Assembly: GCA_036768485.1 (NCBI GenBank)
Contig: JAVLUZ010000154.1
Coordinates: 8,730,342 to 8,794,341 of the forward strand
DNA: 64,000 bases
DNA from: Mermis nigrescens
Taxonomy: Eukaryota; Nematoda; Enoplea; Mermithida; Mermithidae
Direction: 5' to 3'
Part shown: positions 1 through 64,000 of the stretch, in pieces
Layout: each line of letters opens with the position of its first letter
Numbering within the stretch: position 1 is the first letter of the stretch
Notes under the pieces: model-generated
The model's input: the letters and a program-made list of their open reading frames with translations, nothing else
Database searches by the model: none
What the model was told of the DNA's origin: nothing
Program-made: the position numbers and the translations under genes

Positions 1-1870
1 AGTCAACTAAGCAACCAACCAACCAACTAACCAACGAACCAACTAAGTAACTAACTAACCAACCAATCAACCAACCAACCAACTAACCAACCAACTAACC
101 AACCAACCAACTAACCAGCCAACCAATCGACCATCAACCAGCCAACCAGTAAATCAACCAGCCAACCAGTAAACCAACCAACCAATCAACCAACCAATCG
201 ACCAACCAACCAACCAATCAACCAACCAACTAACTATAACTAACTAACTAACTAACCAACCGATCAACCAACTTACCAACCAACCAACCAACCAATCAAC
301 CAACCAACTGATTAACCAACCAACCAACCAGCCAGCCAGCCAGCCAATAAACCAACCAACCAAATAACCAGCCAACCAACCAACCAGCCAACCAATCAAC
401 CAACCACTTAACTAAAAAACTAACTAACCAACCAGCTAACCAATCAACCAACTTTTCAACCAACCAACCAAACAATCAACTAACCAGCCAAACAACCAAC
501 CAGCCAACCAACAAACCAACCAGTCAACTAACCAACCAACTAACCAACGAAGCAACTAAGTAACTAACTAACCAACCGATCAACCAACTTACCAACCAAC
601 CAACCAACCAACTAAGCAACCAACCAGCCAACCAAGCAACTAACCAGCCAACCAACCAACCATCAACCAACCAACTAACCAGCCAACCAACTAACCAACC
701 AACTAACCAACCAACCAACCAACCAACCAACCAACCAACCAACCAACTCAACCAACCAGCCTACCAACCAACCAACCCACCAACCAACCAACCAACCAAC
801 CAACTAACCAATCAACCAACCAACTAACTAACTAGCTAGCTAACTAACTAATCAGCAGCAAACTAGCAAAACTAGTAAACTAATAGCAAACTAAACAGTC
901 AACCAACTAACCAATTAATTAATCAACCAACCAACCACGAAACCATCAACAACCAACCAATTAACCAACCAGCCAACCAACCGTCCACCCACCAACAAAC
1001 CAACCAACCAACCCACTAACCAACCAACCAAACAACCAGCCAATCAACCAACCAACCAATCAACCAACCGACCAACCAGCCAACCGGCCAACCAAACAAC
1101 CAACTATGTACCCAATCAATTAACCAACCATGGCCAACCAACCAACCGACACACCACCAACCAATCAACAAACTAACGAGCCAACACCCCAACTTACTGG
1201 CCAACCAACCAACCGGCCAACGGAGCAAATAACTAGTCAATCAACCAACCAGCCGACCGATGCCAACTAACCAACCAATTAAGTAGCCAACCAACCGGCC
1301 AACCGACCAACCAACTAGCCAACCAACCAATCAATTAGCCAACCAACCGGCCAGCCAACTAGCCAACCGAATAACCAACCAACCAATTAAGTGGCCAACC
1401 AGCTAACCAAACAACCAACTAAACAACCAACCAATCACATGGCCAACCAAACAACAAAACAATAGGCCAATCAACCAACCAACTAGCCAATTAATCAACT
1501 AACCGGCCAACCTACCACCCAACCAAACTGCCCAAACAACTATCTGGCCAACCAACCAATTAGCCAATCAATGCATAACCGACCGATCAACCAACTCACA
1601 AATCAATCACTCAGCCAATGAACAGACTAACCTATCAGTCTGCTGATAAACTGACAAGCCAACCCATTTAATGACCAACCTACCAAATGACGAATCATCA
1701 GATCAATCAAGCATCTAACTGACCAATCAACCAGCCACCCAGCCAACAAACCAACCAGTCAATTGATCAATTAGTTAACCATTAAACCAGTCAATCAATC
1801 AACCAACCAAGCAACCGATCAATCATTTAATCAACCGACCAGCCAACTGACTAATCAATCACTCAACCTT
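1..1870. repeat. Degenerate CCAA/CCAACCAAC tetranucleotide array
   Basis: About 1.87 kb of CCAA-type repeats with frequent substitutions (CTAA, CAGC, CGAC, CAAT) that become more common toward the right, where the array fades into ordinary AT-rich sequence. Long Trp-Leu-Val-Gly open frames on the minus strand are by-products of the repeat. The array reaches the left edge of the window, so its full length is unknown. No gene is visible. Confidence 0.97.
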
Positions 1871-1949
1871 TAATTCCTAAAATTTTTTCCCGACTTTTCA
1901 ACTAAAAAGCTACACATGTTTTTGACGTTACACAGCGTAACAATACTAA

Positions 1950-3200
1950 AATTTATGGTGCTTGGCGCCATTTATTTAAAAAACTCACCTTTTGCTTATT
2001 TCAGTCTTCGATAAATGAAATTTTTCGGCAAATAAAATTTTCTGCATTTTTATCATACAAAAAGGTGCAAAATCGAGCGCAGAAGTATATAAGTGTCGAA
2101 ATTTTTCGGTGCTTCGCGCCAGATATCTATTTCAGCATACTTTTATTCAATTTTCATTTCATGTATAACTATTAAAAATTTTCGACGCTACGCATCAAAT
2201 GCAACAAATACGGGAAACCGAGCAGTAATTCAAGGTTCTAAACGTCCTTCCGCCAGAAATTCACAAATTTTCCGGCACTTTGCGCTGGATTTTCACTGAA
2301 GTCAACAAAATTTAATGATTTTTTCGCACAAAATTGTCAAAAACTTTAAAAATTTTCGAATAAATGTGCCAAAATCGATTTCAAACGAAATTAGATGACG
2401 TAAAACGCTGAAAAAACGCCAGTCCGCACGCGAAGGTCCTAAATTATTTGTCAATAAAAAAGTCCGCAAAATCTACTTGAAAATGGTAAAAAATATCAAA
2501 ATATTTCATTAACTATTCTGTATTTTTTATCTTTGGAAACCTATAAATAGAAAGACTTTGGAGACCGTCTTTGCATTTGAACAAAGGGACCTTGTATAAA
2601 AACACTGGACAAAGGTATATCAATTGGTGCAGGTGTCAGGGCATAAGATCTGCTGCTACTGAGGCTGACATTTAAGACAGAAGTCACACATTGATTTAAC
2701 ATAATTTCTAGAAATGTGTCAAATTGAGCTTCATAAAAAAGCCCACTCTGTGCTAGATATAATTGCTGCATAGCTTATATTTGTAAACCTGCAAAAGTGA
2801 GCATAAAAAATAAATTTATCGAAAATTTCAGCGCTTCGCGCTGGATATAATTTCTATTGCATACATTCAGAAAGCTGCAAAATTGAGCTCAAAAGGATAA
2901 AAACGTCGGAAATTTCCGGCGCTTCGAGCAAACTATAATTACTGTATTGCTGTTTAGAAAGTTGCAAAAATTAGGTAAAAAGATAGAACTCTCGAAAATT
3001 TTCGGCGCTTCGCGTCAGGCACAATCACTGGATTGTTTATATCCAGAAACCTGCAAATTTGAGTTTAAATAGATAAAAATGTAGAAATGTTCTGGTGTTA
3101 CGCGCCAGATATGATTTAAGCACTCTCTCTATTAAGAAAGCTTCAAAATTCAGCTTGAGGAGATCAGAACGTCGAAAATTTTTTCGCCAGTTTTATAATA
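1950..3200. repeat. Diverged ~87-bp satellite with GGCGCTTCGCGCC palindrome
   Basis: A palindromic motif related to GGCGCTTCGCGCC recurs at about 1960, 2105, 2183, 2270, 2830, 2917, 3003, 3092 and 3180. Spacing over the last five is 86-89 bp. The intervening sequence is also alignable: an AT-rich run, then 'aaa.ctgcaaaattgagct', then 'gataaaaacgtcgaaaattt'. Each unit could fold a short stem with a TTC loop. The array is interrupted at 2290-2815 by unrelated AT-rich sequence. Same motif and similar period as the 92-bp array at 59.5-60.0 kb. Confidence 0.8.
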
Positions 3201-6073
3201 CGCCCGTTTTTGCACTGTTTGTCTTCAAAGGCTGCAAAATTGAGTTCAAAAGAGTAAAAATGCTAAAACATTTCTCGATCAAGAATTTTAGATTTTTTTG
3301 AATATTTTTATTCGCCATTACATGAGCTCGTCGACAGAGGTTTAGTCGAATATATTTTTGTACTAGGTTAAAGTTTTACAGCTGGCGCAAAATTTCAGAG
3401 GACAAAAAATCTAAATACCAGAATTTAGTCTTTCACTTATCAACCCTACATGCCTCAAAATTAAGTCGAAGGTGATGAAAATGCCATAATTTTTTATTAA
3501 TAATGCCGACGTTACTGATTTATTCATTCCTAAAATTGAGCTGAAATGGGAAATTATCGACATTTCTGCTAGATTTAATATTCTTATTACCTGTTTCGCA
3601 TGAAAGAAGCAGTTACAAACCTAAGCGAAGTTTAAGGATGATTAAGGCTGCAAATTGTGTGGCGAGAACGGTAATAAGTTTCGGTATTGCTTGTATACTC
3701 GTATCTCTGAAAAGCGATCATATTGAGCTTAAGATGATAGAAGGTCAAGATTATTTGGCGCTTCGTGCCAGATGTAATGTTTGATGTTTTGAAAAATAAA
3801 GAGGCCAAAATTTTCACGTACTATTTGACAGATAAAATAAATTATTTCATCTTTTATTTGTAAAAAGGCTGCTTAATTAGACTTATGTAAAGTATAGGGT
3901 AGAAATTTTCCATAAAGAGATCAATTTTTTGCGTTGTCTTGTCCTTTAAAAATCTGCAAAATTGAGCTGAGGATGATAGAAAGGCCTAAAAAATTTCCAG
4001 AGGTGAACAACACTCTAAAAACTATAGTTGTAAACTAGTGTACAGACTGATGATGCTAACTGCGAGTAAATTAAGAGGATAAAACAAACGCAAATGATGC
4101 ATGCAGACATGCAGAACGTTTCGAAAAAGTTATGAGGTAACATATTCCAAAACAACCCTTTTTCGAACCAGCAACCAACCACAATTTTTGGCTGCCGGTA
4201 TCACCTGGAAGACCGGCCTTTGTCCAGGTATGCTTACACCCCTCACTAAAACTTTGAAAAACCGAATACTGACAGGCGATTTGCGTAGAAACACAGGCTG
4301 CTGCTGGGAAAACTTTGATTTTTTTGTAAAAATGCAGCTCAGTTATACAAAAATTCATTCAACCTGGTCAATTCACTACGGAAATACCAATATTTCTCAT
4401 TAATTCACTTATTGCCAATTATATGCCACCTGGAATTACATCCCCTTGTTATATGCATGATTATGGCGTAATATTTCTCATTTAGAAAATAAATGACTTT
4501 GTTTTTTCGTTCACTCACGAAAATCAACGACTTCAGCACTGGCCAGAAAATTATGTCGTCTATTCAACGCCGAGTGTCGTCGCTTAATCACATCGCGTTT
4601 CTGCGACGCATCGCCGACGCAACGCGTCGTCGCGAAGGAACAAACCGACGACGAATCTTCGCTACAGCGACGCGCGGCGCTGCGCGAAGCGTTTGCAGCG
4701 AAGGATACTGCAACGAATTGCAGCAAAATTATAAAGCAATAATTAATTGTAAATGAATTAACAAATAACTAACTAATAAAAATTATTATGAATGGAAACA
4801 CAAAGTATCTTCATATAAATTGTTATTGCAAAATTACCAAAAGAGCTATACATAGTTTTCTGACAATCCAATCTTTTTATACTATGCAATAATTTAACAG
4901 TTTGCATTACAGCACATTTCATCATTCTATTCATTACGTAACTTTCAAAAGGCAATAACCGTGCTAAAAAGGGGGAAATTTTACGAGATACAAAATTATG
5001 GCCAAAAATGGAACAGAATCAATTGATTTTCAAAAGTGCTTAAATTCATTCAGAAATTCAGTCAAGGTAGTTTTTCGTTATGCTAACGCTTAAACCAGGC
5101 CACTTTAGCAAAGTTATCTGTTTGATGCCAGACCGGATATGCCGTTAACCATGCCTTTTTTGAGGACGAAGATACATGGAGGTCATATATACATGATCTC
5201 CACCTCATGAAAATGTTCACCCCCAGAATAAGCGATTTTTCAAAAGATTACAAACATTTCCTTGAAATTCGCAGAAAAGGTGCTTCTTTAGTCGTTTTCA
5301 GCTATATAATTGCTAAAAAGTGTCAAAGTTTCGGCGCTTAGCGCCATATGATCATGTTTTGACTATAATTTGTTCGATTTATTCGACCTTTTTGATTTTT
5401 TTACGAAATTTTCTAATTTTATGCTCTAGAAAAATAGTGCATTGTCAGAAACGCTGGAAAACGATGATTTTGACGCGTACCCACTATTTCTAGGCCCAAT
5501 AAAGGCACTTTAAAACTTCAATCCTCGCCAAGAATTCTCATGCTGCGATGCATGTCTGATAAAGGCTCGTACAATAATTTTTGGGAACATCTTCGTACGA
5601 TGTACAAAGACTGTTTGAAGCAAAATGACAGTAATTTTGACACTTTATCGCGTACTTTTAAGATTACAATAAATTTCCGAATATCGTAATTGCGCTTCAT
5701 CTATTTAAACTTCGAGCGTGTGCATTAAACACTCCAAAATCAATCTTTGTACAATGTCAAACATCTTTCAAACCATTTTGTACAGAATCAACATCTTTTG
5801 CATCTAAGTAACTATCTCGTCTGTTTTCTAAAGATTTTTTGCAGAAAAATGATTATTCGACAGCTTAGCACTGTTTTTGCTGCGACGAAGTTAACTTCTT
5901 TCTTATGTTAAATTGAATTCATAAGCGCGATGGCGTTAAATACGAGATTCAATCAGAATATCCCAATTGCAGTATTGCCTCTGCAGCTTTCTGAGTTCAG
6001 TTTTATTACTAAATTAAACTTAAGATTAAAACAGCGCGTGAGTCGCAGATTATATGTTGTTAATATGTAAAAA
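3201..6073. other. Gene-free AT-rich stretch
   Basis: No gene supported. Isolated copies of the GGCGCTT-type palindrome lie near 3757 and 5332. A GC-rich island at about 4560-4735 is built from GCGACG-like words and opens short frames on both strands. Two ~100-residue frames overlap on opposite strands at 4071-4403 and contain splice-like signals, but neither is convincing as a gene. Confidence 0.5.
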
Positions 6074-6690
6074 CAGTGGCGGATCTAGGATTTTCGTAAG
6101 GGAGGCGATACCCCGACTTTTCCAAAATGGTCGAAAATCGATCCGAAAATTAGCTCTGTACGACCGAAATTGCGTTTTTTACGGCGTTTTACGCTATCTG
6201 CCTTTATTTAAAAACATTTTCGGCGCAACAATTTCTCAAAAACATTAATTTTCGACAATTTTGTACGAAAAAATGCTCACTTTCTTTGACATTAGCGGAA
6301 GTGCGGCGCGGAAAATTATTCAAATTAACGAGGAAGGATGTTTAGAGATTTGAAATGCAACTGTATTTTCTCTCTTCGTAGCATTGTGAAGCGTTGAAAA
6401 GTTTTAAAATTTATGCTTAAAAGTGGAAGAAAACTATGTTGAAATGGCTGTTTCTGTTCCAGAAATCGTTTTTGAGGCATGCAATTGTTTGCTGCTATAA
6501 AAACCTATTCCTGACGCTAAAATATGACTTACAGGCCGCCAAGAAAGCAAACAAATGTCATTAAAAAAATAATCATCCGGCGCCACGCCGGAAAATTAGA
6601 GAAATTACGGTCACCGACGGCCAAAACCGTCGCGAATCGCTACACCCATTCCGTATCTCGCCAAATATTTTTGGCCAAGAGGGAGCCGAA
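6074..6690 (+). mobile_element. hAT-like non-autonomous element, copy A
   Basis: Starts CAGTGGCGGATCTAGGA, a terminal type common in non-autonomous hAT elements. The body is alignable with copies starting near 9381 and at 63089: all share a 'ccccgacttttccaaaa' segment, a 'gcgttttt' segment and a right part containing 'gacggccaaaa' and 'atctcgcca'. No transposase frame. The right terminus is not sharply defined, so the end coordinate is approximate. Confidence 0.6.
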
Positions 6691-6739
6691 TCGTCCCTGA
6701 TAGCGGCTCCCACTCCTTTGTATAAAACGGTCAATTGTG

Positions 6740-7293
6740 TATAGTCTGTTTCATTTATCCGAGAGCTTTTTCAGTAAATGTTTTTGGTGGTTACAGTAGC
6801 CGCTTCTTTCTTACTTACTGTAGGTCGCTCGATCTCACTATGGCTACGTAGCACAGAAGGGTTTTTTAATAACGTCTTTGCGGCTTAATTTATTCACATC
6901 TTCCAGCATATCGATTAAGTTACAGAGAAAAATCGAGCATTCAGCTTATCCTAAGTTGACCCTTCAAACACAATACACTAAGATGTTAAGAAACGCTGCG
7001 AAATCCTGTATATAGCGCAGTGGTAAAACGTCTGCTTGCCATCGAAGCAACCCGGGTTCGATTCCACCCGACTACTTTTTGTTTAGCGCACGTACTGCAG
7101 TATGTCCCTAGCACTGATTAAATGCCTGAATTAAATTTATTAGGGCGGATTAGTGCATTGAAAATGGAAGAATTCCAGCCATTCGCCCTCACTGAGCTGA
7201 TCTGCCGAATTACAGTAATTCGTTTTGTTTCGCTTACTGTAGCCCTTAAAAAAATTAATTGAAAAGCTCTCGAATCAAATGAAACAGACTATA
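6740..7293. mobile_element. TA-flanked inverted-repeat element with internal tRNA-like sequence, copy A
   Basis: Begins TATAGTCTGTTTCATTTA and ends with its inverse (GAAACAGACTATA). The inverted repeats are about 27 bp and extend through 'CGAGAGCT'. TA at both ends fits a TA target duplication. The interior has no transposase and carries a tRNA-like segment at 7005-7075. Copy B at 7336-7879 has the same structure. Known: TA duplications are typical of Tc1/mariner-type insertion. Inferred: a non-autonomous element that captured, or arose from, a Pol III unit. Confidence 0.85.
7005..7075 (+). pseudogene. tRNA-like sequence inside inverted-repeat element A
   Basis: Contains an A-box-like TATAGCGCAGTGGT and a canonical B box GGTTCGATTCC, about 45 bp apart as in tRNA genes, followed by a T4 run at 7077-7080 that could end Pol III transcription. 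The acceptor stem does not pair convincingly, so this is a tRNA-derived sequence rather than a functional tRNA. The anticodon cannot be assigned safely. Confidence 0.7.
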
Positions 7294-7335
7294 AGCATAC
7301 GGGCAAAAAAGACTATAAGTATGTGCGTTTGTACA

Positions 7336-7879
7336 TATAGTCTGTTTCATTTATTCGAGAGCTATGTTTTCCGAGGCTACAGTAACCCCTTCTCTCTTAT
7401 TTACTGTAGTTCGCTAGATCTCACTGTAGTTACGTAGCAGAGAAGGGTTTTTCAATAATATTTTTGCGACATAATTTATTCTCGTCTTCCAGCAGATTAA
7501 TCAACTTACAGATAAAAATCGTGCATTAAGCTTATCTCAAGTTGATACTTTGAACACAATAGACTAAAATGTTAAGAAACGCCGCGAACTCCCTCATAGC
7601 TCAGTGGTAAAACGTCCGCTTGTCGTGTCGAAGCAACCGGGATTCGATTCCACCCGATAGCTTTTTATTTAGCGCACTTACTGTAGTATGTCCCAGTACT
7701 GATTAAATGCCTAAATTAAATTTATTAGGCGGATTAGTGCATTAAAAATGGAAGAATTCCAGCCACTCGCTCTCACTGAGCTGATCTGCCGAATTACATA
7801 CAGTAATTCGTCTGTTTTGCTTACTGTAGCCCTTAAAAGAATTGACTAAAAAGCTCTCGAATAAATGAAACAGACTATA
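7336..7879. mobile_element. TA-flanked inverted-repeat element with internal tRNA-like sequence, copy B
   Basis: Second copy, 42 bp right of copy A and in the same orientation. Ends are TATAGTCTGTTTCATTTA and the inverse TAAATGAAACAGACTATA, nearly perfect over about 28 bp, with TA at each border. Internal landmarks match copy A in order: 'ggctacagtaaccccttct', 'cacagaagggttttt'-type segment, tRNA-like core, 'ggcggattagtgcatt', and a final 'cttactgtagccctt'. No coding capacity. Confidence 0.87.
7590..7664 (+). pseudogene. tRNA-like sequence inside inverted-repeat element B
   Basis: Carries TAGCTCAGTGG (A box) and GGATTCGATTCC (B box) with a T5 run at 7662-7666. The middle can pair GCTT with GAAGC around a loop containing GTC, hinting at an anticodon arm, but the acceptor stem is poor. 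It differs from the copy-A version at several positions in the anticodon arm, so the two have diverged since sharing an ancestor. Confidence 0.7.
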
Positions 7880-8499
7880 AGTAGGTACCTATTTACGTAT
7901 TGCTAATTAAGGAGAAAACCGTTTAAATATTCCACTCAAAGAGCACCTACTTATTTGAAAGAAGCACAAAATCGAAGACTACTTTTTGCCGTAAAAACTT
8001 TCCTACACTACAAAAAAGTCAACAAATGTCATGAGAAAAGTTCTGCGCGAATCGCCGCAAAAAAATATTTAAAAAATATGATGGACAACGGCCAATAAAT
8101 CGTAAAAAATGTTTATTCATCCTTCGTCTCGCCAGAGGACTGAAGAGGGCGGTCGCCATCCGCCTTTTGTGTTGTTTATCAGAGATCAGTGGGTTTGGAA
8201 CCAGAGAAATATAAATTTGCGGCGAAAAAATCGAAATTAAAACCAAAAATACGCGAAATACGAAACTTTTTTGCAAGCGAATTCTGAATTTCTCACAAAA
8301 GCTATGTTGAAAATTATGGTTAGGTGAAATTAAGCACAACGTAGGACGGTCAGATGCACAGACCTCCAAATCATGGATCCGCGCAAAGCAAAATCTGATA
8401 GACCAGCTAAAAAGTAGATAAAGTGCATGCTCTCAACATGAAACTGTGTGACACAGAATTTTCCGCATAACAAATGTCAAGCAAATTCATTCCCCGCAG
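7880..8499. other. Gene-free AT-rich stretch
   Basis: A 116-codon minus-strand frame (8019-8369) has no recognisable domain and AT-driven composition. I see no gene, repeat or structured element here. Confidence 0.5.
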
Positions 8500-8689
8500 G
8501 GAATGGGCCGCACCCGGAGGTACTGCAATACCGGGACGACCCGCAGCAAGGGCGGAGCAAGCCCCACTATCTCGCTAAGGGTCCAAAAATCAGAATAATC
8601 TCGTTGTGATCAGTAGACCACGTATCAGAGATTAAGCTGATAAGAACAGAAACTAAACTTTGATCTGAGCAAAAAGCCCGAGAAGCGAA
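8500..8689 (-). ncRNA. U2: U2 snRNA copy, probably a pseudogene
   Basis: The minus strand reads CGCTTCTCGG at the 5' end, then AGATCAAAGT, CTGTTCTTATCAG and AATCTCTGATACG, all hallmark U2 5'-half segments. An Sm-type GATTTTTGG follows, then stem-loops with GCTTGCTCCG and CCGGTATTGCAGTACC. Length (~190) matches animal U2. U2 pairs with the intron branch site through GUAGUA; here that hexamer reads TTAGTT, a two-base change in the most constrained part of the molecule. The long stems are otherwise well kept. A TATATA lies about 30 bp upstream. Either a recent pseudogene or a variant U2; the branch-pairing change favours pseudogene. Confidence 0.88.
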
Positions 8690-9380
8690 ATGCGGCCCGA
8701 CAATTAAGTGGTTATATAGAGCAGATGAAACATCTTTTTCACGGGTTTAAGTTATTATTGACATTTTAACGAGAAAGACCGAGCTGGAGACGTCACAGAG
8801 CCACATGGATACTGCGCAGCTATGTAATACCTACTTACGTTTCGTATATACATAACAGATCGTGTAGTTAAATGATCGATGCCAGTATAAGGGATGTACC
8901 GGTTCCAAGATTTTCGAAAAAGTCAGCTCCAGTTCTAAGAAAATCAAAATCTCGGTTCCGGTTCTAAGACCTAGGAACCGGCGGTTCCGGTTCTCGGTTC
9001 CTGTAATAAGTGTATAAGCTATGCCTTTATGTAAACTATGTAAACTTTGTCGAAAGTATATTTAGAAAATTATCAGTAAAGCCGGTGAAGGAGCTTCATG
9101 GGTGCAATATGCTACGTAAGAGCTGTATGTCTAATTTATTTTGAATCTTTTTTGAACCTCTTTCATTCGATCTGCGTCACATTTTTCTGAAAAATTCAAT
9201 GAGTATATTGTTTCTAATATAAGCGGCGAAGCCATGAAAGAAAACATAAGATGATGGCTCCAAATTCAAAGAACATAACTTTTTGTAGTGAATTAATTTC
9301 ATTCTGACTAAATTTTATAAAAGGCGGCGTAATGCGCCAAAATGTTGAACAACTTTAACGGCGCTTACAGGACTTTGAAG
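8690..9380. other. Gene-free stretch with GGTTCC-rich low-complexity patch
   Basis: At about 8897-9003 the word GGTTCC/GGTTCT recurs many times with inverse copies (GGAACC), giving an imperfect low-complexity patch. Nothing else supported. Confidence 0.5.
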
Positions 9381-9970
9381 AGTGACTGATCTAGGATATT
9401 CTTAAGAAGGGGCAGTACCCCGACTTTTCCAAAAACAACCAAAAATAGGTCCAAAATTTAGCATCCATGTGCGCAATAGCGTTTTTTCTACGTTTTACGT
9501 TGTCGACTTTTAATAAAAACCACTTTAGCGCAACATTTTTTTGAGAAATTTTAAAATTTTTATCAACTTTGCTTGAAAAGATAATTAAATTGAATTTGAT
9601 TTTAGCGGAAATCTGGCGCGAAACAGCGGAAAACTTGTGAAATTAAAGCGAAGAACATTCAGAAGCTTGAATTACTATTTGCTCAGTCTCCTGCATTCGT
9701 ACCATTTGACGTAGAACCTCGAAAATTTTTTAAAGTTATATGCTTAAGAATAGAAGAAATTTGAGAAATTGAAAATGCTAAAAAAGCTATTCCTGCTCTT
9801 GAAATCGTTTTCAAAAAATAACTTACGCCCGCCAAGGAAGTGAATGAATGTTATTAATAGGCATTATTCGGCGCGAAACGCTGGCAAAATTAGAGAAATT
9901 ATGATTACTGACGGCCAAAAATCATTGCAAATTATATTTCCATTTTTTATCTCGCCGATTATTTTGTACC
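9381..9970 (+). mobile_element. hAT-like non-autonomous element, copy B (degraded)
   Basis: Alignable with 6074-6690: 'gatctaggatattc', 'taccccgacttttccaaaa', a 'gcgttttt' block, 'ggcgcgaaa', and 'gacggccaaaa' near the right end. The left terminus has decayed to GTGACTGATCTAGG. No transposase. Confidence 0.6.
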
Positions 9971-11117
9971 TACAGGGGAATTCGGAGAATTGGCCAAAGA
10001 CTATGAAGGGTAAAATTATATTTAACTGAAAATTAGTCGTCTTCTAAATAAAATATCATCAGCGAAGTAATGTCAGTTACTCGCGGCAAACGACGCCCTT
10101 TTTTGGAAGTCATTAAGATGCAAAATAAGGTTTTTAAAAGTTTTTGAGTCATTGCCTTTAGATGAAGTCATTTTCAATGCAGCTTCTTTACAATTCAGAA
10201 ATTCATTTGATTTTTGAAGAAAGCCTGTTAATGCTACAGTAGTTGCATTAAAATGTCATTTAGAAGTGAAAATCTCGTGCAAAGCTACGGAATATTCAAT
10301 AGATTTGAACCGGACGAAGGAAAAGATAGCATAAATCCTTGCTTCTTTCTTTACAACTCGATTTACATACAAAACTGATGAAGATTTCAGCACAATATTT
10401 CTGGAACGTAAACCATATACTTAAGGGTTAAGGCTGCAAACGCCCTTCGTGTCCCTAAAAGCTATATGTTCGTCGTATACAAAAATTATATTTCTGACAC
10501 AAAGCCAGCTTTAGAAAAAAGAGTCAAAAATAACTGGCGGGAAGTACCAGATTAATTACAGCAATTATGCTAAACAACAGACCAAAAGCATTTCAAAAAT
10601 ATTTTGGGCTTACATATGTATGTTGGACTCCCGAGTCATGTTTTCTTGTCAGATGTTTATTAACCGGGGTCTTTACCATTTTTACATATATCCACGATCT
10701 TATGGAACCGTTTTTATATCCGTTAACCCAGTGCTTATCAAGCGGGTTTCTAACTGTGATAAAGCATAGTAGTTTGGCCGGGACCGGAAGGAAAGGTGTT
10801 TATTAAGCGGCAGTGTCTACTGTTCGAGTGTTTATAATGACATCCGACTGTACGTAAATAAATGAGAGTGAGCATCACTGTTTTTTATTTTTGTACGAGC
10901 AATCTTTGCATATCTTTGTACACAAAGTATAGGCAGTTTTTGGCCGATTTTCGACTGTACGAAAAAAATGGCTTTCAACGGCAATTCAAATGATCGATTA
11001 ATGAAGACGAAATTGAAGGTTCTAAAAATTCTATTTCTGTAGAAACATTTATAAAAATTTATTTTTATAAAAATTCCTTTTGCTTAAGTGCTGACTTGAA
11101 AAAATAAATTGGCATAC
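9971..11117. other. Gene-free stretch, presumably intronic or intergenic
   Basis: No supported gene. A fragment related to the 'gtacaaagac' hAT-type MITE lies at about 10895-10970. If the gene with exons at 11118-22189 continues, further exons lie in or beyond this stretch, but none was found by eye. Confidence 0.4.
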
Positions 11118-11280
11118 TCGAATTTGGTGGTTTTATCTTTCTTTTGCTCTTGGACATTGTTCGATCGGGTTCGTCTAACAGACGAATCATGCGACGGGTG
11201 CGGTCCGAAAAACGCCCGTCGAAGTTCGCTCCACCCAACGCACTTGAAACATTATTAAATGCTAACGCTTCTGTCGCAGC
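11118..11280 (-). CDS. Exon 4 (candidate) of unrecognised multi-exon gene
   Basis: Open minus-strand segment of 54 codons plus one base, bounded by an acceptor-type ATAAG at 11281-11282 and a donor GTATGC reading from 11117. It opens in phase 0, which matches the phase-0 end of exon 3. The peptide includes LAFNNVSSALGG, FSDRTRRMIRLLDEPDRT and a basic SKSKRKIKPPNS tail, unlike the AT-driven noise around it. Product not recognised. The acceptor has only a modest pyrimidine tract, which is the main weakness. Confidence 0.6.
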
Positions 11281-11338
11281 CTTATGAAATTGAACGAGAA
11301 AAAATAAATTTTGAAGATTTAAGATTAGAACACAGCAT

Positions 11339-11597
11339 ACGTGTAGGAGGAGGATGGGGATCATTACATTCAAGAGGAAGATGGTATATCCCTAACCAAA
11401 GTTGGTTGTCTCCCCCCAACCAAAAAGTTTTCCTCTTCCCTCCCCGATTTCTGGAAAAAAATTTAATTTTTTGGTCGTTTTTAGATGTTTTTTGGCACTG
11501 CTTGGCTAAAAGTTTGAGGTCATTTATCCCCCTCTCCTCTAAAATTGGCCAGGGGCTCCCACACCCAAAATTTCGAGCCGTTGTTACATGTGTATGA
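11339..11597. mobile_element. Short element of the 'CATGTAACAGGGGG' family, degraded
   Basis: Shares the block order of 11905-12120 and 61468-61712: a G-rich start, a 'cccccaacc' segment, 'tttttaggtg'-type segment, 'gaggtcattta', 'ggccaggg', and a right end 'gagccgttgttacatg'. No coding capacity. Confidence 0.5.
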
Positions 11598-11904
11598 TGG
11601 GGATCCACCTAACAAGTCGGCAGTTCCTGATTTCCTAAGCTTAGGTTTTTTTACTCCGCCCTTCTACAACTTTTAAGTCAATACTTGCGATTTAGGCCTT
11701 TTTTGGGTATTTTCTACAAATTTTAGCAAAAATTAAGAACCGTTTACCTCCAACGCCAAGATTTTGAGCCGCTACACGTACGGTTCAGAAAAGATAAATA
11801 AGGTCAGAAAATTAGGCAAAATGTACAAATCGACGACTAACACATTCTTTTTCGTTGTGCAAGTCAGAAAGGCATTGTTGCATAAAGTACCATTGATAAC
11901 CACA

Positions 11905-12120
11905 CATGTAACAGGGGGCTAGGGGGATCTCCATCCAAAGTTAGTCATCCCCAAAGCTAGAAAATTTTTGACGCTCCTACCAATGAAAAAAAATTGAATT
12001 TTTAAGCCGTGTTTTTAGGTGCTTTCGACCATTTTTGACCAAAAACTTGGAGGTCATTCACCCCCAAACCCCCCCCCCAAGTGGCCAGGGACCCCACCCT
12101 AAATTTCGAACCGTTACGTG
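11905..12120. mobile_element. Short element of the 'CATGTAACAGGGGG' family
   Basis: Begins CATGTAACAGGGGG and ends CCGTTACGTG, giving a short inverted terminus. Other copies at 11339-11597, 54285-54395 (partial) and 61468-61712. Non-coding. Confidence 0.6.
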
Positions 12121-13818
12121 AATACCATAAGTGTAAACAATTAGATCGAAGCATGCATTATCAATACAAAACACCTCCACCTGACCTCAGTAAAAACATC
12201 GGTCCGGAACAAAAGTAGTAATATCAAACCCATAAAATGCCTAAAATTGCGTCAAACTGATTTAGACAGACAAAATTTTCTATATTTTTGTATTTCTACA
12301 CTCGAACTATCAAAAGCGACAAATGCAGCTTTGTTTTTTTTATTTTGTACAAGGTCCGTTTGTACATGTACAAGGACGGTAGGTATCCAAAAGTCGATGT
12401 ACATTTTGTACATATGTACTAAATGCTAGTGCAGTATGATAGGCACTGTATGCATATGTACGTCCTATGTACTACGTACGAATACACATGTTATATTACG
12501 TGTAGCAGGGTACCAAACGTGGGCATGAGGTGGGGGTTGAGAGAGGTGTTACTGTACCTCCGAGCTATAAAAAACTGATAGCTACATATATAGCCATTTC
12601 GATCAATAAAACATTGCTATTTGGCCATCTTTGGGCCCAGAAAACTGGCTATATAATTTTTCACTCAGAAATATACCGTGCGAGTTCGGAAATGCTAAAT
12701 AATTGGTTTTTTTCAGTTTCAAAACGGTTTATAGCCATTTTCTTTGCTTCAAAAGAGTTTAATCGCTTTATATTTATTTTAAAAAACGTTACATATATAG
12801 CTACGTTTGTGACTTCAAAAGGCCACAAATTATAGAATATGATAGTTATAAAGCGACAACATCGTTTTATCGCTGTAAAATCGTTTTCCTAAAGCACTTA
12901 GCTATTTTAAACTTTTCGACGTTCACCCCTCCTGAAACTTGTGACCTTGCGCACCTATGTAGTCTACGGTGCCAATTTATGGGTATCGGACAACACAAAT
13001 TACAAAAACGTACCAATAGCGCAAAAGCGTTGGAAAATTCTGGTATTTTTAGCATTTTCATCTAGATTTTCTGCGTTTTTGATGGCAGATAGTTCAGAAC
13101 GTATGATTTAAGAGGAGCGCCAAAAATTTTGTTAATACCGCATGAAATGAAATTTAAAGCTTTAACAGACAAGACAACAATGTCCTAAATCGCTAAATTA
13201 ATGTAAACTTGAGGAGTACTACATATTTTTGCTAATTTAAGCTTTTAAACTCAATGCTCAAGCTTCGTAAAAAGAAATAACAGTTATCTACGCCGGAAAT
13301 CTTGATATTTTTAACTTAAAAATTAAATTTTGTGTGCCTGCCCGTGTGTATACTTATAATATCCAACTTATTCTTAATGCAAAGCGCAGGAAATTTCAGG
13401 AGGTTTCTGACACTGTTATTGGTTTTATTCACGAAAAAATTTTTGCACTTGTACAAAGACGGTCCCAAAAGTCTTTGTACAACCGGGAAAATCTTTGCCA
13501 AATACAAAAAATAAAGCGTGCAATACGGTCAAAATAAACTGAATAAAATCGAGACCTTTTCAATTTTAATTTTAAAATGTACCTTGAAATTGACCAAATT
13601 TTTAATACCTCACTGCTTTTTCGAATCTTTGAATTTTAAATTCAATCAAGTTGGTTTACGCAAACGTATGACCACGATTCATCTAGAAAAAACATTTTAA
13701 GCTTCCTAAAATTTTAAAAATAACGACATTGATCTCAAATGCTTTGAAACGCGTTTCGCGTATATTTGAGCATATGATAAGAAAATGAATAGGAAAATCT
13801 AAATATAGAAAAGAATAC

Positions 13819-14003
13819 CTGGTCTTTAGAAGCACGTCCCTGAGAAATAAGTTGAGAAGTGGAAGGAAAGGCTGCAGAGGCAGACGTGTTCGAAAAACAT
13901 CGGCTTCTCTGCGATCTTCCGAACGTACAAGGCGAGCATGGAGACGATTTTACTGGCGACCTGCTCCGTCTGATGTCAGTTGCATCTATTTCTAGAGGTG
14001 CAG
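13819..14003 (-). CDS. Exon 3 of unrecognised multi-exon gene
   Basis: Minus-strand segment of 185 bases with an acceptor GCATTTTAG ending at 14004 and a donor CAG/GTATTC at 13818-13817. Its phase (two bases, then 61 codons) completes the single-base overhang of exon 2. The peptide is serine/arginine/proline rich, with RRSRSPVKSSPCSPC and a later ASAAFPSTSQ run, suggesting a disordered, possibly nuclear segment. A hAT-like element begins only 24 bp upstream of the acceptor. Confidence 0.7.
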
Positions 14004-14026
14004 CTAAAATGCATATGTATATAGAT

Positions 14027-14636
14027 GCCGGCCTGTACCTATGGGGGGCGGGGAAGGGATTGGGGCGCCGCCCCTCCCCCAGAAATAAAAATTTAATTTT
14101 TGAACTACACAAGAGCTCCCGAAAAAATGAAAAATCCTAGGAGTATAAAATTCTAAAGCACCGCCAAAACAAGTTTTGATGGTACTTTTGAGCTGAGAAA
14201 TGTAAAATCTTTTGGCGCTTTATGCCGGATTTATTGTTTATCTATAGTTTTGGTCTTCTGTCGCGCTCAGAATCGCTCAAATTAGATTTAGATACGTAGA
14301 ACAAGTCAAATTTTCTCGGTGCCTCAAGCTGAATTATTCATTTTCTGTATTGGTTATCTTTGTAAAACACGGAGATAAGAAAACTGTTTGTCGATTGAAT
14401 GATCTGAAATCAGTTGTATTGATAGTTTAAACGTCATAATCAGTTTTATTTCACTGAGGAATAAAGTGAGAATTTTTTGAACTTTTTTGAAATTCTTCTC
14501 TATCATTGTATAGAGCTCACTGAGATATGCTCAAAAGTGCCTTTATTTTTGCCCATCTCCTACTGGTTCTTCAGATATTTGACCTCAAAATTTTCGCCCC
14601 GTCCCCCTGAAATAAAATCATGGATACGGGCCTGCA
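14027..14636. mobile_element. Inverted-repeat element in putative intron 2
   Basis: Left end GCCGGCCTGTACCTATG and right end CATGGATACGGGCCTGC form imperfect inverted termini, each followed inward by a G- or C-run. A GGCGCTT-type palindrome lies near 14215. No transposase. Confidence 0.55.
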
Positions 14637-15227
14637 TATATGCATGAGTAGTTTGGCATGGGTCCCTAGATCACAATGCTATAACATAGGCTATGTTATA
14701 GCATAGGCGAAGAGAGCGTGGCTTGCGCCATGGCTTTTCTCAGGGCACAGTGATGTAACACAGTGTTATAACATAAGGAATATGTACAAACTTGCCCATA
14801 AGCCTAAGCACTGCCTGGAGGCTCATAAGCCTAAGCATTCCCAACCCAAGCATGCTTAAGAAGGGTCTTGGGGGTGCGCCCAGCCCGGGGCCCAGGGCCA
14901 GAGAAAAATTTTCCTGGAGAGGGGGAATTTCCCAGGGGAAAATTGTTGTATCTCATGAACCAATGGACAGATTTTGCTGAAATTTTGAGGATATTGTATA
15001 GGAAATGGTGGCCTGCTAGCCCAGGGCCAGGGGCCCAGGGCCAGGGAGGGGGCCACTCCTTGGATCAAGCATGTACTAGGCTTACTGTAGCTATTTTATT
15101 GCATGAAGTTGGATTAGTTTTCAAGCACTATATAGCAAAGTATATGCTCATCGATTGATTGTTCATGAAAGTATGCATATTGCTTTGCTTGATTGCTAAA
15201 ATTTTGCCACATATTTGCTAGGCTTAC
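14637..15227. repeat. Foldback-like GC-rich repeat in putative intron 2
   Basis: Contains a 22-bp near-perfect palindrome around 14680-14705 (GCTATAACATAG and inverse). At 14848-15075 two inverted GC-rich arms face each other: the left has GGGGCCCAGGGCCAG, the right GCCAGGGGCCCAGGGCC, with AAGCATG at both outer ends. Non-coding. Confidence 0.55.
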
Positions 15228-15893
15228 TATAGCTTAGGCGTTTTTGCAATCAGATCATAATGATTAAAAGCAGCGTGCAAGTGAATTACTTTGTTAGCCT
15301 CAGGACCTTGAAAAATACAAAATATTGCCATGATATACAATTTGATACTCTGGTAGTGGTACCAGAAACTTATGAATTTTGTCTACAGCTTTGAGACCAT
15401 ATTTCCTTTCATTTAGCCAAAGATTAGCTTTGTGCATCAGCTCTAATGCTAACTGCTTTTGCAGAGTATGCCGTGCTTTCTCGTTTTTTTTTGAATAGAT
15501 TCCCATTTAGGGCTGTTGTCCAGCTTCGCTTTTCCTGTTACAACAGCTCTGGCTAGTGATAAATTATCATTTGATGTGATTTTAATATATGCTCCTCCAT
15601 TTTTGCAAAACTCAATCACATCACATTCAAAACTGGTACCCATTCGGGGGTTTTTGTCAGCAAGAATTACTTTAAAACTTATGTCCTCACTTAAGCAAAA
15701 TCTCTGTTGGACTGAGCCACATTTTCTATAATATTTAAAACCTTGTCAGCATTTATTTGACGTTGAGTAAATGGAACTATTACAGGCGTATGAAGGCTTG
15801 ACTGTCTTATTTCAATGTCTACCATACTATCGGGAGAACAGCCATGCAACATGTGCTTAATAGCTTCTTCAAAAATCCGTTCAAAACTCTCAA
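15228..15893 (-). pseudogene. Decayed family-B DNA polymerase fragment (Maverick/Polinton-like)
   Basis: On the minus strand, peptide pieces in shifting frames follow the N-terminal order of protein-primed family-B DNA polymerases of Polinton-type elements as I know them: PFTQRQINADKVLNIIENV, then QSNRDF, then SNDNLSLARAVVTGKA, then a YGLKAVDKIHKFL piece, then a final NHYDLI. At least two frameshifts separate them (about 15690 and 15300-15480). Polymerase palm motifs are not present; the fragment stops before them. It sits in putative intron 2 of the host gene. The assignment rests on motif order, not a search. Confidence 0.55.
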
Positions 15894-16658
15894 ATTAATT
15901 AGGGTATTTCTTGAAACAGGTGGAATACATAATTTTATTATTATTATTGACGAATCGAGTATTAATGTCTGAATCTGAGCATAATTCAACATTAGAGTAA
16001 AACGTTAAGTTGGCAAGATTTTTCATAAATAAAGACGAGATAATTAGCTACAATCTTCTCCTGTATTATTAGTTGGCGTCGATACCGGTGCCGGTGCCAG
16101 TCCCATCCCTATTATCTATACACGTATATCCTTAAGCATGTAAGCCCAGGTCCGGTTTTTTTGAGCCCGGTCGATCACTGGTCCACGGTCATTATTAGCG
16201 GGTGAATGATTGGCCAAAAATGGCAAAAAAATACCTAAAAATGGGCAAAAAGCGATAATCTTAGCCAAAAATCAGGAGGGAGTCAAAAATTTTCTGACTT
16301 CACAGTGATGGGAGACGACCAACTTTGAATAGGGATCCTCCACATCATAGATGCATAAGGTGAGGGGCAGGGGGCGGGGCGGGGGCAAAATATTAGAAAT
16401 CTAGACCAGTTCAACTCTAAAAATAGTGACATTGATTAATTTTGGGTGCTTTTTGGAGAAAAAACATAAAAGTATTAAAGCAGCGCAAAGCCCTAAAAAT
16501 GTTGACATTACTTCGTTTTTGTCCTCAAAAATTATGTAAAAAACGTTACGTCAGCTCAAAATCATCGGACAGTACCTGCCTTGCTCCTCAGAAGGGGTAA
16601 TACCCTCACCCCTATATGTATGTGCATGTATGCTTCCCATCTCCCTACATCTGTTTAG
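15894..16658. other. Non-coding intronic stretch with G-rich MITE fragments
   Basis: At 16320-16620 there are blocks shared with the foldback at 21225-22008 ('atgcacaaggt'-like start, 'cggacagtacctg', 'ggggtaataccctcac'). No gene. Confidence 0.45.
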
Positions 16659-17865
16659 TAGGGATGCAGCGGGTGCACATTTTTTGGAATAGCGGGTGCG
16701 GGTGCGGGTGCGGGTACCAAAATTTTGCTTTAGCGGGTGCTGGGTGCGGGTGTCGCACCTTAAAAATAGCGGGTACGGGTGGCGGGTGGCGGGTTTAGCA
16801 GTGAGATATAGCATAATATAAATAGGGCTAAAAATGCTCCATTTTTTGTCCGCTTAATGCAGTTATTTACTGTGTGCAAAATTCATATTAATCTTCAAGC
16901 TGATTGTCTTTTTCTTTGCAGACTACTCTCTCAATGAATTAAATTTGCAAACTAAAGATAAGTAAATTGTCAATGATTGAACCATTGACCAATATGAGTA
17001 ATATATTTGCACTTTGCAGAATACAATGTTTAGACACTTGTTGTTGTCATTCTCTTCTTAAAAAGGGTCTACGACGTTTTCGCGCCAGCAACTTAAAAAA
17101 TATTCTAACTACATTAATTTTGAAGCAATTTTTAAGTAAATTATATATTCAGAATCGACGAGTATTCATTTGTGTACGACTGAAAAACTGTAGAAAATCC
17201 AGTGTATTTTTAGATGCGTTTAATTATCTCATTAAAGTCAAAGATATTCTAAAAGTAATTTGTACCATCACGTAGAGAATTGAATGAGCTTTCAGAATCT
17301 GTATTATACTTTAATCATAAATTAAATGTAAATAATTAATAATATTACAACGAGTATGGCGCCAAAACGGCAGTGCCAAAACGTCCTACTTCGTCTTAAA
17401 AAAGCAATGTACAATACATTGCTGCATAATATCTCTACTCACGCTAGAGTGGTTGAACTGATGCATGTAAAGACTGGCACCTAGACCCTTCTCTTTTTAA
17501 AAAGCATAATTCGCATAATTGGAATTAACCATAAGAGAGCTTGAACATGTATCTGCAGTCCAGAGGGTACCTAAAAATATGACTCATTACAAGTAGATGT
17601 TCGCTTTTCCAATTTGTACTGGTACGTTAGAACACACTGTTATACATTTTGGTTTTTTCATTAACGTGCCACTGCCACAGAATCGTTTTGTCTTTTCGTA
17701 AATTCTAATTATTATTATCCGCCACCCGCTGTTTTATCATAATATTTTTAGCGGGTGCGGGTGCGGGTAGAAAAATTTCGGAATAGCGGGTGCGGGTGCG
17801 GGTGCGGGTACCAAAAAAGAAGCGGGTAATAGCGGGTGCGGGTGCGGGTATCCGCTGCATCCCTA
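16659..17865. mobile_element. Non-autonomous hAT element with perfect 8-bp target duplication
   Basis: Inverted termini TAGGGATGCAGCGG / CCGCTGCATCCCTA enclose 1207 bp. CTGTTTAG lies immediately outside both ends (16651-16658 and 17866-17873), a perfect 8-bp duplication diagnostic of hAT-type insertion. Next to each terminus are GCGGGT/GGGTGC subterminal repeats (16684-16795 and 17750-17855); subterminal repeats bind transposase in known hAT elements. The AT-rich interior has no transposase. It lies inside putative intron 2. Confidence 0.92.
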
Positions 17866-20255
17866 CTGTTTAGTTTACATTTTATAATCGACTTTATAAG
17901 AAAATTATTTTCACATGAATATCTTTTCGCGTTTTTTATTTTTGTGAATCTTGTCGCTTAAGGCGCTCACAAGCATTTGTAGGTTTAAGGCTGTGATTTC
18001 GAGCTGCGTTAATATGATTGCTAATATTGTGCAATATTTTGCAAGATAAGTATTTTCTAACATCGAATCTGCTTGAAATAACGGGCACAAAAGCTTAGTT
18101 AAATATAATAAATAATACGACGCAATTCTTCCATAGCAACGCTTCAGAGTATGTATTATTTTTTCATACGCTTATCTGTTCAATTAATAAGCACATGTAT
18201 GCATATGCCTCAAAAGGCTATTAAAAATCAGTTTTTGTCGCGATTGAGCCAAAATTATGGAAAATGCTTCGCACTTGGCGCTAAGAGCCAAAAATATGAA
18301 GATTCCGCGCATTATCTCTGCTACAAATATGATTTCGATAGGCTGTGATTGACTCAACTTTTCATTTCGTATCAAAACTAGTCAATTAAGCACTTAAACT
18401 GCTTACCCGACACACATGCACACTAGGGGGAAGGTATAGCGGGGTGGTATCCCCCACCAGGACATTCGGTAAGCATATCCCCTCGGGCTATTTTGAACCT
18501 AAACTGATTGCTTGAACCATGAAAAAAGCGTCAAATGACGTTTAATAGTGTAATTTCAAGCACATCTACTTATTTTTCGAGCAGTAGACTCTTCGAATCG
18601 TTCATTCAGATATTTTTTTAAAATAATTTTATGTAAATTTGACTTTTTTGAAGACCAGAGCTTTTTTCGCATTGAAATTGAGACAACGTGCGATCTAACT
18701 AAACTCAAACGATGTAATTTATCTCAATTTTTCATCGTCTGCTCACCTTGAGTTTTGTTAAAAATATGCTCGTCAAAGTAATCTCAACTTAATACGCAAC
18801 AAACAATATGGAAATCGAAAGTTTCTAAGAATTATGACCTCACGCAAATTACTTGAATAGAAACATGCACACATGAGCAGGGAACGGATTCTGCGGGTCT
18901 GGATGGTGCAAACTGCAAAATTAGCGAAAATCGCTAGAAAAATGCCAGAAATCCAATGATGGGGTTTACGTGATGCTAGGGATCTGACAAATTCTCAATT
19001 TATGACCGCTCACCCCCAATGCGCCCATATGTAGAAGCATGTTATCATTAATTTATATACTGAGCGCAAGTTTTTTATGCAGTAAGTTAAAATATCCGCG
19101 AAATCTACAAATTGGAGGAAAAAATATTCTAAAGAATTTTTGATTTCAATTAATTTAAACAAATCTCTTATAAATAATCATTAATTTCTCAATATTACAT
19201 TCAAGCTCGACCGTGCTGAAAAATTATTTAACTTTCTTTATACTTAATTCTGGTACGTTGCAAATAAAAGTAATATGTAAAATAAATTTTTCCGCGCGAG
19301 TAGCGTCAGAAAATTTTGACATATTCGCCATGTTTTTACAAAGTTGGGCTTGCGAAGCGCCCAAAAATTTTGGGCCTATTAGGTCAAAAGCATGTTAAAA
19401 TCTATTCTGGCGATCTCTTAAATACGCTTCAAGAATTTTTATTTCTCCTTTAAGGGACCCTCGTAAGAAATTCTCTTTATTTTTGTACGGAACAAAGATT
19501 TCGAGGCTCGTACAAAGATTTTGGAGCGATCTTTGTACATCTTTGTACACAAAGTATAGGCAGTTTTCGGCCGATTTTCGATTGTACAAGAAAAATCGAA
19601 GTTTTCCGCATAAAAAACGAAAACAGTGACCCGTACTTTCAAAATTTTTGGGAATTAGCCCAGCCCCACTATTCCCCTCACAGCTATGTGCCTGATAAAG
19701 AATAGATGTAATTTTGAAGTATGATCGGAGGTTATCTGCATGAAATAATTATGATTGGATAATAACGAAGTGTCGTTGTATGAAAAGTGCAATGAGGATC
19801 ACATAATCAAATAGAGTAAAAACCTTTTACCACTTTACAAACCTTTGGCAAAAGGAGATTTTAAATCTAAACACGTGCTAGCCGCTGATTTAGATAAGAC
19901 ATCTAGCAATAAAATGAATGCTAACTAAGGGAACCAATAGCGTTTCGAATAAAATGCTTGCAATGAATGACACTGCCCTTTATTTCATAATAACTTCTGC
20001 GACATAATCAGGCTTAATTTTTATATTTATGACTCAGTTCGCAATGTCATACTTCATTCTTATCAAAATAACATTGCAGAATATATGCAGCTTCGGTTGT
20101 TGCTACTTAAAGGTGATTCCGTTGCCTTTATTGTTATTGTTTTCATCAGATTTAACCATAAATATCCATGAAAAATCGAATACAATTGATTAAATACGAA
20201 AATTTGACATTGAATGGATAAGAAAATTAATTATCCCCCAAGAAACTCGGTTTAC
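17866..20255. other. Rest of putative intron 2
   Basis: AT-rich, no supported gene. A fragment of the 'gtacaaagat' MITE lies at about 19480-19600. A G/C-run fragment ('gggggaaggtatagcggggtgg') of an unclassified element lies at 18424-18485. Confidence 0.45.
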
Positions 20256-20410
20256 CCCCTCCAGAGCTTTTGACCGTGTGCATACCAGATATACTGGAAG
20301 ATGTTCCGTTAATAGCCAAATTAATCGGAGGCAAATTTCGAGCGATTATTTGTTCGAGTTGGCTCAGCGCTGCAACTTTTTCGTCGGAAAGCTCTCCAGA
20401 TGCGGTCATT
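20256..20410 (-). CDS. Exon 2 of unrecognised multi-exon gene
   Basis: 155 bases on the minus strand, preceded by the strong acceptor TTTCTTCAG (ending at 20411) and followed by donor GTAAAC at 20255. The single leading A completes the two-base overhang of exon 1 and restores the frame. The peptide is non-repetitive, with ELSDEKVAALSQLEQIIARN (likely helical) and NLPPINLAINGTSSSISG. It ends with a one-base overhang used by exon 3. Function not recognised. Confidence 0.75.
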
Positions 20411-21224
20411 CTGAAGAAAGCTGAATAGGCTTTATTCCATTAATGAAGTCAGATTGTACTAGCTTATTTTTCTATATTCGCTCACAAGAGCATGCTCTGC
20501 TTACTTTTTCAGAACAAATTTGGATTTTGTAGAGCGTTAGGCAAGGTAGGGAGAAAAACGGGCACGATAAGGATTTGTAGCACAAGGAATGTATTAAACA
20601 AAAATATCGAATTTCGGAATAAATGACCAGCATTAAAAATTTTAGACAAGTCTATACTAACATAATAAATTATATTACTGACATAATTTTCTTCGCATGC
20701 AATTATCCATAAATTATTAAGAGTAAGGCAACGGGGACCGAGCGACTTATTAATAAATGTATCAACATCCAAAAGAAAATATCTAAAAAATTCATAAACA
20801 TTAGCGTAACTTGATGTTAATTAGAACGAAAAAAATTGCGTGAAATACACCATTTTTACTGTATTAATTGTTTAGTGCAATACATGCAACATTTCCAGAT
20901 TTTTTCGTGATTAGAGAGCAATATTTGACCATGAATTCAACTTACGAACGACAAAAATAAGAAACGATAAGTAATGCTTTTATGAATGAATAAAAAAGCC
21001 AATTTTTTCTTTAAAAGGGAGATTTATCACAGCCATATAATCGTACTTCTGAATATAATATGAATTCGTTTCGTGTCAAAATACAAACGCCCCCAGAGAT
21101 GGAAGTAATGCTTGATTAAAGCTTTGCAAAGAAGTATTTTTAGAATCGTTTTATTTCGGTGAGAAATAGCGACAAGGGGTCAACTAAGTGGCCTAGTGCA
21201 ATAAAACGACGGCAACATACGTGG
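20411..21224. other. Putative intron 1, part without recognisable element
   Basis: AT-rich, nothing supported. Confidence 0.4.
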
Positions 21225-22008
21225 CATATGTAGATGCACAAGGTCAGGATCGGCAAAGGGGTTGAAACCCCTCAAATTCAAACCGGTTCATTTATTGTTC
21301 ACAATTTTTTGCAATTTAAACGACGAAAACGGTTAAAATAGTCTATAAAACGCTTTTCCGTGGTAATACCGCGTTTCTTAACACCTCTAATCAATTCTGA
21401 CTGCAGTACATTTATCGATTTTGACACTAAATGATTCAAAAATTGATCCGTATTGGGCGCTTTTTGACTAAAAAGCGCATAAAAATATTGCGCCGGAAAA
21501 ATTGTAACATTATTGCGGCTTTTGTTGTCCTCAAAAATAATGAAAAAGCGTTCCTCCCGCTCAAAATCGCCGGACAGTACCTGTCTGGCTAACCCTTAGC
21601 GGGGAGAGGGGGTTACTCCCTCACCATGCAAGCACATGAGAGGTGAGGGGAAAGGTATTACCCCCGCTAAAGGGTCAGCGAGACAGGGTCCGGCAATTTG
21701 GAGTTTATGGAATGTGTTTTGCATCATTTTTGAGGTCAAAAGCAGTAAAAATGTCAAAATTTTTTCGGAATACTTTTATGTAGTTTTTACTCAAAAAGCG
21801 CCCAAAATTGATCAATTTATGTATTTTTAGTGTTAAAAGCGATATAATGCAGTCAGAATGGACCAAAAATGTTTTTAAAATACGATATTACCACGAAAAA
21901 AAATTTGGTCGTTTAAATAGCAAAAAAATCGTGAAAATTAAATTTACTGTTTTTGATTTCTGGGATTTTACCCCCCCCCTCTGCGGACCCTGACCTTGTG
22001 CATCTATG
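21225..22008. mobile_element. Long foldback element inside intron 1
   Basis: Outer ends ATGCACAAGGTCAGG and CCTGACCTTGTGCAT are inverse; sequence inside pairs over most of its length with a centre near 21640 ('cctcaccatgcaagcacatgagaggtgagg'-like turn). Arms of about 380 bp contain 'cggacagtacctgtc' / 'gacagggtccgg' and 'gcgctttttgactaaaaa' / 'actcaaaaagcgcc' pairs. Related fragments at 16320-16620 and near 12950. No coding frame. It lies wholly within intron 1 of the unrecognised host gene. Confidence 0.75.
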
Positions 22009-22073
22009 CCCCTAACCTATGTACATGTAAACTACGTATTGAGATCACCATTACATCTATACCGAAAACTTAC

Positions 22074-22189
22074 TCGTCTTTCAATTTTGCAAACAAATTT
22101 TTGACAGCCAAGTTGAAAGTCTTGCCATTGGCCGTCAAAAAGGGAGGAGCACATGTCTGGTCGCCACCGACCGTCGTAGCAAGCGCCAT
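22074..22189 (-). CDS. Exon 1 (start codon) of unrecognised multi-exon gene
   Basis: The ATG at 22189 opens 38 codons plus two bases, ending at a consensus donor GTAAGT (22073-22068). The peptide starts MALATTVGGDQTCAPPF and continues to NLAVKNLFAKLKD with balanced codon use. Joining to exon 2 at 20410 restores an uninterrupted frame, and exons 3 and 4 follow in phase, giving about 206 codons so far. Splice phases agreeing at three junctions make a real gene likely. No domain recognised; the C-terminal part is not found in this window. Confidence 0.75.
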
Positions 22190-23768
22190 TTGATCCAATG
22201 ACGACTAAATGGGCTATGTAGCTACAAATTAGTATGACTCAGCTAACTACCATTAAAAATCAACGAATGTCAGATCCAAAGCACAATTATATAACAACGC
22301 GGCTTGATCACCTAGAAAAAGCAAATCGTAGCAGGATTTTACTAAACAGTGAAATTCATTAGCATCATCTAATAAAACCGAAACATTTAGATTTGATTAC
22401 TATTTTGATTAAATTTAAAATTTTAAACATTCCGACTTGCTTCTCGAATCTATAAACCCAATGTGCATAAAATGAATCTATCTCTTACCAGAATTGCGCA
22501 CATTTAAAAATTTTTATTTTTATACAATAAGCTATATAATGAACGGAGTTCAAGATATAAAATTTTTAATTTCCAATTAATTTCTCAATTTCTTATTTCT
22601 TACCTAAATATCTTAATTTCTCAATCAACAAATGATCTTAGTTTGCTCCTCATGTTCTTTGATGTAAAAATAATGAAAGCAGCGAATTTTCTAACAAAAA
22701 AACAGCACTTAAATCGCGTGTACTGACCATTATAAAGAACACTAGGAGATAAGGGAATCGAAGACAAAAATGACTGAGGCAAGAAATTTAAAGTAATTTT
22801 TATGTCTCAAAGATTGACTTCGATTTACACCTATTCTATCTCATTTATACTTTGAATCAATTTAAATGGTTTAGTAATTTTTTACAGCTTCATTCAATTT
22901 TTTCTTGTGGCATGAACTCTCGTCGTGCGCAATATCTACATCAGTTCAAACATTTTAATGAGAATGAATAAATGACTTCACAGTAGCATGGAACAACTTT
23001 TTCGGTTTTCAGGACAACGTCTGATCTAATAAACTAACAAGAATAGAAAATGTTATAACGAAATATCAACCATGCTTCTGGAGCAAGTAAAAATTAAGAT
23101 GCTAGAAAATTTCAGTTAACATACTGTGGAGTATCCAGGATTTTGTTTTGGGGGGGGGGTGGCTCGACCAAAATTTTTTTTAACACAAGAGGGACCAAAA
23201 GATGAATTTTGCTTTGCCAATTCTGCTACCCGGATGCCTTAAATAAGATGAGAATCTAATTGTAACCATATATTCTAGAACTGAGGAGGTCTGGTGTGAC
23301 GCGCTCAAGAGCCCCCAGCGGGGTCCGGCAGAGCCCCGTAAAATTTTTAAATAGATCACTTCAGTTTTGAATCGTAACGTTAAAAGTTTTATAAAATCAG
23401 CCGAATCGCAGCTGTGAATTCACCTCAGAAAGGGTCAAAGTCCAACAGCCAATCTACAAAGATCGCCAAATAATTGTTGTCATTCTTGCTTCTTGAACAG
23501 ATCTCGTTTTCTGTATAAAACCTGTAAAGAAAAGAAGAAATATAGATGCAAAATACGCTTTAGATTGTGAAGACTGAAAATGGAGTGTTTAAACCGCGCG
23601 CTTATGCCTAGATAGATTGTAATTATAATTTCAAAATTCGGCCCGAAGCGCCGAAAATTTTTTTGCGATTTTTGGTTAAAACAGCAAGAGGGTAAAGGAA
23701 AAAATTGTTCACATATTTAATTTCCGGGGGCACGTGCCCCCTATCTTCCCTTAAATACGGACCTGTAT
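22190..23768. other. Gene-free stretch upstream of the unrecognised gene
   Basis: Would contain the promoter of the 22189 gene; no motif is convincing. A G-run element fragment lies near 23126-23345 ('ccaggattttgttttggggg'). Confidence 0.4.
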
Positions 23769-24184
23769 CACGGTTTTTTTTTGTATTCGGCAAAGATTTT
23801 TCGCGATGTACAAAGACTTTTGGGGACCGTCTTTGTACATGTACAAAGATTTTTTGGAAGACAAAAACTGCAAAAAAGGTTCGAAATTCGCAAATTGTAT
23901 GTTCTATATATCTTTATAATTTCAGAAATTGCCTTTTAAAAGGAAAAATGCTACATTTTTTGGCGCTTTGCGCCATTTTGAGACGATTATTACTGATTTT
24001 TGCCCTCAGAAACCTAGAAATTGCTAAAATACGTAACCAAAGGTCGAACAACTCTGTTTTTGCCACACTAAAATCGCTACTGTACCATATTATAGTACCC
24101 AAAACTTTGTGTGTACGAAATGTACAAAGACTTTTAGGAATATCATTGTACATGTACAAACGGACCTAATACAAAAAAACACTG
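23769..24184 (+). mobile_element. hAT-type MITE ('gtacaaagac' family), complete copy
   Basis: Left end CACGGTTTTTTTTTGTATTC, right end TACAAAAAAACACTG. Flanks ACCTGTAT (23761-23768) and GCCTGTAT (24185-24192) match at 7 of 8 bases, an 8-bp duplication. The interior has a 'gtacaaagactttt.gggaccgtctttgtacatgtac' palindromic subterminal region at both ends and a GGCGCTTTGCGCC palindrome near 23960. No transposase. Other copies at 52661-54250 and 60490-60805, with fragments at 12338, 13440, 19480, 62898 and 63500. Confidence 0.85.
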
Positions 24185-24699
24185 GCCTGTATACACACAT
24201 CTAGTATCATATGCATATACTTTAGTACTGGTTCCTATACTTAGTACACATAAGGCCCGGGCCCGGCCCAATTGTTCGCTGGCGATCACGCTCCCCCTCA
24301 GCAGAATTTCGGGGCAGCCCCGAAAAATTTTGCAAAAGCACTTAAATCTTAAAATTTCTTATTTCCGAAGCAATTGAATACAGCAAATAAATAAGAAAAA
24401 AGTTTAGCTCGAAACGCGAAAATTCTGTGATATTTCCATGCCAGAATGACAAGAATGTTTACGCATGAGATGCGAATCTTTTGCAGACTATTGTCATTTC
24501 ATGTTATGCAGCTTTTATGATGTCAAAAGCTTTGCGGCTTTTGTCAATTACCTAGTCAAAATTTCTTAGAATAAATCTTGAAGAGACGTTACTCCTGTCT
24601 GGTTGACACCTACCTTTTGTACATGAATTTCCAGAGTTGTTACAGAAAACACGTATGACTCGTTTATAGTGCCCTTTTCGACGAAATTAGGTTATCAAC

Positions 24700-24786
24700 G
24701 AAGGGATTCAAACCACAATACCCTTATGGGCTTCTTGTTTCACGGTCCAGCGCTTTAACTGCTCGCTCGACCAACGCTGATTCGTT
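24700..24786 (-). pseudogene. tRNA-like (SINE-type) sequence, Ser/Leu-like
   Basis: On the minus strand: AGCGTTGGTCGAGCGAGC (A-box region), TTAAAGCGCTGGACC, a longer variable region, then GGTTTGAATCCC (B box). The long variable region resembles tRNA-Ser/Leu types. The ends do not form a good acceptor stem, so this is tRNA-derived. A related sequence at 25661-25738 has the same orientation, and both are followed to the right by a foldback. Confidence 0.65.
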
Positions 24787-24896
24787 TCGATAACAAAGAG
24801 TGCAAGTTATTGAAGCTTTTAGTGGATAAGCCACAAATATAACATCACTAACGGTAGCCATTGAGCTAACATGTACTAAGACAGCTAACCTGAGCG

Positions 24897-25049
24897 TTCA
24901 TGACTGATCAAAATGTTGGTGCCAGCGTTTAAAATAAGCCCTAGTAATGGGGTGCGATTCGCGCCACTCGCTTTGCTCGCTCCGCTCGTCGCATTCCATT
25001 ACTCAGGCTTATTTTAAACTCTGGCACTAACATTTTGATCAGTCATGAA
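24897..25049. repeat. Foldback (inverted repeat) copy 1
   Basis: Arms of about 60 bp: TTCATGACTGATCAAAATGT ... and its inverse ending ACATTTTGATCAGTCATGAA, including 'gccagcgtttaaaataagcc' and 'ggcttattttaaactctggc'. The centre holds 'attcgcgccactcgctttgc'. Copy 2 at 25813-25955 has the same arms with its centre in the opposite orientation. Confidence 0.9.
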
Positions 25050-25660
25050 TGCACATAACTAAGCCAAAGCTTAATAATCAGGTAATCCCACAAAATAGTC
25101 CTCAAATAAATAAGCATAAAATTCGAGCGTTCCAAAAATCACACAAGTCCTACTCACTTAAGCGTTTGATAACGCAGTTTAAAAATGTCACCAATTAAAT
25201 CAGCGCATGCAAAAAACTAGGAAAAGTGTGAAGCACGAACATTTCGGGCCCTGAGCATAGCTTTGTATACTTTTTCAATTCATGTACAAAAGGTATGTGT
25301 CGGCAGTAGCCTAGACTGCAAAATAGGTCGAATACAGTTTAGTATTACTTGCAGTCAAAAACCAAAAACGTCGTAAACTTACGTTGCCAGTTGTCCGTGC
25401 CAACTGCTCGCCTCAACGATTTTTCCCAACGCTACCTCAAAATTTAAAACTCCTTACCTGATCATATGGTCACTTCTCCTAACGTTTGTTCGTTCAAAAC
25501 AGAGCTCCTAAACATTGATTTTACGATTTTATTGTTGGGGCATAACCTAATTATATCACTTCCGTGATTGGCATTCGTGTAGCAAATTCACATGTCTTAA
25601 GATAGTCGTATTGTAAATGCGTATGTATGCAGTTCGTAGCATCCGATAAAGTCGAAGAAA

Positions 25661-25738
25661 GTCGCAGCGAAGCAGATTCGAAACGTGGACCTCTTGCTTC
25701 AAAGCTCAGAACCTTAACCAATGGACTAACGCTGATTC
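25661..25738 (-). pseudogene. tRNA-like (SINE-type) sequence, second copy
   Basis: Minus strand: TCAGCGTTAGTCCATTGGTT (A-box region), TTAAGGTTCTGAGC, and CGTTTCGAATCT (B box). Shares the CAGCGTT start with the copy at 24700-24786 but the body differs, suggesting diverged relatives or two tRNA sources. Followed at 25813 by foldback copy 2. Confidence 0.6.
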
Positions 25739-25812
25739 ATTTCGATCAAGAAAGCAAGGTATTCGTGATGTTCTGAATTGATTTACCTGCTTATTAGGCT
25801 TAGGTTCAGTAT

Positions 25813-25955
25813 CATGGACTGACCAAAATGTTGGTGCCAGCGTTTAAAATAAGCTCGAGTAATGCAATGCGACGAGCGGAGCGAGCGACGCGAATCGCAT
25901 CCCATTACGTAGGCTTATTTTAAACGCTGGCACCAACATTTTGGTCAGTCACATG
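25813..25955. repeat. Foldback (inverted repeat) copy 2
   Basis: Arms GGACTGACCAAAATGTTGGT ... and ACCAACATTTTGGTCAGTC, including 'gccagcgtttaaaataagc' and 'gcttattttaaacgctggc'. The centre ('gacgagcggagcgagcgacg') is the reverse complement of the copy-1 centre. The arms are more nearly perfect than in copy 1. Confidence 0.9.
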
Positions 25956-26344
25956 AATCTACAGAAACAATCCGAGCAATGACTTATTTGTTTTCGACTT
26001 GACTCAATTCGAACCAGTTAGGTGGCAGCTTTCCCCAAATACTACTTGCTGTACGTATTTATGACGCGGCTATCTTAATACATGCTACACCAATGCCCCG
26101 TGATCTGTATGTCCTTTTGTTCAATCACTGTTTTATCGCGTATTCGTGTTTTATCTCTATTTTCCTGGACAATAAACATTTTCTTGCTTATTGTTTTTGT
26201 TCCTTTTTCAGGTTTATTCTAAAAAATCGCTGCAAAACGGAACGGCGTTACGCAACCGCATAGCTCCATTTTGAAAATTCAAAAATTTTTTTAGGAGGGG
26301 ATTTCCCCTTCCCCCCCCACTGGCTACGCCATTGCCTACATACA

Positions 26345-26416
26345 TAATTGACTGGCCTTTCGGATGAGACGGATAGCCACCACCGCCACCGGTCATTTCG
26401 TCTCGTCGTCGTTCCA
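26345..26416 (-). CDS. Possible first coding exon of an unrecognised gene
   Basis: The minus-strand ATG near 26416 opens MERRRDEMTGGGGG and YPSHPKGQSI with coding-like composition, ending at a donor-like TAT/GTATGT. The next bases are the end of a transposon (CAATGGCGTAGCCAGTGGGG), so a TE lies right at the exon border. No partner exon was found. Tentative. Confidence 0.35.
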
Positions 26417-26695
26417 TCGAAACAGGAAAGAGGCTATATACAGTAACAATAGCTTGATATACAAACAAATTAAGTGCGGTAAGTTTGACAGCTTGCTGTA
26501 AAATTTTAAAAAGATAAATGAAACGCGATTCGACGTTCTGTTTCGAAATTCTTGACATTTCGCAGCAGGTACCTCTGGTAATTCTAAAGTTCAATTCAGT
26601 CAATCAAAAAAGACGTTATAAGTATCAATCTCTCTCGCAATACGGTTCCTTAACCGTCTCCTGCGCAGTCTTCTTTTATAAGTACTTACCTGAAC

Positions 26696-26927
26696 ATAGT
26701 CTGTTTCATTTTACTTTAAGGTTTTCGAAAAAATTTAAAGTACCTACAAAAGTGCTTTAAACTAATACCCTGATTGAAATATTCTACAATATATCGAGCT
26801 ATGAGAGGATGTTCGCCTCTGCTTAGCCACATTACTGAATCAACATTTTAAACCACTTATATGTATGTAGCTTTATGCATGCGGTTTTAATTTAAAGGAA
26901 AACCGCAGTTAAATGAAGCCGACTATA
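26696..26927. mobile_element. Short inverted-repeat element (TAGTCTGTTTCATTT type)
   Basis: Left ATAGTCTGTTTCATTTTACT, right GTTAAATGAAGCCGACTATA. Shares its terminal motif with the tRNA-bearing elements at 6740 and 7336 but has a different interior ('aaagtgctttaaac', 'aaaccactta'). An inverted relative lies at 27395-27622. Confidence 0.65.
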
Positions 26928-27153
26928 GTCTATTTTTTAAGCTAGTATACACGAAAATTGCTCAGCAAACCAAATTCATTATTACTGGAACACCCAGTTT
27001 CTTCATCGCTCGACCCGCGACGCAACCTTTGAGAAAATTTGATACCTACTCCGCCGAGAAGGAAAAAATCAAGTGCCGAAGTGAAAAGAAAATTGGTTTT
27101 CCGAGCCAATTCGTTTCATATATTACTATGCAGCTTAAAAAATTAAAACAAAC

Positions 27154-27394
27154 TATAGTCTGTTCCACGAAGCCTTGTGCATGGATCACAATTCTTGAGT
27201 CAATATAAATAGATTACAAAAGCGGTTTAAACAGAAACAACAATTACGATACTGGGCATAGCAATGAATAAGCATACGAAGTTTTACCATACAAAATTCT
27301 GTTACAATAAGATGCGTAGAAACTACTTTTGTAGCTGCTCGCTTGGTCGCTGAAAATTGATTTCCATGCACAAGGTTTCGTGACATACACTATA
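27154..27394. mobile_element. Short TA-flanked MITE
   Basis: Left TATAGTCTGTTCCACGAAGC, right inverse with 'cttgtgcatgga' / 'tccatgcacaag'. About 240 bp, no coding. Its close relative at 27636-28415 is split by a piggyBac-like insertion. Confidence 0.75.
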
Positions 27395-27622
27395 CATAGT
27401 TTCATTCATTTTATAACTTTGCGGTTCCCTCTTCAATTTAATCTACATATATGTATCAGGCTATAAAAGTGGTTTAATATTTCGATATAGTAATGTGGCT
27501 GAGCAATGGCAAACGTCTCCCCCTCGATGTACTGTAGAATGTCACAACTATAGCACTAGTTTAAAGCGCTTTTGCAGGCACTTTAAATTTTTTCAAAAAC
27601 CTCAAGAAACAGACCAACTTAT
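27395..27622. mobile_element. Short MITE, inverted relative of 26696-26927
   Basis: Reverse-complement blocks of 26696-26927 in order: 'aaagtggtttaat', 'gtaatgtggctgagca', 'gtctccccctcgatgtactg', 'aaagcgcttttgcaggcac', 'gaaacagac'. Abuts the neighbouring MITE directly. Confidence 0.6.
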
Positions 27623-27635
27623 ACCTGTATTTACC

Positions 27636-28415
27636 TATAGTCGTTTCACAAAATCCTGTGCATGAATCCCAATTCATCGTGAGTCAATATAAATAAATAC
27701 GAAAGCGGTTTAAGCCTCGCATTCCCGTGAACTAGGACGGCGTCCTAACCGATCACTTTTTTGTGATTTTTTTGTTGTATGTTTTGTATGACTATAAAAC
27801 ATTGTCTAGCCTCATCTTAGCCCTAGTTACATCATTTGAAATGTTCAAGCTAGTAAATAAAATTATACATCCTGAAAAATTAGCATATTTTCATGATTAA
27901 AATGTAAAAACTTAAATTACAAAAAACGTTTTGGTCAATGATTAATATAGGATTGGTGAGCTTCTACTTTTTAATCAGCTACTACAGTCCTTGAATGATG
28001 TTTTAGTCAACTAAAATATACTATTTGTATTTATTTTATGCATGTAACACCTCACGCCTATGCTCAAGTATGACAGCAGTTTTTTTATTTATAACTTCTC
28101 ACAAAGTTGCTTTAGCAAGAAATAACAAACATATTCGGAAAGAGCTTGAAAAATTGCACAAAAGAATACTTATATTTGCTATGTTAAGTGAGACTAATAA
28201 TATTTTAACCTGGCTAGGACGGCGTCCTAGCACAGGAACCTTTGACTTCAAAAAACACACGGGAATCCGAGGGTTAAACTGAAGCCGGAATCACGATACT
28301 ACGCATAGGAATTTAAGCATATAATGTTTTACCACGCCCAGAAATCACCTTTCTAGCTGCTCGCTAGATCGTTGAAAATTGATTTCCATGCACCATGTTC
28401 CGTGAAATAGACAGG
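27636..28415. mobile_element. TA-flanked MITE split by a piggyBac-like element
   Basis: The left half (27636-27713) and right half (28274-28415) match the left and right halves of 27154-27394. The split falls exactly at the TTAA used by the nested element. Confidence 0.75.
27714..28273. mobile_element. Non-autonomous piggyBac-like element
   Basis: Inverted termini (G/C)CCTCGNATTCCCGTG lie directly inside TTAA at 27710-27713 and 28274-28277. Duplicated TTAA is the piggyBac target signature. Both ends carry a subterminal palindrome AGGACGGCGTCCT (near 27738 and 28217). 560 bp, AT-rich interior, no transposase. Confidence 0.85.
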
Positions 28416-29779
28416 TTACAGTAACAAGTTAAGAAAAGCTATTTAAAGGTGACGTTTAACCTGCTATATAGTTATTTTTGAATTCTCAGCAAACATTTCG
28501 CAGTGACAAAAATATCCCAATGGGTGACGACAATTTACCCTAGAATAACGATACCTACATATCTTAGGTAGCGCGTTAGCGCGTACCTATAATATACTTG
28601 GGTACCCCCAACACCTGTGCACCCCCTCTACAGCTATAACGGGACACTTCTGGAAGGTGCGGTTTTTTTAAAAGAAAGATAATAAAAAAATTCGCTGCCC
28701 GTGTTTTTTGTTTTTCTTGAAACTCAAAACTGACTGTGTAAAGAAGGTGTAAAGTTTTTGTCTAACGTTATAACATAGGACAAATTTTGGGACCTTTTTA
28801 CTGCGGCATGTGGACAACTGAGTATTGATGACTCGAAGGATTGAACAGGATAGGATAATAGAGGGATAAATTCTACAGATGACCCTTTTTTTGTTTTTTA
28901 TAATTCGCATTAGTTATCGAATGGCAGTGTAAAGAGTGCGAAAATCTGGGGGTGAAAAAGCACTTTTTGGTCGAGTTTTCAACCTGCCTATGTCCGATAC
29001 TAACTCCGGTTATGAGTTTTTTGAAATGTTCTCTGACAGAAATGTAGAGCGGATCAAGGGCTACATTCTGCATATAAGCAAAGTCTTCTATGCTCTATGG
29101 TGAGTTAGATCCTGGGGTTTAAAGTTTACACTCTAGTGGATTGTGTAAAAAAACGGATTTTAACTGAGATTTCTCTGCCAAATTTTTCCGCTTATGAGTC
29201 AGTGTAAATTAAAGACAGCATTAATAAAGTGCCTCTCAGAGGCTAAACATCGCAGCAAACCGCATTTAAAAAAACGCAATATTGAGTTATTTATGGGGGT
29301 GTAAAGTTCGAAATCAGAGGTAAAAAATGGGCGAAAAAACACGTTTTTTCCGAAGTTTGATTAATAAATCATACCAAATAATTTTTGCAAGAGAATTTAG
29401 GCACACAGGAATGTACTACGATTTAAAAGCTACAAATTGTACCAAACCGAATTTCTTTAAACTCAATGGAGAGTTCGGTACGGAATTTTAACGTTTACAG
29501 TGTTCTAAATGATGGAAAATACGTTTTTGTTGCGTTTTTTGTTCGCCACTTTCTCCGTCCAGAAGTCGGGATAAGTCTGATAGAATAAAAATAAAGTGCT
29601 TTATATCGGGTGCATGTCAAAGCATTTTGTCTATACATTGATATTTAGCGAGTGTAAAGTCAAAAATTTGGAGTTTAAAATGCGTTTCTGTCTTGTTTTT
29701 TCTGCCTGCTTCTCCGGTTACGAGTCAGGGACACGTTTATCAAGTCTAGAAATGGACCAGGAACCAAATTTTATATGCC

Positions 29780-30705
29780 AGTCTGGCGCATATGTTTACA
29801 CTCTACGGTGTTGTAAAGTAGTTTACACCAATTGTTAGTTTGCCCATAGAACATTATGTAGACTTAATTTTTTCATAAATATTAATCGTAATATCGAAAC
29901 AATATCAAAATTACGAATCTGACTAAAATCTTCTTTACACTAGGTGTTTACATGAAGTTTACACTACATACGTATTTATCTTCGTTTTTGAGCATTCCAG
30001 AAACCTAATTTTTTCCTGGAGTCTAGAAGTTTTCAAAGGATCAAATGTGAGACGTCACGTAGGCGCGTTTGTTTACATCCAACAGTGATGTAAAGTAGTT
30101 TACACTCATTGTTTATATGTCCTCAGACCATTGTAGAGACATAATTTTTTCATGAATGTTGATCATAATATCCGAGTAATTTTTTACACTGCATGTTAGC
30201 CTTTGTTCTAGAGCATTGCAAAACCGAAATTTTTTCCTGAGATATAAAAATTTACAGGGAATGAAATATATACGTCAGTTGGGCGCGCTTGCTTACACTC
30301 AGCAGTATTGCAAAGTGGTTTAAACCTAATGTTTATTGTCTTTAAAACATTATGGAGACTCATTTTTCCATAAATGTTGAAAGTAATATCGGAGCAATAT
30401 CAAAATTACGAATCCGACTAAAATATTCATTACGCTATGTGTTTGTGTAAAGTTTACATTACGTGTTAACCTTAATTCGATAGACTTGCAGAGACTTTGT
30501 AACTGAAGTCAAGAAATTTTCAAGGATTCATATGTGAGACATCAATTAAGTGAGTTTGTTTACCCTCAAAAGTAATCTAAAGTGATTTAAAAATTATGTT
30601 CAAGTGTCCTTAGATCATTGAAGAGATGTAATTTTGTCTTAAATGGGTTGCATTAAAGTTAAATCCTTCTTAGCCGTGTTTATAATATGTTTCACAAAAT
30701 CTTGC
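29780..30705 (+). repeat. Diverged tandem satellite (220-280 bp units) in left copy
   Basis: Units start near 29790, 30070, 30292 and 30560 with 'gtttacactcaacagtgatg'-type lines, followed by 'taaagtagtttacac', 'agaccattgtagagac', 'aatatcaaaattacgaat' and 'gtgagacgtcac'. The same array is at about 36050-36965 in the right copy. Non-coding; rich in GTGTAAAG and its inverse CTTTACAC. Confidence 0.75.
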
Positions 30706-30716
30706 ACATGGAGAGC

Positions 30717-31503
30717 TGACTGATTATGAAGGAATAGTTTTGAAAAATGAGCTTGCTAAGCGAGAGTTGTAAACTAAGAGGAGCTTAAAGTTTAAAACTA
30801 CCATTAAATTATAAAGATAATAATAAAAGATTTAAAGCTTTAAGAAAAAGAAAATGTGGTAAATTAAAACAAATTTAAAGGATATGATGAAACATTATTG
30901 TTGAGAATAGGACGATCACGTGCTATGTATAATGACTCCTTGATTAAAAGATCAAAAGAGTTGGATGCTCGACTGATAACCTTGAAGCAATGTGATGTAA
31001 TTAGATGATTGCTATTTGAGATATGTTTGTGAATAGCCGATAAACTATCACCCTGAATTGGCTTTCCTGTAGCAAATGAGATGCCAGTATGCTCTGCCAT
31101 TCTACTCCCAAAATGTCGGCGAGTTTCACCGATGTAACTAGCCATACAGCTAGTACACGTATACTTACTAAATTTGAGAGTAGCTTAGCAGGTACAGCAT
31201 CCTTGTTCTTGAAAAACCGCTTGATACACATAACAGGTTTGTAAACAAACCTTACTCTAATCTGAGGGTAAAATGCAGATATAACTTTTAGAATTCTGCT
31301 GCGTACATTGTAGCCATGCACACCAGTGTAAGGCAAAACAAGAGAATAGCATATAGTTTATCACACCCGAATTTTATGTCATCACTCTTACTATAAACTT
31401 TTGTCATAAAGTCTGATATGACCTTATCAATCAAGCTAAGCGGATACTCATTTTGCAGTAGATGTGTGCACAGAAGTCGACAAGTGTGCACAGAAGTCGA
31501 CAA
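30717..31503 (-). pseudogene. Penelope-like element fragment with GIY-YIG endonuclease
   Basis: Three minus-strand frame pieces follow the C-terminal half of Penelope-like polyproteins: an RT-tail piece (LLQNEYPLSLIDKVISDF), a linker piece (TGVHGYNVRSRILKVI, then IKRFFKNKD) and a GIY-YIG piece (ASYIGETRRHFGSRMAEHTG) with later NHLITSHCF and IKESLYI segments. Known: Penelope-like elements fuse RT to a GIY-YIG nuclease. Breaks: frameshifts near 31160 and 31330, no RT core. The fragment is flanked by inverted copies of a ~135-bp segment (30730-30862 and 31738-31870), and a 20-bp sequence (GTGTGCACAGAAGTCGACAA) is tandemly doubled at its edge (31464-31503). It replaces ~75 bp present in the right copy. 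Confidence 0.82.
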
Positions 31504-31980
31504 AGATATGCAGCTTTATTGTAATCATGTACATTAATAAGCCGTAAACTGTTAGTATTCTCTACACCTAGTAGTTGTGTAAAGTTTGCACTATTCATTT
31601 GTTGTTAATATGTAGTCTATACTACAAATTTATTTTACTACCAAATCAAAGCGTTAGTGTTCCTTACATTTGATATTTGCGTGAAGTTTTTGAATTTTTG
31701 CCGAAAAACTTTGCCTTCTAATTTACCAACATCCCGCCTTTTCCATTTTCTTAAAGTTTAAAATCTTTTATAAGTCTCTTAATAATTTAATGGTAGGTTT
31801 TAACTTTAAGTTTATCTTGGTTTACAACTCTCGCTTAGCAAGCTCATTTTTCAAAACTTTTTCATAGTGATCAGATTAGTCGCGTTTAGTTTGGAATTGG
31901 TGGACGGTCGTTATATTATTACTCGGCTTAAATAAACCAAGTGACTATCTTTTGATTATTTTCTTTATCGCAAATTCAAA

Positions 31981-32062
31981 CACCCAATTTTCAATTTGAA
32001 AATTGACCCAATTTTCAATTTGAAAATTGATCCGATTTTCAATTTGAAAATTGAAAATTGGG
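31981..32062. repeat. 22-bp palindromic tandem repeat
   Basis: Three units of CCAATTTTCAATTTGAAAAT type in the left copy; the right copy (37543-37600) has two. Each unit is self-complementary (TTTTCAA/TTGAAAA). Confidence 0.85.
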
Positions 32063-32373
32063 TGTTTTTAATTTCAAAAGTCACAACACATTGTGCTTGT
32101 GTATTGATTGAGTGAGGATTTGCAATGTGAATTCGTTGGTTAAATATTTGTGCTTGATTATAAGTGAACTGCACATTAAGACGAAATAACTTAATGGAGT
32201 TTTAATTTGAAAATGGATGGTGTCAATAAGGTTGTCTTGTTTAAAAAGGATAATGCTGATGTTAAGAACAATATTGTTTTCCGCGTTCTTGAACTGTTGT
32301 CATTATTGTGGCACTGTTACTGATTGTGTTTACTGAGTGATGTACTGAAATCACGCTAATTAAAAGTAGTGTA

Positions 32374-33138
32374 CTAGCAAAGAAAAATGTTCCGATGGAA
32401 CAAAAAAGATGAATATACTTGGAATTGTGGATTATTATGGATGTAAAAGGAGGGGACTAGGAAAAATCTACCTAAAGTCGGAAAATCTGCTAAAAATCAC
32501 ACTTTCTCTAAGCAACGCAAAAAATCGATGTATATTCTGCGGCCTCTAAAAAAGTGTCTTTTTTAAATAATGTTCGAAGTTTCAGATAAGAGTGTATAAA
32601 CGAAATCTATCAAGGTTACTTTTTTAAATTGCTGGCACCTGATTGATAGAAAACTAAGAGGTATTGTATTTAAAGTTGTTTTATTTTGTTATGAACATTA
32701 TAGCAAGCAAAGCAGGAGCCGATTGATTAGTGCACACAATAGTTTCGGGCATGCTAGTGTATCTACATTTAGTCTGTTTCAAGTCAACTTACGCGTTTCC
32801 TACTGTTTTAAACCAACCATGTCTTCAATTGTCTTCGATGTTTGCTATTTCATTCAATTGGCTTGGAAGACTGTTAGTTTACTTAATATCATTTCCCATA
32901 GCTACTGCATAGCTAACGTGCTGCTGTTTCAATCACTGTTATGGTTGAATATTTATTTTAATCTGTTGGCCGCAGAATATACATCGATTTTTTGCGTTGC
33001 TTAGAGAAAGTGTGATTTTTAGCAGATTTTCCGACTTTAGGTAGATTTTTCCTAGTCCCCTCCTTTTACATCCATAATAATCCACAATTCCAAGTATATT
33101 CATCTTTTTTGTTCCATCGGAACATTTTTCTTTGCTAG
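32374..33138. mobile_element. TA-flanked element with ~165-bp inverted arms
   Basis: Left CTAGCAAAGAAAAATGTTCC, right GGAACATTTTTCTTTGCTAG, inverted over about 165 bp, with TA on each side (32372-32373, 33139-33140). 765 bp, no transposase. In the right duplicated copy the same element starts at 37909 but is cut at 38587, inside its right arm. Confidence 0.88.
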
Positions 33139-33185
33139 TATAAACATCACTGAGTGACGACTGACGACTACGATCATCTTATACA

Positions 33186-34410
33186 TGTAACTTAAAGGGC
33201 GGTTGACACTTTAGAGTTGTCTTAGCGCGCGCAAACGAGTTGGCTGATTAAGTACTTGAAGTATGTACGGATAACTAAACCGACAGCACGCCGTCGGGGA
33301 AGGTACCCAACACACAACAACTACCAAAGCAACGAACCCCAATAAGTACCTTCGGGGCTTACCTAAGTACCTATGCTACAGCTAGCGCTGGTCAAGAAGC
33401 TGCGGTAAAAACCTGCACTCTTCCAAAATGACCCTGAATACCTACTACCTAAAATCTCCACGGACGTAATTGGTCCGGTACTTATGGAGATTATGGGAAA
33501 GAGATGCCGACCGCAGATCTTAACCAGGAGTAATTAGATAACCCCGGAATTCGCCCTAGGTCCTTTGACCTTTTTAGACCAAAAGAAATATTTTTCGCGA
33601 AAAGAATTGAAAAGGTTTCGCACTAGATTACCTATGGCGAAACTACTTATAATTTCTGGTTCCAATAGCACTCTGTACTTAAAACACAACAACAAAGAGC
33701 TCTACTCCGGGCTGTCATCAACTATAAAAATTATGTAATAATTTTTATAGATTTTTGGTTTGAAAAAGGAATTGTGAATTTTGCACAAAATGATAACCAA
33801 AGATTTTACCCAACGAAATCCGGCAAGGAATATATGTATGGCCGGCCAAGTCCCACTTCCTAACTACCTGCGATATATTGCACCTCTAGGTAGTTGATTT
33901 TCGTGCTTTTTACCAAATCAAAATAATGTACAAGCAAATGGCGCTGATAGAGTCGGAGATGACACGCCGCAAAAGCAAAGGCCAAACTGCCACCAACCAA
34001 CTCAATAATCCTCAGGGGGATTGGCCTACAGTAATATAGAGAAGAAAAATATTGTATAATGTGTTTATGACAAAAATTGTGTGCTTCTTGCACATAGATT
34101 TTTCGGGTCTCCGCACAGGCTCAACGTGAATAGCGGTCATGTCGCCTATGTTTTTAATGTGAAAAGTGATAGGGGACTTGTAGGGGGTTCCACAGTAAAA
34201 GGTCGCATCTTTGTATCTCTCGCGACACATAGCGACAAGAGTCCAACCAAGTGACACTGCGTGGTCGGAATGCCTCCGCATGTCATATCGTCGATCTGAA
34301 AATATGGCTGGATCGCCAAAGTGGAACCAAACGACCGGATGGTCGGAATTGGCGCACTAATGTGCGCAAAGGCCGTACAAGTAACGGCTCGTGTAGATAC
34401 ACTATCTACA
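33186..34410 (-). repeat. 3' LTR
   Basis: 1225 bp, starts TGTAACTTAAAGGGCGG and ends CACTATCTACA on the plus strand. Near-identical to 50267-51488; differences include a G/A near the start and short indels near 33910, 33995 and 34040. A TATAAAAATT on the minus strand near 33745 may be a promoter element. Confidence 0.96.
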
Positions 34411-34421
34411 CTCCTCCCCTC
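34411..34421 (-). other. Polypurine tract of the retrotransposon
   Basis: The minus strand reads GAGGGGAGGAG directly against the TGTAGATAG start of the 3' LTR, the position and composition of a plus-strand primer. The nested TRIM has a matching AGAGGGAGGAG against its LTR. Confidence 0.85.
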
Positions 34422-34828
34422 ACCGGGAAAAAATTCGGAACACGGGCCGAATTTTTTAAAGTGAAAAATAAAATTAGTAGAAATATGAGAAAATTTGTTG
34501 GGGATCCAACAAATGAAAAATTTTGAGTAATGTATTCAAATTTTTAGGTTGGGCCCCCTGTGGATGGGAAAAAATTTTGAGTTGAAAAGTATGGCGGCTG
34601 AATCCATGACTGAGCCTCTATCGAGTAGTGCAGAAACCTGAAAAATAAATTTGAATAAAAGAAAAATTAAGTAGATTTTAGATAAAATTAAGATAAAATA
34701 AGGCCACACTTGCTCTAAGCAAGTTCGGGAATCAACGAGCTTAAAATGACAAGATTATGCAAAATTTAAAGACAAAAAGTTTAAAGGCAAAGAGAATAAC
34801 GAATCGCGGACTAGTAGTTTTATAATCA
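34422..34828 (-). other. Retrotransposon 3' untranslated segment
   Basis: AT-rich interior between the purine tract and the inserted duplicated unit; no coding frame of note. Confidence 0.6.
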
Positions 34829-37800
34829 TAGGTAGCGCGTTAGCGCGTACCTATAATATACTTGGGTACCCCCAACACCTGGGCACCCCCTACAGCTATA
34901 ACGGGACACTTCTGGAAGGTGCGGTTTGTTTTTAAAAGAAAGATAATAAAAAAATTCGCTGCCCGTGTTTTTTTGTTTTTCTTGAAACTCAAAATTGACT
35001 GTGTAAAGAAGGTGTAAAGTTTTTGTGTAACGGTATAACATAGGACAAATTTTGGGACCTTTTTACTGCGGCATGTGGACAACTGAGTATTGATGACTCG
35101 AAAGATTGAACAGAATAGGATAATAGAGGGATGAATTCTACAGATGACACTTTTTTTGTTTTTTGAAATTCGCATTATTTATCGAACGGCAGTGTAAAGA
35201 GTGCGAAAATCTGGGGGTGAAAAAGCACTTTTTGGTCGAGTTTTCAACCTTCCTATGTCCGATACTAACTCCGGTTATGAGGTTTTTAAAATGTTTTCTG
35301 ACAGAAATGTAGAGCTGATCAAGGGCTACATTCTGCATATAAGCAAAGTCTTCTATGCTCTATGGTGAGTTAGATCCTGGGGTTTAAAGTTTACACTCTA
35401 GTGGATATTGTAAAAAAACGGATTTTAATTAAGATTTCTCTGCCAAATTTTTCCGCTTATGAGTCAGTGCAAATCGAAGACAGCATTAATAAAGTGCCTC
35501 ACAGGGGCTAAACATCGCAGCAAACCGCATTTAAAAAAACGCAATATTGATTTATTTATGGGGGTGTAAAGTTCGAAATCAGAGGTAAAAAATGGGCGAA
35601 AAAACACGTTTTTTCCGAAGTTTGATTGATAAATCATGCCAAATAATTTTTGCAACAGACTTTTGGCACACAGGAATGTACTACGATTTAAAAGCTACAA
35701 ATTGTACCAAACCGAATTTCTTTAAACTCAATGGGGAGTTCGGTACGGAATTTTAAAGTTTACAGTGTTCTAAATGATGGAAAATACGTTTTTGTTGCGT
35801 TTTTTGTTCGCCACTTTCTCCGTCCAGAAGTCGGGATAAGTCTAATAGAATAAAAATGAAGTGCTTTATATCGGATGCATGTCAAAGCAAATTGTCTATA
35901 CATTAATATTTAGCGAGTGTAAAGTCAAAAATTTGGAGTTTAAAATGCGTTTCTGTCTTGTTTTTTCTGCCTGCTTCTCCGGTTACGAGTCAGGGACACG
36001 TTTATCAAGTCTAGAAATGGACCAGGAACCAAATTTGATATGCCAGTCTGGCACATATGTTTACACTTTACGGTGTTGTAAAGTAGTTTACACCAATTGT
36101 TAGTTTGCCCATAGAACATTATGTAGACTTAATTTTTTCATAAATATTAATCGTAATATCGGAACAATATCAAAATTACGAATCTGACTAAAATCTTCTT
36201 TACACTAGGTGTTTACATGAAGTTTACACTACATATGTATTTATCTTCGTTTTTGAGCATTCCAGAAACCTAATTTTTTCTTGGAGTCCAGAAGTTTTCA
36301 AAGGATCAAATGTGAGACGTCACGTAGGCGCGTCTGTTTACATTCAACAGTGATGTAAAGTAGTTTACACTCATTGTTTATATGTCCTCAGACCATTGTA
36401 GAGACATAATTTTTTCATGAATGTTGATCATAATATCCGAGTAATTTTTTACACTGCATTTAGCCTTTGTTCTAGAGCATTGCAAAAACCGAAATTTTTT
36501 CCTGAGATATAAAAATTTACAGGGAATGAAATATATACGTCAGTTGGGCGCGCTTGCTTACACTCAGCAGTATTGCAAAGTGGTTTAAACCTACTGTTTA
36601 TTGTCTTTAAAACACTATGGAGACTCATTTTTCCATAAATGTTGAAAGAAATATCGGAGCAATATCAAAATTACGAATCCGACTAAAATATTCTTTACGC
36701 TATGTGTTTGTGTAAAGTTTACGTTACGTGTTAACCTTAATTCGATAGACTTGCAGAGACTTTGTAACTGAAGTCAAGAAATTTTCAAGGATTCATATGT
36801 GAGACATCAACTAAGTGAGTTTGTTTACCCTCAAAAGTAATCTAAAGTGATTTAAAAATTATGTTCGAGTGTCCTTAGATCATTGAAGAGATGTAATTTT
36901 GTCTTAAATGGGTTGCATTAAAGTTAAATCTTTCTTAGCCCTGTTTATAATATGTTTCACAAAATCTTGCACATGGAGAGCTATCGTTTAATTGATGTAA
37001 ATTGCCTGCAAAAGTGGTTTAAAATGAACCAGCAATCACACTACTGTGCACAGAAGTCGTGAAAGATATGCAGCTTTATTGTAATCATGTACATTAATAA
37101 GCCGTAAACTGTTAGTATTCTCTACACCTAGTAGTTGTGTAAAGTTTGCACTATTCATTTGTTGTTAATATGTAGTCTATACTACAAATTTATTCTACTA
37201 CCAAATCAAAGAGTTAGTGTTCCTTACATTTGATATTTGCGTGAAGTTTTTGAATTTTTGCCGAAAAACTTTGCCTTCTAATTTACCAACATCCCGCCTT
37301 TTCCATTTTCTTGAAGTTTAAAATCTTTTATAATTCTCTTAATAATTTAATGGTAGGTTTTAACTTTAAGTTTCTCTTGGTTTACAACTCTCGCTTAGCA
37401 AGCTCATTTTTCAAAACTTTTTCATAGTGATCAGATTAGTCGCGTTTAGTTTGGAATTGGTGGACGGTCGTTATTTTATTACTCGGCTTAAATAAACCAA
37501 GTGACTATCTTTTGATTATTTTCTTTATCGCAAATTCAAACACTCAATTTTCAATTTGAAAATTAATCCAATTTTCAATTTGAAAATTGAAAATTGGGCG
37601 TTTTCAATTTCAAAAGTCACAACACATTGTGCTTGTGTATTGATTGAGTGAGGATTTGCAATGTGAATTCGTTGGTTAAATTTTTGTGCTTGATTATAAG
37701 TGAACTGCACATTAAGAAGAAATAACTTAATGCAGTTTTAATTTGAAAATGGATGGTGTCAATAAGGTTGTCTTGTTTAAAAAGGATAATGCTGACGTTA

Positions 37801-38587
37801 AGAACAATATTGTTTTCCGCGTTCTTGGACTGTTGTCATTATTGTGGCATGTTACTGATTGTGTTTACTGACTGATGTACTCAAATCACGCTAATTAAAA
37901 GTAGTGTACTAGCAAAGAAAAATGCTCCGATGGAACAAAAAAGATGAATATACTTGGAATTGTGGATTATTATGGATGTAAAAGGAGGGGACTAGGAAAA
38001 ATCTACCTAAAGTCGGAAAATCTGCTAAAAATCACACTTTCTCTAAGCAACGCAAAAAATCGATGTATATTCTGCGGCCTGTAAAAAAGTGTATTTTTTA
38101 AATAATGTTCGAAGTTTCAGATAAGAGTGTATAAACGAAATCTATCAAGGTTACTTTTTTAAATTGCTGGCACCTGATTGATAGAAAACTAAGAGGTATT
38201 GTATTTAAAGTTGTTTTATTTTATGAGCATTATAGCAAGCAAAGCAGGAGCCGATTGATTAGTGCACACAATCGTTTCGGGCATGCTAGTGTATCTACAT
38301 TAAGTCTGTTTCAAGTCAACTTACGCGTTTCCTACTGTTTTAAACCAACCATGTCTTCACTTGTCTTCGATGTTTGCTTTTTCATTCAATTGGCTTGGAA
38401 GACTGTTAGTTTACTTAATATCATTTCCATAGCTACTGCATAGCTAACGTGCTGCTGTTTCAATCATTGTTATGGTTTAATATTTATTTTAATCTGTTGG
38501 CCGCAGAATATACATCGATTTTTTGCGTTGCTTAGAGAAAGTGTGATTTTTAGCAGATTTTCCGACTTTAGGTAGATTTTTCCTAGT
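34829..38587 (+). repeat. Large duplicated unit, right copy, inside the retrotransposon
   Basis: Matches 28565-33056 from the same first base (TAGGTAGCGCG) to CCTAGT. It lacks the Penelope-like fragment and has two rather than three 22-bp repeats. The right boundary is inside the right arm of the TA-flanked element (starting 37909); the next base belongs to the retrotransposon ORF. Orientation matches the left copy. The last minus-strand ORF of the retrotransposon reads through this border into repeat sequence. Confidence 0.92.
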
Positions 38588-39474
38588 AAAGAATGCTTTA
38601 CGACAAAACGCGAATAAGACGACGTTGATCCAACAAATAAAATGCTGCTGGCCATTGGCACAAACGCAGAGTCCAAATAAATGTAGAATGCGAGCCAAAT
38701 GTGGCTATTAACGGCGTTTGTGGTCGGGTTTCGACGTTGGAAAGAAACGAGATGATCAAATCGAGCAACGTGACGAGTCGCTAGAGTCCATATGGCGGCA
38801 ACGCGACGGGCAATCCTCATCCAATAAATTAATGCGCGGTTGCATCCGTTCGCAAGCAAGCTGCGATGTTTGTCGTACGGAATGGCATCAGGCGATGGTG
38901 CTCCAAATCCATAATAAACTCGCGGCTGACTAGATGGAGTAGCCGGATGGCAGAAATCCTCAAAATTTAGATTGTGGCGCGGTGGAGATGGAAAGCGCCC
39001 AAAACTACCGGTTTTGCGCGAAGGAGAGCGCGAATGGTATGGTTGTGGTTGTAGTTGACCCCAAAACTCGTTTGACCGGGAGATTGAACGGCGTTTGTGT
39101 TGGGGCCGATCGAGACTAACGGTTGACCGCGGCGACCAACGCGTTGGTGATGGGCGATGCCCAACACCTTCGCATTGACGCTGCGGCAAACGCTGCTGCG
39201 ACAATTCGTGCTGCCGCTGTTGATAACCGCCGACATTGTCAGTCAACCGCTTCAACCAATTCATCGGTAATGAGCCACACCCAAAACTTTTGCACTGATG
39301 CAACGGCGACCTTTGGAGCTGCACTGCTCTGCGGCGGCGGGGTTGAACGCGGCCAATGTTGCTGCGGAGGACGAGCGGAGCTGCCAGTGGGCCGCGGCAA
39401 TCTACGCTTTGGAGACGGGAAATGACCGAACCCTCCGCTAGATCGCTGCGGTGACCGCTGCTCCAATTGCTCAC
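38588..39474 (-). CDS. Retrotransposon 3' module, basic Ser/Pro/Arg-rich tail
   Basis: Open minus-strand frame (continuing to 38470 in inserted repeat sequence). The peptide repeats a diverged motif: HRPSPTRWSPRST and GSFGRFPSPPRHN here, and GGFGHFPSPKRRLPRPT in the adjoining frame at 39574-39239. It is rich in Q, R, S and P, like nucleic-acid-binding disordered tails. Its last ~40 residues derive from the duplicated repeat, so the natural C-terminus is lost. Role unknown. It is probably the end of the module starting at 42693. Confidence 0.6.
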
Positions 39475-39574
39475 CCGGCGTCGATGTTGCCGGTAACTGG
39501 GGCGGATTCTGTCTGAAACGAGACAAAGAAGAGGGTCCGGGTTTGTTATCAGATGGCTTCGATAATAACGCCAA
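39239..39574 (-). CDS. Retrotransposon 3' module, linker fragment
   Basis: Same frame as 40420-39638 but separated by two stop codons (TGA ending at 39638 and a TAA about 50 bases later), and shifted relative to 39474-38470. Proline/serine-rich with the GFGHFPSPKRR repeat. Read as part of one broken long frame rather than a separate gene. Confidence 0.55.
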   Translation of the reverse strand: MALLSKPSDNKPGPSSLSRFRQNPPQLPATSTPGEQLEQRSPQRSSGGFGHFPSPKRRLPRPTGSSARPPQQHWPRSTPPPQSSAAPKVAVASVQKFWVWLITDELVEAVD

Positions 39575-39637
39575 CTGGCGTTAGATCATTGCTTGCCGCT
39601 CGCGTCGTTCCTTCCATTTTTGGTTGGCTTGATAAGC

Positions 39638-40290
39638 TCACAGAGTGTGTTTGTATTTGTTCTGGACATATCGGCTGGCCCTTAATAAAGGAATAGCTTC
39701 GTGATAGGATTTCAAACGTTCTAAGTACGCGGTCTGATCCTCACGTCTTATTTCAGAGGCCACGGCTAAAGAGCCTGGCTTACGTGCAACAGTAACACGT
39801 GGCATTGGTGGCATCGGTTGAGTTTCACGTTCGGATTTCTCAATTACCATGCGGGCCTGGCGCAAATCAATCTGAGCCTGTAAAGAAAGATCTGTAACAT
39901 TTCGTCGTTTTTTCGCTTGGGGGCCACTAGGGCCCTGCGTATCAGCAGCTCGTTTCTGTGATTGGCGTCTCTGCTGGTTTTGGCGGATATTGTCCAATTC
40001 GTCAGGCAGGTTTTTCTGAAGATAATGCGATGAGTGTTGTCGCGATTTGTGTCGACCAAATTGGGCAGGGACCGTTAAGTCTGGATCCGTGGCTTTGCGA
40101 ATTAGCTGAATATCATGATGCAGCCTAACCAGATCCTCGATTTCTTCCGCTAATTCAGGAAATTCTACGAAGGCTTCCCTAGGAAATTGAGTATACGTCG
40201 GACCGAAAGAAGGCGGCACGAAGCATCCGTCAAATTTGTTCACACATTCGCCAAGCGATTCCAGGATCGCCATACAACGTCGCAAAGATG
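39638..40290 (-). CDS. Retrotransposon 3' module, third fragment
   Basis: Open frame (nominal start 40420; the part matching the module starts near 40290). Contains an acidic helical stretch (EFPELAEEIEDLVRLHHDIQ), a basic QAKKRRN cluster that could be a nuclear signal, and a C-terminal ERLKSYHEAIPLLRASRYV helix. No family recognised. Joined to the preceding fragment by a frameshift near 40250-40290. Confidence 0.6.
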
Positions 40291-40985
40291 AAGAAACGTT
40301 GATCCATAAAGCGCAACAGTGATGTAGCTTGCAACACGTGCGCGGTAGCAAACACCGGTTTGCGGCTGAAAGTGGTTTTGTATTCTCTCTCGAATTCACA
40401 AAACGCTTCGAAAATGTCAACCATTTGCCGCATCGTCAAACACAACGGCGCCGTATGATCAGGCTGAGGCTGGATACGATGCGGGAAAAATTCAGGCTGA
40501 ATTGTGACGCCAATTCGAACGTTCATTTGCGGCGGCGTCGGCTGAAATGGATGATTTGCGACGTACTGGATGTTTACCTCGTAGACCATGTAACCGGTTG
40601 TGATGAACATGCGGTTTCGCGTGAACAACGGATCTGGATAGAACTGGCGATGGAAGACAGAAGGCTGCGTAATAAAACGCGGCGCAACCTGATTCCTAAA
40701 ACCCTCGTTTGGATCCACATCCGTGGGTAACCGTAGCAAAATGACTGGCCTCTCCGGCGGATTGGAAATTCGACAATATTGCAAATAACGGGCGTACATT
40801 GCATTGTAGCACAGCTGAATATCGTTACGTAGACCTGTGTACAATTCCAAACCTGCTTCTTGCCCAAGCCAATCGTGAAAATTGAGAAAATTATGGATAG
40901 ACAGGCAAGGTTGACCTGTTTCCTGCAACTCTTGCATGGTTTCCTGAAAATAATTCAGCGTAGGCGGTTGTTCGCCGTTGTTCTT
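40230..40985 (-). CDS. Retrotransposon 3' module, second fragment
   Basis: Frame continuing from about residue 570 of the exonuclease ORF after a one-base shift near 40975-40990. Compact sequence with many aromatic residues (HNFLNFHDWLGQEAGLELY, TTGYMVYEVNIQYV, FEAFCEFEREY), suggesting a folded domain. Not recognised. Ends at a stop where the third fragment takes over in another frame. Confidence 0.6.
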   Translation of the reverse strand, partial: KNNGEQPPTLNYFQETMQELQETGQPCLSIHNFLNFHDWLGQEAGLELYTGLRNDIQLCYNAMYARYLQYCRISNPPERPVILLRLPTDVDPNEGFRNQVAPRFITQPSVFHRQFYPDPLFTRNRMFITTGYMVYEVNIQYVANHPFQPTPPQMNVRIGVTIQPEFFPHRIQPQPDHTAPLCLTMRQMVDIFEAFCEFEREYKTTFSRKPVFATAHVLQATSLLRFMDQRFFIFATLYGDPGIAWRMCEQI

Positions 40986-42693
40986 CGTTATCCTGAACCT
41001 GCATCGGCTGCTCAGCCGGAGTTTGGACAACTGGTTCCGTCGGTTTTGGCTGCGAAATTCGAGGAATACGCGTCGACGGCAATGGCTTGGCGGCAAAAGG
41101 CAACGTCATTGAGGCCATGATATTTTGGATATCCGTCGGCGCCGAGTAAGCAGGCGGAGGAGGAGGAGCCACTGAAGCTGGAACAGCTTGTAAGGGCTCA
41201 AAACGCGATTTCCGAGTACGTGCCGGTTGAGAAACAAAAGGCAAATTTTTGACATCCAGGGGCCGACCTAGCGGAGCGCTGGTTGCGGCCACAACTGGTA
41301 CCCTATCTAAAACGTTTATGTCCATCGGTTCAGGCACATTACGCGATGTGGATGGCAGAGTGGCGATGATATCGTCAAGAACTTGTTGCTGCGTCGGCGA
41401 TGGCGGACGCTGAGAAGGCGGCGGAAATGGCGGCCTACCCTGGTCATCTAACTTGTAGCCGTCTAAAATAATCATCGTCGGATCCTCGCCGTCCGAATCA
41501 GCTGTCATTGATCTGCGAAAATGTCGTCGTATGGCTTTTCGCCTTTGGGTCATATTGGGCGGCAATTTCGACAACTTGATGTATAGCGGCTCCGGCGGCG
41601 GCGCTGCCTGAACAGAACGTTTGTCACCCTCAAACGTGAAACCTGGCGGAATACGACGAGGAGAAATTTGACTCATGTTTGGCGAATACGTATCGATGAG
41701 AATGTAGACATCGAGCGAGAAAATCGGGTCTAAAACGAGATACCGTAACATAGGACCCGTCAAAGGCATGTTCCATGCCTGGCCAATCCACGTGACTGCC
41801 AAAGAATCCGGCTGCATATCGAAGAAGAAAGCTGCCAACGTTTTTAGGCGATGATTTCCGGCATCGATACGATTTTCGACCATGAAAAAGCGGCTCATCA
41901 CCAGCGTATCTAAAATATTAGCCCTGAAAACAGAACGCGATGGAGGAAAGCTATCACGATTTTGTAAATAAGCCACTACATCTGCGCGATGTGGGCCGTA
42001 GACGTGAAAATAGGCAATTTTATTGTTGCTGGGGTCGTGGCAAGCTAGAAAGACGTCCCTCAAAGGTGTCTCAAGCAATTCCGCCAACCCAAACGGGGGC
42101 TGTGGAAACCTAGCCAAATTCCAGACAAAAACATGGCCACGAACGTCAGCGATCTGAATGTATCGAACAAAAGGACCGTTGGCCTGCATGTAGTTGGGAT
42201 CTAGCTGCTGCCAATATTGCTCCCAAATGCGGTAGGGCATGAACAAACGGTCGTTAACATGCTCGGAGTCGAAGCCAAAGAAATACTGGCTGTTAAGACG
42301 ATTCGACGACCTGAAAAGTGTACGTATCGCGTTGTATGATTGTTCGTGCGTTTCGATCATTACGGTACGTCGAATGTTATTGGCAGGCACGTAGGGCGCT
42401 GACAACGGGATACGGTCCATCGTTGCCAGCCACCACTTACGTTGGGCGTAAATGCGATTGTAATGGTTAGGCGTCTCGTGATGTGAAGGCTCGCGTAGAT
42501 TTGGCGTTACGTGTTCGTCGTTTTCGAAATAAAGCATCTGTAAAGGAACTACGTCTGCGCGATACTGCTTTGCAGCAGCCGCAGCTTCGAGCGCTACGAG
42601 GAAATGGGCGGCATCGTTGTCGTTCCCGAGGCTAAACGTCGGACGATCTCGGTCCACGATGTCCTCTTCTGTTGGGGCACGCTGCTCAGCCAT
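40891..42693 (-). CDS. DEDDy 3'-5' exonuclease-like ORF in a retrotransposon
   Basis: 600-codon ORF starting ATG at 42693, overlapping the integrase end by 100 bases in another frame. Residues ~135-336 match the RNase D/WRN exonuclease layout: motif I FGFDSEH (D142, E144); a KIAYFH...ADVVAYL segment (D238); NILDTLVMSRFF (D262-T263, the usual 'DT' strand); LKTLAAFF; and PLTGPMLRYLVLD, giving motif III Y318-x3-D322. All DEDDy catalytic positions are present. Known: this fold removes nucleotides from RNA or DNA 3' ends with two metal ions. After ~340 the chain is proline-rich and disordered, with a PPAY motif at 513-516. Frame is lost near residue 570. Target in the element's life cycle unknown. 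Confidence 0.82.
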   Translation of the reverse strand: MAEQRAPTEEDIVDRDRPTFSLGNDNDAAHFLVALEAAAAAKQYRADVVPLQMLYFENDEHVTPNLREPSHHETPNHYNRIYAQRKWWLATMDRIPLSAPYVPANNIRRTVMIETHEQSYNAIRTLFRSSNRLNSQYFFGFDSEHVNDRLFMPYRIWEQYWQQLDPNYMQANGPFVRYIQIADVRGHVFVWNLARFPQPPFGLAELLETPLRDVFLACHDPSNNKIAYFHVYGPHRADVVAYLQNRDSFPPSRSVFRANILDTLVMSRFFMVENRIDAGNHRLKTLAAFFFDMQPDSLAVTWIGQAWNMPLTGPMLRYLVLDPIFSLDVYILIDTYSPNMSQISPRRIPPGFTFEGDKRSVQAAPPPEPLYIKLSKLPPNMTQRRKAIRRHFRRSMTADSDGEDPTMIILDGYKLDDQGRPPFPPPSQRPPSPTQQQVLDDIIATLPSTSRNVPEPMDINVLDRVPVVAATSAPLGRPLDVKNLPFVSQPARTRKSRFEPLQAVPASVAPPPPPAYSAPTDIQNIMASMTLPFAAKPLPSTRIPRISQPKPTEPVVQTPAEQPMQVQDNEEQRRTTAYAELFSGNHARVAGNRSTLPVYP

Positions 42694-44063
42694 GGCTCTG
42701 CAAAAGGTGTAACATTAGTTAAGGGCACGGCATGTGCCGATTTAGCACCAATTAGCAAACAAACAGGCGCACACTCCCTCATATTCCTTTCCCGGCCCGC
42801 TAATTCCTCAAAACTTATAACTACTGCCGGACACACAGGTCGACGCGGTAGCTTAACTAAAACAAAATCACCGGGTACATATGCGTACTTTTCGGCGATG
42901 AGATCGGAATAGGGCAACTTTGGGGCAGGTAAGAGGCGATTACGATGCACTACATGTTCGATTAAAGGATTATGCAAATAGATGATGCGAGCCGTTTCAG
43001 GTGTTGGCAAAGATTTGATGCGATACGGACCTAATTGTTTAGGTGAAAGTTTTCCAATTTTGGGCTGAATTACTGCTTTATTGTTGAGATATACAATATC
43101 ATCGACTGCAAATTTACTTTCACGCGCTGATTTGTCATACTGCTTTTTCTGATGGTGACGCGCTTTGGCAAGATTTTTGCTAGCAATATCGTGCAAATTA
43201 AGAAGCGTGAGTTTTAAATCGGCAAGATATTTTTCAGCGACGTTAGGCAAATTAGGATTCAACGCGAGATCGCTTAAAAGCTGTATATCGAGTGGAAAAG
43301 AAGGTTCACGACCGTACAGCATTTCGAATGGCGAAATATTTGTCGATGACTGCGGTGTTGCGCGATACGCGAATAAAGCAAAAGGCAAAAATTGTTCCCA
43401 ATCGTATTGATTTCTTGCGCTTAATTTAGAAAGTCCATCGATGAGTGTTCGATTATATCGTTCTACTAACCCATCACACTGCGGATGATATGGAGTTGTG
43501 AAAACTTTTTGGACATTTAGTAATTTGCAAACTTCGGAAATTAGCGCTGATGTGAAATTTGAGCCTTGATCAGTTAGAAATCGCTTTGGAACGCCATGTC
43601 TAGGAATTACTTCGCGCAATAATAGATTTGCGATGGTGACTGCTTTTATATCAGACACTGCAAACGCTTCAACGTACTTAGTAAAATAGTCCATGAAAAC
43701 AACAATTTGATCATTCCCGGACGTCGAGCGAGGCATATGCAGACAATCACACGCGATTAACTCAAACGGTGCTGAAACTTCGATGGGCTGCAGAGGTATG
43801 GCGGTGGGATTATTCGCTACCTTACGCTGCAAACACACCTCACAATTCTTACACCATGCAAGCACATCATTCTCCATTCTAGGCCACCAGTAACGGAGCT
43901 GAATGGCAGGTAAGATTTTTCGCGCGGAGAAATGGGCTCCAAAGATGGAATCATGAAATTCGGTTAAGATGAAACTACGAAGCGATTTTGGAATGACAAG
44001 CTGATGAATAGTATTAGCTGCGCGCTTAGGCTGAAATCTGCGATAGAGGATTTTATTTAGCAA
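42594..44063 (-). CDS. Integrase with PWWP-like C-terminal module
   Basis: 489 codons. The zinc-binding part has H37, H44 and C71/C74 (FHDS...GAH...CKNC). The catalytic triad is D106, D165 and E201 with the D35E spacing (ACDCLHM, TDQGSNF, GLVERYN). A GPYRIK segment at 345-350 is the GPY/F module. Residues ~396-455 (PGDFVLVKLPRRPVCPAVVI, later LLIGAKSAHAVPLTNVTPF) follow the PWWP pattern: G-D-x-V-x-x-K, P-x-x-P-A-x-V, then a strand and 'TPF'. Known PWWP domains read methylated nucleosomes. The upstream protein continues from RT: a T7 run near 44210 shifts the frame. Confidence 0.93.
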   Translation of the reverse strand: MLNKILYRRFQPKRAANTIHQLVIPKSLRSFILTEFHDSIFGAHFSARKILPAIQLRYWWPRMENDVLAWCKNCEVCLQRKVANNPTAIPLQPIEVSAPFELIACDCLHMPRSTSGNDQIVVFMDYFTKYVEAFAVSDIKAVTIANLLLREVIPRHGVPKRFLTDQGSNFTSALISEVCKLLNVQKVFTTPYHPQCDGLVERYNRTLIDGLSKLSARNQYDWEQFLPFALFAYRATPQSSTNISPFEMLYGREPSFPLDIQLLSDLALNPNLPNVAEKYLADLKLTLLNLHDIASKNLAKARHHQKKQYDKSARESKFAVDDIVYLNNKAVIQPKIGKLSPKQLGPYRIKSLPTPETARIIYLHNPLIEHVVHRNRLLPAPKLPYSDLIAEKYAYVPGDFVLVKLPRRPVCPAVVISFEELAGRERNMRECAPVCLLIGAKSAHAVPLTNVTPFAEPWLSSVPQQKRTSWTEIVRRLASGTTTMPPISS

Positions 44064-44208
44064 GAAAAATTCGTCGCGATATTTTCGTGTTGTTAAGTCA
44101 TTGAGCGATTCACGAATTTTGTTTAACTCTTCATCTTGACGTTGTTCGGCAAGGAGTTTTGCAGGCGACAGAATTTCTGCTTTTTCAGCTTCAGATAAAG
44201 TGATTCGT

Positions 44209-45603
44209 TCATAAAAAAACTGGCGGATGATCTTTTTGCGCAGCTTGCTGTTTTGGCGCGATGGTTTGTTGTCTTATATCAGGTGGTTCGTTGTCGTCGT
44301 CAGACTCAGACGCTTCAGATTCGAGGTTAGCGACATTAGCAACGGGTTTACGTTCGAGTTTATAACGTTGTTCGTCGTGATCGTACTTAGGATGACGCGA
44401 TAATAAGTCCGCAGCGCAGTTATATGCGCCTGGTACATAAACAACCTCATACTCGTATTCCTGCAATTTTAAACCCCATCGTCTTAGACGACTGGAAGGA
44501 TCTTTTACATTTACGAGCCAAGTAAGCGCCTGATGATCTGTTTCTACGATGAATTTTTTACCATAAAGATAATGCCTATAATGCTTAATTGCCCAGACAA
44601 CCGCTAAAGCCTCCTTCTCAGAAGTGGCATAGTTACATTTGGCCGAGTTTAAAACACGGCTAGCATAACCAAGGATGAAACGATTTTTAGATGGAAGATG
44701 TTTTTGCGTAAGAATGGCACCTAGCGTGTAATTGCTTGCGTCGGTTGTCAGGATGAATTGATGATCATTATCGAACTTGGGCAACTGCAAAATCGGTGGT
44801 GAAGTGAAGGCATCTTTTAACGTTTGAAAAGCTTTTTGATGTTCCTCAGTCCAAAGAAATTCCGTGTCTTTCCTTAATAAACGAAAAAGAGGTTTCGCGA
44901 TTTTCGCGAGATCTTTTACAAATTTTTTGAACCATTGTACTAGACCAAGAAATTTCTGTAAAGCTTTCACCGTTTTTGGAACTGGAAAATTGATCAAATC
45001 TGCAATTTTAGTTAAGTCAGGAGCAATACCTAGCAAACTTATGCGATGGCCCAAAAATTGGACTTCTGCATGAGCTAGATGACATTTTTCTGGTTTAACC
45101 CTTAAGTTTGCGTTTTGTAGCGCGCGAAAGACATTTTCTAGATCTTTAAGATGCTCTGAAAACGTGCGCGAAAACACAATTATATCGTCGATGTATACGA
45201 GGCAGGTTTTCCAATTTAAACCAGCGAGAACAAGCTCCATAAGGCGCTGAAAATCGACAGGGGCGTTTTTTAAACCAAAAGGTAACACTTCGAATTCGTA
45301 GTGACCTACAGGACAGATAAAAGCGGTTTTTTCACGCGATTTTTCGTCAAGGGGGATCTGCCAATACCCAGATTTTAAGTCTAGCGTACTAAAGTAAGCT
45401 GCAGACCCTAGGGCATCAAAATAATCGTCAATTTGAGGTAGGGGGTAAATTTGGGTTTTTGTCACATCATTCAGTCGGCAATAATCCACAACTGGGCGGA
45501 GGGAACCATCTTTTTTCCCAATTAAAAACAAAGGACTGGCCCAGGGGCTTGTTGTTGGCCTGATGACTTTTTCCGCAATCATTTCATTAATTATTCTTTG
45601 CAT
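44209..45603 (-). CDS. Reverse transcriptase and RNase H
   Basis: 464 codons. RT palm motifs: LDLKSGYWQI (D75), PFGLKNAP, YIDD at 137-140 and FLGH. RNase H: TTDASNYTLGAIL, SEKEALAVVWAIKHYRHYLYG, ETDHQALTWL, which is the Ty3/Gypsy pattern. It is in frame with the protease ORF, separated by one TGA at 45612-45610. It ends at a stop created by a shift in a T7 run; the other frame continues through the missing linker into integrase. Confidence 0.97.
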   Translation of the reverse strand: MQRIINEMIAEKVIRPTTSPWASPLFLIGKKDGSLRPVVDYCRLNDVTKTQIYPLPQIDDYFDALGSAAYFSTLDLKSGYWQIPLDEKSREKTAFICPVGHYEFEVLPFGLKNAPVDFQRLMELVLAGLNWKTCLVYIDDIIVFSRTFSEHLKDLENVFRALQNANLRVKPEKCHLAHAEVQFLGHRISLLGIAPDLTKIADLINFPVPKTVKALQKFLGLVQWFKKFVKDLAKIAKPLFRLLRKDTEFLWTEEHQKAFQTLKDAFTSPPILQLPKFDNDHQFILTTDASNYTLGAILTQKHLPSKNRFILGYASRVLNSAKCNYATSEKEALAVVWAIKHYRHYLYGKKFIVETDHQALTWLVNVKDPSSRLRRWGLKLQEYEYEVVYVPGAYNCAADLLSRHPKYDHDEQRYKLERKPVANVANLESEASESDDDNEPPDIRQQTIAPKQQAAQKDHPPVFL

Positions 45604-45609
45604 GGCTTG

Positions 45610-46530
45610 TCAGCGCGCGTGTTCGACACGATAAGTTTTACCTACAACAGGAGGACTATCCCCTGTGTCGATATGATGCTTAACGAGTGGAGTGCGACCG
45701 AGTGGTTCGCCTTTTAAAGCGAATATCGAATTATATTTATGACAAAGATCACGAATTTGCTGTTGTTCCTTAGAATTAGCGATGCAACCCTGTAAAGCCT
45801 TATTTATCGAAGAAAAAAGTTCAGGTGAGCGATCGTCTGAAACAGAAACATGAGATACAACATCAACATCAGACGTTAGCGATCCAATTAGCTCTCCAGT
45901 GTCGACTTGAACAGGCGATTTCGAGATATTACATAATCGCAGAGGGAAAACTGAAACTGAGGTGTCGACGATGGCAGGGGCGACAAAAAGTGAACTTTTG
46001 CGCATAAAATCTGGATCGGGCTCGAAAAGTGCAATATCTGCATCGTAGGAACCATGACTTATATAAGCAGGTGTTATTAATTCGTGACGCGGCAAAATTG
46101 TGATTGGCTCTGAAATTGAAACATGCACGCAGATAGGACATGCGATTTTAGCATTTGGATTGGTGCGAAACTGCAATTTTTCGCTCGGTGATAAGAGATT
46201 TAATTTTATACCATTTATGAACGCGCAATCTTCGATGGGATTTACCCAGAGTAATGCGGAACGGCAAAAATCAAAACCGAGAAGCATGTCTTCTGGTAAT
46301 TTATCAATAATAGACACTAACGTGGGTATAGAATGATCTGCGATAGTTATAGTCATATTAAAATTAAAGCGAACAGCTACTGTTGTGTCACCTACACCAT
46401 GCACGACTTTAGACGTTTGTTTCGGAGGTAACCTGAAACCAAGTCTTAAAAACGCTGCAGTAGTCATCATTGTGACTTGCGAGCCAGTGTCAATTAGTGC
46501 CGGGATTTTTACACCATGAATTTCAGCCAA
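45610..46530 (-). CDS. Retrotransposon aspartic protease and RT leader
   Basis: 306 codons. Aspartic protease active site LIDTGS (D14) near the start and a second landmark MLLGFDF at about 82-88, as in retropepsins. The C-terminal third (ALKGEPLGRTPLVKHHIDTG) is the usual RT leader. Ends in a single in-frame TGA before RT; nothing else is disturbed, so it looks like a point mutation (for example CGA to TGA) rather than a natural gene end. Confidence 0.93.
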   Translation of the reverse strand: MAEIHGVKIPALIDTGSQVTMMTTAAFLRLGFRLPPKQTSKVVHGVGDTTVAVRFNFNMTITIADHSIPTLVSIIDKLPEDMLLGFDFCRSALLWVNPIEDCAFINGIKLNLLSPSEKLQFRTNPNAKIACPICVHVSISEPITILPRHELITPAYISHGSYDADIALFEPDPDFMRKSSLFVAPAIVDTSVSVFPLRLCNISKSPVQVDTGELIGSLTSDVDVVSHVSVSDDRSPELFSSINKALQGCIANSKEQQQIRDLCHKYNSIFALKGEPLGRTPLVKHHIDTGDSPPVVGKTYRVEHAR

Positions 46531-46623
46531 AATGGTGGGTAGATTTGTACCTGCATGACTAACTATCGGAATTTCAGAATCCTGATTTAAGGTAGGGGAT
46601 GATAGTCATTTTTTCGAGAACCG

Positions 46624-46883
46624 CTAATCTTCGCTGCAATCTATCATATTCTTCCAAAAATGCTTGAGATGCAAAATTTTCTTCCCGCTTAATTTCTTCA
46701 GATTGATGAGAAGTAACCATGTTTGCATTTTTCTTAGGCGAGTAGGGCGGTTGCGGTAGGGGATAACTCCGGCGGGCTGGTAATCTGCTACATATGTGAC
46801 ATTAGGGGGATAATTTCGAGGCGCAGAACGATAATTGGAATTATAGTACGTATTACGCTGTTCTGGCGGATGAGTCACATAAG
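46624..46883 (-). pseudogene. Gag-Pol linker fragment, downstream of the TRIM insertion
   Basis: Y/N/P-rich minus-strand peptide (PEQRNTYYNSNYRSAPRNYP) that continues the composition of the fragment on the other side of the TRIM. The frame would be continuous with 47932-47397 if the TRIM and one duplicated TAAG were absent. Confidence 0.7.
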
Positions 46884-47396
46884 TGTAACGGGGGCGCCGC
46901 CTCCCACCGTTATGTGAGCAAAATTTTACCCGCACCGGTTTCCCGGATCTTCCGCTCTGATTCGCGTGTGTAGTACTAATCGACTACTCGGGCTCTCGCT
47001 CACAACTGCGCAAAGTATTGAATAATATTGAGAAACAATGAAACATCAACGTCATGGGTTAAACTTCAAAGTAGGCATTTCTAGCCGTTGTAGCACTCCT
47101 GCTACACTCCTCCCTCTAGGAGAAAGCGTAAGCGCAGACAACTCCAGAGAACGAAGTCTGGGACCTCCAATATGTAACGGGGGCGCCGCCTCCCACCGTT
47201 ACGTGAGCAAAATTTTACCCGCACCGGTTTCCCGGATCTTCCGCTCTGATTCGCGTGTGTAGTACTAATCGACTACTCGGGCTCTCGCTCACAACTGCGC
47301 AAAGTATTGAATAATATTGAGAAACAATGAAACATCAACGTCACGGGTTAAACTTCAAAGTAGGCATTTCTAGCCGTGAGTAGCACTCCTGCTACA
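46884..47396 (-). mobile_element. TRIM-like miniature LTR element nested in gag-pol
   Basis: Two direct repeats of 223-224 bp (46884-47106 and 47173-47396), each TGTAACGGGGGCGCC...CTGCTACA, bracket only 66 bp. On the minus strand the 66 bp start with TAT then TGGAGGTCCCAGAC (primer-site-like) and end with AGAGGGAGGAG (purine tract) against the next LTR. TAAG flanks both sides (46880-46883 and 47397-47400), a 4-bp target duplication. The two LTRs differ at about four places. No coding capacity. The host element's polymerase and integrase, or a relative's, could mobilise it; purine tract and TGTAG LTR start resemble the host element. Confidence 0.92.
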
Positions 47397-47932
47397 TAAG
47401 GATTATTTTGGCGATAGTCAGAAGATTGCATGCGATTATCATAAGGCTGATTCTGATAGTTTTGGCGATAATTCGGCGCGTAGTTGTTATAGCTTTGCCT
47501 AAAAACTGGACGCAGAGCGTCTAGAATCAAAACGTGCTCAGAACTTTGCGAGATAGGTTGGCGATTTTGGCTTTGATCGCGATATCTAGACTTAGACTGA
47601 GGCCGATTATTATAATTTGAGCGCGACGATGAGCGATTACTATTATTCCAAGAACGCGACTGACTACGTTGGCGCGCAACGGGCTCGAATTTCGCTTGCT
47701 GTGCATTTTTGTCGAGTTTGCGCTGTCTTATCTTTTTAAAACATTGGTCTTCAACATTACCCATGCGCTTACAAAAATCGCAAAATTTACGCGCTGTGGA
47801 TTGCTCATTTTTGGGGCGTTTTGATCGAGAAAACGTCTTATTACGCGAAGCGATCATGATCGGCATTATTAGAAAAACGAACAGATTCCTTAGAAATTGC
47901 ACCAGTAGTAGGATTGGCGATGGTCGAAACAT
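47397..47932 (-). pseudogene. Gag C-terminal part with altered zinc knuckle
   Basis: Minus-strand frame with a basic, Q/N/S/R-rich sequence and one zinc-knuckle-like CDFCKRMGNVEDQC. The canonical C-x2-C-x4-H-x4-C has N in place of H. Frame is +1 relative to Gag at 47841-49466; they overlap by ~90 bases. The TRIM interrupts the 3' end. Confidence 0.8.
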
Positions 47933-49466
47933 AAGGCGTTGGCGCTTTTTTCGCTACAAGTTGGCGAGCTGCATACTCTGCGCATTTAGCATTATGTAAA
48001 AATTCATGTAGCTCAGCTTCAGGCGCACGTTGATAGGCTGCAGTTGAAATTTCAGGTAGCATACCGCGCTTTAATTGATGGCGAAGCATTTCGTTAAATT
48101 GCTCAGAGTTGGTTTCAATATGAGGTCTAGCGCGTCTTAGTTGTTTGTGAAGCGCGAGATAGTAAGCTTGGACAGACTCATTGGGCTGTTGCTTACGGTC
48201 AAGAAAGTGGTCATATAACGTATCGTGATCGAGAGGGCGAAATTCTGCGATCATAGCGTACTTAGTCTTAGTATAAGAATTACGCACTTCTTGAGGTAAC
48301 GCTTCATACAAATTTAACGCATAGTCGTCGAAAAATGATGAAACAAATTCAGCTCGATCTTTTTTATCAATTTTGTATATTTTTGCCAATCTTTCAAATT
48401 CACTGAAAAATTTTCGAATATCAGTTTTTTCACCCTGAAAAGATTTCCTAGCAGCTACTGCTATATGCATTTGCTGTATGAAAGGACCGCGATTAATGGC
48501 TTCAGCAACAGATGATTTATCGCGCGAAGATGATGAAGAATCTGAATTATGACGCGAGCAACGAGAACCGCGACGCGAACTTCCACTGCGGCGCGAGCGA
48601 TGCGAATCTTCCTGCTGCGAAGAGCTAGTGTCCTCATCTGAAAATCTGACGTGGCGCTGGCTGGCTGGCGGCGCGACTATATTGTCCCTGATTGGCATGG
48701 AGTCGTCGTTAGGATTTGCTAAATTATCGTGCGCTGAAAAATTATCGCTCCTGAAATGCGACGCGTGCTGCATAGGCACGCTTTCCGCGTTAGGAGGAAA
48801 ATAATGCAAAGGCGGCGGATTTAAAGAAGGATGTTGCGTATTATTTACAGCATTAGGCACAAATTCGGGTGCTAGCTGATTTAAAGGCCGCTGCAAAAAT
48901 TCTGAAAAAGTAGGCGCGTTTTCAACACTTTGCTGATTAAACGCGTGCTGCATAGGATGCGCAGAATTAGGTAAATTATCCGCAAAAAGAGGGTTTTGCA
49001 CATGCTGCTCACGCATACGCGACGATCTAAAATCAACAGGCGTACGATCACTCATAGGTAAAATAGGCACAGATGTCCTTTCGGACGCGAGTATAACCTT
49101 AGGCTTAGGATTATTAATTGGAGGCCGAATGACAGGTGATGAATTATCAAACTCGGTTTCGTTATTTACCGTCTGTTCGACACGCCGTTTTGGTAATTCG
49201 ATAGGTACATGATTAATTACGTTTTCGTCATTATGTACTCGCGAAGACTGATTAGCCTCAGGGCGAGCAGAAAACGTAGCCGTAGGCCGGTTATTAAGTT
49301 CCTCATGTATTTGGCGCAATTCTTGCGCATGCTGAAAATTCAATTTTTCCTGCTGAAACTGCATTTTCTGAATACTCTCAAGAATAGTCGAAAGAATTCG
49401 ATCAGAATTTGACGAATTAGGACGAGTTTCATCCTCATTTTGCTTTTCAGATGCATTACTTTCCAC
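47841..49466 (-). CDS. Gag (capsid region)
   Basis: 541 codons. The N-terminal ~300 residues are disordered, N/S/P-rich with an SR patch (RRSGSSRRGSRCSRHNSDSS). Residues ~330-500 are a retrotransposon Gag/capsid-like helical region (FFSEFERLAKIYKI, YEALPQEVRNSY, YDHFLDRKQQPNESVQAYYL). It ends at TAA just before the zinc-knuckle frame, so nucleocapsid is reached only by a +1 shift or after mutation. No clear shift signal identified. Confidence 0.85.
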   Translation of the reverse strand: MESNASEKQNEDETRPNSSNSDRILSTILESIQKMQFQQEKLNFQHAQELRQIHEELNNRPTATFSARPEANQSSRVHNDENVINHVPIELPKRRVEQTVNNETEFDNSSPVIRPPINNPKPKVILASERTSVPILPMSDRTPVDFRSSRMREQHVQNPLFADNLPNSAHPMQHAFNQQSVENAPTFSEFLQRPLNQLAPEFVPNAVNNTQHPSLNPPPLHYFPPNAESVPMQHASHFRSDNFSAHDNLANPNDDSMPIRDNIVAPPASQRHVRFSDEDTSSSQQEDSHRSRRSGSSRRGSRCSRHNSDSSSSSRDKSSVAEAINRGPFIQQMHIAVAARKSFQGEKTDIRKFFSEFERLAKIYKIDKKDRAEFVSSFFDDYALNLYEALPQEVRNSYTKTKYAMIAEFRPLDHDTLYDHFLDRKQQPNESVQAYYLALHKQLRRARPHIETNSEQFNEMLRHQLKRGMLPEISTAAYQRAPEAELHEFLHNAKCAEYAARQLVAKKAPTPYVSTIANPTTGAISKESVRFSNNADHDRFA

Positions 49467-49519
49467 ATCAAAAAGTTCGACCAGGTAAAACGGCTTCGTT
49501 TTCCGTCTGGTTATCGTCG

Positions 49520-49795
49520 TTATTCTGCGCGCAAGTTAAGATCATTATTAACGATCGTTGCGTCAGAATTTACTTCAATTTGTGTATCAGCAGAATTACC
49601 GGTTCCGGAATGCACACTGCCGGTAGTAGACTCATTATCGGAAGGGATAACGGAGGTATTATTTACCAAAGGGGGTAAAGTAGTATTATCAATCGCCGAA
49701 GAACTGGTTTGATCAGGCTGTAATTGGCGCGCAGGGCGGGCTTGAGGCGGCACCTTTTTAGCTGGAGGGGTACGTAAAATTTTCTTACCACCCAT
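49520..49795 (-). pseudogene. Possible Gag N-terminal fragment
   Basis: Open frame from ATG at 49795 (MGGKKILRTPPAKKV...), basic then S/T/N-rich, in a different frame from Gag 49466. Position and composition fit the start of Gag separated by a frameshift, but no motif proves it. Confidence 0.4.
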
Positions 49796-50266
49796 TATAA
49801 AAATGGAACGTTTGAAATATAAACGTTAGGTAAAAGAAAAATTTTTTCTCCAAAAAATTCGGCTATCTTAAAATCTGAAAAAATTTTTTCGAATTGGACC
49901 CCTCTAGGTATGGGTTTTTCCTAAAAACGTACCTCTATATGCCAAAATAGCAACGAGTACGAAAGAGAGGCACAAACGAGTTTATGAGCGTGGCGAAAGG
50001 CGAAAATATTTCGCTTAGTCGAATAGGTATATAGAAAAAATACCAGCGACTTTACCACAAATACAGAATTTCTTTGCCACGAACGCTTAACTTATCTGCG
50101 CACTGCCGCGGCGCGGACGATACGATAAAAATATACGGGCGAAACAATACACATTTTTAGAATGCCGAAATAAATATTTTTGGGTAAAGAAAATATTATA
50201 TATTAATTTAAATGATGACAGACACCGGATCGGTTGTCGCGAGCAACCTCAAGGGGGAAACTCCAG
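49796..50266 (-). other. Retrotransposon 5' leader with primer-site candidate
   Basis: On the minus strand, one base after the 5' LTR (CTGGAGTTTCCCCC), TGGAGTTTCCCCCTTGAGG begins with the TGG expected for a site pairing with a tRNA CCA end. The plus strand just beyond forms a GGTTG-TCGCGAG-CAACC stem with a 7-base loop (50232-50248) resembling a tRNA T-arm. Which tRNA is not recognised. The rest of the leader is AT-rich and non-coding. Confidence 0.6.
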
Positions 50267-51488
50267 TGTAACTTAAAGGGCGGTTGACACTTTGGAGTTG
50301 TCTTAGCGCGCGCAAACGAGTTGGCTGATTAAGTACTTGAAGTATGTACGGATAACTAAACCGACAGCACGCCGTCGGGGAAGGTACCCAACACACAACA
50401 ACTACCAAAGCAACGAACCCCAATAAGTACCTTCGGGGCTTACCTAAGTACCTATGCTACAGCTAGCGCTGGTCAAGAAGCTGCGGTAAAAACCTGCACT
50501 CTTCCAAAATGACCCTGAATACCTACTACCTAAAATCTCCACGGACGTAATTGGTCCGGTACTTATGGAGATTATGGGAAAGAGATGCCGACCGCAGATC
50601 TTAACCAGGAGTAATTAGATAACCCCGGAATTCGCCCTAGGTCCTTTGACCTTTTTAGACCAAAAGAAATATTTTTCGCGAAAAGAATTGAAAAGGTTTC
50701 GCACTAGATTACCTATGGCGAAACTACTTATAATTTCTGGTTCCAATAGCACTCTGTACTTAAAACACAACAACAAAGAGCTCTACTCCGGGCTGTCATC
50801 AACTATAAAAATTATGTAATAATTTTTATAGATTTTTGGTTTGAAAAAGGAATTGTGAATTTTGCACAAAATGATAAATAAAGATTTTACCCAACGAAAT
50901 CCGGCAAGGAATATATGTATGGCCGGCCAAGTCCCACTTCCTAACTACCTGCGATATATTGCACCTCTAGGTAGTTGATTTTCGTGCTTTTACCAAATCA
51001 AAATAATGTACAAGCAAATGGCGCTGATAGAGTCGGAGATGACACGCCGCAAAAGCAAAGGCCAAACTGCCACAAACCAACTAATAATCCTCAGGGGGAT
51101 TGGCCTACAGTAATAAGAGAAGAAAAATATTGTATAATGTGTTTATGACAAAAATTGTGTGCTTCTTGCACATAGATTTTTCGGGTCTCCGCACAGGCTC
51201 AACGTGAATAGCGGTCATGTCGCCTATGTTTTTAATGTGAAAAGTGATAGGGGACTTGTAGGGGGTTCCACAGTAAAAGGTCGCATCTTTGTATCTCTCG
51301 CGACACATAGCGACAAGAGTCCAACCAAGTGACACTGCGTGGTCGGAATGCCTCCGCATGTCATATCGTCGATCTGAAAATATGGCTGGATCGCCAAAGT
51401 GGAACCAAACGACCGGATGGTCGGAATTGGCGCACTAATGTGCGCAAAGGCCGTACAAGTAACGGCTCGTGTAGATACACTATCTACA
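50267..51488 (-). repeat. 5' LTR
   Basis: 1222 bp, near-identical to 33186-34410. TATAAAAATT on the minus strand near 50828 is a candidate TATA element. The LTR outer edge lies 94 bp downstream of the anoctamin stop codon. Confidence 0.96.
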
Positions 51489-51582
51489 TACATAACTTAA
51501 AAGCATGATATTACAGTAATTAAAAGGCGATGCAAACAAACATATATATCCATTTAATGCTTGAAGAAAGACAGTATAATGA

Positions 51583-51922
51583 CTAAAGTTGTGACGACAT
51601 TCGCGATTTTAAATGACTGACTTCCATTTCATTTTTACGCATTGGAATGAAATCGAACATTGGTCGCACTTGATTATTAATCGCTTTCCTCACTGATCGT
51701 CTGTCTTCGTCCAGGCTTTCCTTCACTAAATGGGCCTGGCGTTCCCGACGATTTCGTACGTAAGAAGGAACGTCATCGACCAACAGATTCACCAGGTACA
51801 TGATGACGAAGAAACCAAGAGAAAAAGCAGCAAAGGCGGTCAGTCTTATTGTTACGATACGCCAATAGTCCCACTTGTGGTTATAGGGATAATCGGGTTC
51901 CCGATAACCCATGTAATAACAT
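51583..51922 (-). CDS. Anoctamin (TMEM16) C-terminal exon
   Basis: Minus-strand last exon: acceptor ATAACTTTCAG ends at 51923, stop TAG at 51585-51583. The peptide starts CYYMGYREPDYPYN, then WDYWRIVTIRLTAFAAFSLG and FFVIMYLVNLLV (a membrane helix), then DDVPSYVRNRRERQAHLVKE. This is the order of the anoctamin C-terminus: Y-R-x-P...YW.IL..RL...F...V...I-P-D-V-P...R.ER. The 'IPDVP' equivalent reads VDDVP. Known: anoctamins are calcium-linked chloride channels or lipid scramblases. A possible ATTAAA polyadenylation signal lies at 51558-51553. Upstream exons are not found; a gap lies 180 bp away. Confidence 0.85.
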
Positions 51923-52103
51923 CTGAAAGTTATACGTAACACCTATGTACATATATCTGAACAAAATTTCAGGAGGCAGGCATGTAGCTGTGGGGGGACA
52001 GGGGGTCCGGACCCCCCAAAATTCAGAAAAAACCGGAAAAATAGGACTTTTTACACGTTATTTTGTGCTATTTTTGGCTTAGACCCCCCAAAATTGGTGT
52101 TGA
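51923..52103. other. Intron segment with G/C-run transposon piece
   Basis: Contains 'ggggggacagggggtccgg' and 'accccccaaaattcag' inverted blocks, ending at the assembly gap. A related inverted piece is at 53525-53643. Confidence 0.5.
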
Positions 52104-52120
52104 NNNNNNNNNNNNNNNNN
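52104..52120. other. Assembly gap (17 N)
   Basis: Run of 17 undetermined bases. It separates the anoctamin exon from the FAF-like exons; a contig join of unknown true length. Confidence 0.99.
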
Positions 52121-52148
52121 TTTTTTAAATTTTTTTTGATTTTGTTCA

Positions 52149-52337
52149 TTACACAGGGTATCTGGTCCTCCGAGGAGAAAGGCGATCTATTGGTACTGCG
52201 CGTGGAACCGAAGACATATTTCGAACAGCGTTGATTTCTTCCTGGAGGTAATGATTTTGCTGATTTTGTGCGCGTTCAACGGATGGATTGGACGACGTAA
52301 AATTATCCTTATCGGCCAAATACTCTTGAACTGCAGT
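52149..52337 (-). CDS. FAF1/FAF2-like gene, exon 2
   Basis: The acceptor TTTCTAG ends at 52338; the frame ACT GCA GTT continues exon 1 in phase 0, giving WDIE then TAVQEYLADKDN, which matches the end of the FAF-family UBA-like helix bundle (W-[DN]-[IL]-E-x-A-V-Q). The rest is polar. The frame meets TAA at 52151-52149, 29 bases before the gap; a weak donor (CCT/GTGTAA) overlaps it, so the exon may splice on into missing sequence. UAS and UBX domains expected for FAF proteins are absent from the window. Confidence 0.7.
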   Translation of the reverse strand, partial: TAVQEYLADKDNFTSSNPSVERAQNQQNHYLQEEINAVRNMSSVPRAVPIDRLSPRRTRYPV

Positions 52338-52660
52338 CTAGAAATTGTAAAGTAATTTGCAAAGTGCCAAATAAGCCTACGACCGATAAATTACTCTAAA
52401 ACCACTAAATTACTATTAAAAAACCTGAAAGCAATCACGTCAATAGGATTAGGCTAAGAGCATAATAATTTTAATCGGTATTTTACGCGAAATTCTTATC
52501 AGAATATTAAGATTTCTTATGACTTTACAAAAACTAATGCATAAGAATCCACGAACCCGCTCCAGCCATACATTAACAAGAAGGATGGTGGGAATGCACA
52601 AGCCAAAGTCCGGACGTCCCCCCACCCCCTTCCAATGCCATAAAATTATTGACCCCCTCC

Positions 52661-54250
52661 CAGTGTTTTTTTTTGTATTCGGTAAAGATTTTTCCCGATG
52701 TACAAAAAGACTTTTTCGGGACCGTCTTTTTGTAACATTGTGTACAAAGATTTTAGGGAAGACAGAAATTGCAAAAAGATCTGAAATTCGCAAAAATTTT
52801 CGGCGCTTCGCGCCGTACGTGAGTAATTGTGTGTTCAATATATCGTGAAGATGGCAGAAATTGCATTTCAAGAAGAAAAATAACAACTTTTTCGGCGCTT
52901 TGCGCCGTTTTACGATGATTCTTAGTGATTTTGCCCTTAGAGATCTACAACTATACACTACCAAAAGTCGAACAACTCTGTTTGCTACTGTACCATATAG
53001 AGCTGTGCCGGGGCCAGGCTCCCGGCTCCTGGCCCCGGCGCCGGGGCCTAAGGCCCCGCCCCGGGCCGGGGCCAGGCTGGCCCCGGCACCGGGGCCGGGG
53101 CCAATGTTAGAGTTGATTATAATAGAGAAAATTGATAATGTTTTGGGCAGATTTACCTTCAAACTCAATTTCAAGCAAACCACAGATCTTGCTAATTCAA
53201 ATCTTTATTTCACTATGTCAGATTGGTGCAAATTTCTAATTAATAATCAAAATTGACATATTTTAAATTGCAATTCATATAGACGAGCAATTCCAGCTTG
53301 CTTGGTAGCAGACAGCTACGTCTATCAGAACAAATAGAATAGTAAGCCTTCAAAAGTGCAAAGTAAAGCACATTGAAAAACGCATCCAAGTCAGAGGAGT
53401 TAAATCCATACATGGGCAGCTCAAAAATTCTAGGAGTCCAAAATTCAAAAAGTGCCTGATAATATATGGTAGAGCGAAAAAAACACCCTTTTCTCGCGTT
53501 TCTCAATGAGAGCTATCCATTAGCATAAAAAAACCGCAGAAAAACAGAAAAAATTCTGAAAATCAATTTCTGGGGGGTCTAGCGGATTTTTTCTGGGGGG
53601 AAATGTGAATTATGGGGGGTCTAGATCCCCCAATGCCCATGTTCTGTTATATCTTGTAATCCCAACAAATATTAACGCTTGACGTGCATATCTACAAGCA
53701 AGAATATATGCATAGGTACATATGAGGGGTAGGGCAGGGTCGTACTATGAGCATGGTAAAGCACGCTATTATTGGCCCCGGCCAGGCCCCGGCCCCGGCC
53801 CCGGCCCCGGCACCGGGGCCTAGGCCCCGGCCCCGGCCCCGGCAAAAAAGGCGGCCCCGGCACAGCTCTAGTACCATATTACAGTACCCGAAAATTTGTG
53901 TGCACAAAATGTACAACGATTTTCAGGAAGACAAAAACTGTAAAAAGATGTAAACTTCCCGAAAAATTGTTTGTCCTACATATATTTTAAATGGCAGAAG
54001 TTGCATTTAGAATGGAAAAATGTCAAATTTTTCGGCGGCCGTTTTGAGACAATTTTCAGTAATTTTTGGCGTCAGAAACCCAGAAATTAGCTAAAATGCA
54101 CTACCAAAGATCGAAAACCCTGTTTCACCACACTAAAATCGCTACCGTACTATATTATAGTACACAAAAATTTGCGTGTATTAAATGTACAAAGACTCTT
54201 GGAGACCATCTTTGTACATGTACAACCGGACCTTGTACAAAAAAACACTG
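52661..54250 (+). mobile_element. hAT-type MITE ('gtacaaagac' family), interrupted copy
   Basis: Ends CAGTGTTTTTTTTTGTATTC and TACAAAAAAACACTG; flanks CCCCCTCC and TCCTCTCC agree at 6 of 8. The body matches 23769-24184 up to 52998 and again from 53872, with an 873-bp element between. Confidence 0.78.
52999..53871. mobile_element. hAT-like element nested in the MITE
   Basis: Inverted termini AGAGCTGTGCCGGGGCC / GGCCCCGGCACAGCTCT. TACCATAT lies outside both ends (52991-52998 and 53872-53879), a perfect 8-bp duplication; two extra bases (AG) lie at the right border. Both ends extend into GGCCCCGGC-type repeats. No transposase. Confidence 0.88.
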
Positions 54251-54284
54251 TCCTCTCCCGACTATTAGAAAAAGTTAACTTTTT

Positions 54285-54395
54285 GGCCTTTATTAGGCGT
54301 GTTTTGACCATTTTTGACCAAAAATTGGAGGTCATTTATCATTTACCCCCCTAAAAATGGCAGGGAATCCCCAAATTTTGAGCCGTTACATGTAT
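54285..54395. mobile_element. Partial 'CATGTAACAGGGGG'-family element
   Basis: Has the right-end blocks only: 'ttttgaccaaaaattggagg', 'aaaatggcaggga', 'gagccgttacatgtatg'. Confidence 0.55.
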
Positions 54396-54680
54396 GACCC
54401 AAGCACTTGTATTTAAGGATACTACGAGCTAACTTTACATAGAACAAGGAGCACCAGATGGAGGTCTTATAGGATTTTATTCGAAAACCGCATTTTTGGT
54501 ATTTTCCATTGCTCTTTTCGAAGTTTAGCAAAAAACCGTTTTTTACTTTTTTCGTAGAGTCAGTCTACAGCATTCAGAGGCCATAAAATAGTTAAATCTA
54601 ATTATAAGATTCCTCAAGAAAATTTTACATTTTTTTTATCCAGGGAGTGAAGACCTCACACGTGCATGTCTGGTCATTAC

Positions 54681-54812
54681 TTCGATATCCCAATCATATC
54701 GCTGCAAATAAAGGCAGGCCTCATTTCGATCTTCTGTGCTACATATCTCTTGGAAATGGAGAATGGCCATTTCATTTGATTCGTTAGCAGGAGGTATGTT
54801 TGAAGTATCCAT
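54681..54812 (-). CDS. FAF1/FAF2-like gene, exon 1 (UBA-like domain)
   Basis: ATG at 54812 with an in-frame stop 12 bases upstream. 44 codons end at donor GAA/GTAATG (54680). The peptide starts MDTSNIPPANESNE; the segment MAILHFQEICSTEDRNEACL then YLQRYDWDIE follows the FAF-family N-terminal UBA-like domain (ILxFQxxTG-type helix, then LExxxWDIExAV). Known: FAF1/FAF2 bind ubiquitin and p97/VCP and act in ER-associated degradation and lipid-droplet turnover. Family call from the short domain only. Confidence 0.72.
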
Positions 54813-54907
54813 ATCAATAATTTAAACAGTAAATAAGGTTAAGTCTTTGTATTGGATTAAACGCATAACTAGAATAATTAATGCAGTAGCAATTAATAAT
54901 ATATATA

Positions 54908-55603
54908 CGAGGGTTGTTAATTAAGTTCGTTTTAGCTGTCTAATAACTTTTTCTGTATAAGAGATATCAACATGTGGTTTTTTGCATATGGTGACGCAAC
55001 TTCTGCTTTACATTACTAGAGTCACCATTTTTTCTATTTTTTCCGCCTTTTCTAGAAAAATTTTTTAAAATACCTCACTTCTTTGGTTAAGAAAAACAAC
55101 TTTTATCTTGTCGCAGCTTGGGCACTGATTAGCATTTGATCTCAAAATTTCGGTAAAACAAAGACAGTTTATGACTTTCATTGATGCACTACCAAAAATC
55201 CCATTGTGATTAATTTTCTCTTTTTAGTGATGCATTTTTCGTTAAAACTCAATTTTTTGCTGATTTTGACAAAAAATTTGCTTCATCACAAATGCACGTT
55301 TTATGAACAAAAAACATTCTAAAAGTGCTTTACAACGTTGGATACTCTCAGCTGAAATATTTATCTTTTTCCTTGAAGAATGAAGTCATGGGACCTTCTG
55401 TTTAGGGCTATCTTTAATCAATTTTTAATCTACGATAAAACAAAATTATTTTACTGGAAAGCGGAAAAAAGATAAGAAGAAATGATGAGTTCAGAGATGT
55501 AAAAGCAGAAGTTGCAGAATAACGAGCAGAAAACCGCGTGTTAATAACTCTGATAGAAAAAAAGTTATTAGACAGCTAAAACGAACTTAATTAACAACCC
55601 TCT
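54908..55603. mobile_element. Mariner-like MITE
   Basis: Inverted repeats of about 47 bp: CGAGGGTTGTTAATTAAGTT ... and AACTTAATTAACAACCCTC, extending through 'cgttttagctgtctaataac'. TA on each side (54906-54907, 55604-55605). Terminal sequence and TA duplication fit mariner-type elements. 696 bp, no transposase frame. It lies 94 bp upstream of the FAF-like start codon. Confidence 0.82.
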
Positions 55604-55605
55604 TA

Positions 55606-56774
55606 TATATTTACTTCATAAATTAACAATGAGTATAGTGAGCAATGGTGTATATATATAATAGTGTATATATAATAATATACAATAGTGCCATTCTCGA
55701 GAGCTACTTGAAGATGACACCACTTCAATGTATTTGAAAGACGCCCAAATAATTTAGTGTAATTGTAGGCGTTTCGATTACATTTAATCTACTAACATGG
55801 CGTAATCCGAATTTCAAAAAAATTCAGCCTTTTTAAAATTAGGAATGACACGTAATGGATAACAAATGGGCCGATAGAGACTTACAAATCTGTTGCTTCA
55901 TTCATACATCTCCATACTATTTTATAATCTAAATACTTACTTTCATTAACTAGATTTTCCTATATTTTATTAAATTTAAAGACATGAAGTATTCGAAAAG
56001 TAAAAGGACCGAGGTTCTGCATTAAAAGTGTTTTCACAAAATGTTCAACAATTAAAAGAGAAAAGCTGCCAAATAAAAATTTTTCAATCCCGAGAAGATC
56101 AATTTCTCACTTATTTTTTATTTTCACATCATCCTAAACCAACTTGAACTTATATTATTTTTTAATTTTAAAAACTTAACTTTAATAATTTCTGCTATAT
56201 TTATGCTAAAAAGTAACTTTAAAAACATCAGTCCACGCAAATTTTCATACTAGAAAAAAGGATTGAAAGTTTAAAACGCATATATAAATACAGCGGCATT
56301 TTTTGAGATAGTTGCCGAAATATAAATTTCTCACTGTTATCAATAAGAAAGTTTTAAAAATGCACAAAATGCGCCAATGCTTAAGACGGTGACTGGCCAG
56401 ACCGATCCAGCAACGGACCAAAGGGTCTAGGATTCGGGAAAACAAGCGTCAATAAATACTGCAAAAATTATCACATTTGGGCACATTAAGATCATTTTTA
56501 AAAAACAACACCCGAATTCTCCCATAAATTCTTAATTGTTGCAATGTAGGACGAAGTGAAAAGTCCAAAAAAGGCATTATTTCATGCCTAGGACGCATTT
56601 TTTTACGTTTTTATGGACTTTTCATGTACAGCAATTTTCGGACTCCCCTGACAAAAATCTTGGCTAAGCCTATGGTTCCACTCACCGTTTTTTCCCTTTT
56701 TTGGTCTATTTGTCAACCAAAATTTTTTGAGAAATGGAAAAAATTTTTGGGCTTGGTTGGCGTTTGTGGAAATT
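55606..56774. other. Gene-free AT-rich stretch
   Basis: Short TATATA runs at 55650-55680; otherwise nothing supported. Confidence 0.5.
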
Positions 56775-56775
56775 T

Positions 56776-57230
56776 TTTGTAATGTTAAAAATGCGTTTTA
56801 GAGAGTTAAAACTTCGGCGCTTCGCGCCGAGTGGTTAATTCTTGCTTATTATTAATCTTTAAGCCGCGCCGCGTCAATTTGCAGCATTTTTATCGACAAT
56901 CTGGTCTAGAGCTTCACTACAATTGAAAATTCTTATCTTCTGCACGGATTCGGTTAGTTCTTGTAATGCAAAAATGCGTTTTAGAGAAGTGAAACTGCAA
57001 AAACTCTTCGGTTGATTTAATTCTTACTTGTTATTGATGTTTGAGCCGCGCGGCGCCAATTTGCAGCATTTTTCTCGATAATATAGTCCTAGAACTCCAC
57101 TACGATTGAAAATCCTTACCTTCTGCACAGTTTTTGTAATGCAAAAATGATTAAGAGAGCTAAAATTTCAAAATTTTTCTGGCGCTTCGCGCCATTTGAT
57201 AAATTATAGTTTTAATTGTCAGAAACGACT
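56776..57230. repeat. Tandem repeat, ~180-bp unit, about 2.3 copies
   Basis: Starts at 56776, 56961 and 57137 with 'tttgtaatgcaaaaatg'. Shared blocks: 'gttttagagaagtgaaac', 'ttaattcttacttgttatt', 'caatttgcagcattttt'. A CGGCGCTTCGCGCCG palindrome is in copies 1 and 3 and has decayed in copy 2. Confidence 0.8.
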
Positions 57231-58974
57231 TCAGAATTGGCTAAAATGTTACACTGAAGGAAGGAAATTAAAGTTTCAACATAAATAACGTACACTGATC
57301 GTGATATTTCTTGTAGAGCGCGAAATTTTTATACAAAAAGTGCATCAAACACCGCTATTGCATGTGTACATAAAATTTTCTTCTCAAAAAACACTGATTT
57401 TTCAACACAGGCACTCTATTTTAAACGTTTTTAGACCTCCCAAAAAACGTGTAAAAAAGTCGAAAAAAGTGGAAAAAAATTTTGGGTTCGGTCTATGTCA
57501 ACCAAATTGCTGGGAAAAAACGGTGGTTCCACTGACTTCCTTTCGAATAAATGAAAAACAGGTACCTACCCACAGTCAGTGATCGGACTGAGGGTACTTT
57601 TTGGACACTCGGCCTCGGCCGAGGCGACTTAAAAATCCTTGCCTCGGCCGAGGCCGGGGTAATGCCGAGGGTCAAGCTTATATAACTATACCCATAAATA
57701 GTACTCTTAGAATATTTTGTATGCACATGAGCTAGAGAATAATCATAATATTAAACACTTTATCGAAAGTCAAACAATGCACTTTTATTTTCAATAATAG
57801 TAGATTAAATGTGTGAAGGATTTATTGATTAAAGTCAGCAGCATGAAAGCATACTTAATTTAACAAGTTGCCGTTGATGAAGACTTGGAAAAGTTGATAA
57901 AAAATATGGCTGAACCAGGGGATTTTTTTAGCGCCACCCCCATTTGCGCAGCCGCTAATGGCCAGGATAGAAGCGTTTGCGCGCGGAGCTTCTCATTAGC
58001 GCACCAAAAAACCTTTAAATGCTTGGCGATAGGCAAAAATAAGGGCATTTTTGAACTTCTGATGCGCTCCATGTACTGCTGACTGACAATAAATTCTGGC
58101 AAGAAATTTAAAAAATTCTTACTACTGGTTCCAACTCGAACAAGAAATCTAATGGTAAAAATATCAATTTGATACCTGATTTCTCATTGCCTTGCCTATA
58201 CTAGACTGAGCGATTTCTTCAAGCTGTCTTTGCAGTTTGCACTCAATTTTCGTGTATTGCAAAATGCAACCGCTATACAGAAACCAATAATTAGATGCAA
58301 AGCGCCCGAAATTTTGGCATCTTCTCAATGTGTATCTCAAGGCTGGGCTATTTCAAAGATAAATTTAAAATGAAAACAATTAATTTGGCACCATGCACCA
58401 CAAAAACAAGGATTCATTACTGCAAAGATGCTAAAGCAGGGATTCGCTTATGATGAAACAGGAAAGCGGTGGTTGGCAAACACAATTAATTCATTCTTAA
58501 GAAGTCGGCGCCAAGCGCCGAAAAAAATTTAAAAATTTTTAAATCAAAATGCAATATAAAATGTTTAAATTTCTAATTTTTTGCCCAAAAAGCCCAAAAA
58601 AGCCTTTGCGCATGGCGCTAATGAACGAAATGTCCCATTAGCGCAGGGCGGGTTTCCTTTGCGCCGCGCTAAAAAAAAACAGTTGGGCTGAACAAGCACT
58701 TAAAAACTATTATTACTATAAATAATAAAACAGTGTCGAAGAAATAAACGAACAAACGAAATAAGCTAAGTAAAGACAGGACTGTAGCCATTGTTGTGCT
58801 CGCTTCTGCAGTAATGCATGTTTAAACACGCTTTTTCGGTCATCCAATTCTGGTGTGGCAGGTAATATGACGGAAACTGCACTGTACTTTCCGATCATAA
58901 TTTCCCAAGGTCCAGAGTTGAGGGAAGGGTGAAATCCCAAAATGGGGGACCAGTAAATTAAGTAGTGTCTTAGT

Positions 58975-59391
<417 letters not shown>

Positions 59392-59489
59392 GGGGCGTAA
59401 CCAGGGGGGCGGGGGGGGACCCTTTGCTTTTTTCTTCAAGTGAAGTGGAAACGGATTGTGGACAGCCATAATGCGTTTTTAGCACACTT

Positions 59490-60000
59490 TTTAGCTTCTA
59501 AACTCAAAATTTTCCGGCGCTTTGCGCCGGATTTCTCATGTTCTGTTTTTTTCTTACCTTAGAAGACTAGATTTTACTTTACAATAACGAATTTGTCAAA
59601 TTTTTCGGCGCTTCGCGCTGGTCGCGCCGGATTTCTTATGTTCTATGTTTTTTCAACCTTAGAAGCCCAGATTTTACTTAAAAATAACGAATTTGTCAAA
59701 AATTTTCGGCGCTTCGCGCCGGATTTCTTATGTTTTATGTTTTTTCAACCTTAGAAGCCCAGATTTTACTTAAAAATAACGAATTTGTCAAAAATTTTCG
59801 GCGCTTCGCGCCGAATTTCTTATGTTCTATGTTTTTTCTTACCTTAGAAGACTAGATTTTCCTTTACAATAACGAATTTGTCAAAATTTTCGGCGCTTCG
59901 CGCTGGATTTCTCATGTTCTATCTTTTTTCTTACCTTAGAAGCCCAGATTTTACTTAAAAATAGTGTATTTGTCAAAAATTTTCGGCGCTTCGCGCCGAT
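59490..60000. repeat. 92-bp satellite with CGGCGCTTCGCGCCG palindrome
   Basis: Palindrome starts at 59515, 59606, 59707, 59799, 59891 and 59984, spacing 91-93 bp (101 once, where GTCGCGCCGG is inserted). Units share 'gatttcttatgttctatg', 'cttagaagcccagatttta' and 'aataacgaatttgtcaaa'. Units are far more alike than in the array at 1950-3200. Confidence 0.95.
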
Positions 60001-60084
60001 TTATTATGTTCTGAATTAGTTTTCTTAACAAAACTGCAAAATTAAATGCAAAGAAAAGAATTTCGAAATGTTTTGGATTTTATA

Positions 60085-60130
60085 TTGATATATATAGATT
60101 TTATATTTTATATTTTATATTTTATATTTA
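60085..60130. repeat. (TATTTTA)n microsatellite
   Basis: Five or so units of TTTTATA. Confidence 0.9.
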
Positions 60131-60354
60131 ATTTGATATTGAGAAATCAGTCATACCGATAGGTTAAAAGATAGATTTTTTCTATCCAAATCTGGAATAA
60201 AGCAAGAAAATTTTTGAATTTTTTCAAATTTTTTTACTCCACCATAATATAGATCTTGTCGAGGAACGCTCAAAAATGCCATTATTTTCGCGTATCTCCT
60301 AATGGTTCCCGAGATATAGGACTTCAAAAATTTTGGGCCCCCCCCCCGAAATAA

Positions 60355-60360
<6 letters not shown>

Positions 60361-60428
<68 letters not shown>
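60361..60428. repeat. (TA)n microsatellite
   Basis: About 34 TA units, next to a G/C-run and A-run. Confidence 0.97.
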
Positions 60429-60432
<4 letters not shown>

Positions 60433-60489
60433 CATACACGTTTTCACATACTGCCAGTGTGTGACCTGCAACCGGCATGCAGTCCTAAA

Positions 60490-60805
60490 CAGTGTTTTTG
60501 TGCAAGATACCTTTTTGCGCGTACAAAGATGGTATCAAAAGTCTTTGATTATTCTGTACATGCAAATTTTTGTGTACTATTATAGTATGGTACAGTAGCG
60601 ATTTGGTGTGGTAAAACAGGGTTTTTCGACCTTTGGTAGTGCATCTTAGCTGATTCCTGAATTGCTGAATATTTGACATTTTTGCAAATTTACACCTTTT
60701 TACAGTTTTTGTCTCTCCAAAACTCTTTGTGCATGTACAAAGACGGTCCTGAAAAGATTCTGTATATACATTATGAAAAATCTTTGCCCAATACGAAAAA
60801 CCGTG
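60490..60805 (-). mobile_element. hAT-type MITE ('gtacaaagac' family), inverted copy
   Basis: Left CAGTGTTTTTGTGCA, right GAAAAACCGTG. Flanks GTCCTAAA (60482-60489) and GCCCTAAA (60806-60813) match at 7 of 8. Body is the reverse complement of 23769-24184, shorter in the middle. Confidence 0.85.
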
Positions 60806-60849
60806 GCCCTAAATGTGATAATTCGGCTTGAATTGAATAAATAATATTA

Positions 60850-61467
60850 GTTCGGCGCGAAGCGCCGAAATTGTTATCAGCTTTTGATGAAATTTACATA
60901 AAACTCGACTGAGCAAGCTAAAACAACTTGTACTACAAAATCAGAAATATTACAGATATTTTAACATGCCAATTAAATCTTGTAATAAGCACTACTGTGC
61001 TTAGAAATCCAATGCAACATTAGGATAAATTAGTCAATTTTATTTTTGAACGGCAAAAAAGTGCAGTTATTAAATAGTACTTATTTTGCATAAAATTTTT
61101 AAAAACAGTATAAATAGATACAAAAGATATTTAAATCTGCATGAAGATGCTTAGATTACACAAAAATTGATTTTGGAGTGTTTATTTCCCCTGCTTCAAT
61201 CTAAATAGAGTATATTAGCGATATTTTGCGCGAAGCGCCGAAAACTTTTTAAAATTTCCCAAAATAAACTGAAAAACGATATAATCAATATCACATTGTA
61301 CAAGAAAGTATTTTAACATTGTATAAAAATGGCTCCAAAAAAATGCACGAGCCGAAATTGATTTTTGGCGAAACCTGCATTTGTTGGCCATTTTTAGGTG
61401 CGTTTTGCGATTTTCCGCAGAAAATTCGTGATCATTTACCCCCTCTCCCATAAAAATGGCGGAAAAC
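60850..61467. other. Gene-free stretch with two palindrome copies
   Basis: GGCGCGAAGCGCC-type palindromes at about 60853 and 61229. A degraded 'CATGTAACAGGGGG'-family piece starts near 61340. Confidence 0.5.
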
Positions 61468-61712
61468 CATACGTGCAACAGGGGGTTCGGGGAATTCCCC
61501 ATCCACCCAGGGTTGGACGTCCTCCCCACACCCTTCCCTCCAACGTCAGGAAATTTTGACCCACCCTCCCCGTTTTTGGCGAAAATTTGCGCTTTTTTGG
61601 CTATTTTTAGGTGCTTTTGCCATTTTTGACATAAAATTAGAGTCGCTAATCCCACCTCCTTCTAAAAATGGCCAGGGACCCCTACCCGAAATTTCAAGCC
61701 GTTACATGTATG
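61468..61712. mobile_element. 'CATGTAACAGGGGG'-family element
   Basis: Starts CATACGTGCAACAGGGGG and ends GCCGTTACATGTATG; block order as at 11905-12120. Confidence 0.65.
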
Positions 61713-62190
61713 CCGAGGAGCCCCTCGCGAAAATTTTGAGCTGTTGCATGCATGTTTTATAGTGATAGTTAGTCTATTCACTCTTGCTTACATTCAAAAA
61801 TACTGTATCACTTCGTGAAATTCTGATAGTTAGCTGCACTTTTGCCATATTAAAAATTAACTTCAAAAATTATTCAAAAGGTTTTCACCAAAAATCGTCT
61901 GACAGTGACTTGAGTCTGGTACCCTGAGAGGAGGGTAATAACCCTCCCTCATACCCCTTTGGGAATGTGTGTTTCCGATCCATGTAGCGGGCGTGAGAAT
62001 TGAAACTTAGTCATCACATGGGTAATAAATTGGCACTTTGCTATATGTAACTTGATGTAACTGGGTACGCGACTAAAACCATAAGAAAAGCCTATAGGTA
62101 AAAAATAGCCTGTGTTCTGCAGATGCATTCTAAATAGGTACTTGGTATTCAACGGATATATTAAACTTATTCAAATTTGATTTTAACCGT
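61713..62190. other. Gene-free stretch inside the 4.7-kb element
   Basis: Nothing supported. Confidence 0.4.
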
Positions 62191-62288
62191 CGGCGCCTTG
62201 GCACTTTTCAGCTTCGCCCTCGGCGCCGAGGCTCCAAAAAACGCCGAGGTGCTGAGGCCGAGGCCTCGGTCCGATCACTGCCCACCGT

Positions 62289-62897
62289 CTGTCGATTATT
62301 ACCAGCTTCTTTATTTTTCATAAGCTTTAGGCTTAGATTCATGTGGGTGGTAGTGCTCCTGCTTAGGTTGATATTACTCCCGCTTAGGTCAAGATAAAGG
62401 AGCTAATGTGCGCACACAGAGCAGGTCCAGTGTTGCCAACCCAAATTTTCAAAAACCCCAAATCACTGGCCAAAAAAACCTCAAAAATTAGGGTAAAACC
62501 TCAAAATTTAGAAATGAATTCTATCCAGTGTACAATAAGGTTTACAGGCTTTGTAGCTATTTTCATTTAAGCTTAGCCCAAATTTATGTGGTTCTGCTTA
62601 AGTGGATCTAATTTTATAGCTTTAACTCAGTTCAGGGTGGCCACTGGCTTCCTAAAATAAAATTCCCGGGTTTTTCCCGGGGTTTCTCGGGTGATTTATG
62701 GGCAATTTCCCGGTTTTAAATCATGCTTTAAACGCACCTGATACATGCAGAAGTGTCATGATAAGAACATGAAAAAGGGTGAGGCACAAGCAACTTTTAA
62801 TCAAACAAATGCAAATACTACCCGAAACGTTTTGGAACAATCATAATTTCTTTTTCAATGATGCTAACGAGTTGTTGATAGCAGTTCTCGCAGCCTA
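62289..62897. other. Gene-free stretch
   Basis: A 'ttcccgggtttttcccgggg' patch near 62665; otherwise nothing supported. Confidence 0.45.
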
Positions 62898-63085
62898 TAA
62901 TATAGTACAGTAGCGATTTTAGTGTGGTAAAAGAGGGTTTTCGATCTTTAGTAGTGTATTTCAGCTAACTTCTAGGTTTCTCACGCCAAAAATTACTACG
63001 AATTGACTCAAAACGGCGCCAAGCGCCGAAAAATTTGGCATTTTTCCATTCTAAATGCAAATTCTGCCATTTTAAAGATATACAG
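62898..63085 (-). mobile_element. Fragment of the 'gtacaaagac' hAT-type MITE
   Basis: Reverse-oriented middle part: 'atatagtacagtagcgattt', 'ggcgccaagcgcc', 'cattttaaagatatac'. Ends where the next hAT-like element starts. Confidence 0.65.
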
Positions 63086-63088
63086 GAC

Positions 63089-63810
63089 CAGTGGCGAATC
63101 TAGGATTTTCCTAAGAGGGGGGCGGTATCCCAGCTGTTCCAAAGACAGTCGAAAATAGATCAAAAAATTTGTCCTTGATGCGCAAAATAGCGTTTTTTGG
63201 TGCTTTACATTGTATACTTTTACATAAAATCACTTGACGCTTAAAATGTTAGACAATTTTGTGCGAAAAAATTATTAAATTTCTTTGACTTTAACAAAAA
63301 CCTGGCGCGAAGCGCCGGAACATTTGTGGAATTTAGGCGGATAGACGTCTAGAAGCATAATTTACTGCTTGATTTCCTATATTTATATCACTTGATGCGA
63401 AACATCGAAATTTTTGATTGAAAATAGAAGAAAACTATGCAAAAATAGCTGTTAAAATTCTTTTGAAATCTACATGAACAGAAAATGGCTTCAAGACAGT
63501 CTTTTTTTGTACAAGGTCCGTTTGTACATATACAAAGATGGTCCCTAAAAGTATTTGTACATTTTGTACACACAAATTTTTGGGTACTATGATATAGTAC
63601 GGTAACGACTTTAGTGTCGTAAAAACAGAGTTGTTCGACCTTTGGTAGTGTATTTTGGCTAATTCCTGGTTTAATGAGGGCAGAAATAAGGTATCATCCG
63701 GCGCCGGAAAAATTAGAGAAGTTATAATCCCTGACGGCCAAAAATCATTGCAAATTGCTTATCCATTCTTTATCTCGCCAAATATTTTTGGCCAATAGGG
63801 AGTGTCAATA
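63089..63810 (+). mobile_element. hAT-like non-autonomous element, copy C, interrupted
   Basis: Starts CAGTGGCGAATCTAGGA; later blocks 'cagtcgaaaatagatc', 'ggcgcgaagcgcc' (63304) and 'gacggccaaaaatcattg' as in copies A and B. A 'gtacaaagat' MITE fragment (63500-63672) interrupts it. Confidence 0.65.
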
Positions 63811-64000
63811 TGACCACTAGAGCTGTTCAATTCGTAAATTTTGCTACCCATGTCTAAAACATGGTGAGAATCAAATAGACAACCTCTTGAATAAAGGCCA
63901 TTTTATGCATAAAACCTGTACAAAACAGAAGAAATAGATGCAAAATACGCTTTAGGTTGTATAAAGACTAAAAATCGAGCGTTTAAACCGCGCGCTTGGG
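63811..64000. other. Right-edge sequence
   Basis: Related to 23215-23605 ('atgcaaaatacgctttagatt', 'gagtgtttaaaccgcgcgctt'), so part of another dispersed repeat cut by the window edge. Confidence 0.5.

Follow-up and report, generated by a model that had tools for sequence, protein, structure and literature searches.

An accessory gene of probable DEDDy exonuclease descent in Ty3/Gypsy retrotransposons of the nematode Mermis nigrescens

What is encoded by the open reading frame (ORF3) that directly follows integrase in an LTR retrotransposon of Mermis nigrescens, and does this copy still have what a 3'-5' exonuclease needs? The frame lies in a stretch of 64,000 nucleotides (the window; C61:8730342-8794341), which we analysed together with the genome it comes from (523,963,438 bases in 860 contigs). 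The original prediction of an LTR element of Ty3/Gypsy type at this place was borne out by an LTR pair enclosing gag, protease, reverse transcriptase-RNase H and integrase. The element that carries ORF3 is of Ty3/Gypsy type, lies on the minus strand and spans 18.3 kb, with the following parts listed from its 5' end:

50267..51488, minus: 5' LTR, 1222 bp, TG...CA ends, 1218/1225 identical to the 3' LTR
50248..50265, minus: putative primer-binding site, starting TGG, one base inside the 5' LTR, read from the sequence
47841..49466, minus: gag ORF, Retrotrans_gag E 1.5e-7
45610..46530, minus: aspartic protease part of pol, Pfam Asp_protease_2 E 4.3e-11
44209..45603, minus: reverse transcriptase and RNase H, Pfam RVT_1 E 2.4e-36 and RT_RNaseH E 4.7e-35
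42594..44063, minus: integrase (H2C2 and rve Pfam matches) with a degenerate PWWP-like C-terminal end
34411..34424, minus: putative polypurine tract directly before the 3' LTR, read from the sequence
33186..34410, minus: 3' LTR, 1225 bp, TG...CA ends, 1218/1225 identical (99.4%) to the 5' LTR
33182-33185 and 51489-51492: TACA 4-bp repeat flanking the LTRs, which fits a target-site duplication, a 4-bp match alone being weak

Judged by its paired LTRs and by a pol order of protease, reverse transcriptase, RNase H and integrase with matching domains, this is a Ty3/Gypsy LTR retrotransposon. The element is young. Its pol is broken twice, by an in-frame stop between protease and reverse transcriptase and by a frame break between RNase H and integrase; protease and reverse transcriptase share one open frame in the related elements L093 and L094, as do RNase H and integrase in the related element L092. 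Two duplications were also seen. A block of about 4 kb is present twice at 96-97% identity (28561-33056 and 34825-38587), one copy lying within the element, in the interval from ORF3 to the 3' LTR, and the other immediately outside that LTR; a 173-bp inverted repeat lies at the outer end of the block. The interval between gag and protease holds a near-tandem duplication of about 224 bp (46884-47106 and 47173-47396; 98% identical).

The frame directly after integrase is real, as had been proposed: it is a 600-codon open frame on the minus strand that runs from 42693 down to 40891 and shares 100 nt with the end of the integrase frame, and a plus-strand reading of 40891..42693 meets many stops. 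The motifs on which the exonuclease assignment was built are likewise all present in the letters, namely D142/E144, D238, ILDT (260-263), LKTL, PLT and Y318/D322. The pieces and residues of ORF3 lie as follows:

40891..42693, minus: ORF3, 600 aa as open here, an open frame as read, with the exonuclease-like core at about residues 95-355 (41629-42411)
42268-42270, minus: D142
42262-42264, minus: E144
42022-42024, minus: residue 224, the aligned Exo II position, here Asn
41980-41982, minus: D238
41740-41742, minus: Y318
41728-41730, minus: D322
40230..41096, minus: continuation of ORF3 in a second frame (the C-terminal part of longer copies), 57% identical over 242 aa to the ORF3 of L092
39638..40420, minus: further continuation in a third frame, 71% identical over 178 aa to the ORF3 of L092

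The three pieces (42693-40891, 41096-40230 and 40420-39638) are colinear with the single open ORF3 of 1249 aa in L092. Open frames in other copies measure 1157-1305 aa, not all free of internal stops, and the earlier ending of the window frame is common to at least 10 copies (about 606 aa). By this colinearity the window ORF3 is a frame-truncated part of a longer ORF3 that reaches about 1,300 aa in its relatives. Some of the frame breaks may be sequencing errors, the published assembly being nanopore-based. Elsewhere on this contig, copy L002 (C61:31410999-31412798) encodes an identical ORF3 protein, which may reflect recent transposition, duplication or an assembly effect.

Searched alone, the window ORF3 gave no exonuclease match in Pfam, and none to PF01612 in particular. 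Single-sequence and profile searches of the PDB with its family found no exonuclease, and protein-database searches found no homologue among 8000 candidates, perhaps dominated by low-complexity matches, or among 389 in a second search. No relative appeared in one scan of viral contigs and one of genome contigs. Against NCBIfam the window ORF3 produced a single weak match, to a DEDD exonuclease (E 0.12), and two single-sequence AlphaFold models of the window sequence had mean pLDDT values of 33.6 and 36.6. The 1249-aa sister ORF3 had no PDB match. Compared with PF01612, the sister-subfamily ORF3 reached E 0.042 and 14.1 bits, under the gathering cut-off of 23.6; when Pfam matches up to E 1 were considered, the exonuclease region was its sole match, and nothing matched the C-terminal part. 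The post-integrase position, together with a window ORF that lacks an exonuclease Pfam match, would also suit an unrelated env-like or structural protein that shows the motifs by chance.

The link to exonucleases came from other ORF3s of the same genome, in which PF01612 matched at 22 places. At 17 of these, some of them near-identical copies, integrase was matched upstream, on the same strand and within the roughly 1.5 kb fetched. The remaining five are L030 and L046, which are exons of a single probable host gene; L034, likewise a probable host exon; and L031 and L048, with no integrase seen upstream in the same fetched span. At one PF01612 place, L094, the whole element is present, with 534-bp LTRs that are 99.25% identical. 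All five other ORF3s scanned (L032, L045, L044, L040 and L050) passed the PF01612 gathering cut-off, the ORF of L032 with E 3.6e-10. Eight of the 17 integrase-associated PF01612 ORFs were aligned (alignment A3). A protein-database search with A3 covering 8000 candidates found nothing. The A3 profile matched WRN first (E 5.9e-12), followed by NrnC, EXD2 and mut-7. Of its 16 hits up to E 1, two are Rad50 and one is uncharacterised; the other 13 carry the names of exonucleases, nanoRNases, a diDNase ancestor or DNA polymerase I.

These intermediates connect to the window family in both directions. Compared by hhalign, A3 and the window family gave a probability of 98 and E 2e-13, and the profile of the eight PF01612 ORFs scored the window frame at 36.2 bits, the best decoy among 2000 shuffles and 272 other window frames reaching 3.2. 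Conversely, when 930 frames were searched with the window-family profile, the best 21 were exonuclease frames of PF01612 loci (22.3-8.7 bits; E up to 0.023; some loci counted twice). L044 and L048, with 5.8 and 5.7 bits, scored no better than noise; a PF01612 exon of probable host origin scored 3.5 bits, and the 40 matches listed did not include the E. coli RNase D frame. By hhalign, E. coli RNase D alone gave E 0.64 with the window-family core and E 2.2e-5 with A3. An env-like protein with chance motifs is, in the face of the 36.2-bit score and the reverse search, extremely improbable. ORF3 very probably descends from a DEDDy 3'-5' exonuclease of the WRN/EXD2/RNase D type (PF01612), a descent foreseen in the original prediction and here well above chance. 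Because the window ORF3 alone has no exonuclease match, it is recognisable as exonuclease-derived through intermediates only. Compared via the other ORF3s' profile, the window ORF aligns with WRN, EXD2, mut-7, NrnC and RNase D at Exo I DxE, at Exo III YxxxD and along the intervening region; unlike these cellular DEDDy enzymes, it has an Asn at the aligned Exo II position, and it is too diverged for a direct match to them.

Whether the active site is complete depends on which residue is the Exo II aspartate. D142/E144 align with Exo I DxE and Y318/D322 with Exo III YxxxD. The Exo II Asp was placed at residue 224 by hhalign, by a combined HMMER profile and by MAFFT, and the window copy has Asn there: CHDPSN(N/D)KIAYF aligns with GFDFKNDQIALG of L032 and, via A3, with GIEGDQWKL of WRN. 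In the MAFFT alignment of 10 sequences, the window copy alone lacked Asp in the Exo II column. With separate group profiles, that of group b stopped before residue 224 in all three targets (L012, L009 and the window copy), and that of group a extended over it in two of them, L012 and L009, and did not reach it in the window copy.

Residue states were read in 67 of the 83 matched stretches, window included, copies not reaching a site being left out of its count; of the 16 unfetched stretches, C510:541686-543170 reaches residue 224 by its coordinates. Residue 224 was Asp in 37 copies, Asn in 28 and Ile in two (n=67), and residue 238 was Asp in 55, Glu in 11 and Gln in one (n=67). D142 was present in 59/62 (three Asn; five not reached), E144 in 62/62 (five not reached), Y318 in 58/60 (two changed; seven not reached) and D322 in 57/60 (three changed; seven not reached). 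Homologous copies without D142, E144, D238 or D322, which the original prediction had said would speak against it, thus exist for three of these residues (Asn at 142 in 3/62, Glu or Gln at 238 in 12/67, a change at 322 in 3/60), whereas E144 was kept throughout. All 11 examined copies of the sister subfamily have D224, and all 11 have Glu at 238.

D238 had been proposed as the catalytic Asp, and on that assignment residue 224 would be non-catalytic, the window active site complete and the Glu of the sister subfamily comparable to the DEED form to which DEDD is reported to have changed in rotifers (excerpts of PMC5408684). Asp at 238 occurs in 55 of the 67 copies, never replaced by Asn, and is near-invariant within the window's own subfamily. 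The distance to the Asp of ILDT is also closer to that of other ORF3s: 24 residues from 238 against 38 from 224, with 19-21 in L032, L042 and L045 (counted by eye). Among 30 comparable codon starts, moreover, that of codon 224 has changed most, which would be odd for a catalytic site. We nonetheless consider D238 unlikely to be Exo II, as all three alignment approaches pair 224 with the Exo II Asp, and CHDPxNDKIAYFHVYGP is better conserved between the subfamilies than the stretch that holds 238. With good confidence we assign the Exo II Asp to residue 224. The earlier choice of D238, Glu in the examined sister copies, was then probably a misassignment; the full catalytic set read from it was not recovered, and the statement that every active-site residue survives does not hold on the 224 assignment. 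One catalytic residue appears lost from the window copy, which, with Asn224 and a frame-shifted ORF3, is probably without catalytic activity.

The ORF3 family comprises at least 83 matched stretches in the genome, and its copies are under purifying selection, with dN/dS of about 0.1 in the exonuclease region. A dN/dS comparison across copies had been suggested for the active-site codons; run on the exonuclease region, it gave 0.07-0.18 in all seven comparisons of the window copy within its subfamily (0.07-0.12 in six and 0.18 in the closest) and 0.14 for the more distant copy L084. Against the sister subfamily (L012 and L018), synonymous sites of this region were saturated. Between L092 and the window, which belong to two subfamilies, integrase and the RNase H end share about 90% protein identity and ORF3 shares 55-58%; integrase has dN 0.063 and dS 1.0, compared with dN 0.335 and near-saturated synonymous sites in ORF3. 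This divergence of ORF3 would fit either faster evolution or module exchange.

Among the ORF3 copies L001-L091, CpG dinucleotides are strongly variable (CG to CA or TG), as would be expected if the elements are methylated in the worm. Codon 224 lies at a CpG, and the CG-to-CA change was found there in 23 of 46 distinct copies, more than at any other of the 30 exonuclease-region codon starts that could be compared. The mean change at third-position CpG sites was 0.097, well below codon 224. Inheritance or recombination of the Asn form, and not just independent decay, thus seems needed. Asn224 is scattered over the copy tree, which implies recurrent change, recombination or both.

Since 28 of the 67 copies have Asn224, catalysis may not be what selection keeps. 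ORF3 could instead be maintained as a catalytically dispensable nucleic-acid-binding protein, for instance one that binds element RNA or blocks host silencing complexes, with Asn224 forms spreading like Asp forms. The tree-scattered Asn at the aligned Exo II position beside a dN/dS of about 0.1 agrees with this, as does the near-identity of the window LTRs, which implies a recent insertion of an Asn224 element unless the change followed insertion; Maelstrom and EXD1, described as inactive DEDD derivatives (excerpts of PMC5408684), would be models for such a protein. On the other hand, E144 and, in nearly all copies, D142 are retained despite a decay-prone CpG context, suggesting that the metal-binding residues matter, and D224 is constant in the examined sister copies. 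We judge a purely binding role improbable. We give slightly more weight, though still doubtfully, to the genome holding two segregating forms of ORF3, with and without the Exo II Asp, both under purifying selection and both spreading. In that case the inactive form would bind, or would be served in trans by the active form, and the family would amount to a natural experiment on the purpose of the exonuclease.

The overall explanation we lean towards, with moderate confidence, is that ORF3 is an accessory gene of mermithid Ty3/Gypsy elements, derived from a DEDDy exonuclease, that Asp224 copies would trim 3' ends and that the window copy is likely inactive. In copies with D142, E144, D224, Y318 and D322 intact, ORF3 would be translated separately from pol: its ATG falls within the integrase ORF, out of frame with it. 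The intact protein would work in the replication complex, trimming nucleic acids at their 3' ends; its substrate would most likely be the element's own cDNA or RNA ends, and trimming may help to make integration-competent ends. This particular role is put forward tentatively. Another conceivable substrate is the host's small RNAs: ORF3 might counter small-RNA silencing by degrading them or their 3' ends. The matches of the A3 profile include homologues of mut-7, which acts in silencing (cited in excerpts of PMC5408684), but no sequence feature points to a small-RNA substrate, and we regard this role as quite unlikely.

Exonuclease ORFs have been described in other retroelements, so the arrangement, presented in the original prediction as unusual, had already been published for rotifer LTR retrotransposons. 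RNase D-like DEDDy ORF3s occur in the bdelloid rotifer LTR elements Juno and Vesta and also in Athena elements (Rodriguez, Kenefick and Arkhipova 2017, PMC5408684, in excerpt; restated in excerpts of PMC5718144 and PMC6431247). According to the same excerpts of PMC5408684, these transposon-borne ORFs are closer to each other than to host enzymes and have no unambiguous link with copy number. A DnaQ-like exonuclease is listed among the accessory domains of LTR elements (excerpt of PMC6338049). Compared by published description, in excerpt, Juno and Vesta resemble the window element in being LTR elements with a DEDDy-type ORF3 after pol/integrase in more than one lineage. They differ in belonging to another phylum than the window's nematode; further, the window pol ORFs have no dUTPase among their Pfam matches, the window ORF3 family reaches about 1,300 aa with a long C-terminal part, and its aligned Exo II position is polymorphic for Asp and Asn, as against the DEED reported in the rotifer excerpts. 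The rotifer Athena and Terminon elements also carry DEDDy exonuclease ORFs, but are Penelope-like rather than LTR elements, up to 40 kb long with many ORFs (excerpts of PMC5408684 and PMC6431247).

A literature search, by title and start of abstract and with most subscription journals outside its coverage, found no report of a DEDDy ORF3 in nematodes. The kind of gene is thus already known; what appears new, insofar as we found no report, is its presence in a nematode, M. nigrescens, in several gypsy lineages. Exonuclease-type third genes would then be no oddity of rotifers, occurring also in several gypsy lineages of a nematode and in dozens of copies. With dozens of copies, some with a long open ORF3, a role in retrotransposition becomes testable, and copies with Asp and copies with Asn at the aligned catalytic site are ready natural variants for comparison.

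The integrases of these elements have a further feature at their C-terminal end. A literature search by title found no report of a PWWP-ended integrase of this kind. A clear PWWP domain forms the end of the integrases in one mermithid gypsy lineage (Pfam E 1.5e-11, 9e-14 and 2.4e-8), as follows:

L045:2-1135, L039:3-974 and L038:192-1046: integrases with a clear PWWP domain, Pfam
42597-42896, minus: degenerate PWWP of the window integrase, E 0.023, under the cut-off, placed by alignment with the clear PWWP integrases

Because PWWP is a chromatin-reading fold, this end of the mermithid integrases may steer integration.
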